A stretch of DNA of 64,000 nt from Peptoniphilus obesi ph1 (GTDB lineage Bacteria > Bacillota > Clostridia > Tissierellales > Peptoniphilaceae), in contig NZ_HE978582.1 in assembly GCF_000311865.1 (NCBI RefSeq), positions 309,971 to 373,970 on the forward strand, read 5' to 3'. Position 1 is the first letter of the stretch, and every line of letters starts with the position of its first letter. This document shows, piece after piece, positions 1 through 64,000 of this stretch. The translations under genes were made by a program, and so were the position numbers. The notes beneath the pieces are model-generated. The model was not told the DNA's origin and made no database searches. It was given only the letters and a program-made list of their open reading frames with translations.

Positions 1-1029
1 TTCTATATCCAAAGTTTCATCTGGTGCTGCTATTGAAAATAACATAAATATTCCCAATACATATAGCATAAAAGATAATATATCTAGTCCTATAGACTTT
101 ACTATTTTCGAGGGAAGCTGGTCATTCTTTTCATCAAACACAGATCCTAAATCTTTTACAAATAAAATAAGTCCTAGTGCAAATGGTAATAAATAATAAA
201 ATATACGGTAAAGCAAAAGCCAAGTAAGCACCAATTCTTTATCTATACCAATGGATGCAAAAGCAGTAATCGCAACTATATCCATAGATCCAAGGCCACC
301 TGGTATAAAGGATGCAAGCCCTGCAAGATTTGCTATTGTAAAGATTGAAACTATTACAATTGGATTTAATTTTATGCCTAGAAAATATCCTATGCTTGCA
401 AAAAATATACAAGCAAAAGACCATTCAAAAATTGATGTAATAGATACTTTTAGTCTATAAATTTTTGAAATTGGCATTGTTTCATTTTTAATTTTTGAAA
501 GTAAAATTATTACCGGATAATAAAAAATTCCTCCTAGTAATATATATTTATAATTTATTAGTATATGACTCCTCGATATAAGTAGGTAAAGCATAGATAT
601 AACTGCAAGCAAGGATATACCGACAAAGTCAAATAAGAATGATTTTACTAAAAATTTTAGAAAAGATTTATCATCTTTTTCTTCTCCAAAATACCTCATC
701 CTAAGCCCTATGTTTATAACTCCTCCAAAGCCTATCAGGTTGTTAAAAGAATTTATTACAATAGATTTTTTTGCAATTTCTAGCTTGGTCTTTTCACTTT
801 GAAATTCTTTATTCATCAATAAATCATAATTTATCATTGGACTTACTGCTATAAATCCAAAAATCATAAGAATGAATAACTTTATCAATCCAAAACTTTG
901 GAATATATTTGAGACTTCTTCTATAGATATCTCTTTTTTTAATTTTGATATTTCAAGTATTACCAATACCACAACTATTGATAAAAATATCGGCTTTATA
1001 TAATCAAGTATTTTCTTAAATTTCTTCAA
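1..1029 (-). CDS. Lysylphosphatidylglycerol synthase TM-region / MprF flippase-like membrane protein, 3' end missing
   Basis: An open frame of 343 codons runs off the left edge of the window, so the C-terminus is not seen. It is very hydrophobic with about eight membrane segments. The signature of the LPG-synthase TM family (formerly UPF0104) is clear: INIGLRMRYFGEE near residues 105-117 and SFIPGGLGSMD near 240-250. In that family this part flips or handles lipids; whether a C-terminal aminoacyl-lipid synthase domain follows cannot be seen. I chose the TTG start at 1029 because GGAAGAG lies 6-7 nt upstream. It overlaps the last codons of the upstream hydrolase by 14 nt, so the two are probably co-transcribed. 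The next possible start is an ATG about 54 codons in, which would delete conserved sequence. Confidence 0.85.
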   Translation of the reverse strand, partial: MKKFKKILDYIKPIFLSIVVVLVILEISKLKKEISIEEVSNIFQSFGLIKLFILMIFGFIAVSPMINYDLLMNKEFQSEKTKLEIAKKSIVINSFNNLIGFGGVINIGLRMRYFGEEKDDKSFLKFLVKSFLFDFVGISLLAVISMLYLLISRSHILINYKYILLGGIFYYPVIILLSKIKNETMPISKIYRLKVSITSIFEWSFACIFFASIGYFLGIKLNPIVIVSIFTIANLAGLASFIPGGLGSMDIVAITAFASIGIDKELVLTWLLLYRIFYYLLPFALGLILFVKDLGSVFDEKNDQLPSKIVKSIGLDILSFMLYVLGIFMLFSIAAPDETLDIE

Positions 1030-1741
1030 TTTTATCTCTTCCTAAAAAATCTAAAATTACTTTATTGTAAAATTCAGGTGATTTTTTTGCTATGTGGTGA
1101 CCTTGTTTTTCAACTATGCAAAGTTCTGATTTTTTAAATTTATTAGCTATTTTTACAAAAGAGTCAAGATAAATCACATCACTTGCACCTGCTATTATAA
1201 GGACTGGGAAATCCATTTTTTTATAGTCCTTTTCTTTAATTTTTACACTCTCAAATAAAAGACTGTATACGTAAAAATAATTCTTCAAACTCCTAAAAAT
1301 TCTAGAAGTGAATTTCAAAAAATAGTAGCTAATATAAGTAAGTATTCTTGGCATAAGTTTTATTTGACCTATATTTTTGTTTGGAGAATTTAGTATAAGT
1401 TTTTCAACTCTTTCTGGCCAATTTTTCGCAAAAGTTAAGGCGAGATTTGCCCCATCTGAAAAGCCTAATATATTTGCTTTTTCTATTTCTAAATAATCCA
1501 TAATATCTAAAATATCTTTTGATAAGTCTTCAAAATCAAAACTTGGATCTATATCATCGCTTTTACCATGTCCCCTGGTGTCGATTGCTATAAGCTTATA
1601 ATGTTTAGAAAAATCGATAAATTGCTTTTCAAAATAATTTAGATTGTCATTATTTCCGTGAAGAAGCAACAAGGGATCTCCATTTCCCATTATTTTTACA
1701 AAAATTTTTGCTCCATCTCTAACTCTTATATATTTTTCCAT
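1016..1741 (-). CDS. Alpha/beta hydrolase family protein
   Basis: A 241-residue protein with the alpha/beta hydrolase fold. Visible elements are the oxyanion-hole HGN at residues 28-30, the nucleophile elbow GFSDGAN with Ser95, a likely acid Asp188 in AGASDVIY, and His215/216 in GQGHHIAKK. There is no signal peptide, so it should be cytoplasmic. The substrate cannot be told from sequence; esterase, lactonase or C-C hydrolase roles are all possible. AGGTGAG precedes the ATG. Its 3' end overlaps the start of the membrane protein downstream by 14 nt, suggesting an operon, perhaps linked to membrane lipids (inference). Confidence 0.85.
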   Translation of the reverse strand: MEKYIRVRDGAKIFVKIMGNGDPLLLLHGNNDNLNYFEKQFIDFSKHYKLIAIDTRGHGKSDDIDPSFDFEDLSKDILDIMDYLEIEKANILGFSDGANLALTFAKNWPERVEKLILNSPNKNIGQIKLMPRILTYISYYFLKFTSRIFRSLKNYFYVYSLLFESVKIKEKDYKKMDFPVLIIAGASDVIYLDSFVKIANKFKKSELCIVEKQGHHIAKKSPEFYNKVILDFLGRDKIEEI

Positions 1742-1882
1742 AAGCTCACCTAAGCCTATTTTACTACTTTTTTCCTAATTTTTACTTATTATATTCATCG
1801 ATTAAAAATTATTTCTTTATTAGTCGATTTTTATATGCTATAACTTTAGAATTAAATTTATCTTTTAGCATATATATTAAAT

Positions 1883-1910
1883 TTGACCTATTATATTAAA
1901 TTTTTATATT
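1883..1910 (+). promoter_or_regulatory. Candidate promoter for the SLC1-type transporter
   Basis: TTGACC (1883-1888), a 16-nt spacer and TATATT (1905-1910), reading toward the transporter gene at 1988. This leaves a leader of about 70 nt. Judged by eye against the sigma-70/SigA consensus. Confidence 0.45.
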
Positions 1911-1932
1911 TATATGCTATTATATAACTACA

Positions 1933-1959
1933 TTGGGTAAAAATATATTATTTGCCCAA
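1933..1959 (+). promoter_or_regulatory. Inverted repeat in the transporter leader
   Basis: TTGGGTAAA at 1933-1941 pairs with TTTGCCCAA at 1951-1959 (one G-U pair) around a 9-nt AT-rich loop. It lies between the candidate promoter and the ribosome-binding site and has no U-tract, so it could be an operator or a leader hairpin rather than a terminator. Confidence 0.35.
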
Positions 1960-1987
1960 TCAGCAATAATAAAAAAGGAGAATAAGA

Positions 1988-3184
1988 ATGGAGAAAAAAT
2001 CAAGTTTTTTTAATAGCTTAGTTTTCAAACTACTACTTGCCATAGTAATTGGTATATTTGTTGGTTCTTATGCAAACTTAGCTGTTATCGAAGTAATTGA
2101 TGCTATCAAGAAAATTTTAGGAGAACTTATTTTATACATAGTTCCTCTTATAATTCTTGGATTCGTAACACCTGCAATTGTAAGCTTAAAGGATTCTGCT
2201 GGTAAGGTTTTAACAATTACACTAATAATTTGTTACCTATCATCTTTTGGTGCAGCGACTATGTCTATCTTCGCTGGTAAAGCTATTATTCCAAAACTTA
2301 ATATAGCTAGTAATGTTGGATCAGGAAATGCAATTCCTGAATCAATTTTTAAATTAGAAATTGCTCCAATAATGCCAGTTATGACAGCTCTTGTAACTGC
2401 TATATTAATTGGTCTTGCTGTATTATGGACTAAATCTGAAACATGGGAAAAATTATTATTAGAATTTAATAATGTTGTTCTTGCAATTGTTGATAAGGTT
2501 GTAATCTCAATACTTCCACTTTATATAGGTACAACTTTTGCAGGACTTTCATACGAAGGTGTAATAATTCATGAACTTCCAGTGTTCTTAAAAATTATCT
2601 TAATAGTAATCGTCGGACACTTCATCTGGATGACCCTTCTTTATTCTATAGCAGGAGCTATATCAAAGACTAATCCAAAAGAAGTATTTAAATATTATCC
2701 ACCAGCTTACTTTACAGCAGTTGGTACAATGTCAAGTGCTGCAACTCTTCCAGTTGCATTAAAATGTGCCGGAAAATCAAAGACTATTGATCCACAAATT
2801 AGAGACTTTGTTATTCCACTTTGTGCAAACACTCACCTTTGCGGATCTGTTCTTACAGAAACATTCTTTGTTATGACAGTTTCTCAAATTATTTATGGTA
2901 AACTTCCTGATACATCAACTATGTTCTTATTTATATCTTTATTAGGAATATTTGCCATAGCAGCTCCAGGAGTTCCAGGAGGAACAGTTGTTGCATCTCT
3001 TGGTCTAATAACAAGTATATTAGGATTTAACGATGCTGGTACTGCTTTAATGTTATCAATCTTTGCCCTACAAGACAGTTTCGGTACAGCATGTAACGTT
3101 ACTGGCGACGGTGCAATTGCACTTATGGTAACAGGAATTTTAAATAAGGTACCTGGCAGACAAAAAGATAAAGTCGATGCTTAG
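1988..3184 (+). CDS. Dicarboxylate/amino acid:cation symporter (DAACS, SLC1) family protein, variant binding site
   Basis: A 398-residue polytopic membrane protein of the GltP/GltPh family. The HP1 serine-rich loop (MSSAATLPV, ~248-256) and HP2 loop (PGVPGGTVV, ~327-335) are recognisable. By-eye alignment to GltPh shows changes at key sites. The TM7 NMDGT motif is replaced by HLCGS (283-287), losing the aspartate. In TM8, DSFGTACNVTGD (363-374) keeps the equivalents of D394, T398, N401 and D405, but the arginine that binds acidic side chains is a glycine (G366). The substrate is therefore unlikely to be simply glutamate or aspartate. AAGGAG precedes the ATG. A strong terminator follows directly, so it is probably monocistronic. 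Confidence 0.88.
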   Translation: MEKKSSFFNSLVFKLLLAIVIGIFVGSYANLAVIEVIDAIKKILGELILYIVPLIILGFVTPAIVSLKDSAGKVLTITLIICYLSSFGAATMSIFAGKAIIPKLNIASNVGSGNAIPESIFKLEIAPIMPVMTALVTAILIGLAVLWTKSETWEKLLLEFNNVVLAIVDKVVISILPLYIGTTFAGLSYEGVIIHELPVFLKIILIVIVGHFIWMTLLYSIAGAISKTNPKEVFKYYPPAYFTAVGTMSSAATLPVALKCAGKSKTIDPQIRDFVIPLCANTHLCGSVLTETFFVMTVSQIIYGKLPDTSTMFLFISLLGIFAIAAPGVPGGTVVASLGLITSILGFNDAGTALMLSIFALQDSFGTACNVTGDGAIALMVTGILNKVPGRQKDKVDA

Positions 3185-3190
3185 AAAAAC

Positions 3191-3226
3191 AAAAAGTATA
3201 GGTTATTAATAACCTATACTTTTTTT
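3191..3226. terminator. Bidirectional intrinsic terminator
   Basis: A perfect 17-bp palindrome (arms 3191-3207 and 3208-3224) with A-rich and T-rich flanks. It separates two convergent genes, the transporter and the PPK2 gene, and can serve both strands. Confidence 0.85.
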
Positions 3227-3229
3227 ATT

Positions 3230-4717
3230 TTACTTATTCTTTTTCTCATTCTTCTCATTTATTTCTTTTATCTTTTCTTTTGCTCTTTTATTAAATTCCT
3301 TCAAGACTTGAATTCTCGCATATCTTTTGTCTTCACTCGATACAAGAGTCCATGGAGCATAACTTGTATTTGTATTATAAATCATCTCATCAATCGCCAA
3401 AACATAGTCATCCCATCTTTTTCTATTTCTCCAGTCCTCATCTGTAATCTTATATGGCTTTTCTTCTTCCCTATCTTTAAATCTTTTTTCTTGTTCATCC
3501 TTAGAAATAAGTAGGAAAAACTTAAGAACAATGCTTCCAGAATCAATCAATTCTTTTTCCATATTGTTGATTTCTCTGTAAGCCCTTGTCCATTCTATAT
3601 CATTTGCAAAACCTTCAACTCTTTCAACCATAACCCTTCCATACCAACTCCTATCAAAAATAGCAATTTCGCCAGCCCTAGGAAAGTTATTATAAAATCT
3701 CCATAAATAGTGGTGGTCTTTTTCTAAATCAGATGGAGCCGAAGTAGGATTTATCTTATAAGATCTTGCATCTATATTTTTTATCAGCCTTGATATAGCT
3801 CCGCCCTTACCAGCTGCATCCATTCCTTCAAAAACCATAACAACAGGCACATTTAAAGTATGAAGTGCATAGGCAAGCTCTCCAGCCTCTTCTTGTAGTT
3901 TATCCTTTATATCTTTATATTCATCTTTTTCTAGTTTTTTTGATAAATCAAAATCTTCAACCGTTTTTTTAGCATTAAATGAAGGAGCCTTCCAAGTTTT
4001 TTCATATTCTCTTTTTTGTCTAATTCTTTCAACATTTCTCTTTATATATTCTATACTCTTGCCTAGTATTTCTTTTGCTGCAAGTTTTCTATCTTCTGAT
4101 GAAACTACATTCCAAGGCGCCCAAGAAAAATCAGTCTGATTAATTATAGAATTAAAATGTTCTAAATATTTATCATATTCTTTATTTTGATTTATATCTT
4201 CACTAGATACCAAAAACTCTTTGTATTTATTACTTAGGTGGTCTTCTATAGCTTCTTTTTGTCTCTTTTTACTTTGGTGCAAGAAAAATTTTAATATAAT
4301 AGTATGGTCATCATAAAGCATCTTTTCAAGTATCATAATTTGCTTTATACGAATTTTATCCAATTCATTATCAGACTTTAAATCATTTAACAAGTCGTGG
4401 TACATTGAACAGTCAAATATTTGAAAATCCCCTTTGCCAGGAAGTCTCTTCCAAAAAGGATGAGTATAAGTATATTTATTTTTCTTATCAAATCTTTTAA
4501 AAATACTTACATCATAGTGTTTTGCATCTAACTGCCTAACCAGCCTATTCATAACATAGCCCCTACCAGATGATTCCCATCCATCAATCATAATAATTAC
4601 CGGAATCTTTTCATCTACGCAAATCCTTTGGTAGCTAGCTAATTCTTTTCCCAATTCTTTTATACTATAATCCTTATATGTAGATTCAAATTTATCGAAA
4701 TCAAAATTCTTTAACAA
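3230..4717 (-). CDS. Two-domain PPK2 family polyphosphate kinase / polyphosphate:AMP phosphotransferase
   Basis: A 495-residue protein with two tandem PPK2 domains, the architecture of class II PPK2 (Pap), which moves phosphate from polyphosphate to AMP. The C-terminal domain has an intact Walker A (EGMDAAGKG, ~297-305) and the conserved FDRSWYGR block (~354-361). The N-terminal domain has diverged copies: DGWESSGRG (~45-53) and FDCSMYHD where FDRSWYGR is expected, so it is probably non-catalytic, as in known class II enzymes. I chose TTG 4717 rather than the ATG at 4771 because AGAAGGG sits 6 nt upstream of it and because a TATAAT box (4734-4739) lies between the two, making the ATG unlikely to be transcribed. 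The gene lies just outside the left repeat of the island. Confidence 0.88.
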   Translation of the reverse strand: MLKNFDFDKFESTYKDYSIKELGKELASYQRICVDEKIPVIIMIDGWESSGRGYVMNRLVRQLDAKHYDVSIFKRFDKKNKYTYTHPFWKRLPGKGDFQIFDCSMYHDLLNDLKSDNELDKIRIKQIMILEKMLYDDHTIILKFFLHQSKKRQKEAIEDHLSNKYKEFLVSSEDINQNKEYDKYLEHFNSIINQTDFSWAPWNVVSSEDRKLAAKEILGKSIEYIKRNVERIRQKREYEKTWKAPSFNAKKTVEDFDLSKKLEKDEYKDIKDKLQEEAGELAYALHTLNVPVVMVFEGMDAAGKGGAISRLIKNIDARSYKINPTSAPSDLEKDHHYLWRFYNNFPRAGEIAIFDRSWYGRVMVERVEGFANDIEWTRAYREINNMEKELIDSGSIVLKFFLLISKDEQEKRFKDREEEKPYKITDEDWRNRKRWDDYVLAIDEMIYNTNTSYAPWTLVSSEDKRYARIQVLKEFNKRAKEKIKEINEKNEKKNK

Positions 4718-4733
4718 TATTATCCCTTCTTCT

Positions 4734-4739
4734 ATTATA
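4734..4739 (-). promoter_or_regulatory. Candidate -10 box for the PPK2 gene
   Basis: TATAAT on the minus strand, about 17 nt before the TTG start. The -35 region (TTTTGG at 17-nt spacing) is poor, and the implied leader is very short. An upstream terminator at 4771-4793 means the gene needs its own promoter. Confidence 0.3.
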
Positions 4740-4770
4740 CTTTTAATTATTTTTACCCAAAAAATGAGCA

Positions 4771-4793
4771 AATAAAAAAAGCCCCTAAGGGCT
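4771..4793 (-). repeat. Left copy of a 23-bp direct repeat; also a terminator hairpin
   Basis: Identical to 15806-15828 and in the same orientation. It contains the hairpin AGCCC-CTAA-GGGCT with a 7-A run that becomes a U-tract on the minus strand. The right copy is the natural terminator of the cardiolipin synthase gene. The left copy sits just upstream of the PPK2 gene. The two bound an 11-kb island of phage and restriction genes. Confidence 0.75.
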
Positions 4794-4835
4794 TAGTGAA
4801 TTATGAGTTTAGAAAAATACGTTTTGTGTCTAGTA

Positions 4836-4873
4836 AAAAAAGACTATGAGTTTAAATGCTCATAGTCTTTTTT
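4836..4873. terminator. Bidirectional intrinsic terminator
   Basis: AGACTATGAG (4841-4850) pairs with CTCATAGTCT (4859-4868) around an 8-nt loop, with A's before and T's after. It closes the decayed phage/hsdR segment on the minus strand. Confidence 0.75.
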
Positions 4874-4874
4874 C

Positions 4875-4966
4875 TTAATTTCTATAATTTTTCGCCTGCT
4901 CTAAAACCATATCAAATACTTCTTCACTCCATTGAGGAGGATATCCATTTTCACAAAGTAGAATTA
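4875..4966 (-). pseudogene. C-terminal relic of a type I restriction subunit R (hsdR)
   Basis: In the frame ending at TAA 4875-4877 the sequence reads LLCENGYPPQW then SEEVFDMVLEQAKNYRN. The GYPP...VLEQA ending is typical of the C-terminus of many HsdR proteins. No start or helicase domain is present. It is joined, out of frame, to the truncated phage DNA polymerase and differs from the C-terminus of the intact hsdR at 7375, so it derives from a different R subunit. The N-terminal limit of the relic is approximate. Confidence 0.55.
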
Positions 4967-5157
4967 CTAAGTGCTGATAATATTTCTTCAGGAATAATCT
5001 CTCCACTTGTCAAATCTATTACCTTAACTTCTTCATCATCAATAGAATAGGCAAAGAGGAGGATTTCAAAATCCTCACTCTCGGCATATTTATATACACC
5101 ACTTTTGCCTAAATCAACTGAAGAATAGGTTTCAAGATCTATGGACAATTTCTTCAT
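4951..5157 (-). pseudogene. N-terminal fragment of a phage-type family A DNA polymerase
   Basis: The 68 residues from ATG 5157 (MKKLSIDLETYSSVDLGKSG, then VYKYAESEDFEILLFAYSID) match the start of the 3'-5' exonuclease domain of Firmicute phage DNA polymerases, including the DxE metal ligands in SIDLET. Those proteins are about 650 residues; this one stops after LSALSNSTL where the sequence switches to an hsdR relic. It is a deletion remnant and cannot polymerise DNA. In intact phages the gene follows DUF2800 and DUF2815 genes, the same order as here. Confidence 0.8.
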
Positions 5158-5332
5158 AGCTATCACTAAGCTTCGTTAATTCTGCTAAATTATTTTTTCT
5201 ATCTTCTTTTATTTGTTTTTCTATTTTTCTGATATCTCTATCTAGTTCCTTTAACTGAGCTTGTAAAAATCCAAGCTTATACCATAAAAAGGACCAAATA
5301 GCTAAAACTATCGCTGTAATTAAATAGTCCAT
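5132..5332 (-). CDS. Small membrane-anchored coiled-coil protein of the phage module
   Basis: A 66-residue protein with one N-terminal membrane helix (LITAIVLAIWSFLWYKLGFL) followed by a charged helix rich in K, E and D (LKELDRDIRKIEKQIKEDRK), likely a coiled coil. GGAGG is placed just before the ATG. Its 3' end overlaps the start of the polymerase fragment by 26 nt in another frame. No family is recognised. Position between DUF2815 and the polymerase suggests a phage gene of unknown role. Confidence 0.55.
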   Translation of the reverse strand: MDYLITAIVLAIWSFLWYKLGFLQAQLKELDRDIRKIEKQIKEDRKNNLAELTKLSDSYEEIVHRS

Positions 5333-5341
5333 TTCTACCTC

Positions 5342-5896
5342 CTATGCTAAGAAATCTTCATCATCATTGTCATCCATAGCATCAAAGTCATCTGCTGCAT
5401 TAGACCTATTTCCTAGAGGTTGACCATCTCTTAGCTTTTGAATATTCCCTAGCCCAACCGCTACGCCCTTATTGCCATTTACATTGTAGGCATAGAAGTT
5501 AAGAGATACTCTTGCATAGACTCCAGAATAAACTTCGCTCCTATCTAAGATTGGTTCTACATTTCTATCTACAATTTGAGGTGCTGTCATAGAGTTGGCA
5601 TTTAAGAAGTATGCATCTGCATAAGCCTCATCATCTTTTTCTGCATCACCATCTCTTAATGGAAGTTTGATAGCTTTCTTATTTGGTTTCTTTCCATTAA
5701 ATTTAGAAAGTCCTTCTTCAATTGCAGCGTCTACTGCTTTTTCAATTTTCTCGATTGTCTTTTGGTCGCTCTTTGGGATAATGACAGATACTGAGTATCT
5801 TTCTTTACCACCATTGATTGACTTTGGTTCCCAAACATTCGCATAGCTTAATCTAACTTCACCTGTAATTACTTTTGTTTTATTGATATTTGACAT
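5342..5896 (-). CDS. DUF2815 family phage single-stranded DNA-binding protein
   Basis: A 184-residue protein of the DUF2815 family, found in Firmicute phage replication modules and regarded as an ssDNA-binding protein. Features include GEVRLSYANVWEPKS near the N-terminus, a central PLRDGD, and a very acidic C-terminal tail (DDFDAMDDNDDEDFLA) like those of ssDNA-binding proteins that recruit partners. The start is ATG 5896: GGAGG lies 7-8 nt upstream, inside the end of the DUF2800 tail. A longer in-frame start at 5932 would lack such a site. The gene looks intact, although its neighbours on both sides are broken. Confidence 0.8.
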   Translation of the reverse strand: MSNINKTKVITGEVRLSYANVWEPKSINGGKERYSVSVIIPKSDQKTIEKIEKAVDAAIEEGLSKFNGKKPNKKAIKLPLRDGDAEKDDEAYADAYFLNANSMTAPQIVDRNVEPILDRSEVYSGVYARVSLNFYAYNVNGNKGVAVGLGNIQKLRDGQPLGNRSNAADDFDAMDDNDDEDFLA

Positions 5897-5897
5897 A

Positions 5898-6106
5898 TTA
5901 TTTACCTCCGAATTCTTCTTTAACATTGTCAATTTTTACTTCTTCTCGTGTGTCTCTAATGCTTACTAAGGTTAACTTTCCTTTTGGTTTTTCTAATAAT
6001 TCTGTAATATTTTCATCAAAGACTTTCTTACCTAGTAACTTAGTCATAACTGTGATGCCAAGTAACTTTTCTTCAAAGGGATTAAATCCAAGTTCTCTTA
6101 CTTTTT
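5898..6106 (-). pseudogene. C-terminal fragment of a DUF2800 phage protein
   Basis: Reading the minus strand to TAA 5898-5900 gives VRELGFNPFEEKLLGITVMT followed by KLLGKKVFDENITELLEKPKGK. This matches the conserved end of DUF2800 proteins (Cas4-like nuclease family of phages), with the LLGIT-MxKLLGKK motif. An in-frame stop lies two codons upstream of VREL and no start is available, so most of the gene is gone. It abuts another relic in a different frame. Confidence 0.65.
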
Positions 6107-6240
6107 ATAACCTCATATTCAATCTCATAGGTCTTTTCATTTTGTTTTACTTTCTCTTCCTTTCTAGATAGGTTTTCATCATTGTCTAGTGTCGTGAGAA
6201 GGGCACCTATACTAGACGCACAAGATTGTTAGCATCTTTT
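6090..6240 (-). pseudogene. Unidentified phage gene relic
   Basis: An open stretch without a usable start reads QSCASSIGALLTTLDNDENL, then SRKEEKVKQNEKTYEIEYEV and IKSKRTWI before a stop. It overlaps the DUF2800 fragment in another frame. I do not recognise the family. The two frames look like the two sides of a deletion joint near 6106. Confidence 0.35.
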
Positions 6241-6461
6241 TTAATTTCTATCAGTATCTTTATTCTTGACATCTTTTCATTAACAATTTCTTTTAATAAC
6301 TATCTTGCTAATTTTATCGTTAAAATTTATATGGCATATAAGCTTGTTGTAATTTATTCTTTGTTTTTCATTAAGATTTCCTCCTCCCTTAGGTGCTAGA
6401 GACAAGAACCAAATATAAAATTTAGTTCTTAACCCCTCCACTAGCCCTAGGACAAATTCGA
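6241..6461 (-). other. Non-coding, decayed stretch of the phage module
   Basis: A GGAGGAGG site near 6385 precedes ATG AAA AAC AAA GAA TAA, a 5-codon frame. A shifted frame continues with about 30 open codons (EKQRINYNKLICHINFNDKI...). This looks like a small gene disabled by a frameshift. Nothing else is seen. Confidence 0.3.
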
Positions 6462-6956
6462 CTACTTTGTTAGGTGATCTCTTAATATTTTTTTATTTTT
6501 CTTAATATCAGTATTAATTTTCCAAACAGAAACACCAAAAATATCTGCTAATTGTCTTTGAGTTAAATCTGTATGAAAAATAAAATTCATAAGTCTTTTG
6601 TCTTCTTTAGGTAGGTTGTTTATCTCATCTTGCAAAACTTCCAACATTAACCGTGTGACTGCTATTTCTTCTAAATCTTCATCAGATTTAACTTCAAAGT
6701 TTATATCTTCCAAACTTTTATCTAATGAAAGCAGAGACATACCTTCATTCTTAAGATATTCAAAATCTCTTTGTCTGCGTTTTCTTAATCTCCATTCTTC
6801 TTGCATAAATTTCTTATAGTCTTCTTCACTTACTTTTTCTTTGTACACATAATAAGTTCCATCTTTCTTCTTAACTTTAATTAAGTCATTCACATCTAAT
6901 CCAAAATCAATAGCAGCCTCTTTTGTCATTAAAGTTTCCAGTTCTTGCTTTTCCAT
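6462..6956 (-). CDS. Phage/ICE-type sigma-70 region 4-like transcriptional regulator
   Basis: A 164-residue protein. The C-terminal 60 residues (NLPKEDKRLMNFIFHTDLTQ then RQLADIFGVSVWKINTDIKK) form a sigma-70 region 4-like helix-turn-helix of the kind found in late-gene or transfer regulators of phages and integrative elements. The N-terminus (TKEAAIDFGLDVNDLIKVKK) is a small unrecognised domain. I chose ATG 6956 because GAAAGGGG lies 8 nt upstream; a longer reading from 7004 has no such site. It is the first gene of the decayed module and appears intact. Confidence 0.6.
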   Translation of the reverse strand: MEKQELETLMTKEAAIDFGLDVNDLIKVKKKDGTYYVYKEKVSEEDYKKFMQEEWRLRKRRQRDFEYLKNEGMSLLSLDKSLEDINFEVKSDEDLEEIAVTRLMLEVLQDEINNLPKEDKRLMNFIFHTDLTQRQLADIFGVSVWKINTDIKKNKKILRDHLTK

Positions 6957-7193
6957 ATAAAAAGCCCCTTTCTGTAATCTCGTTTGAGATACAAAAAGAG
7001 GCATTCAATTAGCTTAAGTCTAACTTTGCACACGACAAATAACGGTAGCTGCATTGAAAGAAAAAATTAGCATTTGTACACTAATTTATATTCTTTTTGC
7101 ATCTCCGTATTTGTGGCCACTCATACTTTTTGAGATTAATATTTTTGTACCAACTGGTACATCTTTATTTTAGCAAGTAGCTATTTTTCATTT

Positions 7194-7297
7194 GTTGAAG
7201 AAACTTCAACGGATGATACACTTTTTTAAGTCATTTGAAAGTTATCATTTATAAAAAACCGTTCTATTTTAAGGTTCTGCCGTTGAAGAAACTTCAA
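7194..7297. repeat. Twin 16-bp palindromes
   Basis: GTTGAAGAAACTTCAA occurs at 7194-7209 (extended to GTTGAAG-AAA-CTTCAAC, 7194-7210) and again at 7282-7297. Each is an inverted repeat with a 3-nt centre; start-to-start distance is 88 bp. They look like operator sites or short transcribed hairpins. Confidence 0.5.
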
Positions 7298-7313
7298 AAA
7301 ATTTTATTTTTTC

Positions 7314-7348
7314 AAATAAAAAAGGACCAGATATTAAATCTGATCCTT
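7314..7348 (-). terminator. Intrinsic terminator of hsdR
   Basis: On the minus strand AAGGATCAGAT pairs with ATCTGGTCCTT around TTAAT, followed by a U-tract. It is 27 nt after the hsdR stop codon. Confidence 0.75.
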
Positions 7349-7374
7349 AGCTAACTGGTTATATTTCTTATTTA

Positions 7375-10300
7375 TTAGTTTTTCTTTTTAGGTTTTGGGT
7401 ACTTCAATAAATATTCCAAATTTTGATTTTTTAGTTCTGTAATAATCTCAGGATAATCCGTAGCCCATTTTAAATGTATTAACATATTATACGTGTTGTT
7501 ATCATCTCCAGCTCTACCAGGTAAATCCTCATCTATTGTAACTTGAGCTAACTTAAGCATTTTCTTGCTTACCTTTGAAGGAATATGAATACCAAGACAA
7601 GCCGATATAACATTCAATTTGTTTAAATTCTGACCGTTTTGCATATTACTAATTGTTCTTTTATCAAGTCCTGTATCTCCTTGTAAGTTCTTAAATGAAC
7701 AATCACAAATGTTTTTACTCATTAGTTTTTTTAGAGAATCTCCAAATTCAAGATTATTTATGGCTTTTAACATTTCATTAGACATTTGATTGACAAGGCC
7801 ATATTGAGTTAATAAGTCTTCTCCTATATATTCATAGTAATAAAATGTTTTGCTTGCTAATACTGACGGTAAAGTCACATATTTGAGTTGACCGTTCTCA
7901 TCTTCTACAAATTGTAAGAAACATTCTTCCTCATTTTTTTTTGCATAATCCGTTAAAGCATAACCACCTGTTAATTTCTTTTCAACATAGTCCTCTGTAT
8001 TTAAGCATAAATGATTGTCAACAAATGCAAAACAATCACTCTCAATAATAGATGCCAAAGCTCCGCTTTCTTTATACCAAGAATTTAATTGTGCAGTTGA
8101 AACTTTAGTACTAACTTTTTTATCCTTCAAGTCTTCCTCAGTTAAAAAAACATCAATTTGTTTGTACTCTTTCTTTTTATATTTTTCATTTAATGTTTCT
8201 TCATAATCTATTTCAATAAATTGATCTTCCCCATTATTTAAAAGAAAGTGTCTTAAATATCCATCTATATACATAGGTAGACGTTTATTTGAATATGAAT
8301 CACCATAAGAATCTTCAAAGAATTTCCCTGATTTTTCTTTATCACAACTTTCTTTTAATTCATCGAAAGTCCCATATTCAGAAATATTGTCCTCAGTTAC
8401 TTCTTTATTATACAAATATTTTAAAAGCTCCTCAGAGCATCCTAACAATTTAACAACTCTTCTAATTTTATTGTTCTCAAGCTTTGCAAGCATTTCATTT
8501 ATATAGTCGTTAAAAATTTTATTTGGATTTAATTCAATATTTCCAGACTGAATATCATAAATTAAAATACTAGCGAGCTTTTGTCTTTCTTGAGAAAGCA
8601 TCGAAAATGATGCATGAAGTTCTTTTCTTAATTTCTCTACTTCTTCTTTAGAAACATCTTCAGCTAATAATTTGATATACTTTTCGAATCTAGAATTCAT
8701 ATAGTCTTTATCTATTTTCTCGCTATCATGCTCTATAATTCGAGTGTCTATATCAAATGGTACGTCTCCTACTCCTGGACCACCTCCGCCTTTAGGTAAT
8801 TCATTATATCTAGCTAAAAGTTTCAAATAGTCTTCTTCTGTAAAAATCACAGAAATTGTAGAGTTTTCAGATTCATATTCTTTAATTTCCCAATCAAACC
8901 CCTGAATCAAAGCAGCATCCAGATGTTTTGAAAATTTATTAAACTCTTTAGCAAATTTAGCTTTGACACTATTTTCTTCAGGTAGTTTTTCAAAATTTTC
9001 TATATCTGAGTTTTCAAAAAGAATCCTCATATCTTCGAAGCAATTATTCATATTTCTAATATTACCAGGTAATTTATCAACAAATAATCCAAGTGGTATA
9101 TCTCCAGAATATGCTTTTACTGCTTCCTTTAGATTTCTATCCATTGTATTTGGTCTTCTATACCACTTTATAATTCCAAAAGGTTTTTCTTTTCTGTTGT
9201 AGATTCTGTTAGTTCTTGAGATTGCTTGGATTAAATTCTCATATTGAAGCATTTTATCAAGATATAAAGTATTAACTCTTTTAGAATCAAATCCGGTTAA
9301 CATTTGATTTACAACAATTAAAATATCAATTTGTTCATCTCTATTAATGTTTTCATATGGTTCTTTATGTGAAAGTCGCCTACTGACATCTTTCCTAAAC
9401 TTATCATAAGTTGGAATTGTAAAAGACATATCATATTTAGCATTATAGTCTTCTAGTATTTCTACAATCCCATCCTCTTTATCCAAGGAAGACTGTCCTT
9501 CATTATCAATACTGGGGTCAAACATGGCTGCAATATTAAGCTCAGACATTTCTTTTTTCATAAGTCTATAATAATCTACTGCTTCTGGAATGCTTGAAGT
9601 TGCAAAAATAGCATGAAACTTATTATCATTACTATATAAAGGCCATTTACTCTTTATATCAGCAATCAAAGCCTGCCTGTATTCTTCAGTTTCATATTGT
9701 TCATTTGGAACATAATCTTCTATTCCCTTGACCCACTTATTGTTTATTAATTCTTCACACATACCTACTTTTGAAGAATCCATAAATTTCATAAATACTT
9801 TCTTTTTCTTTTCATCAGCCATAGCTTCAGCAATAGATCCTGCTTTAGCTTGGTGTAAAGCAACCTTTTCTCTTATCTCTGAATCTGGGTAAACTTTTAC
9901 CATATATGGATCGAAGCCTAATACATTTCCATCTTTTATACCATCAGATAGAGTATATCTATGGATTTCATCTCCAAATATTGTTGGAGTTGTACTGTCT
10001 TTCTTTATGTTGGCTTCTTGAATAGGCGTTCCTGTAAATCCAAATATAAGTGCATTCTTAAATGTTTTCTTTATAGTAGTAAGCATCTCTCCAAAAGTAG
10101 ACCTATGGCATTCGTCTATTATTATGACTATTCTCTTTTTAGATATATATCTAATATCATCAATTTTTAAAGCTTCTGAATCTTCACTGATATTAGATAA
10201 CTTTTGAATTGATGTTACTATAAGTGTATTATCATAGTCATTGCTTTTTAGCTTACTAATTAAAATATTTGTGTTTTCAGTAGCTTGTACAGATTCATCA

Positions 10301-11328
10301 TCACTTTTAAATGCTCTATATTCATTTAATGACTGAGTAGCAAGTTCTTTTCTGTCTACAAGGAATATTACCTTATCAGCATCGTTTGAGGATGCAATAA
10401 GCTGAGCAGATTTAAAACTAGTCATGGTTTTTCCTGAACCTGTTGTGTGCCATACATGTCCGCCTAATTGTTTCCCATCAAACCATGTGTTTTTAGCTAC
10501 TTTCTCTGCAATTCCATTTGCAGCATAATATTGGTAAGATCTCATTACTTTTAAAATACCATCACTAGAGTCAGCAACAGTATAAAAACCTATTAATTGA
10601 TGAGCCATCGGAATATTTAATAAATTAGCTATTACATCCGCCCAATGGTTTATCAGCTCATTATTAAAATCTGCCCAATGAAAATAAAAGTCTTGGTTGA
10701 ATTTTCCTTCGCCAGGATTTGCAAAATAAACTGTTTCATCAGGTTGCATAGCTACAAATATTTGAACTAATGAAAATAATCCCTTAAAAATACCCTCATG
10801 TGAATATTTTTCAATTTGATTATATGCCTGACTAACTTCGATTCCACTTTTCTTTAACTCTAAATGTATAACAGGCATACCATTAATAAGTAGCATCAAA
10901 TCTCCTCTTCTATCATTTAAAATGGAAGTTTTTGCTTTAAATTTTGGTTGGCTTACAATTTGATATCTGCTTTCTCCAAAGGCAATTTCCTGCCTATCAT
11001 ATATTTTTAGACTTACTTCCTTACCATAATGTAATTTATCGTCTGGATTATCCCTCTTGATAGCTACGCTCTTACCGTTAATAAATCCATTGAGTTTCAT
11101 AGGGCTTTGAAGAGCAATAATTTGCTCCAAAATTTGATCCATTTCAGTTCTAGTAAGTGGTACATCATTCAACTTATCTATTTGCCTATTATTATTAAAT
11201 AGTATCTCAGCCCAATTGTTTATAAGATCTTCTTCAGTCGGATAATAAATAACCTCTTCTTCCCATCCATACTTTATTAAAGTCTCAATAACAGCTTTCT
11301 CAAACTCAGCTTCGTTATTAAATTGCAT
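7375..11328 (-). CDS. hsdR: Type I restriction enzyme R subunit with a C-terminal HTH extension
   Basis: A 1317-residue HsdR: ATP-dependent translocation and cleavage subunit of a type I restriction system. Seen in order (residue numbers counted from the GTG at 11337): the nuclease domain with GDLMLLI and ELKKSG (~145-164); Walker A HTTGSGKT (~297-304); the DEAD-type box DECH (~408-411); TGTP (~435-438); helicase motif with QAISRTNR (~704-711); and the C-terminal M/S-binding region ending near IDGYLRHFLL (~1024-1033). A further ~285 residues follow, longer than usual. They contain ALTDYAKKNEEECFLQF (~1127-1143) and a Cro/CI-like HTH (TGLDKRTISNMQNGQNLNKL, ~1222-1241). ATG 11328 is preferred over GTG 11337, which touches the GGAGG. 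The gene follows hsdS closely in the same operon. Confidence 0.9.
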   Translation of the reverse strand: MQFNNEAEFEKAVIETLIKYGWEEEVIYYPTEEDLINNWAEILFNNNRQIDKLNDVPLTRTEMDQILEQIIALQSPMKLNGFINGKSVAIKRDNPDDKLHYGKEVSLKIYDRQEIAFGESRYQIVSQPKFKAKTSILNDRRGDLMLLINGMPVIHLELKKSGIEVSQAYNQIEKYSHEGIFKGLFSLVQIFVAMQPDETVYFANPGEGKFNQDFYFHWADFNNELINHWADVIANLLNIPMAHQLIGFYTVADSSDGILKVMRSYQYYAANGIAEKVAKNTWFDGKQLGGHVWHTTGSGKTMTSFKSAQLIASSNDADKVIFLVDRKELATQSLNEYRAFKSDDESVQATENTNILISKLKSNDYDNTLIVTSIQKLSNISEDSEALKIDDIRYISKKRIVIIIDECHRSTFGEMLTTIKKTFKNALIFGFTGTPIQEANIKKDSTTPTIFGDEIHRYTLSDGIKDGNVLGFDPYMVKVYPDSEIREKVALHQAKAGSIAEAMADEKKKKVFMKFMDSSKVGMCEELINNKWVKGIEDYVPNEQYETEEYRQALIADIKSKWPLYSNDNKFHAIFATSSIPEAVDYYRLMKKEMSELNIAAMFDPSIDNEGQSSLDKEDGIVEILEDYNAKYDMSFTIPTYDKFRKDVSRRLSHKEPYENINRDEQIDILIVVNQMLTGFDSKRVNTLYLDKMLQYENLIQAISRTNRIYNRKEKPFGIIKWYRRPNTMDRNLKEAVKAYSGDIPLGLFVDKLPGNIRNMNNCFEDMRILFENSDIENFEKLPEENSVKAKFAKEFNKFSKHLDAALIQGFDWEIKEYESENSTISVIFTEEDYLKLLARYNELPKGGGGPGVGDVPFDIDTRIIEHDSEKIDKDYMNSRFEKYIKLLAEDVSKEEVEKLRKELHASFSMLSQERQKLASILIYDIQSGNIELNPNKIFNDYINEMLAKLENNKIRRVVKLLGCSEELLKYLYNKEVTEDNISEYGTFDELKESCDKEKSGKFFEDSYGDSYSNKRLPMYIDGYLRHFLLNNGEDQFIEIDYEETLNEKYKKKEYKQIDVFLTEEDLKDKKVSTKVSTAQLNSWYKESGALASIIESDCFAFVDNHLCLNTEDYVEKKLTGGYALTDYAKKNEEECFLQFVEDENGQLKYVTLPSVLASKTFYYYEYIGEDLLTQYGLVNQMSNEMLKAINNLEFGDSLKKLMSKNICDCSFKNLQGDTGLDKRTISNMQNGQNLNKLNVISACLGIHIPSKVSKKMLKLAQVTIDEDLPGRAGDDNNTYNMLIHLKWATDYPEIITELKNQNLEYLLKYPKPKKKN

Positions 11329-11340
11329 TTTCTTCACCTC

Positions 11341-12600
11341 CTATACAAACATATTATCCAGCAAAGATGACTTTACATTTTTTAATTTTTCTAATTTTTC
11401 CTTATTTAACTCTATGAGTTTATCTAGTTTAGAAAAATAGTCTCCTATAGCTTTTTGTTCGTCTCGTGAACTAGGAATTTTTATTGGTGTTTGTTTTCCA
11501 CTTTCAATAGTATATGTTCCTACTGTTCCTATTCCAGATGATATTTTTATATATTTTTGAATTAAATTTCCATAAAATGAATAAAAAAGAAATTTCGGGT
11601 CAATATTATTTTTGTTTTTAAACCATATCACATTACCATCTTTAAAATATATAGGTTGACTGTTTTGTATTAACATCGGAACACCTATAGTTCCTACTCC
11701 TGTAACTAATAAATCACCAACCTTAACTCTTCCAGATATTGAAATACATTCTATATATTTATCTTCTGTTATAAATATAGGATCATTTATACTGATGTTT
11801 TTCGATCTTGCAACTATATCTCTTGCACGCAAAAAAGGAATCCCAGATTTGACCCAGTCTTTTTGATGTATACGTTTAACAGATGTAACTTCCATTATTT
11901 TTCCAAGAACATTTTCTTCCCATTCTCCACTAAATCCATTAAATCTTATCTCAGGAGTAGCTTCTCCTTCTCTTGGAAATAGCTTATTTAGCATAGCTTT
12001 TTTAACGTCAAGAAGTTTTTCATATTTTTGCTTTTGTAAAGATATAAGATTATCTATATTAGCAAAATAATTTCCTATTTTTTGTTGTTCATTTTTTTCA
12101 GGGATTGATACTTTTATTTTTTCAAGTACTGATTGACTTATGTTTTTGTTAGCACTATTGGTTGATTGACTAATTATTTGTTTTCTAACAGGCTTTGTGC
12201 TAAAAACGAATCTTTTAAAATTATTCTCCATTCCATAGATATCTCTAAATCTTATTATAAATCCTGAATATGTTGTATCTTTTAAATTATCAGAAACCAG
12301 GGCTGCTTCACCAACGCCTTCTAATTTCACAGAGGATCTAACAAATAAAACATCACCTTTGTTTAAAGAATAATCTTTAAGTTGTTGATTAGAAGCTAAT
12401 GCCTTATCCAAATTTTCTGCGTCAATTATATTTTTGCCGAATATATTTTGTAAGTTTACAAATGGAAAACCAATTCCCATAGCATCTTTTGAAAAATTCA
12501 TTCCATTTTTAAAGTTGCCAAGCTCTTGTAAGCTATATATTTTCCACTCATCTTCAAACCCATCAAATCTTATCTTAGGTACATTTTTATTTTTTTTCAT
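11341..12600 (-). CDS. hsdS: Type I restriction-modification specificity subunit S
   Basis: A 419-residue HsdS, which recognises the bipartite DNA target for both methylation and cleavage. It has the two-fold repeat of the family: target-recognition domain 1 (~15-160), a central conserved helix (SLQKQKYEKLLDVKKAMLNK, ~193-212), TRD2 (~220-370), and a second conserved helix at the end (ELNKEKLEKLKNVKSSLLDN). Both repeats open with IRFxGFxxEW. It looks complete. The start ATG 12600 lies directly after the hsdM stop, and the stop overlaps the hsdR ribosome-binding site, so the three genes are co-translated. No second hsdS or recombinase that could shuffle specificity is seen. Confidence 0.9.
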   Translation of the reverse strand: MKKNKNVPKIRFDGFEDEWKIYSLQELGNFKNGMNFSKDAMGIGFPFVNLQNIFGKNIIDAENLDKALASNQQLKDYSLNKGDVLFVRSSVKLEGVGEAALVSDNLKDTTYSGFIIRFRDIYGMENNFKRFVFSTKPVRKQIISQSTNSANKNISQSVLEKIKVSIPEKNEQQKIGNYFANIDNLISLQKQKYEKLLDVKKAMLNKLFPREGEATPEIRFNGFSGEWEENVLGKIMEVTSVKRIHQKDWVKSGIPFLRARDIVARSKNISINDPIFITEDKYIECISISGRVKVGDLLVTGVGTIGVPMLIQNSQPIYFKDGNVIWFKNKNNIDPKFLFYSFYGNLIQKYIKISSGIGTVGTYTIESGKQTPIKIPSSRDEQKAIGDYFSKLDKLIELNKEKLEKLKNVKSSLLDNMFV

Positions 12601-12601
12601 T

Positions 12602-13894
12602 TTATACCTCCAATAATTTTTGGAGTTCTTTTATTCCAGCTAAATCTTTTTCATTCCCCATTAGTTTATCAGACATAGAAATAAATTCTTCTTTGGTATC
12701 ATTTAGGTATTTTTCTATATCAACAAATGTCTTTGCATATTTTTTGTAAATAGCTCTTATATTTTCTTCAAGATTTATAAGAACATTTTTTCCCAATTCA
12801 TCCAAGCCTATTACGAGTGGAGCTATCCATTTTTTATAAAGTAAGTCTAGAGATTTATCTTCGTCTAGGCTTTCTATTAAGTCTTTTGTTTTAAGATGAA
12901 GTTCTTCTCTCTTTATTTTTAAATCTGATTTTAAAGTAGATTCTTCTTCAATTAAAAAAGTTACTTTTTGAAGCTTGCTTTCCAAAGAATCTTCCTCAAA
13001 GCTAAAAGTTTGTTGAATTTGAGCTATTCTTTTATTTATCTCTGGTTTTGTGTAGGTTCCACTTTTGCCCTTCTCCATTAAATCCCAGTCAATGTTATTA
13101 TTTTCATTAACATATTGTTCTTTTTCCACTTTTTTAGACAATTCAAGATATCCATTTAGTATTCTAATTTCATCTGTTTCTATCTCATCACAAGCTTCTT
13201 TCATATATTTTTTGACTTCAGTATTTACAAAAGAAGTGTTATCTTCCTTTACATAATCTGCATCTTTTTCACCTTCTTCTAAAGAGTCCAGTATTTCTCC
13301 ATATTCAGATGTTATTTCAGCAAGTCTAGCTTCTACAGTTCTTATTTCTTCTACCTCATCTTTTAGTAGGTTTTCCTGAACTAATTCAAATGGCAGTATT
13401 CTACCTCTCCATCCTTCCTGAACTTCAGGAACTTCTTCTTCACCTTCCTTTTTCTTCTTCACAACCATATTTGGATCAACTAAATTTATAATATCAAAGC
13501 CTTCATCTAGAATCATTTCTAAGTCAGTTTCTATAGTATTCCAGTTATTTGCAAATATTTGATACGCCTTATACTTATCTACTAATTTTATTGTTTCTAA
13601 TCTTTCAAAGATGTTTTTTACAATTTTTTCTCGTTCTTCTGCAATTTCAACATCTAAAATCCCATCTATCAAATCTTCTTTAAGATTTTCTTTAAAACCA
13701 TTAAAGGCTTCTTTGTATTTTTTGATATATTCATGAGATGATTTATGTCCTTGTATTATATTATTTAACTCTTCAATATTTAGATCATAATACTCCCCAT
13801 CTTTTGTTCTAAAAATTTCATCATCTAGTCCTTTTAGTTCCTCCCAGTAGTCACTTAACTCCAGAATTTCAGACTTTGGGATACCTCCAAACAT
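12602..13894 (-). CDS. C-terminal part of type I methyltransferase HsdM, cut off by a frameshift
   Basis: A 430-residue open frame starting at an internal ATG (MFGGIPKSEILELSDYW). The frame is open further upstream to about 14030 and reads RISIEKYSRVVTKDEI then NEYNLNIPRYVD, which is the normal HsdM sequence between the catalytic domain and the C-terminus. It contains long helical, charged segments that bind HsdS and HsdR in this family. It has no methyltransferase motif itself and no obvious ribosome-binding site at 13894, so it is best read as the second half of one broken hsdM. Removing one G from the GGG run at about 14025-14027 would join it to the preceding frame, giving a protein of about 917 residues. 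Confidence 0.75.
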   Translation of the reverse strand: MFGGIPKSEILELSDYWEELKGLDDEIFRTKDGEYYDLNIEELNNIIQGHKSSHEYIKKYKEAFNGFKENLKEDLIDGILDVEIAEEREKIVKNIFERLETIKLVDKYKAYQIFANNWNTIETDLEMILDEGFDIINLVDPNMVVKKKKEGEEEVPEVQEGWRGRILPFELVQENLLKDEVEEIRTVEARLAEITSEYGEILDSLEEGEKDADYVKEDNTSFVNTEVKKYMKEACDEIETDEIRILNGYLELSKKVEKEQYVNENNNIDWDLMEKGKSGTYTKPEINKRIAQIQQTFSFEEDSLESKLQKVTFLIEEESTLKSDLKIKREELHLKTKDLIESLDEDKSLDLLYKKWIAPLVIGLDELGKNVLINLEENIRAIYKKYAKTFVDIEKYLNDTKEEFISMSDKLMGNEKDLAGIKELQKLLEV

Positions 13895-14021
13895 GGTTGC
13901 ATATAAGTCATATTTTTCTACAGGTTCTGAAGAATCAACATAACGAGGGATGTTAAGATTGTATTCATTTTTTCTTATTTCATCTTTTGTAACTACCCTA
14001 GAATATTTTTCAATACTAATC

Positions 14022-15356
14022 CTATCCCTCTATAGTGTCAGTTATTTTCCTAATGTCACAATTTCTTAGTTTGTTACTCTTTCCTGATTTTTCAAATCCT
14101 TTTGATGCATCAATTATTAAAACATCATTATTTTCTTTGTTATGTTTTAAAATCATTATTATAGTTGGTATACTAGTTCCAAAAAATACATTAGAAGGAA
14201 GCCCTATAATTGTATCTATTTTGTTTTTTTCAATCAGATTTTTTCTTATTTCACCTTCAGCATTTCCTCTAAATAAGACTCCATGAGGTAATACAATTGT
14301 CATAATACCATCTGGTTCTAAATGATATAAATCATGAAGTAAGAATGCATAATCAGCCTTTCCTCTTGGTGCTGTACCATAATACTTGTACCTTGGATCA
14401 TGCTCTTTATTTTTAGGCGACCATTTTTGAGAATATGGCGGATTTGAAACAACTGCATCTGCTTTTACTAGATTGTAAGTACTGTCTTTTCTATCATCTT
14501 CAAAAAATGGCCAATCATCTTCTAATGTATCTCCATTTCTTACATTAATATTAGCTGGTTTAATATCTCTCATAACTAAATTCATACGAGTTAAGTTATA
14601 AGTATTTTCTTTTAACTCTTGAGCATAATAATCTATCTTATTATCACTATCTAAATATCTGCGCATTGCCTTCCCAATGTTAATTAGCAAAGAACCACTT
14701 CCAGATGTCGGATCATAAATTTTGATTTTATCTCTATCTTTTAGTTCTTCAGCGATTATTTCAGACATCAAAACAGATACTTCATGAGGTGTATAAAATT
14801 CTCCCGCTTTTTTGCCAGCATTAGCAGCGAACATTGAAATTAAATATTCATAAACAAAACCTAAAACATCATAGTCTTGACTACCATCCATAGGAATTCT
14901 TTTTATTAAATTTAATAACGACCTTGCCGCTTTGGTTTGTTTAGCAGCACTTTCTCCTAATTTAGAAAGTCCACTGCTAAGAGTCTTAAAGATGTTTTCA
15001 AAAACTTTCTTATATGAACTATCAATGTTTCTATCAAAGGCAGATAACGCATCTCTTACATCTGCTATTTCAAAGTCTCCACCTTTGGATAGCCATGTTG
15101 AATATAGATTCTCATATGAAATAAAATATCCCAAGTTTTTTCTTACAAATTCTGCATATTCTTCATCGTCTTCACTTATCTTTTCAATATCTTCTTGTAG
15201 CAATCCTTGATTTTTTAAAAACCTTAATTCTTTATCAGACAGATATTTATAGAAAATAAATCCTAAGATAAAGTCTTTATACTCGCTTGCCTCTATTTTT
15301 GAACGCATCTGATTTGCAGATTCCCAAATTGTTGATGCTAACTGTTGTTTATCCAT
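14022..15356 (-). CDS. hsdM: Type I restriction-modification methyltransferase HsdM, N-terminal part (frameshifted)
   Basis: A 444-residue frame with the N-terminal helical domain (MDKQQLASTIWESANQMRSK) and the N6-adenine methyltransferase domain: the AdoMet-binding DPTSGSGSLL (~215-224) and catalytic NPPY (305-308). It ends KITDTIEG at a stop that is out of frame with the continuation of the family sequence, so the HsdS/HsdR-binding C-terminus is encoded separately (12602-13894). The probable lesion is one extra G. It may be real inactivation, programmed or variable, or a sequencing error. ATG 15356 follows GTGGAGG. It is the first gene of the hsdM-hsdS-hsdR operon. Confidence 0.85.
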   Translation of the reverse strand: MDKQQLASTIWESANQMRSKIEASEYKDFILGFIFYKYLSDKELRFLKNQGLLQEDIEKISEDDEEYAEFVRKNLGYFISYENLYSTWLSKGGDFEIADVRDALSAFDRNIDSSYKKVFENIFKTLSSGLSKLGESAAKQTKAARSLLNLIKRIPMDGSQDYDVLGFVYEYLISMFAANAGKKAGEFYTPHEVSVLMSEIIAEELKDRDKIKIYDPTSGSGSLLINIGKAMRRYLDSDNKIDYYAQELKENTYNLTRMNLVMRDIKPANINVRNGDTLEDDWPFFEDDRKDSTYNLVKADAVVSNPPYSQKWSPKNKEHDPRYKYYGTAPRGKADYAFLLHDLYHLEPDGIMTIVLPHGVLFRGNAEGEIRKNLIEKNKIDTIIGLPSNVFFGTSIPTIIMILKHNKENNDVLIIDASKGFEKSGKSNKLRNCDIRKITDTIEG

Positions 15357-15379
15357 AAGTTTCCTCCACTTAAATGTAG

Positions 15380-15469
15380 TTAATAAACACTTTTAAAGTC
15401 TATTATTCTAGTAGTTTCCTCTGCTATTAGGCTTTTTGCAAGATTGTCTTTTATATTTTGACCGATCAT
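15380..15469 (-). CDS. 29-residue small ORF upstream of hsdM
   Basis: ATG 15467-15469 has GGAGG at the right distance (6 nt) and opens a 29-codon frame (MIGQNIKDNLAKSLIAEETT then RIIDFKSVY) ending 23 nt before the hsdM start. It has no recognisable domain. It may be a translated leader peptide of the operon or the remains of a small gene. Only the good ribosome-binding site supports translation. Confidence 0.35.
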   Translation of the reverse strand: MIGQNIKDNLAKSLIAEETTRIIDFKSVY

Positions 15470-15479
15470 TTATATCCTC

Positions 15480-15658
15480 CTATATATATTCTAAAACCCT
15501 TAATATATCACATAAAATATCCACATGACCATATTCTCATCTCGTCCTATTTTTCTATATGTATTTGGACTTATGTTTATGGCTTTTTGTAGGTCTAGTT
15601 TTTTCATTTTTATCTATTATTTTAATTTTTCCTATAATTTGTCATAGAAAAATCCCAT
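15480..15658 (-). pseudogene. Decayed Cro/CI (HTH_26-type) regulator upstream of hsdM
   Basis: From ATG 15658 one frame reads MGFFYDKL-stop-EKLK-stop-stop-IKMKKLDLQKAINISPNTYRKIGRDENMVM. A one-base shift then gives VDILCDILRVLEYI-stop. Together they match the small HTH_26 regulators (about 60-70 residues) that begin with xxYxKLW, have KKxDLxxAxxIS, and end with DxLCxILxxLxxxxxD. The first stop is where the family has Trp (TGG to TAG). With three stops and one frameshift it cannot be functional. Such regulators often sit next to mobile restriction loci. Confidence 0.7.
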
Positions 15659-15805
15659 ATTATAACTACTATATTTCATTTTCTAGCTTTTTTCTAGATT
15701 ATTAAACAGAGTTTTGAGATTTAATTTTTATATTTTTCTTAAATTTATTAATTTCAATCTTTTTCTAATCTAAATCTTTGTTTATAATCTTTTAAATAAA
15801 AGTGC

Positions 15806-15828
15806 AATAAAAAAAGCCCCTAAGGGCT
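15806..15828 (-). repeat. Right copy of the 23-bp direct repeat; terminator of the cardiolipin synthase gene
   Basis: Identical to 4771-4793 in the same orientation. It lies 4 nt after the cls stop codon, and on the minus strand it is a hairpin AGCCC-TTAG-GGGCT with a U-tract, so this copy is probably the ancestral terminator. Confidence 0.75.
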
Positions 15829-15832
15829 CTTA

Positions 15833-17308
15833 TTATAGTATTGGTGCAAGCAATCTGCTTATTCCTTCTCTGAATTTTACGAAGGCTGATCTTTGATCGT
15901 ATATTTCCTGGGTTAGTTGTGTTGATTTTTTTACGTCGTTCATAAAGTCTTCTTTTAAAGATTTATTTAATTCTTCATCAAATATAAAAGCATTTGCTTC
16001 AAAGTTTAGTTCGAAAGATCTTATGTCAAAGTTTGCAGTTCCTACGCTTGAAAGATAGTCATCGCACAATAAAACTTTTGCGTGTAAAAATCCTCCTTCA
16101 TATAGGTAAGCTTTTACTCCCCATTGTAAAAGATCTCCTAGAAACCAAAGTGATGCCCAATGTACAAAGGGATGGTCTCTTTTGTTTGGAATCATTATAT
16201 TTATGTCGCAACCTGCAAGGGCTGCACATTTTAAGGCATTATATAAACCTGTGTCTGGAATGAAATAAGGTGTTTGTATATAGATACTTTTTCTTGCTCT
16301 TGTGATAAGTTTTCCGTATCCATTTCTTATTGAGTCTACTTTGGTGTCTGGTCCACTTGTTACTATACAAATTTCCTTGTCGCCTTTTTCATTTTCTTTT
16401 CTACAGTCTGGTATTGTTGTCATAAATTTAGCATCGTTTTTCTTTGCAGCAAATCTATAATCTAAGAAGAGTCTTAGTTCAAGGCCTATAACTGCATCTC
16501 CTACTATTCTAAGATGGGTATCTCTCCAGAATCCAAATCTTTTATTTTTTGATATATACTCATCGCCAATATTTAAACCGCCAACATAGCCTATATTATG
16601 GTCTATTACTATAATTTTTCTATGGTTTCTGTAATTGACACGGGTGTTTATTCTCTTAAATAATCCCGGGAAAAATATAGCTAGTTTAACTCCTGCTTCT
16701 TCAAGGTCTCTCATGTCAGATCTTTTAAAGTTTCTGCCACCCATTCCATCAACTAGAAGGATTACTTCAACTCCTTCTTTGACTTTAGCTTTTAAGGCTT
16801 CAAAGAGTTTTTTACCTAGTTCATCTGATTTTAATATATATGATTGGATGTAGATGGATGTTTTAGCATTTTCTATATCTTGGAATAGGTCTCTAAACAT
16901 ATCTCTTCCATCATTATATTTTTTTATGTCATTTTCTGTGTAGATGAGTTCCATCTCACCCTTATTAAACATTTCGATGATTTCTAGATATTGTTTTGTC
17001 CTATCTTTTAATTCAAGGTCTCCTGTTTTTATTTCTTCTAGTTGATTTTCTGCATTTTTTCTAAGGTCTGCGCTTAATACTCCCTTTTTATCAAACATTT
17101 TTTCACCAAATAGGTCTTTACCTATAATTAAATATAGGATAAAGCCTATTATTGGTAGAAAGTTTATTGCCATTACCCACAAGATTGTAGATACCGGTTT
17201 CTTTTTATCTACAAATACAATGAACATACTAAGTGCGAAATTGATTAAGAAAAGTATTATATAGCTTTGCATAAATTCGCCTAGAACTCTAACATATTGT
17301 CCAATCAT
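15833..17308 (-). CDS. cls: Cardiolipin synthase (phospholipase D family)
   Basis: A 491-residue protein that condenses two phosphatidylglycerol molecules into cardiolipin at the membrane. It has two N-terminal membrane helices (~13-32 and ~41-63) and two HKD motifs: HRKIIVIDHN (~229-238) and HAKVLLCDD (~409-417), each followed by the G-G/S-x-N element (GGLNIGD and GTANFD). Length is normal for ClsA-type enzymes. GAGG precedes the ATG. It follows typA by 15 nt and is probably co-transcribed; the gene ends at the right repeat. Confidence 0.92.
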   Translation of the reverse strand: MIGQYVRVLGEFMQSYIILFLINFALSMFIVFVDKKKPVSTILWVMAINFLPIIGFILYLIIGKDLFGEKMFDKKGVLSADLRKNAENQLEEIKTGDLELKDRTKQYLEIIEMFNKGEMELIYTENDIKKYNDGRDMFRDLFQDIENAKTSIYIQSYILKSDELGKKLFEALKAKVKEGVEVILLVDGMGGRNFKRSDMRDLEEAGVKLAIFFPGLFKRINTRVNYRNHRKIIVIDHNIGYVGGLNIGDEYISKNKRFGFWRDTHLRIVGDAVIGLELRLFLDYRFAAKKNDAKFMTTIPDCRKENEKGDKEICIVTSGPDTKVDSIRNGYGKLITRARKSIYIQTPYFIPDTGLYNALKCAALAGCDINIMIPNKRDHPFVHWASLWFLGDLLQWGVKAYLYEGGFLHAKVLLCDDYLSSVGTANFDIRSFELNFEANAFIFDEELNKSLKEDFMNDVKKSTQLTQEIYDQRSAFVKFREGISRLLAPIL

Positions 17309-17323
17309 ATTTTTTTCCTCTTA

Positions 17324-19150
17324 TTATTTATATTTTTTAGATTTATACCTAGTTTGTGTATTTAAGATTTTCTTTCTTATTCTGAATGTCTTTGGTGTTA
17401 CTTCTATAAGTTCGTCGTCTTCTATAAATTCAAGTCCATCTTCCAGACTCATTTGTTTTACTGGTGAAAGTTTTAAGGCTTCATCTGATCCAGATGCTCT
17501 TACGTTGGATTGTTTTTTTGTTTTTGTTACTGAAACTTCTAGTTCAACTCCTTTTGGAGATTGTCCAACTACTTGTCCTTCATAGACTTCTTCGCCTGGT
17601 TCTATAAATAGTTCTCCTCTGTCTTGGGCATTGTGTAGGCCGTAGCTTGATGCAACTCCAGTATCAAATGATATTATTGATGCATCAACTCTTCTTGGTA
17701 TATCTCCCTTGTATGGCTCATATGAGTCGAAGATTGAGTTTAGGATACCATTGCCCTTGGTGTCTGTTAAAAACTCAGATCTGTAGCCAATAAGTCCTCT
17801 GGCTGGCATCTTAAATACTAATCTTGAGTAGCCGCCGTTTGGTTCTTGCATTGAAACAAGTTCTGCTTTTCTCCTGCCAAGTTTTTCTATTATAGCTCCG
17901 ACAAATTCATCTGATACATCTATTGTAACTATTTCCATTGGTTCTAATTTTTTGCCATTTTCATCTGTTTTAAATAAAACTTGTGGTTTTGAGATTTGGA
18001 ATTCATAGCCTTCTCTTCTCATATTTTCGATTAATACAGAAAGGTGTAGCTCTCCTCTTCCTGATACTTTAAAGCTATCTGTTGTATCAGTGTCTTCAAC
18101 TCTTAAGCTTACATCTGTTTGTAGTTCTCTAAATAGTCTTGATCTTATTTGTCTTGAGGTTAAGAATTTTCCATCTCTTCCAGCAAATGGTGAATTATTT
18201 ACTGAAAAGTTCATTGATATTGTTGGTTCTGAAATTTTTACAAATTCTAAAAGGCTTGGAGAATCGGCTGCTGATAGGGTATCTCCTATATTTATATCTT
18301 CAATTCCTGTTACAGCAACTATTGATCCTGCTCTTGCTTCTTTTACTGGAACTCTAGCTAGTCCTTCAAATTCATAAATATTTGAAATTTTTGTTTTTTC
18401 AAATTCTTCGCCCTTTTGGTAGTTGCCAAGAACTACACTGTCGCCTTCTCTATAGACCCCACTTTCGACTCTTCCTATGCCGATTCTTCCTACATAGTCA
18501 TTGTAGTCGATTGTTGAAATCAATAGGGTAAAAGGTCCATCTTCTTCGATTTCTGGTGCTGGTATATATTTTAGAATTGTATCGAATAAAGCTGTCATAT
18601 CTTTTGCATCATCATCTAGGTCTAGCTTTGCTATTCCTGCTTTTGCTGATGTAAATACAAATGGACTTTCAAGAACTCTTTCGTTTGCTCCAAGTTCTAT
18701 GAATAGGTCTAAAACTTCATCTACAACTTCTTCTGGTCTAGCTCCTGGTCTATCAATTTTATTTATGCAAACTACAACATCAAGGTCTAGTTCGAAAGCT
18801 TTTTTCAACACAAATTTAGTTTGTGGCATTGGACCTTCAAATGCGTCAACTAAAAGGACTACTCCGTTTACCATTTTAAGAACACGCTCAACTTCTCCAC
18901 CGAAGTCTGCGTGTCCTGGAGTATCTATTATATTTATTTTTGTATCTTTATATCTTACAGAGGTGTTTTTGGAAAGGATTGTTATTCCTCTTTCTCTTTC
19001 TATATCCCCTGAATCCATTACTCTGTCGTTAACTACTTGATTATCTCTAAAAACCCCTGATTGTTTAAGTAAAGAATCAACTATTGTTGTCTTTCCATGA
19101 TCAACGTGGGCTATTATTGCAATATTTCTTACATCTTCTCTTTTTGACAT
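17324..19150 (-). CDS. typA: Ribosome-associated GTPase TypA/BipA
   Basis: A 608-residue translational GTPase that binds the 70S ribosome and assists 50S assembly and stress adaptation. The G motifs are intact: AHVDHGKTT (G1, ~14-22), the RERGITI effector loop (G2), DTPGHADF (G3) and NKID (G4). They are followed by the EF-G-like domains II, III and V and the BipA-specific C-terminal domain with the conserved RGELFIEPGEEVYEGQVVGQ. Full length for the family. It starts at ATG 19150 and is followed closely by cls. Confidence 0.96.
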   Translation of the reverse strand: MSKREDVRNIAIIAHVDHGKTTIVDSLLKQSGVFRDNQVVNDRVMDSGDIERERGITILSKNTSVRYKDTKINIIDTPGHADFGGEVERVLKMVNGVVLLVDAFEGPMPQTKFVLKKAFELDLDVVVCINKIDRPGARPEEVVDEVLDLFIELGANERVLESPFVFTSAKAGIAKLDLDDDAKDMTALFDTILKYIPAPEIEEDGPFTLLISTIDYNDYVGRIGIGRVESGVYREGDSVVLGNYQKGEEFEKTKISNIYEFEGLARVPVKEARAGSIVAVTGIEDINIGDTLSAADSPSLLEFVKISEPTISMNFSVNNSPFAGRDGKFLTSRQIRSRLFRELQTDVSLRVEDTDTTDSFKVSGRGELHLSVLIENMRREGYEFQISKPQVLFKTDENGKKLEPMEIVTIDVSDEFVGAIIEKLGRRKAELVSMQEPNGGYSRLVFKMPARGLIGYRSEFLTDTKGNGILNSIFDSYEPYKGDIPRRVDASIISFDTGVASSYGLHNAQDRGELFIEPGEEVYEGQVVGQSPKGVELEVSVTKTKKQSNVRASGSDEALKLSPVKQMSLEDGLEFIEDDELIEVTPKTFRIRKKILNTQTRYKSKKYK

Positions 19151-19191
19151 ATTATCTGCATCTCCCCTATTTTAGAATTATATCACAAGAA

Positions 19192-19229
19192 ATAAAAAAT
19201 ATTATTTAAAAGTTTTCAGATAATATTTT
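19192..19229 (-). terminator. Intrinsic terminator of the Na/Pi cotransporter gene
   Basis: On the minus strand AAAATATTAT pairs with ATAATATTTT around a 14-nt loop, followed by T's. AU-only stem, so moderately strong. Confidence 0.5.
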
Positions 19230-19252
19230 ATAAAAGTTATTTAATATAGGTT

Positions 19253-20854
19253 TTATACCGCCATAAGCTTTCCAGCGTTTGTTAGGTAAGAGCTCACTCT
19301 TTCTAGGGAAATAAGCACTTTTTCATATATTAATCCACTTTCTGGATCGCATTGTCCGTCTTTCATCCTATCCATATGACTTGCCCTGTATTTTATACAT
19401 TTTTCTTCTACGTCTTTATTAAGTTTTTTAAGTGAAAGATTTTTTTGTCCTTTTTCCATGTCAGAATAAATAATATCAAATATGTTTTCTATATCATGGT
19501 TTACATCTTTCATCTCAGATAAGGACATGTCTGTGTATGGTAGACTTTTTTCAGCATTTGATTTTGCAAATTCAGCTATAGATTTTAAGTGGTCGCCAAT
19601 TCTTTCTATGTCTCTTACAACTCTCATGTAGCTTGAAAATCTTCCTGCTAAGGAATCGTCCATCCTATCACTTAGGACATCTATTGAATATTTTGTAATA
19701 TTTTGATTTAAAAAGTTGATTGTCTCTTCGTTTCTAAAAACTTGGTCATACTTATCTCTATCGAAGTCATTAAAGATTTCTGTTGCAAGTTCGTAATTAG
19801 TTTTTGCAAGTTCTAACATTCTTCTTGTTTCAGCCCTAACGTTTGTTATAGCAAGGTTTGGTTCTGTCATGTTTCTGTCTGTAATGTATTGTAGAGAAAG
19901 TGCATCTGCTTCCTTGTCTTCTCCTGGTATGATCTTATTTGCAAGATTTGCAAGTGCTTTTGAAAAAGGAAATAGCATAATTGTAGTAGCTATATTAAAT
20001 AGGGTGTGCATATTTGCAGCCTCAGTCGCTCCTCTTCCATGAGATATGTTTATGATGAATTGATCAATTGGAAGAAATCTTGCAAGAACTATAAATATGA
20101 TTGTACCTATTAAGTTAAATAAAACGTGTATTGCAGAAGTTCTTTGTGCAGATTTACTAGCACCTATTGCTGATAAGACTGATGTTATACAAGTACCTAT
20201 ATTAAATCCAAATATAATGTACATGCTTGAGCTAATTCCTATAAGTCCTTGATTTGATAAAGCTTGCAGAATACCTAGAGATGAGGATGATGATTGAATT
20301 ACAGCTGTCATTATGGTTCCTGCAAGTACTCCCAATATTGGATTTTTAAATTTTGTTAAAAGAGAAATAAATGCTTGGTTATCTTTTAAAGGTGCCATGG
20401 CATCTGACATCATTTTCATCCCGATGAATAACATTCCTAGCCCTAAGATAACTTGTCCGATATATTTTTTCTTTTCATCCTTGCTTGACTTATATAATAC
20501 AAAGCCAAGAAATGCTAACAATGGGGCTATTTTTACAATATCTAGTGCAACTAATTGACCTGTAATTGTTGTACCGACATTGGCTCCCATAATTATACCG
20601 ACTGCTTGAGTAATGCTTATTATTCTCGCATTTACAAAACCAACTACCATAACTGTTGTTGCTGATGATGATTGTATGATTGCTGTAACAATAGCACCGA
20701 CTCCAACAGCTTTTAGAGGACTGCTTGTGAGCTTTTCAATTGTTGAATGTAGCTTTCCCCCTGCAACTAATTCTAGTGCAGAACTCATAAGCTCCATACC
20801 AAATAAAAATAGGACAAGTCCACCGAGCAATCCTATTAAATAACTATATTCCAT
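19253..20854 (-). CDS. Na/Pi cotransporter family protein with PhoU-like domain
   Basis: A 533-residue protein of the NptA/YjbB type, expected to move phosphate with Na+. Two inverted Na_Pi_cotrans repeats are visible, each with the QSSS motif (IIQSSSATTV and AVIQSSSSSL) and G-N-GT elements (GANVGTTIT and GFNIGTCIT). The C-terminal ~200 residues form a helical PhoU-like domain. ATG 20854 is chosen because GGGAGG is 5 nt upstream; a longer reading from a TTG at 20872 would contain that site. Confidence 0.9.
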   Translation of the reverse strand: MEYSYLIGLLGGLVLFLFGMELMSSALELVAGGKLHSTIEKLTSSPLKAVGVGAIVTAIIQSSSATTVMVVGFVNARIISITQAVGIIMGANVGTTITGQLVALDIVKIAPLLAFLGFVLYKSSKDEKKKYIGQVILGLGMLFIGMKMMSDAMAPLKDNQAFISLLTKFKNPILGVLAGTIMTAVIQSSSSSLGILQALSNQGLIGISSSMYIIFGFNIGTCITSVLSAIGASKSAQRTSAIHVLFNLIGTIIFIVLARFLPIDQFIINISHGRGATEAANMHTLFNIATTIMLFPFSKALANLANKIIPGEDKEADALSLQYITDRNMTEPNLAITNVRAETRRMLELAKTNYELATEIFNDFDRDKYDQVFRNEETINFLNQNITKYSIDVLSDRMDDSLAGRFSSYMRVVRDIERIGDHLKSIAEFAKSNAEKSLPYTDMSLSEMKDVNHDIENIFDIIYSDMEKGQKNLSLKKLNKDVEEKCIKYRASHMDRMKDGQCDPESGLIYEKVLISLERVSSYLTNAGKLMAV

Positions 20855-20945
20855 ATATACCTCCCATATCAAATATCATGATACTAAATAAAGTAAATTT
20901 TTTAAATAATAAAAGCATTTTTTATAAAAAAACTTTTACTTTTGT

Positions 20946-20986
20946 AATAAAAAAAAGAGCAAGTAGAATTTTCTACAAGCTCTCTA
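20946..20986 (-). terminator. Intrinsic terminator of the CBS/CorC protein gene
   Basis: On the minus strand AGAGCTTGTAGAA pairs with TTCTACTTGCTCT (two mismatches), then eight T's. The 20-nt 5' half seen on the plus strand recurs at 44165-44184. Confidence 0.65.
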
Positions 20987-21003
20987 TCTTTATTATTTAA
21001 TTT

Positions 21004-22290
21004 TTATTTGATTGTTATATTTTTTCCTTTTGATTTTTTCTTAGACATCTTAAGTAAAATTTTCTCTATCCTATTTGAATCGACTTTTATAACTGTAAAA
21101 GTCATATTTTTTAATTTATATTTATAGCCTTTTTTGGGTAGTTCCTTATTTTTATCTATTAAGAATCCACCTATTGTATTTAGATTACTTTCAAATATTT
21201 CTTCATCTATATCAAGGGCCTGGGCTAAATCTTTGATATACATTTCTCCGCTTATCTTGTAAGTATCATCTGATATTTTTCTTATCAGATTTTCTTCGCT
21301 GTCACTTTCATCATAGATTTCTCCAACAAGTTCTTCAATAATATCTTCTATGCTCACACAGCCCATAGTTCCACCATATTCATCTGTAACTACGGCAAGC
21401 TGAACTTCTCCCCTATTTAAAATCTTAAAGACTTTTTGCAGCTTCATTGTCTCGTAAACATAGCAAGTGTCAATTAGGGTCGATTTTAAAACTTCTTTTA
21501 CATCTTTGCAAGCTTCTTTAGAATCTACTAGATTTTCTAAAAACCTATTTACATGAAGTATGCCGATTATATTATCTATGTTTTCTTTATAAACTGGAAT
21601 TCTTGAATAGGGAGATGATAGAATCGTTTGTAAAATTTCTTCATTGTCATCATCTATATCTATTGCCAAGATATCAATTCTTGGTGTAATTATTTTTGAA
21701 GCTGATATATCAAAAAATCCAAGAACTGACTGCATAAGATCCGATTTTTGTTTGTCTATTACTCCATCATCTTCTACATCTTCTATAAGTGTAGCAAGTT
21801 CTTCTTCTGTTATATTGTTTTCATCTTTTGAAACTGACCAGACTTTTTCTAATTGTTTCATTATAAATGCAACAGCTGCAACAAGTGGTTTAAATATAAA
21901 CATTAGAAATTTCAATGGCCAACAAGCAAAGTAAACAAATCTTTCATCTATTTTTTTTGCCACAAGCTTTGGTGTTATTTCACCAAATATTAATATAATA
22001 ACAGTCATAACAATTGTTGCAAGAAGGGTCGCATTATTTCCTACTAAATCAATTGCTATTAAGGTTGTTATGGCAGATGCAATGATATTTACAAGATTAT
22101 TGCAAATTAAAATTGTTGATAGTGCTTCATTAAAGTTATTTATTATATATAAAACTTGCTTAGCGTTAGGATCTCCTTCATTCGCCTTTGTCTTTATCCT
22201 AAGTCTATTTACCGATGCAAAGGCAATTTCACAAGCTGAGAAAAAGGCTGATAGTATGATACAAATGATTATAGCTATATAAAGGATCAT
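21004..22290 (-). CDS. Hemolysin-family (CNNM-like) DUF21/CBS/CorC protein
   Basis: A 428-residue membrane protein: N-terminal DUF21 domain with about four helices (SACEIAFASVNRLR near 18-31, EITPKLVA near 104-111), a CBS pair (~200-325) ending in DEYGGTMGCVSIEDIIEELV, and the C-terminal CorC/HlyC domain (~340-420). The CNNM/CorC family is linked to Mg2+ or Co2+ transport, not to proven haemolysis. Its ATG overlaps the stop of the upstream paralogue by 4 nt (ATGA), so the two are translationally coupled. Confidence 0.88.
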   Translation of the reverse strand: MILYIAIIICIILSAFFSACEIAFASVNRLRIKTKANEGDPNAKQVLYIINNFNEALSTILICNNLVNIIASAITTLIAIDLVGNNATLLATIVMTVIILIFGEITPKLVAKKIDERFVYFACWPLKFLMFIFKPLVAAVAFIMKQLEKVWSVSKDENNITEEELATLIEDVEDDGVIDKQKSDLMQSVLGFFDISASKIITPRIDILAIDIDDDNEEILQTILSSPYSRIPVYKENIDNIIGILHVNRFLENLVDSKEACKDVKEVLKSTLIDTCYVYETMKLQKVFKILNRGEVQLAVVTDEYGGTMGCVSIEDIIEELVGEIYDESDSEENLIRKISDDTYKISGEMYIKDLAQALDIDEEIFESNLNTIGGFLIDKNKELPKKGYKYKLKNMTFTVIKVDSNRIEKILLKMSKKKSKGKNITIK

Positions 22291-23309
22291 TTTTTAGCGA
22301 CCTCCTTATATAACTCAATTTGAGTTGAATCTTCTTCATCCCAAATTTCTCCCACAAGTTCTTCTAATATATCTTCTACAGAAACTATTCCAATGATATT
22401 TTTACTATCATCCTCAACCAAGGCGAGGTGGATTTTCTTGCTATTCATTCCCTGCAAAAGCTCATCTATTTTCTCATCTAAGTCTGTCTTGTAAGCCTTA
22501 TAGCAAAGATCATCTATATTAAAGTCTCCATTTTTTATATATTCTTTAAATAATTGTTTCTTTTGAATAAGACCAAGAAATTTATTTTCTTTTTTATCAT
22601 AAACTGGAAAGCGCGAATATATTGATTCTTTGAGAAATTCTAGAATCTTATCTTTTTCCATATCCCTATCAATATACTCCACCTTATCTATTGGTTTATA
22701 TATGCTTTTTACAGTCTTTATATCAAAGTTAAAGGCAGACATCATTAAGTCGTGCTTTTCATCTGTTATGGAACCCTCTTCTCCAACAATTTTTATAATT
22801 TCATATAATTCTTGTTCATTTATCTCGGGTCCCTTAGCGCTTGGAAAAAGCTTCGATAAAAAACTTGATAGGAGTAAGAATACAAAGCTTATTGGCTTAA
22901 ATAATTTCATCACGATTTTTAGTGAAGTTGATATCTTTAAAGCATAGTTCAAATTTTCTCTAGCATAACTTTTTGGAATCATTTCGCTAAATAAAAAGAT
23001 GATTAAAGTTGTTGCCATGGTCATAAGGCTTAAATACTTGGCTCCTAGATAATAAGTTGTTAATGATGTAACCAAGGATGCAAAGCCTATACTTGCTATA
23101 TTATTTCCTATCAACAAACTAATTAAGGCATTGTCAAAATTATCTAAAATATATTTTACATTTTTTGCCTTTTTATCATCCCTATCAATCAGACTGTTTA
23201 ACTTGATTTTATTAATTGATGCATATGTTATTTCAGCTGATGCAAAGTATGCAGCTGCAAAAAGTAACATAAGCAGTATTAAGATTTTCGGCCACCCCTC
23301 ACCGTCCAT
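22287..23309 (-). CDS. Hemolysin-family DUF21/CBS protein lacking the CorC domain
   Basis: A 340-residue paralogue of the next gene. It has the DUF21 membrane domain (SAEITYASINKIK, EMIPKSYA) and a CBS pair ending in VSVEDILEELVGEIWDE, but stops about 20 residues later, without the CorC/HlyC domain. The pair may act as a heteromer, with this member lacking the C-terminal module; that is inference from the ATGA overlap. Two neighbouring DUF21 genes of unequal length are common in Firmicutes. Confidence 0.85.
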   Translation of the reverse strand: MDGEGWPKILILLMLLFAAAYFASAEITYASINKIKLNSLIDRDDKKAKNVKYILDNFDNALISLLIGNNIASIGFASLVTSLTTYYLGAKYLSLMTMATTLIIFLFSEMIPKSYARENLNYALKISTSLKIVMKLFKPISFVFLLLSSFLSKLFPSAKGPEINEQELYEIIKIVGEEGSITDEKHDLMMSAFNFDIKTVKSIYKPIDKVEYIDRDMEKDKILEFLKESIYSRFPVYDKKENKFLGLIQKKQLFKEYIKNGDFNIDDLCYKAYKTDLDEKIDELLQGMNSKKIHLALVEDDSKNIIGIVSVEDILEELVGEIWDEEDSTQIELYKEVAKK

Positions 23310-23459
23310 CTATTTACCATCTCCTTGTAAAAGAAACCCTCTTAAAATAGAGAGTTCCTATTAATTTAAATTTTATTATCCTATATATTATACAAGATAA
23401 ATAAAGTTTTTAGCATTAAATCCCATATAGATATTTATTTTAAGATAATTACTAAAGAA

Positions 23460-24701
23460 TTAGTTGTTTAACATCTCTCTTAAAATAATTTCGTCTGTTT
23501 TTTTCATTCCTTCTTTTGCTATAGCAGCAACTGTCTTTATTGTCTCATCTATATCTGATTTAACTATTCCATCACCTGCTTTGAAAGAATTGTTAGATTC
23601 TGCTTGTTCCATAGCTAAAAATCCATTTCTGATGCTTGAAGCTATCTTCATAGCACAAGATGGTTTAGCTCCGTCGCAAATAATTCCTGAATTTACAGCT
23701 AGGGCATTGGATAGTGTTTCTTTGATCACTTCTCTATCATGTCCCTTAAGCATTGCAATTCCAGAAATTGAAGATGATCCAGCACTCACAACTCCGCAAT
23801 AAGCAGATAGTTTACCGATGCCTTGTTTATTATATAAGCCTATAAGATTTGCAAATATCAAAGCCCTATATAGTTTTTCATCTTCTATATTATGTCTTTT
23901 CGCATAGTATATTATAGGAACTGCTACTGTTATTCCTTGGTTTCCAGATCCTGAATTTATTACAACCGGCTTTTCACAACCGCTCATTCTAGCATCTGAT
24001 CCAGCACTTGCATATGCTGCGATCTCTTCTTTTTCATCGCCATTTGCATTTTTTAATATAATACTACCAATATTAGATCCCCAGTCGTTTTCTATTCCTT
24101 CTTCTGCTATTGCCATATTATATTCTATTTGCATATCTAATATATCTTTTATATCAGAATAGTCACAATCTCTAGCAAAGTCATAAATCTTATCAAAAGA
24201 AAAATCAACCTTATTTTCTTCTACTTTTTCTATCTTGCTTTTTTCTAATATTTGGTCATTTTTCTTTATTAAAGTTATGTTTGTGTGATCATTTTCGATT
24301 ACAACTTCTGAAAAGTCTTCTCCACTTTTAAGAATTACATCTATATATAAATTTGCTTTTCCTGTTACATGGTTTATCTCACAAATTCCTTCTTCAATTA
24401 ATTTGTCGCATTCAGCAAGTCTAGACTTATCTATATTGGCTAAAACTTCCAGCTCTTTGTTCGCATCTCCTAAAAGAGCTCCTGCAACAAGTGAGATATC
24501 TATTCCTTGTCTTCCTTCTGTTCCTGGTACTTTTACTGAATTAGCATTTTTTATCATATTTCCTGATAAGTTTGCTATTATTTTTTCTGGGTTTTGGCCT
24601 AAGACCTGCTTTGCTTTAGCCGCAGCATAAGCTAGTGCTATAGGCTCAGTACAACCAAACGCAGGCAACAACTCTTTTCTTAAGACTTCTTTATAATCCA
24701 T
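23460..24701 (-). CDS. L-cysteine desulfidase / L-serine dehydratase-like protein (UPF0597)
   Basis: A 413-residue protein of the UPF0597 (CyuA/YhaM) family, Fe-S enzymes that break L-cysteine to pyruvate, ammonia and sulfide. Conserved cysteines expected to hold the [4Fe-4S] cluster are present: FGCTEP (C17), SGCEKPVV and CDGAKPSC. The nucleotide-free GSGNQGITVAVP signature is also there. Cytoplasmic. It stands alone with a good site (AGGAGG) upstream and follows no obvious operon partner. A serine dehydratase role cannot be excluded. Confidence 0.82.
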   Translation of the reverse strand: MDYKEVLRKELLPAFGCTEPIALAYAAAKAKQVLGQNPEKIIANLSGNMIKNANSVKVPGTEGRQGIDISLVAGALLGDANKELEVLANIDKSRLAECDKLIEEGICEINHVTGKANLYIDVILKSGEDFSEVVIENDHTNITLIKKNDQILEKSKIEKVEENKVDFSFDKIYDFARDCDYSDIKDILDMQIEYNMAIAEEGIENDWGSNIGSIILKNANGDEKEEIAAYASAGSDARMSGCEKPVVINSGSGNQGITVAVPIIYYAKRHNIEDEKLYRALIFANLIGLYNKQGIGKLSAYCGVVSAGSSSISGIAMLKGHDREVIKETLSNALAVNSGIICDGAKPSCAMKIASSIRNGFLAMEQAESNNSFKAGDGIVKSDIDETIKTVAAIAKEGMKKTDEIILREMLNN

Positions 24702-24802
24702 AAATCCTCCTATAAAATCTATTTAAATTAAAACTATTTACCTTTTATATTTACTATTTTAATACAAATATATAAATTTAACAAAAATATAGCAGTATAA
24801 AA

Positions 24803-24828
24803 TAAAAAAAGTGGGCCTAGACCCACTT
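24803..24828 (-). terminator. Intrinsic terminator
   Basis: On the minus strand AAGTGGG-TCTAGG-CCCACTT followed by seven T's, just after the first yjiH-type gene. Confidence 0.85.
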
Positions 24829-24843
24829 AAATTAATTTAATTT

Positions 24844-26271
24844 TTAATACAGCATTTTTGCAATTACAGCAACTATCGGTGTTGCTATTAGAGTTCTAAT
24901 AATAAATATTACTACTAGTTCTCCAAAGCTTAATTTTACATCAGATTGTAGCATTGCATTAGCACTTTCAGAGAAGAATATAATTTGAACAGTTGATAAT
25001 ACTATTACAAAGAATATACTTGCTTCTGCTATTGGTTTTCCAGCAATTGTCATAACTGGAAGTGCGATTTCTGCTATACCTACTAGTGTAGCTGGTGCTA
25101 TAACTTCGGCATTTTCAAGTCCCATAAGTTTTAGGTATGGAACCATTGGAATACCAATGATATCAAATACTGGAGTGTATTTAGAAAGTAGCATTGATAA
25201 AACAGTAAGTACCATTACAAATGTTACTATTTTTAAAGCAAATGATAAAGCATCTCCTATAGCTGATATGAATACTGTCATTTTTGCATCTGAAGCCTTT
25301 GTTGTTGATGTAGCTAATGCTTTTTTAAAGATTTTAGAATCATATTTTTGAACTTTTCTCATATTCTCAGTTTGAACAAATCCGTTTGAATAAGTATCTG
25401 TTTTCTTTGAAAGGGGTGGAATTCTTACCATTATTACAGCTAGTAAAAATGTTACTAATAATGAAGTTATTGCAACATTTCCATACATATATGTTGTATT
25501 TGTAATTGAAACTAAAAGTGCAAAAAATCCTAGCGAAACTAAAGAAAAACTTGTCATAATTGTTGATGCTTCTTTTTCTGTATAAACATTTTCCTTATAC
25601 AGTTTATTTGTCATAAATACACCTACTGCTGGTGCTGCAACAAATGATGATAGGGCATTAACAGCTGATTGTCCTGGTAGTTTAAATATTTTTCTCATTA
25701 CAGGTTCAATTAAAGTACCAATAAATTCCAAAATACCAAATTCAGTTAAAAATGTTACTAACCATCCTGCTATTGTTACTGTGAATAAAGTATTTCCTGC
25801 AAGTGAGATTGCAGTTGGTCCTACTTCTGGATCAAGTATTTGAGATGGTCCAATATTAAATACTACCATTATTGAAAATATTGCAGATAAATAATATAAG
25901 GTAGCTGTTACAGCTCCATCTTTTCTATGAAACTTATAAAGTTTACCTTTTTTATTAAACTTACTAATATTATAAGTAATTGATAATATTATACACACCG
26001 CCATAGTGAGATAATTTTTAAAATCACCTATTAACTCAATTGATTTGTTTACTAGATATACCATTGGTACAACGGTTTCACCATCTGACTCGACACATGG
26101 TATAAAGAATAGGAAAATTCCGATCCCAGAAAAAATTAGAAATTTAATAATATTTTTTGATGTTATAGTTGAATAGTCAACTGGTATTCCAACTTTTTCT
26201 TCTAGATCCCTCTGAATCTTGGACTCATCACTTAATTCAGAGTTTTCCTTAAGAATATCTTTTTCTTCCAT
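24844..26271 (-). CDS. YjiH family nucleoside-recognition-domain membrane protein (copy 1)
   Basis: A 475-residue polytopic protein of the YjiH family, with about ten membrane segments and a Gate (nucleoside recognition) domain. Typical elements are GQSAVNALSSFVAAPAVGVF and LVGIAEIALPVMTIAGKP. The family is presumed to transport a small metabolite, but no substrate is established. It is the most divergent of three paralogues here (others at 26485 and 34117); the cytoplasmic N-terminus differs most. AGGAAGG precedes the ATG. It has its own terminator and a 213-nt upstream gap, so it is probably expressed separately. Confidence 0.85.
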   Translation of the reverse strand: MEEKDILKENSELSDESKIQRDLEEKVGIPVDYSTITSKNIIKFLIFSGIGIFLFFIPCVESDGETVVPMVYLVNKSIELIGDFKNYLTMAVCIILSITYNISKFNKKGKLYKFHRKDGAVTATLYYLSAIFSIMVVFNIGPSQILDPEVGPTAISLAGNTLFTVTIAGWLVTFLTEFGILEFIGTLIEPVMRKIFKLPGQSAVNALSSFVAAPAVGVFMTNKLYKENVYTEKEASTIMTSFSLVSLGFFALLVSITNTTYMYGNVAITSLLVTFLLAVIMVRIPPLSKKTDTYSNGFVQTENMRKVQKYDSKIFKKALATSTTKASDAKMTVFISAIGDALSFALKIVTFVMVLTVLSMLLSKYTPVFDIIGIPMVPYLKLMGLENAEVIAPATLVGIAEIALPVMTIAGKPIAEASIFFVIVLSTVQIIFFSESANAMLQSDVKLSFGELVVIFIIRTLIATPIVAVIAKMLY

Positions 26272-26435
26272 TTTTTCATCCTTCCTTAAAAATTTAAGTT
26301 ATTTTCTTGCTTAATTTTATTTGCATACGATTACATTCTTAAAAGTACACACAATGATATATATTATATAGCAAAATATAAATTTTTCCATTAATCAATT
26401 TAATTTTTTATTAAATTTTTACGAATAGTAATAAA

Positions 26436-26468
26436 ATAAAAAAGTCTATACAAATTTTGTATAGACTT
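26436..26468 (-). terminator. Intrinsic terminator
   Basis: AAAGTCTATACAAA pairs perfectly with its complement (arms 26441-26454 and 26455-26468) with a U-tract on the minus strand, after the second yjiH-type gene. Confidence 0.85.
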
Positions 26469-26484
26469 TCCTTATAAAATTAAT

Positions 26485-27918
26485 TTATGCATACAATAGT
26501 TTTGCAAATAGTGCAACTATTGGGACTGCTATTACTGTTCTTAATATAAATATAAGAACTAGTTGACCAACACTTAATCCTGCATCAGATTGTAACATTG
26601 CATTAGCACTTTCTGTGAAGAATATAATTTGTACTGTTGAAAGAACTATTACAAAGAATACACTTGCTGGTGCTATTGTTTGTCCTGCTATTGTCATAAC
26701 TGGAAGTGCGATTTCTGCTATACCTACTAGTGTAGCCGGTGCTATTGCTTCAGCATTTTCAAGACCCATAAGTTTTAGGTATGGAACCATTGGTTTACCT
26801 ATCCATTCAAATGCTGGAGTATAAGTAGAGATTAACATTGAAAGCACTGTTAATGCTTGTACGAATGTGACTACTTTTAAAGCAAAAGCTAAAACATCTT
26901 CTATTGATGTTATAAATACAGAGTATTTTGCATTTGAAGCTTTTGTTGTAGCTGCTGCTATAGCTTTCTTAAAGATTTTAGAATCATATTTTCCAGCTTT
27001 TCTCATTTCAGCTGTTTGAGCTACACCATTTTTATATTGACTCTTTTTCTTTGAAAGAGGTGGAATTCTTATTACTATTACAGCTAGGATAAATACAGTT
27101 ATTAATGATACTAAAACTGCATTACCATACATATATTGTGTATCTGTGATTGATACTAATAGTGCGAAGAATCCTAGTGATACTACTGAGAAGTTTGTCA
27201 TGATACAACAAGCTTCTTTTTCTGTGTATACGTTTTCGTTATAAAGTTTGTTTGTAATAAATACACCTACTGCTGGAGCTGCAACGAATGATGATAAAGC
27301 ATCAACTGCAGATTGTCCAGGTAGTAAGAATACTCTACGCATGATTGGTTCAATTAATGTTCCTATTAATTCTAAAACGCCAAATTCAATTAAAAATGTT
27401 ACTAACCAACCAGCTATTGTTACTGTAAATAATGTTGAACCTGCAAGATCTATTGCTAATCCACCTACCTCTGGATTAAGTATGTGTTCTGGTCCAACTT
27501 GAAATACTATCATAGTTGAAAAAACTGCTGATAGATAATATAAAAGTCCAGTAAACCATCCGTCTTTTTTATGAAATTTTCCAAAATAAGTGTCTGGTTT
27601 TATTTTGCCTACTGTATATGTAATTGATAAGGCAATACAAACTACCATTACTAAGTGATGTAAAATATCTGCAAACGCTTGCTTAGCTAGGTCAACAAGG
27701 TATACCATTGGTACTACAGCCTCTGAACCTGATTCATACATTGGTATGAAGAACAGCCAAATTCCTATGCCTGAAAAAATTAAAAACTTAAGAAGATTTT
27801 TAGGTGTTATTGATGAGTAATCAACCTTAATACCAACCTTTTCATTTAATTCACGTTCCACTCTTTCGGCTTCTGACATTTCAAACTCTGCAGTATTTTT
27901 TGAATTATTGCTTTCCAA
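26485..27918 (-). CDS. YjiH family nucleoside-recognition-domain membrane protein (copy 2)
   Basis: A 477-residue paralogue, closest to the copy at 34117; the two share long stretches of almost identical DNA. Conserved blocks include GQSAVDALSSFVAAPAVGVF and EIALPVMTIAGQTIAPASVF. The start is TTG 27918, with AGGAGG 6 nt upstream; a longer reading to 28014 would add a non-family hydrophobic stretch and would run into the terminator of bcd. It lies just downstream of bcd, behind that terminator. Substrate unknown; neighbourhood suggests a fermentation substrate or product (inference). Confidence 0.85.
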   Translation of the reverse strand: MESNNSKNTAEFEMSEAERVERELNEKVGIKVDYSSITPKNLLKFLIFSGIGIWLFFIPMYESGSEAVVPMVYLVDLAKQAFADILHHLVMVVCIALSITYTVGKIKPDTYFGKFHKKDGWFTGLLYYLSAVFSTMIVFQVGPEHILNPEVGGLAIDLAGSTLFTVTIAGWLVTFLIEFGVLELIGTLIEPIMRRVFLLPGQSAVDALSSFVAAPAVGVFITNKLYNENVYTEKEACCIMTNFSVVSLGFFALLVSITDTQYMYGNAVLVSLITVFILAVIVIRIPPLSKKKSQYKNGVAQTAEMRKAGKYDSKIFKKAIAAATTKASNAKYSVFITSIEDVLAFALKVVTFVQALTVLSMLISTYTPAFEWIGKPMVPYLKLMGLENAEAIAPATLVGIAEIALPVMTIAGQTIAPASVFFVIVLSTVQIIFFTESANAMLQSDAGLSVGQLVLIFILRTVIAVPIVALFAKLLYA

Positions 27919-27993
27919 ATTTTGCCTCCTATTAAATTGAAAAATAAAATAATAATAGACTTGTGTAATGTAAATATGCAAGTCTATTATTAT

Positions 27994-28028
27994 AAAAACG
28001 AAATTGTAGGACAAGCCTACAATTTCGT
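27994..28028 (-). terminator. Intrinsic terminator of bcd
   Basis: CGAAATTGTAGG (27999-28010) pairs with CCTACAATTTCG (28016-28027), followed by T's on the minus strand. Confidence 0.8.
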
Positions 28029-28054
28029 TAATTTAAATTAAATTTTATCTAAAA

Positions 28055-29194
28055 TTATCTAAGAACTGATCTAGAGATAACCATTTTTTGTACTTCACTA
28101 GTACCTTCGTAAATTTCAGTTATCTTAGCATCTCTCATCATTCTTTCTAGAGGATATTCTCTAGTATATCCGTAACCACCTAGTAATTGAACACATTTAG
28201 TTGTTACATACATAGCAGTTTCAGCACAGTTTAGTTTTGCATGAGCTGCAGCTACTGAGTATGGTTGTTTGTTGTCTTTTAACCAAGCTGCTTTATATAC
28301 TAGAAGTCTTGCTGCTTCAATTCTATTTTGTAGATCAGCAATTACGAATTGAGTGTTTTGGAAAGAAGATAATGTTCTACCAAATTGTTCTCTTTGTTTT
28401 ACATAGTCAACTGCAACTGCTAGAGCACCTTGTGCAATACCAACAGCTTGAGCTGCTATACCAATTCTACCACCATCTAGTGTGTGAAGTGCAACTTTGA
28501 AACCTTGTCCTTCTTCACCAAGTAGATTTTCTGCAGGAATTTTAGCATTATCAAAAATTAATTCAGCAGTAGCAGATCCTCTGATACCCATTTTTCTTTC
28601 GTGTTTACCAATAGTAAATCCTTCAGTTCCTTCTTCAACTATGAAAGAAGAAATTCCGTGATTTCCTTTTTCTTTATCAGTCATAGCCATTACTACATAG
28701 ATTCCAGCTTCACCAGCATTTGTGATAAAGTTTTTAGAACCGTTTAATACATAGAAATCGCCATCTTTAACAGCTGTTGTTCTTTGTCCTGAAGCGTCAG
28801 TACCAGCGTTTGGTTCAGTAAGACCAAAAGCACCTAGACATTCACCACTAGCTAGTTTTGTTAGGTATTTTTGTTTTTGTTCTTCAGTACCCCAGTCATA
28901 AATTGGAGCTGATCCTAATGAAGTATGTGCAGAAAGAGTTACACCAGTTGAAGCACAAACTTTTGAAAGTTCTTCTACAGCTATAACATAGCTTAGGTAG
29001 TCTCCTTCTTCTCCTTCATATTCTTCTGGCCATGGAATACCTAGCATTCCGTTATCAGCCATTTTTTGTACACTTTCCTTTGGAAATCTTTCTTCTTCGT
29101 CGATTTCTTCAGCAAGTGGTTTAATTTCCTTTTCAGCAAAATCTCTATAGATTTTTTGTATCATCTTTAATTCTTCATCAAATCCAAAATCCAT
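28055..29194 (-). CDS. bcd: Butyryl-CoA dehydrogenase
   Basis: A 379-residue acyl-CoA dehydrogenase that reduces crotonyl-CoA to butyryl-CoA, in anaerobes usually with an Etf pair that bifurcates electrons from NADH to ferredoxin and crotonyl-CoA. FAD- and substrate-binding blocks are present (CLGAFGLTEPNAGTDAS, QLLGGYGYTREYP) and the catalytic base is the Glu in IYEGTSEVQ (~363-371), its usual place in short-chain enzymes. It is closer to clostridial Bcd than the second dehydrogenase at 31493. It lies downstream of etfBA but behind a terminator, with its own candidate promoter. Confidence 0.92.
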   Translation of the reverse strand: MDFGFDEELKMIQKIYRDFAEKEIKPLAEEIDEEERFPKESVQKMADNGMLGIPWPEEYEGEEGDYLSYVIAVEELSKVCASTGVTLSAHTSLGSAPIYDWGTEEQKQKYLTKLASGECLGAFGLTEPNAGTDASGQRTTAVKDGDFYVLNGSKNFITNAGEAGIYVVMAMTDKEKGNHGISSFIVEEGTEGFTIGKHERKMGIRGSATAELIFDNAKIPAENLLGEEGQGFKVALHTLDGGRIGIAAQAVGIAQGALAVAVDYVKQREQFGRTLSSFQNTQFVIADLQNRIEAARLLVYKAAWLKDNKQPYSVAAAHAKLNCAETAMYVTTKCVQLLGGYGYTREYPLERMMRDAKITEIYEGTSEVQKMVISRSVLR

Positions 29195-29239
29195 AATTTT
29201 CCCCTCTCTTTATCCTTACTTTCTTTAATAAGCAAAATA

Positions 29240-29267
29240 TTTATATTCACTTTTTATCTAAAGTCAA
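29240..29267 (-). promoter_or_regulatory. Candidate promoter of bcd
   Basis: TTGACT (29262-29267), 16-nt spacer, TATAAA (29240-29245) on the minus strand, leaving a leader of about 40 nt. Confidence 0.45.
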
Positions 29268-29513
29268 TACCAAGACTATGTAAAGTCTTAAAATCGTTTT
29301 CACTATATTGTATTCAAGACTTTATGTGCATATTTATATCACTTGTCATTGTACAAAATCAACTATAGATACTTATCAAGTAAATATAATAAACTTAACA
29401 CTAATTATATTAATCTATAATTTGCTTTAAGTCAATTTTTAATGCTTTATTAGAAAAAATTTTATTTTTTTTATTTTTTTATATTTTATAAATAATTGAC
29501 GTAAAATTGATTA

Positions 29514-29545
29514 TAAAAAAAGGAGTTGAATTTCTCCAACTCCTT
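29514..29545 (-). terminator. Intrinsic terminator of etfA
   Basis: AAGGAGTTG and CAACTCCTT pair around an 8-nt loop, followed by seven T's on the minus strand, 15 nt after the etfA stop. Confidence 0.85.
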
Positions 29546-29559
29546 AAATTTATTTTATT

Positions 29560-30555
29560 TTATTTTCTAGCTTCGAAAACTTTGTTGATTTCTTCAATCA
29601 TTACAGGGATAACTTTGTAAAGGTCTCCAACAATACCGTAGTTAGCTACAGACATGATAGGAGCTTCTTCATCTTTGTTAATTGCAACGATTACATCAGA
29701 TGTTTTCATACCAGCTAAATGTTGAAGAGCACCTGAAACACCACATGCTACATAAAGTTTAGGGCTAACTGTTTTACCAGTTTGTCCAACTTGGTGTTCA
29801 TATTCAATCCAACCACTATCTACTGCTGCTCTTGAAGCACCAACTGCTGCTCCTAGAGTTTGAGCAAATTCTCTGATTAGGTCAAATCCGCTAGCATCTC
29901 CAAGTCCTCTACCACCAGTTACGATAATAGAAGCATCTGCTAAACTGATTTCTCCACCAGCTTTTTCGATAACGTCTTTAACTATTGTACGAATATCTTC
30001 TTCTGCAAAATCTAATTCAACCTTAACTACTTCGCCAGCTTTTTCACATTCTACTCTTTCCATAGAGTTTGGTCTGATAGTAGCCATTTGAGGTCTTTTT
30101 TCTGGACATTCTAGGTCTATCATTACGTTACCACCGTAGATAGGTCTAGTACATACCATGTTATTATCATCATTTAGAGCTATTGCTGTACAATCTGAAG
30201 CAAGTCCTGTTCCAGCTTTTGCAGCAAATCTAGCAGCTAAATCTTTTCCGTTTTGAGTTGCTGGGAATAATAAAATTTCAGCACTATTATCAGTTACTAC
30301 TTTATCAACAACTTTTGCATATGCTTCACTACGGTATTCTTTAAGAACTTCGTCATCAGCAACAAATACTTTGTCTGCACCGTATTTAGAAGCATTTTTT
30401 GCAGCTTCTTCAACGCCACTACCGATTAGAATAGCGCCTAGATCGTATGATAATTTATCAGCTAGTTTTCTAGCTTCACTTAAAACTTCAAAGGATACAC
30501 CGCTGATAGAACCGCCATTTTGTTCAAGACAAACTAATACTTTTGTTTCTGCCAT
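29560..30555 (-). CDS. etfA: Electron transfer flavoprotein subunit alpha
   Basis: A 331-residue EtfA. The N-terminal half carries the nucleotide-binding-like fold, and the C-terminal FAD domain has the family signature GGRGLGDASGFDLI (~213-226), GASRAAVDSGW and the FAD-binding block with VGQTGKTVSPKLYVACGVSG. It passes electrons to the acyl-CoA dehydrogenases encoded on either side. It starts 18 nt after etfB. An extra N-terminal ferredoxin domain, found in some EtfA proteins, is absent. Confidence 0.95.
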   Translation of the reverse strand: MAETKVLVCLEQNGGSISGVSFEVLSEARKLADKLSYDLGAILIGSGVEEAAKNASKYGADKVFVADDEVLKEYRSEAYAKVVDKVVTDNSAEILLFPATQNGKDLAARFAAKAGTGLASDCTAIALNDDNNMVCTRPIYGGNVMIDLECPEKRPQMATIRPNSMERVECEKAGEVVKVELDFAEEDIRTIVKDVIEKAGGEISLADASIIVTGGRGLGDASGFDLIREFAQTLGAAVGASRAAVDSGWIEYEHQVGQTGKTVSPKLYVACGVSGALQHLAGMKTSDVIVAINKDEEAPIMSVANYGIVGDLYKVIPVMIEEINKVFEARK

Positions 30556-30573
30556 TGCTTTGTTTCCTCCTTA

Positions 30574-31353
30574 TTAAATAATCTTAGCTTCTACAAGCTT
30601 TTGAACAGCTATTACGCCTATTTCTTCTGGTTCACCAGTTATAACTTCTCCGCCTTCTCTTTCAGGTGGTGTGTATAGTTTAACTGTTCTTGTAGGTTGT
30701 GCATCTAACTCAACGTCAAGTGAAGATAATTCAATTACAGGAATTTCCATCTTATTAGCTTTTCTTGTACGTTTAAGGGTTGGGTATCTTGGTTCGTTAA
30801 GAGATTTTTCACAAGTTAAAACAGCTGGCATTGTTGATTCAACAATTTGTTCGTTGAATGAGCTTACTCTTTTACAAGTGATTTTATCTTCTGTAACTTC
30901 TTGAATTTCTTCGATGAAAGTGATTTGTGGAATGTCAAGTTGTTCTGCAAGTTGAGCTCCTACTTGAGCATCATCTGCATCTATTGCTTGTTTACCACAA
31001 AGAATTAAATCGAATTCTCCAATGCTTTTGATAGCTTTAGCTAATATTTCAGCTGTTATATATGCATCTGGATCTTCAACTTTAGGATCATCTACATTTA
31101 CAAGATATGCATGAGCAGCTCCCATAGCTAAACCAATTTTAAGTGATTGTTTACTATCTTCATTTCCCACTGTTATAACACTTACTTCTCCGCCGTGTTC
31201 TTCAGTTAATTGAAGTGCAGCTTCGATAGCATGTTGATCAAATGGGCTGACCATGGTTTCAACACCATCTTTAATAACACGGTTGTTAGCTTCGTCAACT
31301 TTTGGTACTACCGCGTTATCAAGTACTTGCTTAATACAAACCATTATATTCAT
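30574..31353 (-). CDS. etfB: Electron transfer flavoprotein subunit beta
   Basis: A 259-residue EtfB with MVCIKQVLDN at the N-terminus, the AMP/FAD-binding VITVGNEDSK...ALAMG-type region (SLKIGLAMGAAHAYLV) and the KQAIDADDAQVGAQLAEQL signature that, in bifurcating Etfs, binds the second FAD and NADH. This sequence and the Bcd neighbour make electron bifurcation likely, by family knowledge. It precedes etfA in one operon and follows the second acyl-CoA dehydrogenase by 139 nt. Confidence 0.95.
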   Translation of the reverse strand: MNIMVCIKQVLDNAVVPKVDEANNRVIKDGVETMVSPFDQHAIEAALQLTEEHGGEVSVITVGNEDSKQSLKIGLAMGAAHAYLVNVDDPKVEDPDAYITAEILAKAIKSIGEFDLILCGKQAIDADDAQVGAQLAEQLDIPQITFIEEIQEVTEDKITCKRVSSFNEQIVESTMPAVLTCEKSLNEPRYPTLKRTRKANKMEIPVIELSSLDVELDAQPTRTVKLYTPPEREGGEVITGEPEEIGVIAVQKLVEAKII

Positions 31354-31492
31354 ACTTGATCTCTCTCCTTTATAATTTTATATATTCTAAACCTATTTAT
31401 AGCTTATAAAGTTTTAAAGCAAGACTTAAGATTTCGTTACAACCGTTTGTCTTGCTCTAAAACAATTACAACTGATTAATTTTTAATTGAAA

Positions 31493-32635
31493 TTAATTTT
31501 CTCTTAAAATTTGACCAGAAATTACTATTCTTTGAATTTGAGAAGTACCTTCGAATAATTCTAATATTCTTTGGTCTCTGTAAAGTCTTTCAATTTCGTA
31601 TTCTTTCATGTAACCATATCCACCGTGGATTTGAAGAGCTGTAGTTACAATTTTGTGAGCAGATTCTGCACCGAATACTTTAGCCATAGAAGCTACTTTA
31701 GAGAAGTTTTCTCCTCTGTCTTTTAAGTCAGCTGCATAGTAAGTTAGCATTCTTGCTGCTTCTAGTTGAGTTCCCATGTCAGCGATCATCCATGCAATAC
31801 CTTGGAATTTGCTGATTGGTCTACCAAATACTTCTCTTTCTTTAGCATATTTAACAGCTAAATCAAAAGCTCTTTGAGAAACACCAATACACATTGCTGC
31901 TATACCGATACGACCTCTATCAATTACATCAAGAGCAAGTCTGTATCCTTTACCAATTTCGCCAACGATGTTTTCTTTTGGTACTCTACAATCTTCAAAT
32001 ACCATTTCCCAAGTAAGAGCTCCTCTGATACCCATTTTATCGTCACATGCGCCTGGAGTCATTCCTGGAGTTCCTTTTTCTACTACGAAACAAGTAAGTC
32101 CGTCTCTTCCTTTTGAACGGTCAGTCATAGCAAATACTGTTAAGAAATCAGCTTCTGCACCACTTGTGATAAAGTGTTTTACACCGTTGATTACGTAGTC
32201 ATCGCCATCTTCAACTGCTGTTGTTCTAGTTGCTGTTGGGTCAGATCCACCTGCTGGTTCTGTTAAACAAAAAGCTGCAAGTTTTTCACCTTCAAGAGCT
32301 GGTCTTAACCATTTTTCTTTTTGTTCTTCATTACCTGCTAAGTAAATAGCGTCAAATCCTAGGTAGTGACCAGTCATGATTGAACCAGTTGCTGCACATG
32401 CTGCTGTTACTTCTTCCATAGCGATTGCTTCAGAAATAGCATCAGCGCCACCGCCGCCTAGTTCTTCATCATATGCAATACCCATAAGGTCTTGTTCCAT
32501 AAGTCCTTTAACGTTATCCCATGGGAATTCTTGAGTTTTGTCTACTTCTTCAGCTCTTGGTGCTAAAGATCCTTGAGCCCAATCTCTTACCATACGTCTG
32601 ATTTCAATTTGGTCATCTGTGTACTTAAAATTCAT
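31493..32635 (-). CDS. Acyl-CoA dehydrogenase, possibly an enoyl-CoA reductase of an amino-acid reductive branch
   Basis: A 380-residue acyl-CoA dehydrogenase, clearly a paralogue of Bcd but distinct. Binding blocks are present (AAFCLTEPAGGSDPTATRTT, IHGGYGYMKEYEIERLYRD) and the catalytic Glu sits in LFEGTSQIQ. It lies between a CaiB-type CoA-transferase and etfBA. The order transferase-dehydrogenase-etfB-etfA is that of the C. difficile hadA...acdB-etfBA leucine operon, and also resembles carnitine caiA/caiB/fix sets. The substrate is unknown; reduction of a branched or aromatic enoyl-CoA is plausible. GGAGG precedes the ATG. Confidence 0.85.
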   Translation of the reverse strand: MNFKYTDDQIEIRRMVRDWAQGSLAPRAEEVDKTQEFPWDNVKGLMEQDLMGIAYDEELGGGGADAISEAIAMEEVTAACAATGSIMTGHYLGFDAIYLAGNEEQKEKWLRPALEGEKLAAFCLTEPAGGSDPTATRTTAVEDGDDYVINGVKHFITSGAEADFLTVFAMTDRSKGRDGLTCFVVEKGTPGMTPGACDDKMGIRGALTWEMVFEDCRVPKENIVGEIGKGYRLALDVIDRGRIGIAAMCIGVSQRAFDLAVKYAKEREVFGRPISKFQGIAWMIADMGTQLEAARMLTYYAADLKDRGENFSKVASMAKVFGAESAHKIVTTALQIHGGYGYMKEYEIERLYRDQRILELFEGTSQIQRIVISGQILREN

Positions 32636-32738
32636 TATTTCCTCCTTTAAATACTTTTAATTATTTTAGTTGTTAGTAGTAACTGATAATTTATTATCTA
32701 ACCACTACATTATAATTATATTTTTATTAAAAAGCAAA

Positions 32739-33929
32739 TTAAAATACGCCTTCGTCTTTTAATTTTGCTATTTCATCATCACTATAGCCAAGTTCTTCTT
32801 TAAGAACTTCTTCTGTATGTTGGCCAAGAAGTGGTGCTGGATGTGCTGGATCTGGTGGAGTTTTAGATAGTTTAACTGGGTTACCAGTGATCTTTAACTT
32901 ACCTGCTCCTGGTTGATCAATTTCAACAAGCATGTCTCTGTGAAGAATACTTTCATCTTTACAAGCTTGAGCTACATCAAATATTGGTCCACATGGGATT
33001 CCTACTTCGTTGAATTTGTCAATTGCTTCATCAACTGTGTAATCTTTTAACCATTCTTCTATTATAGCTTTTAATTCTACATCGTTTTCTGATCTATGTG
33101 GGTCAGAGTCAAATTTAGGATTCTTTGGAAGATCTGGTTGTCCCATTACATCACATAGTCTTTGGAAGTGTGGATCACTTGCAACAGCTATAATTACATA
33201 ACCACCATCTTTACATTTGTAAATATCAAATGGTGCAGAAAGTGGGTGTCTTGCTCCAACTCTTTTTGGCATAATGCCACCTATTGTATGTCTTACTATA
33301 TTTGTTTCTATAAATGTGAATACACTATCCATCATAGCGATATCAACTAGTTGTCCTTCTCCAGTTCTTTCTCTGTGGAATAGAGCAACCATAATACCAT
33401 ATGCTGCATATAGACCAGCACTGATATCACCTAATGAACTACCAACTCTTGCTGGTGGATTATCAGGATAACCTGTAATGCTCATCATACCTGCTCTACC
33501 TTGTGCAACTATATCATATGCAGGTAAGTTTCTGTGTGGACTGTCTTGTCCAAATCCAGAAATTGAACAGTAAATAATTGATGGATTAATTTCTTTTAAT
33601 TTTTCATATGAGAAACCAAGTTTTTCCATAACACCTGGTTTGAAGTTTTCAACTACTACATCAACTTTTTTTACTAGCTCGTATACGATTTCCTTAGCTT
33701 TATCACTTTTAAAGTTAAGGTCTATACCTTTCTTACCTCTGTTTGCGAATATGTAATATCCACTTTGGTCATTTATAAAAGGTCCAAATATACGGCTACC
33801 ATCGCCTGTTCCAGGTCTTTCAATTTTTATAACTTCTGCCCCAAGGTCAGATAAGTTACTTGTACAGAAAGGACCTGCAAGAACGTTTGTAAAGTCTAAT
33901 ACTTTAATTCCTGCTAGAGCTTTATCCAT
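32739..33929 (-). CDS. CaiB/BaiF family III CoA-transferase
   Basis: A 396-residue family III CoA-transferase, which moves CoA between carboxylic acids through an enzyme-bound anhydride. The catalytic Asp is D168 in SSLGDISAGLYAAYG, in the usual place, and the CoA-binding N-terminal Rossmann part (LAGPFCTSNLSDLGAEVIKI) is intact. Members act on carnitine, oxalate, phenyllactate, 2-hydroxyisocaproate or bile acids, so sequence alone does not fix the substrate. It probably starts the operon caiB-acd-etfB-etfA. GGAGG lies about 12 nt before the ATG, a long spacing. Confidence 0.88.
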   Translation of the reverse strand: MDKALAGIKVLDFTNVLAGPFCTSNLSDLGAEVIKIERPGTGDGSRIFGPFINDQSGYYIFANRGKKGIDLNFKSDKAKEIVYELVKKVDVVVENFKPGVMEKLGFSYEKLKEINPSIIYCSISGFGQDSPHRNLPAYDIVAQGRAGMMSITGYPDNPPARVGSSLGDISAGLYAAYGIMVALFHRERTGEGQLVDIAMMDSVFTFIETNIVRHTIGGIMPKRVGARHPLSAPFDIYKCKDGGYVIIAVASDPHFQRLCDVMGQPDLPKNPKFDSDPHRSENDVELKAIIEEWLKDYTVDEAIDKFNEVGIPCGPIFDVAQACKDESILHRDMLVEIDQPGAGKLKITGNPVKLSKTPPDPAHPAPLLGQHTEEVLKEELGYSDDEIAKLKDEGVF

Positions 33930-33980
33930 TTCTAATTTATTCCTCCTTATTTAATGATGTAATTAACATTGTAAAGTACA

Positions 33981-34014
33981 AAATAATATGATAGTTTTCA
34001 CTATCATATTATTT
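33981..34014 (-). terminator. Strong hairpin between copy 3 of yjiH and caiB
   Basis: A perfect 15-bp stem (AAATAATATGATAGT and its complement) capped by GAAA on the minus strand. The following T-run is short (TTTTGT), so it may be a terminator of the yjiH-type gene or a hairpin in the caiB leader. Confidence 0.55.
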
Positions 34015-34116
34015 CATACTGTTTTATTTTACAACATTAAATTCAATATTAATAGTTATTATTTAGATTAAACTATTATCGTCAAATTTTCGTATGTTTG
34101 TTAAAATTTTTCTAAT

Positions 34117-35571
34117 TTATGCATACAACAGTTTTGCAAATAATGCTACTATTGGAACTGCTATTAATGTTCTTAATATAAATATAAGTATTAATTCGCC
34201 AACTTTTAGTCCAGCGTCTGATTGTAACATTGCATTAGCACTTTCTGTGAAGAATATAATTTGTACTGTTGAAAGAACTATTACAAAGAATATACTTGCT
34301 GGTGCTATTGCCTTTCCTGCTATTGTCATAACTGGAAGTGCGATTTCTGCTATACCTACTAGTGTAGCTGGCGCTATTACGTCAGCATTTTCAAGACCCA
34401 TAAGTCTTAGGTATGGAACCATTGGTTTACCTATCCATTCAAATGCTGGAGTGTAAGTAGATATAAAAGTTGAAATTACTGTTAATGCTTGTACGAAAGA
34501 TACAACTTTTAGTGCAAATGAGAATACGTCTTTAAATGCTGTTAAGAATACTTTGTATTCAGTTCCAGATGCTTTTGTTGTAGCTGCTGCTATAGCTCTT
34601 TTAAAGATCTTAGAATCATATTTACCAGGTTTTCTCATTTCAGGAGTTTGTATTGTTCCGTTTCTATATTCGTTCTTTTTCTTTGATAGAGGTGGAATTC
34701 TTATTACTATTACAGCTAGTATAAATACTGTAAGTAGTGAGAATAATACTGCATTACCATACATATATTGTGTATCTGTGATTGATACTAATAGTGCGAA
34801 GAATCCTAGTGATACTACTGAGAAGTTTGTCATGATACAGCAAGCTTCTTTTTCTGTATATACGCTTTCGTCATAAAGTTTGTTTGTAATAAATACACCT
34901 ACTGCTGGTGCTGCAACGAATGATGATAAAGCATCTACTGCAGATTGTCCAGGTAGTAAGAATACTCTACGCATGATTGGTTCGATTAATGTTCCTATTA
35001 ATTCTAGAACACCAAATTCAATTAAGAATGTTACTAACCAACCAGCTATTGTTACTGTAAATAGTGTTGATCCTGCAAGATCTATTGCTAGTCCACCAAC
35101 ATCTGGATTAAGTATTTGTTCTGGTCCAACTTGAAATACTAGCATTGTTGAGAATATTGCTGATAGATAATATAGAATACCTGTAAATGGACCATCTTTT
35201 TCGTGGAATTTTCCAAGAGCAGAATCTTTTTTTGCTTTCCCAATTGTGTATGTAATGGAAAGTCCTATGCAAACTATCATTACTAAGTGGTGAAGTATTC
35301 CACTTGCTGCTGCTTTTGCTGTGTTTACTAAGTAAACCATAGGAACCAAAGCTTCTCCGTCAGCTCCTGTTACACATGGTATAAAGAATATAAATATTCC
35401 TATACCTGAAAATATAATTGCTTTCAAAAGGTTTGCTGGAGTAAGGGTACTATAATCAACCTTAATACCAACCTTTTCATTAAGTGCTTGCTCATGTTTC
35501 AGAGCTTCATCTTCAACTTGTCCAGTCTTTAAATTTTCGTTCTCAAAATTAGTGTTTTTATTTTCTTTCAT
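34117..35571 (-). CDS. YjiH family nucleoside-recognition-domain membrane protein (copy 3)
   Basis: A 484-residue paralogue of 26485-27918. The central and C-terminal parts are almost the same protein (GQSAVDALSSFVAAPAVGVF, SITDTQYMYGNAV), while the first 40 and several loop residues differ. It lies between the thl-crt-hbd genes and the caiB operon. GGAGG precedes ATG 35571. As for its paralogues, membrane transport of a small metabolite is presumed and the substrate is unknown. Confidence 0.85.
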   Translation of the reverse strand: MKENKNTNFENENLKTGQVEDEALKHEQALNEKVGIKVDYSTLTPANLLKAIIFSGIGIFIFFIPCVTGADGEALVPMVYLVNTAKAAASGILHHLVMIVCIGLSITYTIGKAKKDSALGKFHEKDGPFTGILYYLSAIFSTMLVFQVGPEQILNPDVGGLAIDLAGSTLFTVTIAGWLVTFLIEFGVLELIGTLIEPIMRRVFLLPGQSAVDALSSFVAAPAVGVFITNKLYDESVYTEKEACCIMTNFSVVSLGFFALLVSITDTQYMYGNAVLFSLLTVFILAVIVIRIPPLSKKKNEYRNGTIQTPEMRKPGKYDSKIFKRAIAAATTKASGTEYKVFLTAFKDVFSFALKVVSFVQALTVISTFISTYTPAFEWIGKPMVPYLRLMGLENADVIAPATLVGIAEIALPVMTIAGKAIAPASIFFVIVLSTVQIIFFTESANAMLQSDAGLKVGELILIFILRTLIAVPIVALFAKLLYA

Positions 35572-35984
35572 GTTAATCCTCCTTCGACGAAAATAAATTT
35601 GATGAATTTGTATAAATCCATATAATTACGTATCATAAATTAAATATTTAATTCATGATCAATCAAATTGCTTGCTATTATGATTTACTTTTATAAGTTT
35701 TAAGATTAGTTTGGTAAAGCAAAGTAGACTAGAAAACCTTTTCATTTACAACAATCTATACATGAAAACTTATAAAAAATTATATTAATAATTTTTTTAG
35801 CTAGTAATTTAATTGTTTTGTTTCTCTTTCTAATGATACCCAATAAAAATTTTTTAATCACATATTTTATAAATTTTTATTAAAATAAAAAAACGCATCT
35901 TTTTTATTTTAAAAGATGGCTCATTTTAGCCTTTTCTTTTTAAATAATAAAAGACACGTTTCAATTTTTATTTTTATTTAATTA
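35572..35984. other. Intergenic region between hbd and yjiH copy 3
   Basis: 413 nt, strongly AT-rich. It contains the hbd terminator (35886-35920) and must hold the promoter of the yjiH-type gene. No coding sequence or RNA structure beyond the terminator is seen. Confidence 0.5.
35886..35920 (-). terminator. Intrinsic terminator of the thl-crt-hbd operon
   Basis: On the minus strand CATCTTTT pairs with AAAAGATG, then CG and seven T's. It lies about 65 nt beyond the hbd stop. Confidence 0.65.
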
Positions 35985-36833
35985 TTATTTACTATAGTCG
36001 TAGAATCCTTTGCCAGTTTTTCTGCCTAGTAAATTTGCTCTTACCATTTTTCTTAGAAGTGGATGAGCTCTGTATTTAGGATCTCTAAATTCGTCATATA
36101 GAACGTCCATAATAGCTAGAACTATATCAAGTCCAACTAAGTCGCCTAGTTCTAGAGGTCCCATAGGATGGTTTGCACCAAGTTTCATTGCAGTATCGAT
36201 ATCTTCTGCTGAAGCTACTCCTTCTGCGTAGATTCCGATTCCTTCGTTGATCAGTGGAATTAAAATTCTGTTTACAACAAAGCCTGGAGCTTCTTCAACT
36301 TCTACTGGAGTTTTTCCAATTTCTTTACATAATTCAATGATTTTTTCTTTAGTTTCTTCACTTGTTGTAAGTCCTTTAATGATTTCAATTAATTTCATTG
36401 CAGAAACTGGATTGAAAAAGTGCATACCGATTACTCTGTCTGGTCTATTACAAGATTCAGCTATATCAGTAATACTTAATGAAGATGTATTAGTTGCAAG
36501 AATTGTTTTTTCGTCACAAAGTTCGTCTAATTCTTGTAGATATTCTTTTTTTACCTTTGGATCTTCTGTTGCTGCTTCAATAATAACATCACAATCAGCC
36601 ATATCTTTAAATTCATCTGTTAATGTTATTTTACTCATAGCCTTATCCATTTCTTCTTGAGTCATTCTTCCTTTGGATACTGCTTTTGAGTAAGCTTTTT
36701 CTATTTTTCCTTTAATTCTTGCTGTTTTTTCATCTGTAAGATTTCTACTTTTTAGTACAACATCATGGAATTTAGCTGCTACTTCAACTATTCCAGATCC
36801 CATAGTTCCAGATCCAATTACACCTATTTTCAT
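35985..36833 (-). CDS. hbd: 3-Hydroxybutyryl-CoA dehydrogenase
   Basis: A 282-residue NAD(P)-dependent enzyme that reduces acetoacetyl-CoA to 3-hydroxybutyryl-CoA. The N-terminal [12 protein letters not shown] (7-18) is the dinucleotide-binding loop, and the HFFNPV block contains the catalytic His with the Glu of its pair further on. The C-terminal domain has the GFVVNRIL and LGDLVGLD elements. Length is normal. The ATG overlaps the crt stop by 4 nt, so the two are translationally coupled. Confidence 0.95.
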
Positions 36834-37627
36834 TTCCTATCCTCCACTCTTTTTTCTTTATAGTTAGCTTTCTTTTTATTTAAGAATGCTTCCATGCCTA
36901 TTTTATATTCATCATAGCCAAAGCAAAATTCATAATTAGTTCCTTCAACTTGTATACCTGTTGCTATATCAGTTTGAAGTCCTATATTTATTGATCTTTT
37001 AGCTTGCATAACTCCAACTCTTGAGTTGTGGCTGATTTTTTCTGCTATCTCTAAGGCTTTATCCATAAGTTCTTCAGGCTTTACTAGATAATTTACAAGA
37101 CCAATATCTAAAGCTTCTTTTGCTGTTATGCTTTCTCCTGTAAATATTAATTCTTTAGCTTTTGCAGCACCTACTAATCTTGGAAGCCTTTGAGTTCCAC
37201 CAAATGCAGGTATTATTCCAAGTCCCACTTCTGGCTGACCAAATATAGCTTTTTCTGATGCTATTCTTAAATCACAAGCCATTGCAAGCTCGCAACCTCC
37301 TCCTAGAGCATAGCCATTTATAGCAGCTATAACAACCTTGTTGGAATGGTCTATTTCTAAGAATATAGCATTTCCTCTTTTAGTAAATCTTAGAGCTTTT
37401 TCTGGTGTGAAATCAACCATTTCTGAAATATCAGCACCTGCTACAAATGATTTGTTTTTGCCTGTAATTATAACAACAGTTATGTCGTCTCTGTTGTTAA
37501 TTTCTGTAAAACAGTCACTAATTTCATTTAAAAGTTGGGTATTTAAAGCGTTTAGAGTACTTTCTTTATCAATTGTGATTATTAAAATATTGTCTCTTTG
37601 CTCTAATTTTAAAAATTCATAATTCAC
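36830..37627 (-). CDS. crt: Enoyl-CoA hydratase / crotonase
   Basis: A 265-residue crotonase that dehydrates 3-hydroxybutyryl-CoA to crotonyl-CoA. It has the oxyanion-hole segments (AGADISEM and [16 protein letters not shown]) and both catalytic glutamates, in GGGCELA and [10 protein letters not shown]. The start is a GTG at 37627 with AGGG about 10 nt upstream, close behind thl (18-nt gap). It is the middle gene of thl-crt-hbd. Confidence 0.93.
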
Positions 37628-37645
37628 GGTCTATACACCCTTTGC

Positions 37646-38830
37646 TTATCTTTCTACTATTAAAGCTGTTCCTTGTCCTCCGCCTATACAAAGTGTTGCT
37701 AATCCAAGGTGAGATTTTCTTCTTTTCATTTCAAATAATAATGAGATTAGAATTCTTGTGCCTGATGCACCTATTGGGTGACCAAGGGCTACAGCTCCAC
37801 CGTTTACATTTACCTTATCAAGATCAAGTTCTAGTTCATTAACTACTGCACAAGCTTGTGCTGCGAATGCTTCGTTTGCTTCGATTAGGTCTAAATCTTT
37901 TATTTCTATACCAGCTTTTTCTACTGCTTTTCTTGTTGCAGGGATAGGTCCTGTTCCCATGATTGCAGGGTCAACACCAGCTGATGCATAAGAAACAACT
38001 GTTGCAAGTGGTTCTATGCCAAGTTCTTTTGCTTTTTCTTCAGTCATAACTACAACCATAGCTGCACCATCATTGATGCCTGATGCGTTACCAGCTGTAA
38101 CACTTCCACCATCACGTTTGAAGGCTGGTCTTAATTTTCCAAGACTTTCTTCAGTTACGCCTTCTCTTGGGTGTTCATCTTTGTCTATTATTGTTACATT
38201 GCCTTTTCTGTCTTTTACTTCTACTGGAACTATTTCTTCATCAAATATTCCTTCGTCTCTTGCTTTGCAAGCTAGGTTTTGAGATCTTGTTGCAAGTTTA
38301 TCTTGATCTTCTCTAGTGATATTGTATTTTTCTGCTACGTTTTCAGCAGTGATTCCCATATGGTAGTCATTAAATGCATCCCAAAGTCCGTCTTTAATCA
38401 TTTCATCAACGATTTGATTATCACCCATTCTAGCTCCCCATCTTGCCTTAGGAATTAGATAAGGTGATTGTGACATTGATTCTGTTCCACCACAAAGAAC
38501 TACTTCAGCATCTCCTGCTTTAATAATTTGTGTAGCAAGTGATACTGCTCTAAGACCTGATCCACAAACTTTATTGATTGTCATTGCTGGAACTTCTTTT
38601 GGTACTCCTGCATTAATTGAAACTTGTCTTGCTATGTTTTGTCCAAGTCCTGCTTGTAAAACATTTCCTATAATTACTTCATCGATTAGTGCTGGGTCTA
38701 GGTTGTTTGCTCTTTTCATTGCTTCTTTAGCAGCTGTAACTCCTAATTGAAGCGCACTAACATTTTTAAATACTCCACCGAATGATCCAATAGCAGTTCT
38801 CGCTGCACTTGCTATAACTATTTTTCCCAT
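37646..38830 (-). CDS. thl: Acetyl-CoA C-acetyltransferase (thiolase)
   Basis: A 394-residue biosynthetic thiolase joining two acetyl-CoA into acetoacetyl-CoA. Active-site elements are all present: nucleophile Cys in [32 protein letters not shown] with the catalytic His, and the second Cys in [15 protein letters not shown] is 6 nt from the ATG. First gene of the thl-crt-hbd operon that feeds crotonyl-CoA to Bcd. Confidence 0.95.
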
Positions 38831-38906
38831 AAAATCCTCCTATTTTTTATTAAATTGATAATTTAATCGCCTATAAAAGCTTATTACTCGCTATTTATCA
38901 ATATAT

Positions 38907-38935
38907 ATTACATTATAAATATACCAAGATCACAA
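38907..38935 (-). promoter_or_regulatory. Candidate promoter of thl-crt-hbd
   Basis: TTGTGA (38930-38935), 17-nt spacer, TGTAAT (38907-38912) on the minus strand, about 70 nt before the thl start. Weak -35. Confidence 0.35.
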
Positions 38936-38969
38936 AGGCTTAAACATAAAAATTGACAATAAAGAAAAT

Positions 38970-39012
38970 AAGCTGACAGATATTAAAATTTAATACCGGT
39001 CAGCTTTTAAAA
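38970..39012 (-). terminator. Hairpin after mnaA, probable terminator
   Basis: AGCTGAC and GTCAGCT arms extended by ATTAAA/TTTAAT with two mismatches. The stem is strong, though the T-run on the minus strand is interrupted (TTATTTT). Confidence 0.45.
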
Positions 39013-39095
39013 AAAAACGTCTATAGATAGTCAAATATTTTTAATATCATGACTATTATAATTAAATATTTAATTTTTTTCAATAGCTAAAGTGA

Positions 39096-40211
39096 CTATT
39101 TTAAGTCAAATTCCTTTTCTATTATATCAATTATATTTACAGCAGCTTTTCCATCTCCATATGGATTTATTGCTTTTGCCATTTTTTCATATAATTCTTG
39201 ATCTTCTATTAAGCTTTTAAAGCTGTCATAGATTTTTTGATAAGATGTTCCTGCTAGTATAGCAGTGTTTGCTAAAACACCCTCCATCCTTTCAGTCTCT
39301 TCTCTTACAACTATTACTGGTTTTCCTAAGGCTGGTGCTTCTTCTTGTATTCCACCAGAATCAGTAATCACAAGTTCTACCTTGCTCATAAGCTTTGAAA
39401 AAGGTAAATAATCAAGCGGCTCAATCATATGTATTTTTTCATTGTCTTTGAATATTTTATTTGCAATTTCTCTAACTTTTGGATTTAAATGGACTGGAAA
39501 TACAACTTCAACATCATCATGTTCATTTACAACATCATTTACTGCAGAGAATATATTTTCCATTGCTTGTCCTATGTTTTCTCTTCTGTGTGATGTAAGA
39601 AGAACTATTTTTTTATTTTCATAGTCAAGTTCATTTAATATTTCTTGGTCAAATTTATGTTCTTTTTTGACAGCGTATTTTAAGGCATCTATTACTGTGT
39701 TTCCAGTTACATAGATGTTTTTTTCGTCAAATCCTTCTTTCAAAAGATTTTCTTTACTTCCTTTTGTTGGAGCAAAGTGAAAGTTTGTAAGTACACTTGT
39801 AAGTCTTCTATTTGCTTCTTCTGGATAAGGTGAATATAGATTATCTGATCTTAAACCAGCTTCTATATGACCAATTTTTATTTTCTTATAAAATGCACTA
39901 AGAGCTCCAGCAAATACAGTGCTTGTATCTCCTTGGACTAATAAAAGATCTGGTTTTTCTTCTTCCAAAATTTTATCCAGTCTTGTTAAAGAGTTTACTG
40001 TTATATCGCTCAAACTTTGTCCTTGTTTAAATATATTCATGTCATAATCAGGCTCAATATCAAATACTTTTAAAACTTGGTCAAGCATTTGTCTATGTTG
40101 TCCTGTTACTGCAACAAGAGTTTCTATGTTTTTTCTTCTTTTAAGCTCTTTTACTATTGGTGCCATTTTTATTGCCTCAGGTCTTGTACCAAAGACACAT
40201 ATTACTTTCAA
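39096..40211 (-). CDS. mnaA: UDP-N-acetylglucosamine 2-epimerase (non-hydrolysing)
   Basis: A 371-residue enzyme interconverting UDP-GlcNAc and UDP-ManNAc for wall-polymer linkage units. Signatures are GTRPEAIKMAP at residues 8-18, GDTSTVFAGALSAF, HIEAGLRS, TSHRREN and DSGGIQEEAPALGKPV. The start is TTG 40211 with GGAGG 8 nt upstream. It begins 2 nt after tagO and shares its operon. Confidence 0.94.
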   Translation of the reverse strand: MKVICVFGTRPEAIKMAPIVKELKRRKNIETLVAVTGQHRQMLDQVLKVFDIEPDYDMNIFKQGQSLSDITVNSLTRLDKILEEEKPDLLLVQGDTSTVFAGALSAFYKKIKIGHIEAGLRSDNLYSPYPEEANRRLTSVLTNFHFAPTKGSKENLLKEGFDEKNIYVTGNTVIDALKYAVKKEHKFDQEILNELDYENKKIVLLTSHRRENIGQAMENIFSAVNDVVNEHDDVEVVFPVHLNPKVREIANKIFKDNEKIHMIEPLDYLPFSKLMSKVELVITDSGGIQEEAPALGKPVIVVREETERMEGVLANTAILAGTSYQKIYDSFKSLIEDQELYEKMAKAINPYGDGKAAVNIIDIIEKEFDLK

Positions 40212-40213
40212 AT

Positions 40214-41242
40214 TTATTCCTCCTTAGACTTAAACATTCCAAACATATATGCTATTAGAATAACTGAAAAAATAACTAAGCTTGAAATGAATATACCTAA
40301 TTTCGCATCAATATTAGATAGTAGATTTGCAATTAGACCAAAAACTATGGATATAAAATATAAAACTAAAACAGTTTGTTTTTGATTTAAACCTAGTCTT
40401 AACAGTCTGTGGTGCAGGTGTCCCTTATCTGCTGATACCATGCTCTTACCACTTAATTTTCTTCTAACCATGGCAAAGGCTGTATCGAAAACTGGTACAG
40501 CTAGTATCAAAACTGGTACAAAAATTGTCAAGGCTGCAGCAGATTTCATTACTCCTTCTATAGAAATATATGAAAGTACAAAACCCAAAAACAAGGCTCC
40601 AGCATCTCCCATAAAAATCTTGGCAGGATTAAAATTATAGGGTAAAAATCCTAAACATGCTCCGGCCACTATAGCTGCTAAAATAGATATATCATAAAAT
40701 CCAAAGCTTCTTGCTATAAACATAAGTGATATAGAGCTGATCATGGAAACTCCAGCTGCTAATCCGTCTAATCCGTCTATTAGATTTATAGTATTTGTAA
40801 TTCCAACTATCCAAAATATAGTTATAGGTACTGATAGAAATTCTAAAAATACCAAACTTTGTCCCATATTAAATGGGTTGGTGAAAAACTCTATTCTAAC
40901 ACCAAAAACTACTAAAATTATTGCCGCTAAAATTTGAAAGCCCATCTTTGCTTTTGGACTTAGATTATATTTATCATCAATAATTCCAGATGCTAGTATG
41001 AGTGTAGATCCTATTAAAAGTCCAAGTCTTTCACCCTTATAGTCTAAAAATATAAAGATTGCTATTATAACAGCTAAAAATATCGCAAGTCCTCCAAGCA
41101 AAGGTATTGCCTTAGTGTGGACTCTTCTATTGTCCTTTGGCACATCTATAAAATTAAATTTTATAGCAAATTTTCTTGCAAGAGGCGTCAGAACAAGAGA
41201 AAGTATAGCTGATATAATCAGTGAAAAATATATTTTTTCCAT
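40214..41242 (-). CDS. tagO: Undecaprenyl-phosphate GlcNAc-1-phosphate transferase (WecA/TagO family)
   Basis: A 342-residue polytopic enzyme of the MraY/WecA family that starts teichoic-acid-type polymers by loading GlcNAc-1-P onto undecaprenyl phosphate. The Mg-binding and catalytic aspartates are in NLIDGLDGLAAG and FMGDAGALFLGF. The HLHHRLLRLG motif near the end is the WecA-type His block. Together with mnaA it makes the linkage unit of wall polymer. About ten membrane helices. Confidence 0.93.
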   Translation of the reverse strand: MEKIYFSLIISAILSLVLTPLARKFAIKFNFIDVPKDNRRVHTKAIPLLGGLAIFLAVIIAIFIFLDYKGERLGLLIGSTLILASGIIDDKYNLSPKAKMGFQILAAIILVVFGVRIEFFTNPFNMGQSLVFLEFLSVPITIFWIVGITNTINLIDGLDGLAAGVSMISSISLMFIARSFGFYDISILAAIVAGACLGFLPYNFNPAKIFMGDAGALFLGFVLSYISIEGVMKSAAALTIFVPVLILAVPVFDTAFAMVRRKLSGKSMVSADKGHLHHRLLRLGLNQKQTVLVLYFISIVFGLIANLLSNIDAKLGIFISSLVIFSVILIAYMFGMFKSKEE

Positions 41243-41271
41243 ATTTATTTAACTAACTTCCTAACTTTAAA

Positions 41272-41901
41272 TTATTTTGTACCGAATAACCTATCTCCAG
41301 CATCTCCTAGACCTGGCACTATATAGGCATCTTCATTAAGTTTTTCATCTACACATGCAACATAAATATCTACATCTGGATGTGCTTTTTGTACCGCTTC
41401 AATTCCTTCTGGCGCAGCGATTATATTAAGAGTTCTAATTGATGTTACTCCCAAACTTTTTAGCTCATCAATTGCTGCTATTAAAGTTCCACCAGTTGCT
41501 AGCATTGGATCAAGTGGTATTATCAATCTTTCGCTTACATCTTTTGGCAATTTACAATAATAAGATACTGGTTTTAGTGTTTCTGGGTCTCTATACATTC
41601 CTATGTGTCCAACTCTTGCACCAGGTATTATATTTAATACCCCATCAACCATGCCAAGTCCTGCTCTTAAAATAGGAACGAAACCAATTTTCTTTCCTGA
41701 AATTTCTTTTCCAGTGCATTTAGCTAGTGGAGTTTCAACTTCTATATCTCTAAGCTCAAGATCTCTTGTAACTTCATAGCACATTAGTGATGCTATTTCT
41801 GTAACTAGATTTCTAAATTCCATTGATGATGTGTCTTTCTTTCTAAGAATAGTAAGTTTGTGTTGAATTAACGGATGATCTGTAACAACTAATTTTCCCA
41901 T
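41272..41901 (-). CDS. upp: Uracil phosphoribosyltransferase
   Basis: A 209-residue pyrimidine salvage enzyme making UMP from uracil and PRPP. The PRPP-binding loop is [17 protein letters not shown] (~130-146) and the uracil site is [16 protein letters not shown] at the C-terminus. Full length. AGGAGG precedes the ATG. It lies 8 nt after sua5 and 29 nt before tagO, in one operon. Confidence 0.96.
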
Positions 41902-41909
41902 ATTTCCTC

Positions 41910-42959
41910 CTATAAACCTAAAACTACTTTACCTGCTGAAGCCTTTAATAGTCTATTCATAATACCAACTCCAAGCCCTCTAAGCTCGAATCCTTCAGCA
42001 TAAATTATATCTACTTTATTATCGTCGCAACTTCTCAAAGCCTCAAACAAATTTTGGGCAATTTCTCGTAGATTTTCTCTACTCCCTAAATTTATAACCA
42101 TATAGGCTCCCTCATATTCATCTACTGTTTGATCTGTTGCAAGAACTGCTATTTTTTTATCTTTATTTGTTTCAATTCTCTTATTTATTTCATTTACTAC
42201 ATTAAATGGGTCTCCAGCAAAAGTATAACAATCAGCTTGAGGAGCATAATGTTTATATTTCTGACCTGGTGATTTAGGAACTGTCTTATCATTTGAATCG
42301 ATAATAGTATTATCAATTGCTATATTAGGAATGATTTTCCTTAAATCTTCTTTTGTAACCCCACCTGGTCTAAGAATCATTGCTGGGTCTGATGTAAGAT
42401 CAAGAACAGTCGATTCAATACCATAACTTGGTTTACCACCATCAACAATTATATCTACAAGTCCATCAAGATCTTCCATAACTCTTTTATAAGTTGTTGG
42501 AGATGGCTTTCCAGAAAGATTTGCAGATGGAGCTGCTATTGGAAGTTTTGTATATTTTAAAATTTCCCTAGCAACTGGATGCGATGGCATCCTGATAGCA
42601 ACAGTATCAAGTCCTGCTGTTACTGCATCTGGTACAAGATCTGATTTATTAAAAATCATAGTCAAAGGACCTGGCCAAAAATTATCTGATAATTCTCTTG
42701 CTACATCAGGTATTTCTTTAACCAATTCATTTATTTGCGACATATAAGCTATATGCAAGATCAAAGGATTATCACTTGGTCTGCCCTTAGCCTTAAATAT
42801 TTTTTTATCCGCATCTGGATCTAGACCATTTGCACCAAGCCCATAGACTGTTTCAGTAGGAAAAACTACAAGTTTTCCATCCCTAAAGGCTTGGTCAATA
42901 ATTTCTAAATCCTCTTTAGATAATTTGTCTTCTTTCAATTTGATAATTTTTGTTTTCAT
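41910..42959 (-). CDS. sua5: L-threonylcarbamoyladenylate synthase (Sua5/YwlC type)
   Basis: A 349-residue enzyme of the t6A tRNA-modification pathway that makes threonylcarbamoyl-AMP from threonine, bicarbonate and ATP. The YrdC domain occupies residues ~15-210 ([37 protein letters not shown]) and is followed by the smaller Sua5 domain (~230-349), so it is of the long, two-domain type. GAGAGG precedes the ATG. First gene of the sua5-upp-tagO-mnaA set. Confidence 0.94.
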
Positions 42960-43063
42960 ATATAAAACCTCTCATATCTATACTATTATATCAGCCATTT
43001 GCTTCTGTAACAAGATTATATAAATTCGGCTCTTGCCACATTAGTTTTTAAGCCTTATTAAGC

Positions 43064-43092
43064 TTTAAAGAAGCTATTTTATATGTTATAAT
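43064..43092 (+). promoter_or_regulatory. Candidate promoter of the LRR protein gene
   Basis: A perfect TATAAT at 43087-43092, with TTTAAA (43064-43069) at 17-nt spacing as a weak -35; about 35 nt before the ATG. Confidence 0.4.
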
Positions 43093-43127
43093 TAATTTAA
43101 GTTATTGATTTTATAAGGAGGAACAAA

Positions 43128-43721
43128 ATGAGTAGCGTATTCGAAAATGATGATTTTATTTTTGATGGTGATATATTAAAAGGTATGACAAGAAAAGGAA
43201 AAGACAAAATCAAAAACGAAGGTTTAACTGATATGATAGTTCCAAAAACTGCACCTGATGGAACACCTATTAGACATATCGGAGAAAACGCTTTTTTTAG
43301 AAGAAAATTAACATCTGTTGAAATTCCTGAAACTGTTGAAACTATCGGCTATGATGCATTTGGAGTTTGTAATCTAACTGAAGTACATATTCCTGATGCT
43401 GTTAAATTTATTGATGGTTTTGCTTTTTATAGAAATAAACTTGAAAAAGTTCATTTCCCTAAAAATTTAACTTTCATGGGACCATCAGCATTTGCACTTA
43501 ATAATCTTGAAGAAATCGATCTTCCAGATACTGTTGAAGTAATTGACACATCAGCTTTTTATAAGAATTCACTAGAAGAAGTTAGAATTCCAAAATCAAT
43601 CAAAAAAATTAATATGTTTGCATTCCACAAAAATAATATCAGTGAAGTAAGCGTACCTAAAACTATCGAAGAACTTCACAGATATGCTTTTGAAGAAGGC
43701 ACTGAAATTACTGAAGAATAA
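43128..43721 (+). CDS. Cytoplasmic BspA-like leucine-rich-repeat (LRR_5) protein
   Basis: A 197-residue protein made of about five BspA-type repeats of 23 residues, each of the form I-P-x-T/A-V-x-x-I-x-x-x-A-F-x-x-N-x-L-x-x-V (for example IGENAFFRRKLTSVEIPETV). There is no signal peptide, membrane segment or sortase motif, although most BspA-like proteins are surface proteins of hundreds of residues. The role is unknown; it may be a protein-binding scaffold. AAGGAGG precedes the ATG. It is monocistronic, divergent from sua5, and has its own terminator. Confidence 0.85.
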   Translation: MSSVFENDDFIFDGDILKGMTRKGKDKIKNEGLTDMIVPKTAPDGTPIRHIGENAFFRRKLTSVEIPETVETIGYDAFGVCNLTEVHIPDAVKFIDGFAFYRNKLEKVHFPKNLTFMGPSAFALNNLEEIDLPDTVEVIDTSAFYKNSLEEVRIPKSIKKINMFAFHKNNISEVSVPKTIEELHRYAFEEGTEITEE

Positions 43722-43744
43722 TTAAAAATATTTTATGAATTTTT

Positions 43745-43775
43745 AAAGCTATAGTATAATACTATAGCTTTTTTT
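43745..43775 (+). terminator. Intrinsic terminator of the LRR gene
   Basis: AAAGCTATAGTAT pairs with its perfect complement (43745-43771), followed by T's. Confidence 0.85.
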
Positions 43776-44165
43776 ATTTATCTTATATTTAATTTTCAAG
43801 TTTATTTTTTAAACTTTTTATTTAATAGAAGCATTTTAATCTCTTTCTATTTAATTATTAACTTTGCTATTCTAGAAAATTTTCCTATTTTATACAATAT
43901 ATCATTTTTACTATCTAGCAACTTATATAGCCTTCTCACCTATTCTTTAACTTCTAATATATATAAATCTAATTTGATTTTTTATATTAAGTATTTTTTA
44001 TATCTATAAATTACAGTATCAATTTAATCAATTCTACAAAAGTATTTAATAAAACTAAATTATTAAACTTTTTTAAAAATATCTATAATAATTTTTATCC
44101 TAATCTTATTTAATAATCAAGCTTCTTATATTTCTAATTTTTTCTATTTAATGTCTTTTAGAGCA

Positions 44166-44200
44166 TAAAAAAAAGAGCAAGTAGTTTCCTACTCACTCTT
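44166..44200 (-). terminator. Intrinsic terminator of hgdB
   Basis: On the minus strand AGAGTGAGTAG pairs with CTACTTGCTCT around GAAA (two mismatches), then eight T's. Its left half repeats that at 20946. Confidence 0.65.
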
Positions 44201-44213
44201 TATCTTTTATAAA

Positions 44214-45374
44214 TTAGAATTTGTTTAACTCAACAATTTCACTGAATGTTTGTAATTGAGTTTTAACTTGTCCAAAGTCAACCATTTGTTGGTCATAACC
44301 CATTTTAATAAGTGGGATTCCTGCTTCTTCAAAAGCTTTTTTAAGTGAAGGATATTCCATTTCTTCAGTATCATTGAAGTTCATCATGAATAATAGACAT
44401 CCGTCAGCTCCGCTTTCTTTAGCAAGATTTACAACATAAGCTGGTCTCTTCCAAATATCTGGGTCATATAGTAGTGGATCTTCGTCCATTCTAGCAAATT
44501 GATCAGCAAGCGCTAGCATTGGATCTTCAATTGAAGTATCAACATCTACTTTAAGTCCTCTAGATTCAGCTGCTACGTCGTCTCCAACTATAGCAACCTT
44601 GTATTGGTCAAAAATATCTAATAGACCTGGGTTATCAGTTATAACACCAGATGTAATAACTTTTAGTCCATCCCAATCTTCTTCTGGCATATCTTTTAAA
44701 ATAGCATTGATTTTCTTTAGATATTCAGAGTGTTCATCTTTAAGCATGTGGTTTGATGCTTTAAGAACTCTACATCTTTCAGATGCTTTTATAGTTTGTG
44801 GATGACTTGCTGCAAGTTTTACAAATTCTCTTTGAAGTGCTCTATTTTCATTGTAAACTTCAAAAGCTTTCTTTAGATTTTCATCTGTAATTTTTACATC
44901 ACAAATCTTTTCTAATTCTTCTTTTGCTTCGTTGAAAATTCTAGCATTGTATTCTTTACCAAAGTCTTCTTTTCTGTGTTGACCATGGTTTAAGAATATC
45001 ATTGGAATTTTTCTTCCAGCTGATACTTTATAGTTTTGTGATAATGGTCTTAAAGTATCATCAAGTGTTGTTAACATTGAAGCAGATAGACCGTCTAATG
45101 AGCCATCAAGTGACATTTCTAAACATCTTAATGCTAATGAATAATAAAATGTTGGGAAATAGTTTTTAGCTTTTTCTATTGGACCTTGTCCACCCCATAC
45201 TCCTATAGGTACAAGTCCGCCTGCGTATATAATTTCTTCAGGTGCATAATATGGGAATACTCCAACACATTTTTTACCTTCAGCTAAATATTTATCAATT
45301 TGTTCTCTTTGATTTTCAGCTATATGACATAAATTATCTAATAATTCTCTTAACTCGCTCATTTCATACCTCAC
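44214..45374 (-). CDS. hgdB: 2-Hydroxyglutaryl-CoA dehydratase, beta subunit
   Basis: A 386-residue subunit of the radical dehydratase that converts (R)-2-hydroxyglutaryl-CoA to glutaconyl-CoA. It has the HGD-D family layout of two Rossmann-like halves and conserved cysteines for a [4Fe-4S] cluster. Size matches HgdB of Acidaminococcus (about 379). Characteristic features are FPYYAPEEIIYAGGLVPIGV near residue 40 and CLLFMMNFNDTEEMEYPSLK near 325. It starts directly after hgdA and ends the hgdC-hgdA-hgdB operon. Confidence 0.93.
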   Translation of the reverse strand: MRYEMSELRELLDNLCHIAENQREQIDKYLAEGKKCVGVFPYYAPEEIIYAGGLVPIGVWGGQGPIEKAKNYFPTFYYSLALRCLEMSLDGSLDGLSASMLTTLDDTLRPLSQNYKVSAGRKIPMIFLNHGQHRKEDFGKEYNARIFNEAKEELEKICDVKITDENLKKAFEVYNENRALQREFVKLAASHPQTIKASERCRVLKASNHMLKDEHSEYLKKINAILKDMPEEDWDGLKVITSGVITDNPGLLDIFDQYKVAIVGDDVAAESRGLKVDVDTSIEDPMLALADQFARMDEDPLLYDPDIWKRPAYVVNLAKESGADGCLLFMMNFNDTEEMEYPSLKKAFEEAGIPLIKMGYDQQMVDFGQVKTQLQTFSEIVELNKF

Positions 45375-46700
45375 TTATATAGTTGTTTTTGACCAGTCAG
45401 TTTCTTTTGTGTTTTCAAAGTTAGTGTAAATTTCTTCGCCTTTAGCGATTCTATCTTGTTTTCTTTCTTCCATGATTTCAACTAAACCTTGAACTCTAGT
45501 CTTGTATTGTTCTACTGAGAAGTTTCTTTCGTCTGCTTGGTCTCCATCAAAGTAAACTACAGGTATGTCTAAGTCTTCCTTCCATCTTCTTGAAATTTCA
45601 GGCATAGCTCCTGACCATGGTTTACATGATCTGTTGAAGTTTACTAATGCACCACTTATACCATTTTCTTTAGCCATTGTTTCTCTCCATTCAACTCCGT
45701 CTTCTATACATACAGAGCATGGAGCTTTACAATAAGCTGCAGCCATTTCTCTAACTGTTTCATATCTAAATCCAAATGCAGGTGCATAAACAACTGCTGT
45801 TACGTTAACCCCTTTATTCTTTAGTGGTTCGAATAGTGGTCTAAGTGCTGGCCAGCATGGTATACCTTCAAAAAGAATTCTGTGTTCTTCTGGATATTGC
45901 CATGTAGAAGTACCTTCTCTTACTGATTGTTCAAATTCTTCAGAAAGTAATTCGAATCCTTCAGCTGCTCTAACATCACATCTAGCTGCTACTATATCAG
46001 CCATATGGTTAAATAGGTCAAATCCAGAAAGTGGAGATGGTTTATATTTCATATATGAACAAGCTTTTAACCAAGCTGCTGCTGTTCTATTAGCTATATC
46101 ACATGCTTCTTGGAATTTTGATTCATCAAATTTTTTGCCTGTTAATTTTTCTAGTTCTTTTATAGCATATTCGAATTGTCCCATTAGGTAATCAACTTTT
46201 TCTTCTGGAACATCGATTGTGTTTTGATAAGGAATGTCAATCATGATCATTGGTATGTCATGAATTCTTGCTATATTTTCATACCATTTTGTCATCATGT
46301 TACAGATGTTATTACAGCATAGTACGAAATCTGGTTGTGGCATCTTTCTTGAGTCAGTTGGTTCACCTAGTGCAAATGCAAGTGAAATTCTTGCATAACC
46401 ACAAATATCGTTATCATAACCTGCATCTTCAGCTACTTGACAAAGTCTTAATCCATCTTTTTTAGCTGCAGTTGTTGCTGCGTGGTTTTCAGGATATACA
46501 ACTTGTAAATCAAAAGCTTTTGCAAGCTCAATTGGGAATTTTGATGATGACCATCCAACTAATTCTCCTCTTTGTTTAGCATCCCAAGCATCTCCATAAA
46601 CAGCATCTACAACGTCACGAAGAACTTGAGCTGCTGGTTTTTTACCTTCAATTGGTCTTGGTTTTTTGCCAGGAATTTTTTCTAATACTTTTTCAGACAT
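45375..46700 (-). CDS. hgdA: 2-Hydroxyglutaryl-CoA dehydratase, alpha subunit
   Basis: A 441-residue subunit, the larger partner of HgdB. Family features are VGWSSSKFPIELAKAFDLQV, the Cys-rich FVLCCNNICNMMTKWYEN (~126-143) and FNRSCKPWSG (~350-359). The heterodimer binds the [4Fe-4S] cluster and flavin and uses one electron from HgdC to make a ketyl radical. Paired with GctAB and Gcd here, glutamate fermentation is the clear role. hgdB starts at the base after its stop. Confidence 0.94.
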   Translation of the reverse strand: MSEKVLEKIPGKKPRPIEGKKPAAQVLRDVVDAVYGDAWDAKQRGELVGWSSSKFPIELAKAFDLQVVYPENHAATTAAKKDGLRLCQVAEDAGYDNDICGYARISLAFALGEPTDSRKMPQPDFVLCCNNICNMMTKWYENIARIHDIPMIMIDIPYQNTIDVPEEKVDYLMGQFEYAIKELEKLTGKKFDESKFQEACDIANRTAAAWLKACSYMKYKPSPLSGFDLFNHMADIVAARCDVRAAEGFELLSEEFEQSVREGTSTWQYPEEHRILFEGIPCWPALRPLFEPLKNKGVNVTAVVYAPAFGFRYETVREMAAAYCKAPCSVCIEDGVEWRETMAKENGISGALVNFNRSCKPWSGAMPEISRRWKEDLDIPVVYFDGDQADERNFSVEQYKTRVQGLVEIMEERKQDRIAKGEEIYTNFENTKETDWSKTTI

Positions 46701-46752
46701 AATATCCTCCTAAATTCTATATATAAATAATCTTATAAATTTAACTTACTTA

Positions 46753-47571
46753 CTATTTACTAGCTTGCTTTTCTTTAAGCAATTTTTGTTGGTATTTTTG
46801 GTTAGCAAATATTGCTGCACCTAAAGCTCCATTTAGCTGACAATATTCAGATGTTTTGATGTCATGGTTAAGACTCCTTTCAAGTGCTCTTACCATACCT
46901 TCATTAAGTGCAACTCCACCAGTCATAACAACATCATCTTTTACCCCAACTCTTTTTGCAAGAGATGAAACTCTCGCTGCTATTGCTGAGTGAATACCTT
47001 TTACAATATCTTCTATTTTTTTGCCCTCAGCAAGTTGTGATATAACTTCTGATTCAGCAAATACAGTACAAGTTGAAGATATGCTAACATCTTCAGTTGA
47101 ATTTTCATCTAAATCATCAAGATCTGATACATCAACTTCAAGCACTCTAGCAATTACATCTAAAAATCTTCCAGTACCCGCTGCACACTTATCATTCATA
47201 ACGAAGTTTTCTAATACTCCGCCTTCTCCAATTTTAAGTGCTTTGGCATCTTGTCCGCCAATATCTATTATAGTATGAACTTTAGGAAATAAGAAATATG
47301 CTCCCTTAGCATGGCATGATAATTCTGACATTTGAAAGTCTGCTTCTTCTAGGGTATTTCTACCATAGCCTGTTGCAGTTACATAGTTTATATCATCCAT
47401 AGTAAGGTTTGCTGCTTCTAAAACTTTTGTAATTGATCTTTTTGGTCCAGTTGTTCCTGCTCCAACATCAACTACAGCATTAGCAACTATTTCTTCTCCA
47501 TTTTTAAGGATCAATGCTTTTGATGCGGTTGAACCAACATCAACTCCCATAGTATATATAGTTTTTGCCAT
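46753..47571 (-). CDS. hgdC: 2-Hydroxyglutaryl-CoA dehydratase activator (ATP-driven electron donor)
   Basis: A 272-residue ASKHA-fold ATPase that hydrolyses ATP to push one low-potential electron into HgdAB. The phosphate loop GVDVGSTASK (9-18), DIGGQDAK (~103-110) and the helix-cluster-helix cysteines are all present: C129 (CAAGTGRFLDV) and C168 (SSTCTVFAES), two positions beyond those of the Acidaminococcus enzyme. The homodimer holds one oxygen-sensitive [4Fe-4S] cluster between these cysteines. First gene of its own operon, with a good promoter upstream. Confidence 0.95.
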   Translation of the reverse strand: MAKTIYTMGVDVGSTASKALILKNGEEIVANAVVDVGAGTTGPKRSITKVLEAANLTMDDINYVTATGYGRNTLEEADFQMSELSCHAKGAYFLFPKVHTIIDIGGQDAKALKIGEGGVLENFVMNDKCAAGTGRFLDVIARVLEVDVSDLDDLDENSTEDVSISSTCTVFAESEVISQLAEGKKIEDIVKGIHSAIAARVSSLAKRVGVKDDVVMTGGVALNEGMVRALERSLNHDIKTSEYCQLNGALGAAIFANQKYQQKLLKEKQASK

Positions 47572-47619
47572 AAAAACCTCTCATCTTTTATTATTTATAT
47601 GAAACTATTCTACATTGAT

Positions 47620-47648
47620 ATTGTACTATTAATAATAATAAAAGTCAA
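47620..47648 (-). promoter_or_regulatory. Promoter of hgdC-hgdA-hgdB
   Basis: TTGACT (47643-47648), 17-nt spacer and TACAAT (47620-47625) on the minus strand, 50 nt before the hgdC start and just after the gcdA terminator. Confidence 0.6.
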
Positions 47649-47685
47649 AAATGTTAGTCAAATAGTCATTCTTCATTCTTATAGA

Positions 47686-47722
47686 TAAAAAAAATAATAA
47701 GGCCAGAAGCCTTATTATTTTT
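47686..47722 (-). terminator. Intrinsic terminator of the gcd-gct operon
   Basis: On the minus strand AATAATAAGGC pairs with GCCTTATTATT around a short loop, flanked by T's. It separates the gcd/gct genes from the hgd genes. Confidence 0.75.
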
Positions 47723-47738
47723 TATAATTAATCAATAA

Positions 47739-49517
47739 TTATTTTCTAAACACATTGTCGTAATCTCTTATTACTCTTGGAAGTAACATTTGATGTACTG
47801 GACAAATTGATTCTGGATTTTGATAACAGCTTTCTGTAAATGCTATCATGTAGTTTCTCATCATATTCATTTGTACTACTTCATCAACTAGACCAAGTTT
47901 AGCACAGTATTTAGGACTTGATTTTTCTACATAATTTTGAATTAGATTATTCATCTTATCAATTGTAGGTTGTAAATCTTTTCCAGCTTTTTTATCTTTA
48001 GCAAGTCTTCTTGAATACATTGCTACTGATGCTGTTTCAGGATTCATTACGTTGATTTCAGTTGTAGCAAGTCCTAAACTGAAAGCATTTGTGTCATTAC
48101 CTTGTGGTCCACCTAGTACATAGTGAGCTGCAGCTGTACCTTTTCTCATTGTAACTTCCATTTGTGGAAGATCTGAGTTTTGGATTGAGTAGATTAGTGA
48201 TTGTCCAAGTCCTAGTAATTCTGCTCTTTCTGCGTCATCACCAACATCTATACCAGTTGTATCTTGTAACCAGATGATTGGTAGTCTATCTCTTGCACAA
48301 AGTGTAACAAATTCGTTCATCTTTATTAGACCTTGTCTGTATAGTTTTCCACCAATACCTACTGCTTTTTCTTTATATTCAGGATAGTTCATTAAGAATC
48401 CTTGAACGTTTGCTACAACACCTACTGGAAGACCGCCAACTTTAGCAAGTCCTGTTACCATTTCTGGTCCGTAGCCTTTTTTGTATTCTAAGAATTCAGA
48501 ACCGTCAAATAATCTTGATAATACATCATAGATATCATATGCTTTTTTCTTATTAGCAGGGATGATTGAGTACATATCATTTACATCATATACTGGGTTT
48601 TTAGGATCATCTACTCTAAAGAAGTCTAGGTTGTAAGTTGGAAGCATATCAACATATTTTTTGATACCTTCGATCATTCCATCTTCTTCTACATATACTT
48701 CTCTAAAGAATCCAGTTTCTGCAAAGTGAACGCCAACAGATCCTGGAGGTGCTACTTTTTTAGCATTCATTGTTTGATCTGCTATTTGGTTAGCTCCTTC
48801 TTCATCGATGTATCCCTTAGGGTTCATACCACCAAGTATACCTGCTCCACCAACTGCCATGTTTGCATCTTTGTGTGCAATAAGGATTGTAGGTGAAATT
48901 GAGTGGTATCCACCACCTGCTGGGTTAGTACCATAGATACCAACTATTACAGGAATACCTAATTGGTTAAGTTGAGAGTTTCTATAGAAAGGAGTACCTC
49001 CTCCTCTTCTATTTGGATAAACTTTTTCTTGAACATCAAGTTTTACACCTGAACAGTTAAGAACATATACTAGAGGTATTCTTAATCTTTTTGCAGTATC
49101 TGATGCACGAAGTAAGTTTTCAGCTTGTCCTGGAACCCAAGCACCTGCAAGTTTTTTGTTGTCAGATGCAATTATATAAGCCCATTTTCCATTGATTCTT
49201 CCAAGACCTTTGATAAGACTTGTTGAACCATTGTCATTGTCTTCTGGGTTATAAAGTGAATTAAGTGGGCACCATGTTCCTTCATCAACTAGTTCGTATA
49301 GACGTTGAAGAGCTGTCCATTCGCCTCTTTCATTTACTTTTTCATCTGGTTTACCTGCAGCTTGTGCAGTTTGTATAAGTTCTTGAATTTCTTCTTCTAT
49401 TTTTCTTATTTCTTCGAAGTTTTCTTTATAAAACTCTGTTTGTTGGTCTGATTGTTTTAACGGTTGACCAATAACCGGCATATTTTTAAAATATGAATTT
49501 AAAGAATAGTTACTCAT
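47739..49517 (-). CDS. gcdA: Glutaconyl-CoA decarboxylase alpha subunit (carboxyltransferase)
   Basis: A 592-residue carboxyltransferase that moves the carboxyl of glutaconyl-CoA to biotin on GcdC, producing crotonyl-CoA. It is a double-crotonase-fold protein of the acetyl-CoA carboxylase carboxyltransferase family, with GTNPAGGGYHSISPTILIAH and GGPQGNDTNAFSLGLATTEI as the oxyanion-hole regions. Length matches known GcdA (about 587). It ends the operon gcdD-gcdC-gcdB-gctA-gctB-gcdA. Confidence 0.95.
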   Translation of the reverse strand: MSNYSLNSYFKNMPVIGQPLKQSDQQTEFYKENFEEIRKIEEEIQELIQTAQAAGKPDEKVNERGEWTALQRLYELVDEGTWCPLNSLYNPEDNDNGSTSLIKGLGRINGKWAYIIASDNKKLAGAWVPGQAENLLRASDTAKRLRIPLVYVLNCSGVKLDVQEKVYPNRRGGGTPFYRNSQLNQLGIPVIVGIYGTNPAGGGYHSISPTILIAHKDANMAVGGAGILGGMNPKGYIDEEGANQIADQTMNAKKVAPPGSVGVHFAETGFFREVYVEEDGMIEGIKKYVDMLPTYNLDFFRVDDPKNPVYDVNDMYSIIPANKKKAYDIYDVLSRLFDGSEFLEYKKGYGPEMVTGLAKVGGLPVGVVANVQGFLMNYPEYKEKAVGIGGKLYRQGLIKMNEFVTLCARDRLPIIWLQDTTGIDVGDDAERAELLGLGQSLIYSIQNSDLPQMEVTMRKGTAAAHYVLGGPQGNDTNAFSLGLATTEINVMNPETASVAMYSRRLAKDKKAGKDLQPTIDKMNNLIQNYVEKSSPKYCAKLGLVDEVVQMNMMRNYMIAFTESCYQNPESICPVHQMLLPRVIRDYDNVFRK

Positions 49518-49536
49518 ACTTGCTCCTTATTTTATA

Positions 49537-50331
49537 TCATTCCTTAGGAATTTTTATGAATGCTTGACCTGGGTCGATTTCTTCTCTGATTAATTTGATT
49601 ACATCTTCTTCAGGTTCTTCTAATTTAACAGCTTTTGATACATCAAGATCAAATCCAGTGTTTTCTAGAACATCTTCTGGGCTTGAGCTTGGATAGTAAC
49701 CTGCTAGATACATTCTCTTAGTATCTTCATCAAATTTTAAGATACCTTTGTCAGTTACAACCATTTGTGGACCAACATTTCCTGGAATACCAGCTTTTTC
49801 TCTTCCGCCAGGACCATCCATCCAGCCTGGAGAAGTGATGTAGTCTACTTCTTTCATGAATCTTCTTTTTTCGTGTTGCATCATTATTATAGTATTTACA
49901 TAAGTTGCAATACCGTTTGCTCCACCTGATCCAGTAAATCTTGTCTTAGGATTGTTGTAATCACCAATTACAGTTGAGTTTACGTTTCCGTATGGGTCAA
50001 TTTGAGCTCCACCGATAAAAGCGATCATTCTCTTTTTATCATGTTGGTATTCACATGCTTCAAATCCTATAAATCTAACGTTTGGCCATTGTACTCCACA
50101 GTGAGCCATGAATCTGTTATCACCAACAGATCTTGGTACTTCAATTGGACTACAGTCCATTAATCCACTTTCTACTATTATATAGCAGTTTGGTGCATAT
50201 GCTCTTTTTGCAACAGATGCTCCTATTAGTGGTAAACCTGTTCCTACTATTACTACTTGATCATCTTTGATTTGTCTTGCAATAGTAACAGCTTGCATTT
50301 CTTTATTTGTATAATTTTTGTAATTAGCCAT
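49537..50331 (-). CDS. gctB: Glutaconate CoA-transferase subunit B
   Basis: A 264-residue family I CoA-transferase subunit that passes CoA to (R)-2-hydroxyglutarate. The catalytic glutamate is E54 (IIVESGLM), the same number as in the Acidaminococcus enzyme. It starts 2 nt after gctA, with AAGGAGG in the gctA end. Next in the operon is gcdA. Confidence 0.94.
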   Translation of the reverse strand: MANYKNYTNKEMQAVTIARQIKDDQVVIVGTGLPLIGASVAKRAYAPNCYIIVESGLMDCSPIEVPRSVGDNRFMAHCGVQWPNVRFIGFEACEYQHDKKRMIAFIGGAQIDPYGNVNSTVIGDYNNPKTRFTGSGGANGIATYVNTIIMMQHEKRRFMKEVDYITSPGWMDGPGGREKAGIPGNVGPQMVVTDKGILKFDEDTKRMYLAGYYPSSSPEDVLENTGFDLDVSKAVKLEEPEEDVIKLIREEIDPGQAFIKIPKE

Positions 50332-50333
50332 TA

Positions 50334-51296
50334 TTATTTATCCTCCTTTAGGACATTTGTCGCATATCCAAATCCTGGTACTGGTTTAAGATTAACAAGT
50401 CTTGTAGCTCCTAATTTATTAAGGTAAGCTTCATGATCTTCTACATCATAAACCCATTCTTTTACGAATTCTTTGAAGTCTTCTTCAGTTTTTGAAACTA
50501 TATTGTAGTGTTTGAAGAAATCTCCATCATAATCATAGTAGTCATAACATTGTGATGGGTGAGCTCCAAATGGTACTTGAACTACTGCATCAACACAGAA
50601 TGCTGGAATTGAGTTCTTAGTTGGGTCACGTCTTATATATTCATTAGATACTAATTCTTCACAAGTAACAATTGTTTTCTTAGCTGCTACTGCGATATCA
50701 ACATCGTGGAATTCGTCTCCAATAATTCTACAAGTTCCATCAGGTGATGCCATTTGTACGTGGATAATTGCTGTATCTATTTCAGGCACTGGACAAGCTA
50801 TTACTTTGTCGCCTTTTTTGAATGGATTTTCAACTTCTACGAATTTTTCGTTAGGAAGTTTGTCAATTTTTGCTCTTTGTTCTCTTGAGATACCCCATTT
50901 TTCAGTAAGTCCTGTTCCCATCATAAGTTTTACAGGTAAGTAAGGTAGTCCTAAAGAAGCTGCATGAAGTCTTAACATTTCAACGTCTTGTGAATAGTCT
51001 TCATACAATAATTTTCCTTCTTCTATATGTTTTCTAAATCTTCTTGATACGTTAGTGTATCCTGAGTTAGCTGTATAACAGTTAATGTAAGCTAATACTC
51101 TGTCTTCACCTATTAATAAATCCCAATCTCCACCTGCTGGTCCTGCCTCTGCTATAAAGTCTTTTTTACCTTGACGAAGAATTTCGTAAACTGCTGCATA
51201 TGGCTTTCTGTTTGTAGTAAATCCGCCAAAAGAGATTACATCTCCATCTTCAACATATTTACTTATAGCATCTTTTAAACTATAAATTTTACTCAA
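50334..51296 (-). CDS. gctA: Glutaconate CoA-transferase subunit A
   Basis: A 320-residue partner of GctB. The N-terminal part carries the usual family I pattern GDVISFGGFTTNRKPYAAVY (~18-37), and the size matches known GctA (about 320). It is the non-catalytic half that completes the active site. Upstream is gcdB, with a 111-nt gap that has no clear terminator. Confidence 0.94.
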   Translation of the reverse strand: MSKIYSLKDAISKYVEDGDVISFGGFTTNRKPYAAVYEILRQGKKDFIAEAGPAGGDWDLLIGEDRVLAYINCYTANSGYTNVSRRFRKHIEEGKLLYEDYSQDVEMLRLHAASLGLPYLPVKLMMGTGLTEKWGISREQRAKIDKLPNEKFVEVENPFKKGDKVIACPVPEIDTAIIHVQMASPDGTCRIIGDEFHDVDIAVAAKKTIVTCEELVSNEYIRRDPTKNSIPAFCVDAVVQVPFGAHPSQCYDYYDYDGDFFKHYNIVSKTEEDFKEFVKEWVYDVEDHEAYLNKLGATRLVNLKPVPGFGYATNVLKEDK

Positions 51297-51407
51297 GATT
51301 ATGCCTCCTTAATAATTTAATCTTATATCTTATTTCATTTATATAATATCATATAACATAAACAAAAGGAAATTCTCAAAAAGAATTTCCAATTGTCAAT
51401 ATCTAAA

Positions 51408-52544
51408 TCATCCAAACATTATTAAAAATACACCAGCTGCTACTGCTGATCCTATAACACCTGCTACGTTAGGTCCCATAGCGTGCATTAATAAGAAGTT
51501 TGTTGGGTTATATTTTCTACCTTCGACTTGAGCAACTCTTGCTGCCATTGGTACCGCAGATACACCTGCTGAACCGATAAGTGGGTTGATTTTTCCACCT
51601 GTTATATAGTAAAGAAGTTTACCAAATAAAACTCCTCCTACAGTTGCACATGCAAAAGCCATAAGTCCAAGACATATTATCTTTATTGTTGCAAGAGAAA
51701 GGAATATTTCTCCATTTGCTGTTGCTCCAACTGTTGTACCAAGCATGATTGTTACAATATTCATTAGAGCGTTTTGTGCTGTATCTGAAAGTCTTGCAGT
51801 AACTCCTGATTCTTTAAATAAGTTACCAAGCATAAGTAGACCAAGAAGTGGTGCTACTGATGGTAATAGTAAAGCTGTAAATAATACTACAACTACTGGG
51901 AATACTATTTTTTCAGCTTTAGAAACAGGTCTTAATGCAACCATTTTTGTTTCACGTTCTTTTTTAGTAGTTAATGCTTTCATAATTGGTGGTTGAATTA
52001 AAGGAATAAGAGCCATATATGAATATGCAGCAACCGCAATTGGTGCAAGTAAGTGAGGTGCCAATGTGTTTGTTACATATATTGCTGTAGGGCCATCCGC
52101 TCCACCGATAATTCCTATTGCTGCTGCTTCTTGTGGGGCAAAGCCTAGAGCTACTGCTACTGTAAAAGCTATATAAATCCCGAATTGTGCAGCTGAACCC
52201 AGTAGTAATGAAATAGGGTTAGCAATTAGTGGTGCAAAGTCTGTCATTGATCCAACACCCATGAATATTAGGCATGGGAATAGATTTGATTTAACTCCGC
52301 CGTATATAATTCTTAAAACACCTTGATCATACCAAGGTTCTGTTTCAAGCATAAGATTTGCTTGTGGTAAATTTGAGAGCATCATACCAAAAGCTATTGG
52401 TAATAATAGTAATGGTTCGAATTGTTTTTTTATGGCAAGGTAAAGTAGTATAAAAGATACTAAAAACATTACACAATTTTGCCATGTTAAAGCTGCAAAA
52501 CCTGATTCTCCCAATATACCTGAAAGTGCGTTTACAAATATCAC
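51408..52544 (-). CDS. gcdB: Glutaconyl-CoA decarboxylase beta subunit (Na+ pump)
   Basis: A 378-residue polytopic protein of the OadB/MmdB/GcdB family. It decarboxylates carboxybiotin and exports Na+. The signature [20 protein letters not shown] (~145-164) and [16 protein letters not shown] (~325-340) carry the residues implicated in Na+ and biotin handling in the family. About nine to eleven membrane segments. GGAGG precedes the ATG. It is the step that turns glutamate fermentation into a Na+ gradient. Confidence 0.95.
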
Positions 52545-52587
52545 TGTAATTTCCTCCTAAATATTGTTCAGTATATTGTCTAACTAA

Positions 52588-53001
52588 TTAGTTAAGTTCA
52601 GCTATTACTTGGTCAGTGTCTACTGTTTCTCCTACTTTAACTTTCATAGAAATTGTACCATCTGCTGGTGCTACTATTTCGTTTTCCATCTTCATAGCTT
52701 CAAGAACAACTACAACATCTCCTGCTGATACTTGGTCTCCATCGTTTACAAGAACTTTTAAGATATTTCCTGGCATTGGAGCTACAACACTATTTTCGCC
52801 TGATCCTGATGCTGCAGGAGCTGGTGCTGGTTCTGCTTTAGGAGCTGGTGCCGCTTGAGGAGCTGCTGCTGGTGCTGCTTGAGGAGCTGCAGGAGCTGCT
52901 GGTTGACCAAAATCTGCCATTGATAATGATTTAGGAGCTCCGCCTACTTTTTCAACTTCTACTTCAAAAACTTTTCCGTCTACTTTAACTTGATACTTCA
53001 T
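52588..53001 (-). CDS. gcdC: Glutaconyl-CoA decarboxylase gamma subunit (biotin carrier)
   Basis: A 137-residue biotin carrier. A short N-terminal domain ([19 protein letters not shown]) is linked by a ~40-residue Ala/Pro-rich hinge to a biotinyl domain with the biotinylation site EAMKMEN. The hinge lets biotin swing between GcdA and the membrane subunit. I chose ATG 53001 since AGGAAGG is 9 nt upstream; the alternative ATG at 53010 touches that site. Confidence 0.93.
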
Positions 53002-53033
53002 TTTATACATCCTTCCTTATTTTTATTTTCTAC

Positions 53034-53336
53034 TTATTTTCTTTTTATTGATGTTATTTTAAACTTATCAACTGGTCTTTTAATTTCTTCACTAACTGCA
53101 GCTATAATTGCTGCCACTAATGCACTATCTTCCTTACTTTCTACTTTTTTGGCTGGTTTAGAAGCTGCTTTACTAGCTTCAGGTTTTTGACTAGTCTTTC
53201 CTGCTATTGAGCCAACAGCAGCTGATATAATCTTTACAAATATTGCTAAAGATATTAATGATAGAAAAACTATTGCAAAACCTACTAATGACACTTGTAG
53301 CGCTTCTGCTACAGTCATTGTTTCACTTGCCCACAT
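53034..53336 (-). CDS. gcdD: Glutaconyl-CoA decarboxylase delta subunit (OadG-like anchor)
   Basis: A 100-residue OadG-type protein: one membrane helix (VSLVGFAIVFLSLISLAIFV), an Ala/Lys/Ser-rich linker and a C-terminal helix (SALVAAIIAAVSEEI) of the kind that contacts the carboxyltransferase. It anchors GcdA to the pump. GGGAGG precedes ATG 53336. First gene of the operon. Confidence 0.88.
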   Translation of the reverse strand: MWASETMTVAEALQVSLVGFAIVFLSLISLAIFVKIISAAVGSIAGKTSQKPEASKAASKPAKKVESKEDSALVAAIIAAVSEEIKRPVDKFKITSIKRK

Positions 53337-53395
53337 AATGACACCTCCCTTTTGTCAATTCCCTTACTTGTGAAATCATTTTCAATATCGAAATA

Positions 53396-53424
53396 ATTAT
53401 AACAAATTAAAAATACTATTTCAA
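53396..53424 (-). promoter_or_regulatory. Promoter of the gcd-gct operon
   Basis: TTGAAA (53419-53424), 17-nt spacer and a perfect TATAAT (53396-53401) on the minus strand, leaving a 50-60-nt leader before gcdD. Confidence 0.65.
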
Positions 53425-53617
53425 TAAAGCCTGCTGACTTTAATTGAATTTACTAGCATTAGTCTTATTATAACAAAAATATTTTAATTATATATGCTAT
53501 ATTTAAAATTATTTATATATAATTTTTTCTTACATTTCAATCTTTTTTATTAGATTTTTTTAATTTATAGTATACTAATTAATGGTAAGATATTTTTATA
53601 TTTTTATTGGAGGTAAT

Positions 53618-54577
53618 ATGAAAAAAATAAAATTATTCCTAGTCTTGATGCTTTTACCCCTTCTTTTTAGCAATAATGTTTTCGCTAAAGAAGAAAAGAT
53701 AAATGCAGAAGTGTCTAGGCAAAAAATCTTATTTGATGGTAAAGAAATTGATACGATCGAGGCATATAATATTGAAGGAAATAATTATTTCAAGCTTCGT
53801 GATGTAGCTGCTCTTGTTTCTGGAACTGAGATAAATTTTGATGTTTCCTTTAATGAAACTAGAAGAAGTGTTGAGATTACAAGAGATACAGCTTATAAAA
53901 AACAAGAAAACGACTTGGTTAAAAAAGTTTCTGATTCTAAGCTTGATGTAAGAGATGCAAAACCTGTTTGTTATATCGATAATGAAAAAGTTTTATATAA
54001 GGGCTATCTCATAAACAACAATAACTTTTTTAGACTAAGAGATTTGGGAAAAACTATTGGTTTTTATGTAAGTTATGACAAAGACGAAGATGCAGTAATT
54101 ATTAAATCTGAAAAGCTTGAACCAAAAGATCTCATAGAAAGAGAAGAGGTTACTATAGTTAATTTATATTCTGACCCTATAGCTAATAGCAAAAAAATAA
54201 ATAATTCAGATAAAAAAATATCTAGCCTCACTATTGATGATTTCATCAAAGATTTAAAATCTGCTATTTTAATTACAGATAAGGCTAAACGTCTTTCTGT
54301 TATTGAGAAAAGTTATGACAAGGCAAATAATAATATTGTTTTGATTCCAGATTTTAAATATAAGGGTAAATTATTTTTAACTCCTGTTTTAAAAGTTGAA
54401 CAAGATTCTAAGACTAGTGTGATGAAGCTTGAAAATGAAAATATTTCTTTTGATTTATTAAAAAATAAGGCTGGTATTGATCCTAATAAAGACTTTAAAC
54501 TGACTCTTGGCTATTATGAAGGCGACGAAGAAGATCACAACTTTAGATTTTTAAGTCTTATTGAGATTTCATATTAA
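53618..54577 (+). CDS. Secreted protein with copper amine oxidase N-terminal (stalk-type) domains
   Basis: A 319-residue protein with a signal peptide (MKKIKLFLVLMLLPLLFSNN, cleavage likely after VFA). Two copies of the Cu_amine_oxidN1-type unit follow (NYFKLRDVAALVSGTEINFD near 60-80, and FFRLRDLGKTIGFYVSYDKD near 135-155), then ~140 residues with no recognised fold. In Firmicutes this domain is a cell-surface module without oxidase activity. ATG 53618 is chosen because TGGAGG is 5 nt upstream; a start at 53582 would put a hydrophobic stretch before the signal peptide. Function unknown. Confidence 0.8.
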   Translation: MKKIKLFLVLMLLPLLFSNNVFAKEEKINAEVSRQKILFDGKEIDTIEAYNIEGNNYFKLRDVAALVSGTEINFDVSFNETRRSVEITRDTAYKKQENDLVKKVSDSKLDVRDAKPVCYIDNEKVLYKGYLINNNNFFRLRDLGKTIGFYVSYDKDEDAVIIKSEKLEPKDLIEREEVTIVNLYSDPIANSKKINNSDKKISSLTIDDFIKDLKSAILITDKAKRLSVIEKSYDKANNNIVLIPDFKYKGKLFLTPVLKVEQDSKTSVMKLENENISFDLLKNKAGIDPNKDFKLTLGYYEGDEEDHNFRFLSLIEISY

Positions 54578-54616
54578 TTATGTTATTATAAGGGTAACCA
54601 GCAAGGAGGTAATATA

Positions 54617-54820
54617 ATGAAAGTTACAAAAGATACAGTAATTGGACAAATCCTTCAAGATAAGCCTGAAAGTATTGGAACTTTGATGAGTTTTGGCATG
54701 GGTTGTGTAATGTGCCCAGCTTCACAAATGGAAACTCTTGAAGAAGCTAGTATGGTTCACGGTTTAGATGTTAATCTACTAGTAGATGCGTTAAATAAAG
54801 AGGAAGAAAAAGCAGAGTAA
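54617..54820 (+). CDS. DUF1858 domain protein (hybrid-cluster-associated redox disulfide type)
   Basis: A 67-residue protein of the DUF1858 family with a CxxC motif (GMGCVMCPAS; C30, C33), as in the small redox-disulfide proteins that often accompany hybrid cluster proteins. The precise partner is unknown and no such gene is nearby. AAGGAGG is 8 nt before the ATG. It is 39 nt after the previous gene and ends at a terminator, so may be co-transcribed with it. Confidence 0.85.
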   Translation: MKVTKDTVIGQILQDKPESIGTLMSFGMGCVMCPASQMETLEEASMVHGLDVNLLVDALNKEEEKAE

Positions 54821-54846
54821 TATAAAATATTATTTATTAATAAGAA

Positions 54847-54877
54847 AAAAGGACCTATCTTTAGGTCCTTTTGTTTT
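54847..54877 (+). terminator. Intrinsic terminator after the DUF1858 gene
   Basis: AAAAGGACCT (54847-54856) pairs with AGGTCCTTTT (54863-54872), then T's. Confidence 0.85.
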
Positions 54878-54884
54878 TATAAAA

Positions 54885-54915
54885 TAGAAAGCTCTCTAAA
54901 AGAGAGCTTTTTTTG
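54885..54915. terminator. Intrinsic terminator, probably for the V-ATPase operon
   Basis: AAAGCTCTCT and AGAGAGCTTT pair around AAA (54888-54910) with T's on the right and a broken T-run on the minus strand. It follows the ntpD stop. Confidence 0.65.
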
Positions 54916-54920
54916 TATTT

Positions 54921-55568
54921 TTATATAGCATTTTCGTCTGAAATCAAGTCTTTTATCTTCATCAGCCTTGTTATGGTTGCTCTTTCGTTCTCATCCAACT
55001 TGCTAGTTATATATTTTATAGTTTCTTCTAAGTCTGGAATAGTCCTATATTCAAGAGCATTTACCCTTCTTCTTGTACTTTCGATTTCTTCAGCCATAAG
55101 TTGAGAGGCTTTTTCTACTTCTGCAAGTTCTAATAATTTATTCATAAGTTTATTAAGTCTTGCTATTGATTCGTCAAGGTCTGATGTTGTTTGAGCATAG
55201 CCGTATGGATAAACAGAAGCATTTTCATTGCTTGATTTAATGTTAAAGCTCATTTTAGGAATTAATACACTCATAACATTTTGCTTTTCTATATCAACTT
55301 CTATTTCTTGTGTTGGAAAAGAAACGGCAAGCTCCAACATATTTGCATTCATAAAAGAAGATGCTAATAAAAAGTCCTTATAGAATTGTGAAAGTTGTTC
55401 TTCGACTTCAACTCTTAATTCTTTATTTCTCTTAACATTTTCGATAAACCTTCTCATAAGCTCATCTTGTTTATCTTTTAAAAGTTTGTGACCTCTTTTT
55501 GATTTAGATAGCCTTTTTTTAAGAGAAGTTAGGTTCATCCTTGTGGGAGTTACTTTTAATCTTGCCAT
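54921..55568 (-). CDS. ntpD: V-type ATPase subunit D
   Basis: A 215-residue central-stalk subunit. It begins with the family motif TPTRMNLTSLKKRLSKSKRG and consists of two long helices flanking a short loop, as in known D subunits. It couples rotation of the K ring to A3B3. The last gene of the operon, 2 nt after ntpB. Confidence 0.94.
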   Translation of the reverse strand: MARLKVTPTRMNLTSLKKRLSKSKRGHKLLKDKQDELMRRFIENVKRNKELRVEVEEQLSQFYKDFLLASSFMNANMLELAVSFPTQEIEVDIEKQNVMSVLIPKMSFNIKSSNENASVYPYGYAQTTSDLDESIARLNKLMNKLLELAEVEKASQLMAEEIESTRRRVNALEYRTIPDLEETIKYITSKLDENERATITRLMKIKDLISDENAI

Positions 55569-55570
55569 AA

Positions 55571-57016
55571 CTAATCACGTTCTCTTTCTTCAGCTTGCTC
55601 CTCATCTTTATCTGTCGCATTTTCTAAGTCTTGATCTTGCATTGTTTTACTGCCTAAATATTTATCAATTAAATCATCATCAATTCTCTTAAGTTCTGAC
55701 CTAGGAATAAGCTTTAATAAGTCCCAACCAAGATCTAGAGTATCTTCGATGTTCCTATTGTTTGTGTAACCTTGGTTTACATATCTATTTTCAAATTCTC
55801 CTGCAAATTTTGCAAAAGCCTTGTCTGATTTAGATAAAGCATTTTCACCAAGGATTACAGAAAGTTCTTTTGCTTCTTTTCCTGATGTATAGGCTGCATA
55901 AATTTGGTTCATTGTATCAGCATGGTCTTCTCTTGTCCTATCTTCACCAATTCCCTTATCTTTAAGTCTTGATAAAGAAGGAATTGCATCTATTGGTGGT
56001 TGGATACCTTGTTTGTAAAGTTCTCTTGATAGGATTATTTGTCCTTCTGTGATATATCCTGTAAGGTCTGGTATTGGGTGAGTGATATCATCCTCTGGCA
56101 TTGAAAGGATTGGAATTTGTGTTATTGATCCTTTTCTGCCTTTTATTCTACCAGCTCTTTCATATATTCCTGCAAGGTCTGTGTATAAATAACCTGGATA
56201 ACCACGTCTACCTGGAACTTCTTTACGAGCTGCTGAAACTTCACGAAGTGCTTCTGCATAGTTTGTCATGTCTGTTAAGATTACAAGTACGTGCATATCA
56301 AGTTCAAAAGCAAGATATTCAGCGCAAGATAGTGCCATCTTTGGTGTTGCAAGTCTTTCTATTGCAGGGTCATCTGCAAGGTTCATAAATAAAACAGCCC
56401 TGTCCATGGCTCCTGTTTTTGTGAAGTCATTTATAAAAAATTGAGCTTCTTCAAATGTGATCCCCATAGCAGCAAATACAACCGCAAAGTTTTCATTTGT
56501 TCCTCTTACTCTTGCTTGCCTTGTGATTTGTGCAGCTACGTTATTATGAGGAAGACCTGCTCCTGAGAATATCGGAAGCTTTTGTCCTCTTACAAGAGTA
56601 TTTAGTCCATCTATTGTTGATATTCCAGTTTGTATAAATTCTGATGGGTAGTCTCTACTTACTGGGTTTATTGCTGTACCATTTATATCAAGTTTATGGT
56701 CTGGCATAATCATAGGTCCATCATCAATTGGTCTACCCAATCCATCGAAAACTCTACCTATCATGTCTGGACTTACGCCAAGTTCTAGAGGTCTACCTAA
56801 AAATCTTACTGCTGTACTTTTTAAATTAATGCCGCTTGATCCTTCGAATATTTGGACCATGGCCTTATCTTCATCTATTTCTATGATTCTACCACGTCTA
56901 AGTTCTCCATTATTTAATTTTATGTGAACTAATTCGTCATAGGTTACTCCCTCAACGCCTTCAACTACCATTAGAGGTCCTACAACTTCTGATACAGTTT
57001 TATATTCTTTTAGCAT
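55571..57016 (-). CDS. ntpB: V-type ATPase subunit B
   Basis: A 481-residue regulatory nucleotide-binding subunit of the A3B3 head. It lacks a functional Walker A and has the typical [17 protein letters not shown] (~165-181) instead. The N-terminal barrel ([20 protein letters not shown]) and the conserved [18 protein letters not shown] are intact. It starts one base after ntpA. The 25 C-terminal residues are strongly acidic and probably disordered. Confidence 0.95.
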
Positions 57017-58783
57017 CTATTGTTTTCCCCCTTTGATATATTGATCTACTTCTTCCATTATTTCATCTTGTATCTTATCGATTTCATCTATATCATCTTC
57101 ATGAATATATTTCATTCTTGAAATTTTTTCTCTAATTGGCATTTCTTCTATTTCACCAATATAAACTCCATTGTCTAAAGCTCTTGAAGCTTCATCATAG
57201 AATTTTAATATTGTTGATATCATCTTATTTTGCTTTTTTAATGAACAATAAGTGTCTACATCATGAAAAGCATTTTGTTGCAAGTAGTCTTCACGAAGTG
57301 ATTTAGTTATTTCTAGTTTTAATTGATCTTGCTCTGATAAAGCATCTCTACCAACTAGTCTAACAATTTCTTGAAGTGAGTTTTCTTCTTGTAATAGACT
57401 CATGGCCCTTATCCTATTTTTAGAAAATTCTTCATCTACATATTTATCAAAATATTCATCCATCTTGTCTTGATAAAGTGAATATGAGTCTAACCAGTTT
57501 ATAGCTGGGAAGTGTCTCTTATAAGATAAGTCATAGTCTAATTTCCAGAATATTTTTACAATTCTTAGAGTGGATTGAGTAACTGGTTCTGAAATATCTC
57601 CTCCTGGAGGTGATACTGCTCCGATTACTGACAAGGCTCCTTCTCTGTTGTCATTTCCTAGACAAACTACCCTACCTGCACGTTCATAGAAGTCTGCAAC
57701 TCTTGATGCTAGATAAGCTGGGTAACCTTCGTCCCCTGGCATTTCTTCAAGTCTACCACTCATTTCACGAAGTGCTTCTGCCCAACGTGATGTTGAGTCT
57801 GCCATCATGGCTACTGAATATCCCATGTCTCTATAATATTCAGAAATTGTAATTCCTGTATAGATACTTGCCTCTCTGGCAGCTACTGGCATATTAGATG
57901 TATTTGCAATAAGCACTGTCCTTTTCATTATAGATTCTCCAGTATTTGCATCTATAAGTTCTGGAAATTCCATAAGTACATCTGTCATTTCGTTTCCACG
58001 TTCGCCACATCCAACATAAACAACTATTTGAGCATCTGCCCATTTTGCAAGCTGATGTTGCACAACTGTTTTACCACTACCAAAAGGTCCTGGTATAGCT
58101 GCTGTTCCTCCCTTAGTTATAGGGAAGAATGTATCTATAATTCTTTGACCTGTTACAAGTGGAGTGTTAGGATCTATTTTTTTCTTAATCCTTCTTGCTT
58201 GTCTTACTGGCCATCTTTGAATCATATTAAGTTCTACTTCTTCGCCATTTTCTTTTTCTATCACTGCAACAGTTTGGTCAACTGTTTGCTCTATATCTCT
58301 TATTCTTACAACTTTTCCGCTTATTCCAGCAGGTACCATAATTTTATGTTTTACTACACTTGTTTCATCTACTACACCAAGAACATCGCCTTCGTTGACT
58401 TCGTCTCCAACTTGAGCTAGGGCTTTGAATTTCCATTTCTTTTCCCTATCAAGATTTTTAACACTTGCTCCTCTTTCCAAGAAGTCTCCAACTTGGTCTT
58501 GCAAGCTTTGAAGCGGTCTTTGTATACCATCAAACATGTGCTCTAAAAGTCCAGGTCCAAGTTCTACTGACAAAGGATATCCAGTGGATACAACTTTGTC
58601 TCCAGGACCAATTCCTGTTGTTTCTTCATATACTTGTATTGAGGCTCTGTCGCCTCTCATTTCTATGATTTCCCCTATTAATTTATCTTCTGCAACCTCA
58701 ACAACATCATATACACTTGCATCTTCCATGCCTTCGGCTACAACTAAGGGTCCGGAAACTTTTATAATTCTTCCTGATTTCAA
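57017..58783 (-). CDS. ntpA: V-type ATPase subunit A (catalytic)
   Basis: A 588-residue catalytic subunit. It has the P-loop GPFGSGKTV (~227-235), the long non-homologous insert (~110-190) that distinguishes V-type from F-type, and the [17 protein letters not shown] region. I chose TTG 58783 because GGAGG is 7 nt upstream and the family N-terminus is [14 protein letters not shown]. An in-frame ATG at 58816 would add 11 non-family residues that contain that site and would overlap ntpG. Confidence 0.93.
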
Positions 58784-58796
58784 AAAAGTTCCTCCT

Positions 58797-59105
58797 TTAC
58801 AATATATCTGATCCAATCGCCTTTTCTACATAGGAGCTAATTTTTTCTAGTCCTATATTTTCGCTGCCTTTATTAGATGGAATTAGAATTATAGATGGTA
58901 GCACTTTATCGCTATATCTATCAATTGTTTCTTCGATTTGTTTTGCTAATTGTTCAGTAATAAAAATTACTCCATATCCATTTTTTGCAAGATCATCGAC
59001 AACTTTCCTAGCTTCCACAGCATCATAGACGACTCTAACATCTATTCCTAGTGCCTTAAATGCAAGCACTGAATCTTTATCTCCAACAACTGAAAGCTTA
59101 TACAT
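58797..59105 (-). CDS. ntpG: V-type ATPase subunit F (NtpG)
   Basis: A 102-residue Rossmann-like stalk subunit that binds subunit D. The start [20 protein letters not shown] is the standard family beginning and VIFITEQLA is typical. A GTG at 59114 is an alternative that adds three residues. It overlaps the end of ntpC by 8 nt. Confidence 0.9.
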
Positions 59106-60093
59106 AACTATCACGCAGCCTTTCTCTTATCAAGGAAGCTTCAATTCCATTTAATTTACAAATAAAAATTATTTTTAAATTTTTTATTTCCATTTCCTTT
59201 GCATACAAGTAGGCAAAAATTACTTCAGGTCCATATGTAACCCTCTTGGCATCTTTAATTACCTGCATGAAATAGTTATCCTTTTGTCTTTCAAATTCAC
59301 TTAGTGATCCCGTCTTTTTAAAGGATTCTATTCCTTTTTCTACAAATTTTCCTATGGTTAAGTGTCTAAAAATAGGACTACTTGGATCAAGATCACCATA
59401 ATATATTTTTTTCAAAATTTCTAATGATAAATTTCCGCCATCGAAAAGAACATGGTCTAAAAAGCTGACATCCCTTTCTTGTCTTTGGCATCTTAAAAAT
59501 GTATTAATATTTGTAAAATCTATTAGATCCTTTACATATTTAGTAAATAAATCTACATCCATCTCATCAGCTAAATCTTTTAAGGATTGCATATAAAGTT
59601 TATCTATAACAATATCTATATTTTGTGCTGATTTGGATTCTTGATATTCCAAGCTGGCCTTATCAATTACATTTGTATATTCATCTTTAATGTGTTCAAT
59701 TTCTTGATTGGAATTTGCATATTGTTTCCAATCTGTCTCACCTATTCTTACATACAAGTGAGATAGTTCACTCTCTAGGAGCCTATCTTTAACATAAACT
59801 TTTATATTATGATAAATATAGTTATTAGCCACAAGATCTACAACCCTTGGGTCTGGACTAATTTTATATAGTTCAGCAAAGTTTTTTTCTTGTTCCTTTG
59901 TAAGGGCTTTTTCATAATCTTGAGCCTTATCAATATCTCTAAAAAAGCTTTGATATACAGTATCATTAAGAAATTTTATTGCTTCAGATAAATCATTAGC
60001 ATCTATAATTCTGTCAAATGTTGCCTTGTTAAGGAGTTGTTTTTCTTTAACCCTTATTTCAGCAGATGCTCGGACAAATTTTTCTCTATCCAT
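59098..60093 (-). CDS. ntpC: V-type ATPase subunit C (NtpC)
   Basis: A 331-residue helical subunit that links the K ring to the D-F stalk. Family features are the N-terminal [17 protein letters not shown], the central [15 protein letters not shown] and the C-terminal [25 protein letters not shown] precedes the ATG; it lies 17 nt after ntpE. Confidence 0.9.
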
Positions 60094-60110
60094 ATCTTAG
60101 CTCCTTTTTC

Positions 60111-60659
60111 TTAAAATAATCCCTCAAAATACTTATTATCAAATTTAAAATACTGATCATCAATCAAGTCTTTGAAGTCATTATTGTATACTACATCTCC
60201 TACATCAAGCTTGTATCCTTCTTCAATCTTTTCATCAGAAATCTTATAATCAGTATTTTTAGAAATATATTCTCTATATTTATCTGGTACTATCAAAGTA
60301 GGATTTTCTAACTTTAGATTTTCTATACTTTTTTTAATACTGTCTAAAAACTCTTCATTTGAAAGATTTAAAAGTTCTTTGTGAGCTAGGTCAAAAATCT
60401 TATCTACTAATTTATTCTTTGCAGATAATACTCTATCTCTTGCCTTAAGACTTGTAGATTCCTTTTGTTTTATTCCTATTTCTTCTGCTTCAAAGTGGGC
60501 TTTTTTTTCAATTTCCTTTGCCTTTTCTTCAGCTTGGACTTCTCTATTGCTTAAGATTAATTTTGCTTCTCTTCTAGCCTCACCTAAAATTTTTTCAGCT
60601 TCTTTATCAGAATCAAGCTTAATTTTATCAATTATATTATCTATATTTGAATTAGACAT
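60111..60659 (-). CDS. ntpE: V-type ATPase subunit E
   Basis: A 182-residue peripheral-stalk subunit. The N-terminal half is a long charged coiled coil with the EAEKILGEARREAKLIL pattern, and the C-terminal half is a globular domain that binds the head. ATG 60659 is chosen because AAGGGTG is 5 nt upstream; a longer reading from 60680 would overlap ntpK. Confidence 0.88.
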   Translation of the reverse strand: MSNSNIDNIIDKIKLDSDKEAEKILGEARREAKLILSNREVQAEEKAKEIEKKAHFEAEEIGIKQKESTSLKARDRVLSAKNKLVDKIFDLAHKELLNLSNEEFLDSIKKSIENLKLENPTLIVPDKYREYISKNTDYKISDEKIEEGYKLDVGDVVYNNDFKDLIDDQYFKFDNKYFEGLF

Positions 60660-60669
60660 ACAATCACCC

Positions 60670-63084
<2,415 letters not shown>

Positions 63085-63098
<14 letters not shown>

Positions 63099-63408
63099 TA
63101 TTCATCACAATCCTCTCAACTACAACATCTACATACTTCTTAAGTTCTTGATCAGTCTTGTCTAAAATTTCTCTAGATTTTTTCTGAGCTTCATCTATAA
63201 CAGGCCTTGCATCGTGTTCGGCCTCTCTTCTAGCCTCATTAAGAATTTGCTGCCTTTTATTTTCTGCTCTTTGCAAAATTTCTCTTTCAATCTTATTAGC
63301 TTCAGCCTCAGCCTCATTAATAATATTTTCAGCTTCTACTTTTGCATCTTCAAGTTTTCTGTTTGCCTTTTCTTCCTCTTGTTTGATTTTACTAATAGTG
63401 TCTTTCAA
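63085..63408 (-). CDS. ntpF: V-type ATPase peripheral-stalk subunit G/H (NtpF-like)
   Basis: A 107-residue, almost entirely charged helical protein with a long coiled coil (EEEKANRKLEDAKVEAENII, IEREILQRAENKRQQILNEA). It is the partner of subunit E in the peripheral stalk; in E. hirae the operon also opens with this gene. The start is TTG 63408 with GGAGGTGG 4 nt upstream. Confidence 0.8.
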
Positions 63409-63521
63409 AAAACCACCTCCAATACTGATCTGATTTAACGCATAAATTAAATATGCATTTGTTTTATTTATACACTTTTTTACATAGTAAAAAACATATA
63501 TAAAAGCTTAATTATCAAAAT

Positions 63522-63546
63522 AAAAAAGGAACAAAATATTCCTTTT
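63522..63546 (-). terminator. Intrinsic terminator, second of two after the LCP gene
   Basis: AAAAGGA and TCCTTTT pair around a 9-nt loop with T's on the minus strand. Confidence 0.6.
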
Positions 63547-63628
63547 AAAAGATAATTAGTTATAAAGTAGCTGTTTAATATTTTACCCAATTAATAGCTA
63601 TAATATTTACTTTTTTATATTTTTCCAA

Positions 63629-63653
63629 TAAAAAAAGACCGCTTAGCGATCTT
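63629..63653 (-). terminator. Intrinsic terminator of the LCP gene
   Basis: On the minus strand AAGATCGC pairs with GCGGTCTT around TAA (one G-U or mismatch), then seven T's, 12 nt after the stop. Confidence 0.75.
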
Positions 63654-63665
63654 TTAATAATTTTT

Positions 63666-64000
63666 TTAATAAGATTTTACAAGTTCTCTTGCTTTTTCTA
63701 TATCAACTTCATATACATCAACTTTATATCCACCAAGATTTACTCCACTCCTGTCTCTACCCTCTAAAGTATGAGCAGATATGTCTGATCTTTCTAAAGA
63801 TAGTCCAAATTTTGCAAGAAAGGCAAGTTGCCCATATGAAAAGTCAGTTTCTATGTATTGGTCTACTATGTCAAGCAGTCTTGGAATTTTAAAAAATGTT
63901 GCTGGATTTTTTATTTTGTCAAATAAAAGCATCAAGAAATCTTGTTGATTTTTTATTCTTCCAATATCCTGATCATCAAGAGCCTTTCTAGCTCTTAAAT
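63666..64000 (-). CDS. LytR-CpsA-Psr (LCP) family protein, C-terminal part
   Basis: The 5' end lies beyond the right edge. The visible 110 codons start LRARKALDDQDIGRIKNQQD, which is the R-A-R...D-x-D-x-x-R-x-x-R/N-Q-Q block of LCP proteins, the enzymes that transfer wall glycopolymers from lipid carriers to peptidoglycan. The rest covers the end of the LCP domain and stops soon after it (VDIEKARELVKSY). It fits the tagO/mnaA genes elsewhere in the window. Confidence 0.8.
   Translation of the reverse strand, partial: LRARKALDDQDIGRIKNQQDFLMLLFDKIKNPATFFKIPRLLDIVDQYIETDFSYGQLAFLAKFGLSLERSDISAHTLEGRDRSGVNLGGYKVDVYEVDIEKARELVKSY

Follow-up and report, generated by a model that had tools for sequence, protein, structure and literature searches.

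A prophage type I restriction subunit with a C-terminal module of the phrog_4031 type and candidate paired operators beside its gene

The control of type I R-M systems is described as little known in a review that cites, besides endonuclease-regulator fusions, a type I locus that has a separate C-family protein (PMC12707154). The closest described systems are the type IIP C-REase fusions, in which a restriction enzyme is naturally fused to a Cro/CI-type regulator and which are reported to be active both as enzyme and as regulator (PMC3850674). The HsdR protein analysed here resembles them in this fusion, but falls outside the class as that paper presents it, because the enzyme there is a type II endonuclease and here a type I motor subunit; in addition, the regulator of HsdR is C-terminal and belongs to another family (phrog_4031), and its candidate sites face phage replication genes rather than an R-M promoter. 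RptR, whose gene comes first in its island (PMC12255303), and HsdC (PMC5282649) are comparable as DNA-binding regulators at type I hsd loci with several binding sites, but they are described as separate small proteins acting on the R-M promoter. There is also a likeness to the IrrE/PprI-DdrO system (PMC10904395), in that phrog_4031 joins an IrrE-like peptidase to a helix-turn-helix (HTH) and the predicted HTH of the tail is structurally DdrO-like, the difference being that the tailed HsdR has no peptidase. No description of an HsdR-HTH fusion or of phrog_4031 operators was recognised in a literature search. Endonuclease-regulator fusions are known from type IIP systems; what is unexpected here is a regulator from a phage control family.

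The tailed HsdR and its relatives

The window is the whole stretch of DNA that was analysed, 64,000 nucleotides from Peptoniphilus obesi ph1. Its hsd genes are arranged as follows.

7375..11337, minus strand: hsdR with a C-terminal fusion, a single open frame of 1320 aa
8233..11337, minus strand: HsdR body, residues 1-1035 (HSDR_N, SWI2/SNF2 ATPase, domain 3, helical C-terminal part)
11341..12600, minus strand: hsdS, 419 aa
12602..13894, minus strand: C-terminal part of hsdM, a 430-aa ORF in a different frame from the N-terminal part
14022..15356, minus strand: N-terminal part of hsdM, 444 aa

Residues 8-727 of the window HsdR correspond to HSDR_N, SWI2_SNF2 and a T1R_D3-like domain (Pfam, above the curated cut-offs), and the protein scores 363.6 bits with TIGR00348, for which the cut-off is 284.55. 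It is adjoined by hsdM and hsdS, as type I membership requires, the hsdM being frameshifted. Judged by its sequence, it is a type I HsdR (TIGR00348) with putative catalytic activity. The frameshift splits hsdM in the window while the tailed hsdR frame remains open; in another tailed locus, L032, hsdM is broken into several ORFs, yet the tailed HsdR is intact at 1351 aa. A second HsdR of the same genome (G000), untailed and in a 1013-aa frame (C1 367914-370568), is 35% identical to C3 318203-321307.

The tail of the window HsdR, 285 aa encoded by 7378-8232, can be divided as follows.

8161..8232, minus strand: linker, HsdR residues 1036-1059, pLDDT <50
7828..8160, minus strand: alpha/beta domain of the tail (HsdR residues ~1060-1170), with a conserved Y-A-x-x-x-x-x-E-C-x-L-x-F segment
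7525..7758, minus strand: predicted Cro/CI-type five-helix HTH (tail residues 159-236), from AlphaFold and structure alignment
7639-7695, minus strand: helix-turn-helix pair (tail residues 180-198)
7426..7518, minus strand: two C-terminal helices (tail residues 239-269), from AlphaFold

The first-pass annotation had proposed that HsdR carries an extra C-terminal module containing a Cro/CI-like HTH, and both proposals are borne out. Untailed HsdR relatives (54-60% identity) stop where window residue ~1035 aligns, with ends of the type ...FILEGGFEI or similar aligned to window residues ~1025-1037. The end of the body, placed at ~1033 in that annotation, is therefore confirmed at ~1035, but the module proper spans ~1060-1317, residues 1036-1059 forming a low-confidence linker. 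The AlphaFold2 model of the tail, based on an alignment of 67 sequences (pLDDT 88, pTM 0.84), has residues 1-24 disordered, an alpha/beta domain at about 25-135 and helices at 163-171, 180-187, 191-198, 205-215 and 219-228, followed by two more; the HTH, at residues ~1194-1271 in HsdR numbering, has helices with pLDDT mostly >90. In VIA-align, tail residues 159-236 pair with SinR bound to DNA (3zkc; Z 6.3, 1.8 A over 61), and the HTH aligns with C.BclI (Z 6.2), C.Esp1396I (Z 6.2) and DdrO (Z 6.3); phage repressors also pair with residues 159-236 (Z about 6). The predicted fold is that of a five-helix Cro/CI (Xre) HTH, at modest Z scores of 6-7 over a small domain, and sharing this fold with SinR, DdrO and C proteins shows no function. 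The mean net charge of the HTH is +3.9 in 20 fused tails. HTH_26 reaches 14.7 bits in the window tail, under the Pfam gathering cut-off of 22, and homologues of the tail exceed the Pfam cut-off for HTH_26 or HTH_3 at the same position. The tail had no match above chance in NCBIfam and none among PDB sequences, and the whole tail model had none in PDB or BFVD at E <= 0.001 (Foldseek). The alpha/beta domain gave weak GNAT-like alignments only (Z <= 3.1). An internal start yielding a free tail was considered and rejected, no conserved start with a ribosome site being found in 13 genes.

Tails 52-84% identical to that of the window occur in other genomes, and the tail matches phrog_4031 (PHROGs v4) over columns 382-624 of 626 with E = 3.8e-18; it is thus not a product of chance. 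Nor is it an ordinary part of HsdR shared by all close homologues. Among the 32 of 101 related genomes with HsdR matches in a body-only search, G000, G004 and G071 (body identity of at least 69%) have frames of 1321-1339 aa, and the next-best bodies reach 31-40% identity, in frames of 718-1104 aa. The 11 strong body matches in 391 class genomes comprise three tailed proteins (at least 66% identity) and eight at 55-60%, all eight without a tail frame, although one of them (L164) has an internal stop and was classed by frame length only. The six plasmid or phage relatives fetched are all untailed, and the tail is present in 5/5 independent genomes with an HsdR body at least 66% identical. In one of the eight untailed class relatives (L159, genome G373, 367-4665), ~380 HsdS-like residues precede HsdR in one frame of ~1432-1445 aa; this protein is long though untailed because of its N-terminal HsdS fusion.

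The trees of both halves indicate that the tail was gained once by HsdR. A rooted tree of 34 HsdR bodies, built from 19 tailed rows and 15 untailed ones chosen among the fetched sequences, groups all tailed rows in a single clade (SH-aLRT 100), and the module tree, with 117 copies, has a branch (SH-aLRT 100) that sets the 27 HsdR-fused rows apart from all others. Both are quick trees, and the module tree includes two rows (L011, L012) that retain some HsdR body residues and one, L104_11, that is labelled stand-alone but is a fragment of a split phrog_4031. A loss of the tail could be missed, because most of the tailed rows were found by tail search. The donor may have been phrog_4031 or a stand-alone sister, the branches in the module tree being long. 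In ten pairwise comparisons, dN/dS was 0.02-0.08 for the HsdR body; for the tail, nine pairs gave finite values of 0.06-0.21 and the tenth was saturated, so the tail is constrained by purifying selection.

The phrog_4031 family and its place in phage genomes

Proteins of phrog_4031, of ~626 aa, combine an IrrE/M78-like HExxH peptidase with an Xre HTH. Among five members scanned, the Peptidase_M78 match at the HExxH region was above the cut-off in two, as was that of HTH_3 at the position of the HTH of the tail, also in two; weak similarity to CapP was found in both members scanned with PADLOC. CapP-CapH and ImmA-ImmR are further peptidase-repressor pairs with which this combination can be compared. 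The tailed HsdR shares with this family the homologous C-terminal ~240 residues, the same phage slot and a similar paired palindrome downstream, but has the motor in place of the N-terminal and peptidase parts, and no remnant of the peptidase part was found by tblastn in 21 tailed sequences (19 loci, L005 and the window).

The tail-type module is found in phages and plasmids (tblastn). It also occurs as a stand-alone protein of ~265-330 aa, directly before phrog_4031 and, in several loci, after restriction genes (hmmsearch). The resemblance to free-standing HTH proteins with an ALTDYA...ECCLxF segment, noted in the first-pass annotation, was thus well founded, the counterparts being phrog_4031 C-termini and stand-alone proteins of ~270 aa beside R-M genes. 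Oscillospiraceae phage NatCom_21982 has the order C5 methylase, AAA_5 protein, RE_LlaJI, stand-alone module, phrog_4031. In L009 (5127-5945) and L045 (8505-9323), a stand-alone module of ~270 aa directly follows an LlaJI-type restriction gene, and in L178 (3-3700), phrog_4031 stands between two stand-alone modules in a tandem array that precedes the replication genes.

The region downstream of hsdR in the window belongs to the same phage context.

6462..7004, minus strand: sigma-70 region 4-like gene; in L039, an intact relative, it comes first in the phage replication operon
5342..5932, minus strand: phage gene for a DUF2815/Enc34-type ssDNA-binding protein, part of the same remnant operon
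4963..15368, minus strand: prophage remnant, the stretch alignable to phage L039

L039 is a viral contig, the only one found when viral contigs were searched with the HsdR body; its HsdR (1317 aa, with tail) has a body 97% identical to that of the window, and the genes that come after it are sigma-like, DUF2800, DUF2815, DNA polymerase, DUF4406 and primase-like. Window positions 4963-15368 align to it in pieces, and ~1 kb (the DUF2800 region) is missing near 6100, as is the rest of the operon, which marks the window copy as a prophage remnant. This copy may be inert, since its hsdM is frameshifted and most of the replication operon has been lost; L039, with an intact hsdM of 917 aa, and others are intact copies of the tailed locus.

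Candidatus Heliusviridae is described as having nine core genes, which include DUF2800, DUF2815 and DNA polymerase I (PMC9226167). Two scans gave 19 tailed loci; within the stretches examined, 10 of them contain a homologue of DUF2800, DUF2815 or the polymerase (in two, a fragment only), and none contains a phrog_4031 gene besides the tailed HsdR. In 80 viral loci, phrog_4031 usually lies directly before the same replication genes. Neighbours were counted in the 54 of these 80 loci with at least 3 kb upstream, as the two nearest ORFs of at least 150 aa. The 107 upstream ORFs include C5 methylase (10), LlaJI (8), AAA_5 (8), N6_N4_Mtase (7), Methylase_S (5), McrBC (4), NgoFVII (4), and N6_Mtase, MvaI, GmrSD and Bpu10I (2 each). 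Among the 104 downstream ORFs are DUF2800 (26), Sigma70_r4_2 (9) and DNA_pol_A (4); methylases and named restriction endonucleases are absent, and two ORFs match the generic ResIII helicase model. The tailed HsdR thus stands where phrog_4031 does in other loci, with an R-M cassette on one side and the replication genes on the other. L045-L124 and L166-L182 share a cargo slot for diverse R-M systems next to the Heliusvirales-type replication genes, with phrog_4031 as its marker.

Paired palindromes in the slot

Two palindromes, which provide the strongest new line of evidence, lie between hsdR and the sigma-like gene of the window.

7322..7348, minus strand: intrinsic-terminator-like hairpin after hsdR
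7282..7298: candidate operator 1, GTTGAA-N5-TTCAAC type with a single mismatch, 77 bp beyond the hsdR stop
7194..7210: candidate operator 2, an exact match to GTTGAA-N5-TTCAAC at a distance of 88 bp from operator 1

Such a pair, with at most two mismatches per site, is present in 15 of the 23 tailed loci examined (the window, L005, L026-L044, L127 and L156), a site with two mismatches being weak evidence singly. It lies behind hsdR in 12 of the 15 (window, L026, L030, L031, L036, L039-L043, L127, L156) and upstream of hsdM in L032, L034 and L044, where it faces a divergent gene, sigma-like in L034. In L005 the two sites are separated by group II intron ORFs, one lying behind hsdR and the other immediately ahead of the sigma gene. 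A single site only was found in L033, L029 (exact for the variant GATGAA-N5-TTCATC) and L038 (weak), and none in 4 of the 23 (L027, L028, L035, L037). A diverged tailed locus that is not among the 23, L184, carries CTTGAA-type sites at a distance of 89 bp. The consensus of 40 tailed half-sites is G37 T35 T40 G40 A40 A38.

The exact GTTGAA motif was not found in 1.26 Mb of phrog_4031 loci, nor in 41 untailed HsdR loci. The exact pair occurs in two viral contigs: L041, which is tailed, and L219, which has the same hsdM family and no tail in its record, the stretch beginning inside hsdM. A looser single site is present in 18 viral contigs, of which L222, L223, L041 and L227 derive from tailed contigs, L219 and L220 have the phage module with no tail in the record, and 12 have no module.

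A search for palindrome pairs of any sequence within 500 bp downstream of phrog_4031 found one in 48 of 80 loci, leaving 32 without, compared with 1/74 regions upstream of phrog_4031, 8/356 random windows, 18/240 other intergenic starts and 0/154 shuffled regions. Both copies of a pair carry the same half-site sequence. The half-sites of phrog_4031 are CGGACA or GGAAGT, whereas that of the tailed HsdR is GTTGAA, with GATGAA or CTTGAA in subclades. They go with particular HTH sequences: CGGACA with ...RTIRRIVNGE or ...KTIQRMRNN, GGAAGT with ...RMIQDYRNKKD, TCGACA with ...ETVSRCINGE and GTTGAA with HsdR tails. Half-site and HTH distances are correlated over 51 distinct pairs (Mantel r 0.63; reached in 0/2000 permutations, the largest giving 0.18). 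The spacings within pairs cluster at 87-88, 97-100, 108-113, 119-122, 130-134 and 137-143 bp, and for periods of 10-11 bp the maximum phasing R was 0.64 (0/5000 uniform draws) for 46 distinct pairs <180 bp apart, counted after L102 and L120 had been dropped, and 0.66 (0/5000) for 34 collapsed pairs; shared ancestry inflates both this test and the Mantel test. Spacing by the helical repeat is what looping between two DNA-bound proteins would impose.

Other elements were seen near these sites. In L043, a DUF2800 RNA (RF02960; 10122-10275) lies between the operator pair and the sigma-like gene, and leaders resembling this RNA by eye are present in L026, L041, L058 and L184; Rfam gave no match at the gathering score for the leaders of L026, L041 and L058, and none at E <= 0.1 for window positions 4700-16000. 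In L039, two perfect AAAAGTAATTACTTTT palindromes (2523-2538 and 2571-2586; two found, 0.10 expected) lie 48 bp apart just upstream of the Phd/YefM-like gene that precedes hsdM. They were rejected as sites for the tail, their motif differing from the tail motif, and they are absent from the window, where similarity to L039 stops 12 bp before hsdM.

Proposed role of the tail and alternative readings

The presence of pairs in the slot, the way the half-site tracks the HTH and the spacing by the helical repeat make the tail a likely operator-binding module. Most likely, it serves prophage replication control, probably by DNA looping, rather than control of the hsd promoter. The reading preferred here, with a probability of roughly 0.6, is that of a prophage type I R-M system whose HsdR is fused to a phrog_4031-type DNA-binding module, which would bind, loop and regulate the replication operon. 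The tail HTH would bind both GTTGAA-N5-TTCAAC palindromes in the interval from hsdR to the sigma-like gene, the bound tails would bridge them into a DNA loop, and this loop would regulate the phage replication operon, more probably as a repressor. The R2M2S complex is reported to contain two HsdR subunits (PMC12255303) and could therefore bridge two sites with its two tails.

It is unlikely, but conceivable, that the palindromes are bound by another factor, such as the sigma-like protein, or form RNA hairpins, the tail being a protein-interaction or regulatory appendage. Binding by the tail is, after all, something we infer from sequence, the sites adjoin the sigma-like gene, and the first site of some phrog_4031 pairs is followed by a T-run (as in L058), so that these could be terminators. 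However, the half-site is identical within a pair and follows the HTH sequence, and RNA hairpins do not need helical-repeat spacing. The sigma-like protein is disfavoured as the binder, because loci sharing GTTGAA need not have similar sigma-like proteins: those of the window, L039 and L043 have no BLAST similarity (1e-3) to those of L041 and L026, although all share GTTGAA, while the sigma-like proteins of L041 and L030 are 58% identical, yet the sites are GTTGAA in one and GATGAA in the other.

The first-pass annotation had suggested that the fusion might autoregulate its operon, the tail binding the hsd promoter and controlling R-M expression like a C protein fused to an endonuclease. The activity of the type IIP fusions provides a precedent, the sites of L032, L034 and L044 lie 373-465 bp upstream of hsdM, and the hsd operon of L039 has the two perfect palindromes in its promoter region. 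Control of hsd is possible in L032, L034 and L044, given their sites upstream of hsdM and the divergent gene. As a general account, however, autoregulation seems quite improbable and the suggestion was not supported in the form given: most candidate operators lie behind hsdR, and upstream of phrog_4031 pairs are as rare as noted above; the L039 promoter-region palindromes differ in sequence and could be bound by the product of the Phd/YefM-like first gene, and other tailed loci have a small HTH gene of their own before hsdM. That the tail gives the restriction complex an extra anchor or target-recognition site, which might for instance hold it on prophage DNA or keep it away, with no transcriptional role, would suit the physical joining of a motor to a DNA-binding module and the candidate site on the prophage, but is very unlikely, since phrog_4031 phages have the same module without HsdR and the same site layout.

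Operator binding by the tail, the preferred reading, can be extended into a more speculative scheme, itself rather unlikely as a whole, in which the restriction motor of the prophage is wired to its own replication switch. HsdR tails looping the paired operators would keep the replication operon quiet; at unmodified DNA, whether of a superinfecting phage or damaged or freshly synthesised, ATP-driven translocation or assembly would pull HsdR off the operators and release phage replication. Conversely, HsdR parked at the operators would restrain restriction in the lysogen.

In these loci, which make up a widespread case, the DNA-binding module of a phage regulator is part of the type I motor subunit itself; its half-sites are predicted to be GTTGAA, and a loop is predicted as well. 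For phrog_4031, a phage family of unknown function in PHROGs and a marker of an R-M cargo slot, operators and a role are likewise proposed. Defence and phage control may be wired together in these elements, and the question whether phages couple the defence genes they carry to the switch that governs their life cycle becomes directly testable.
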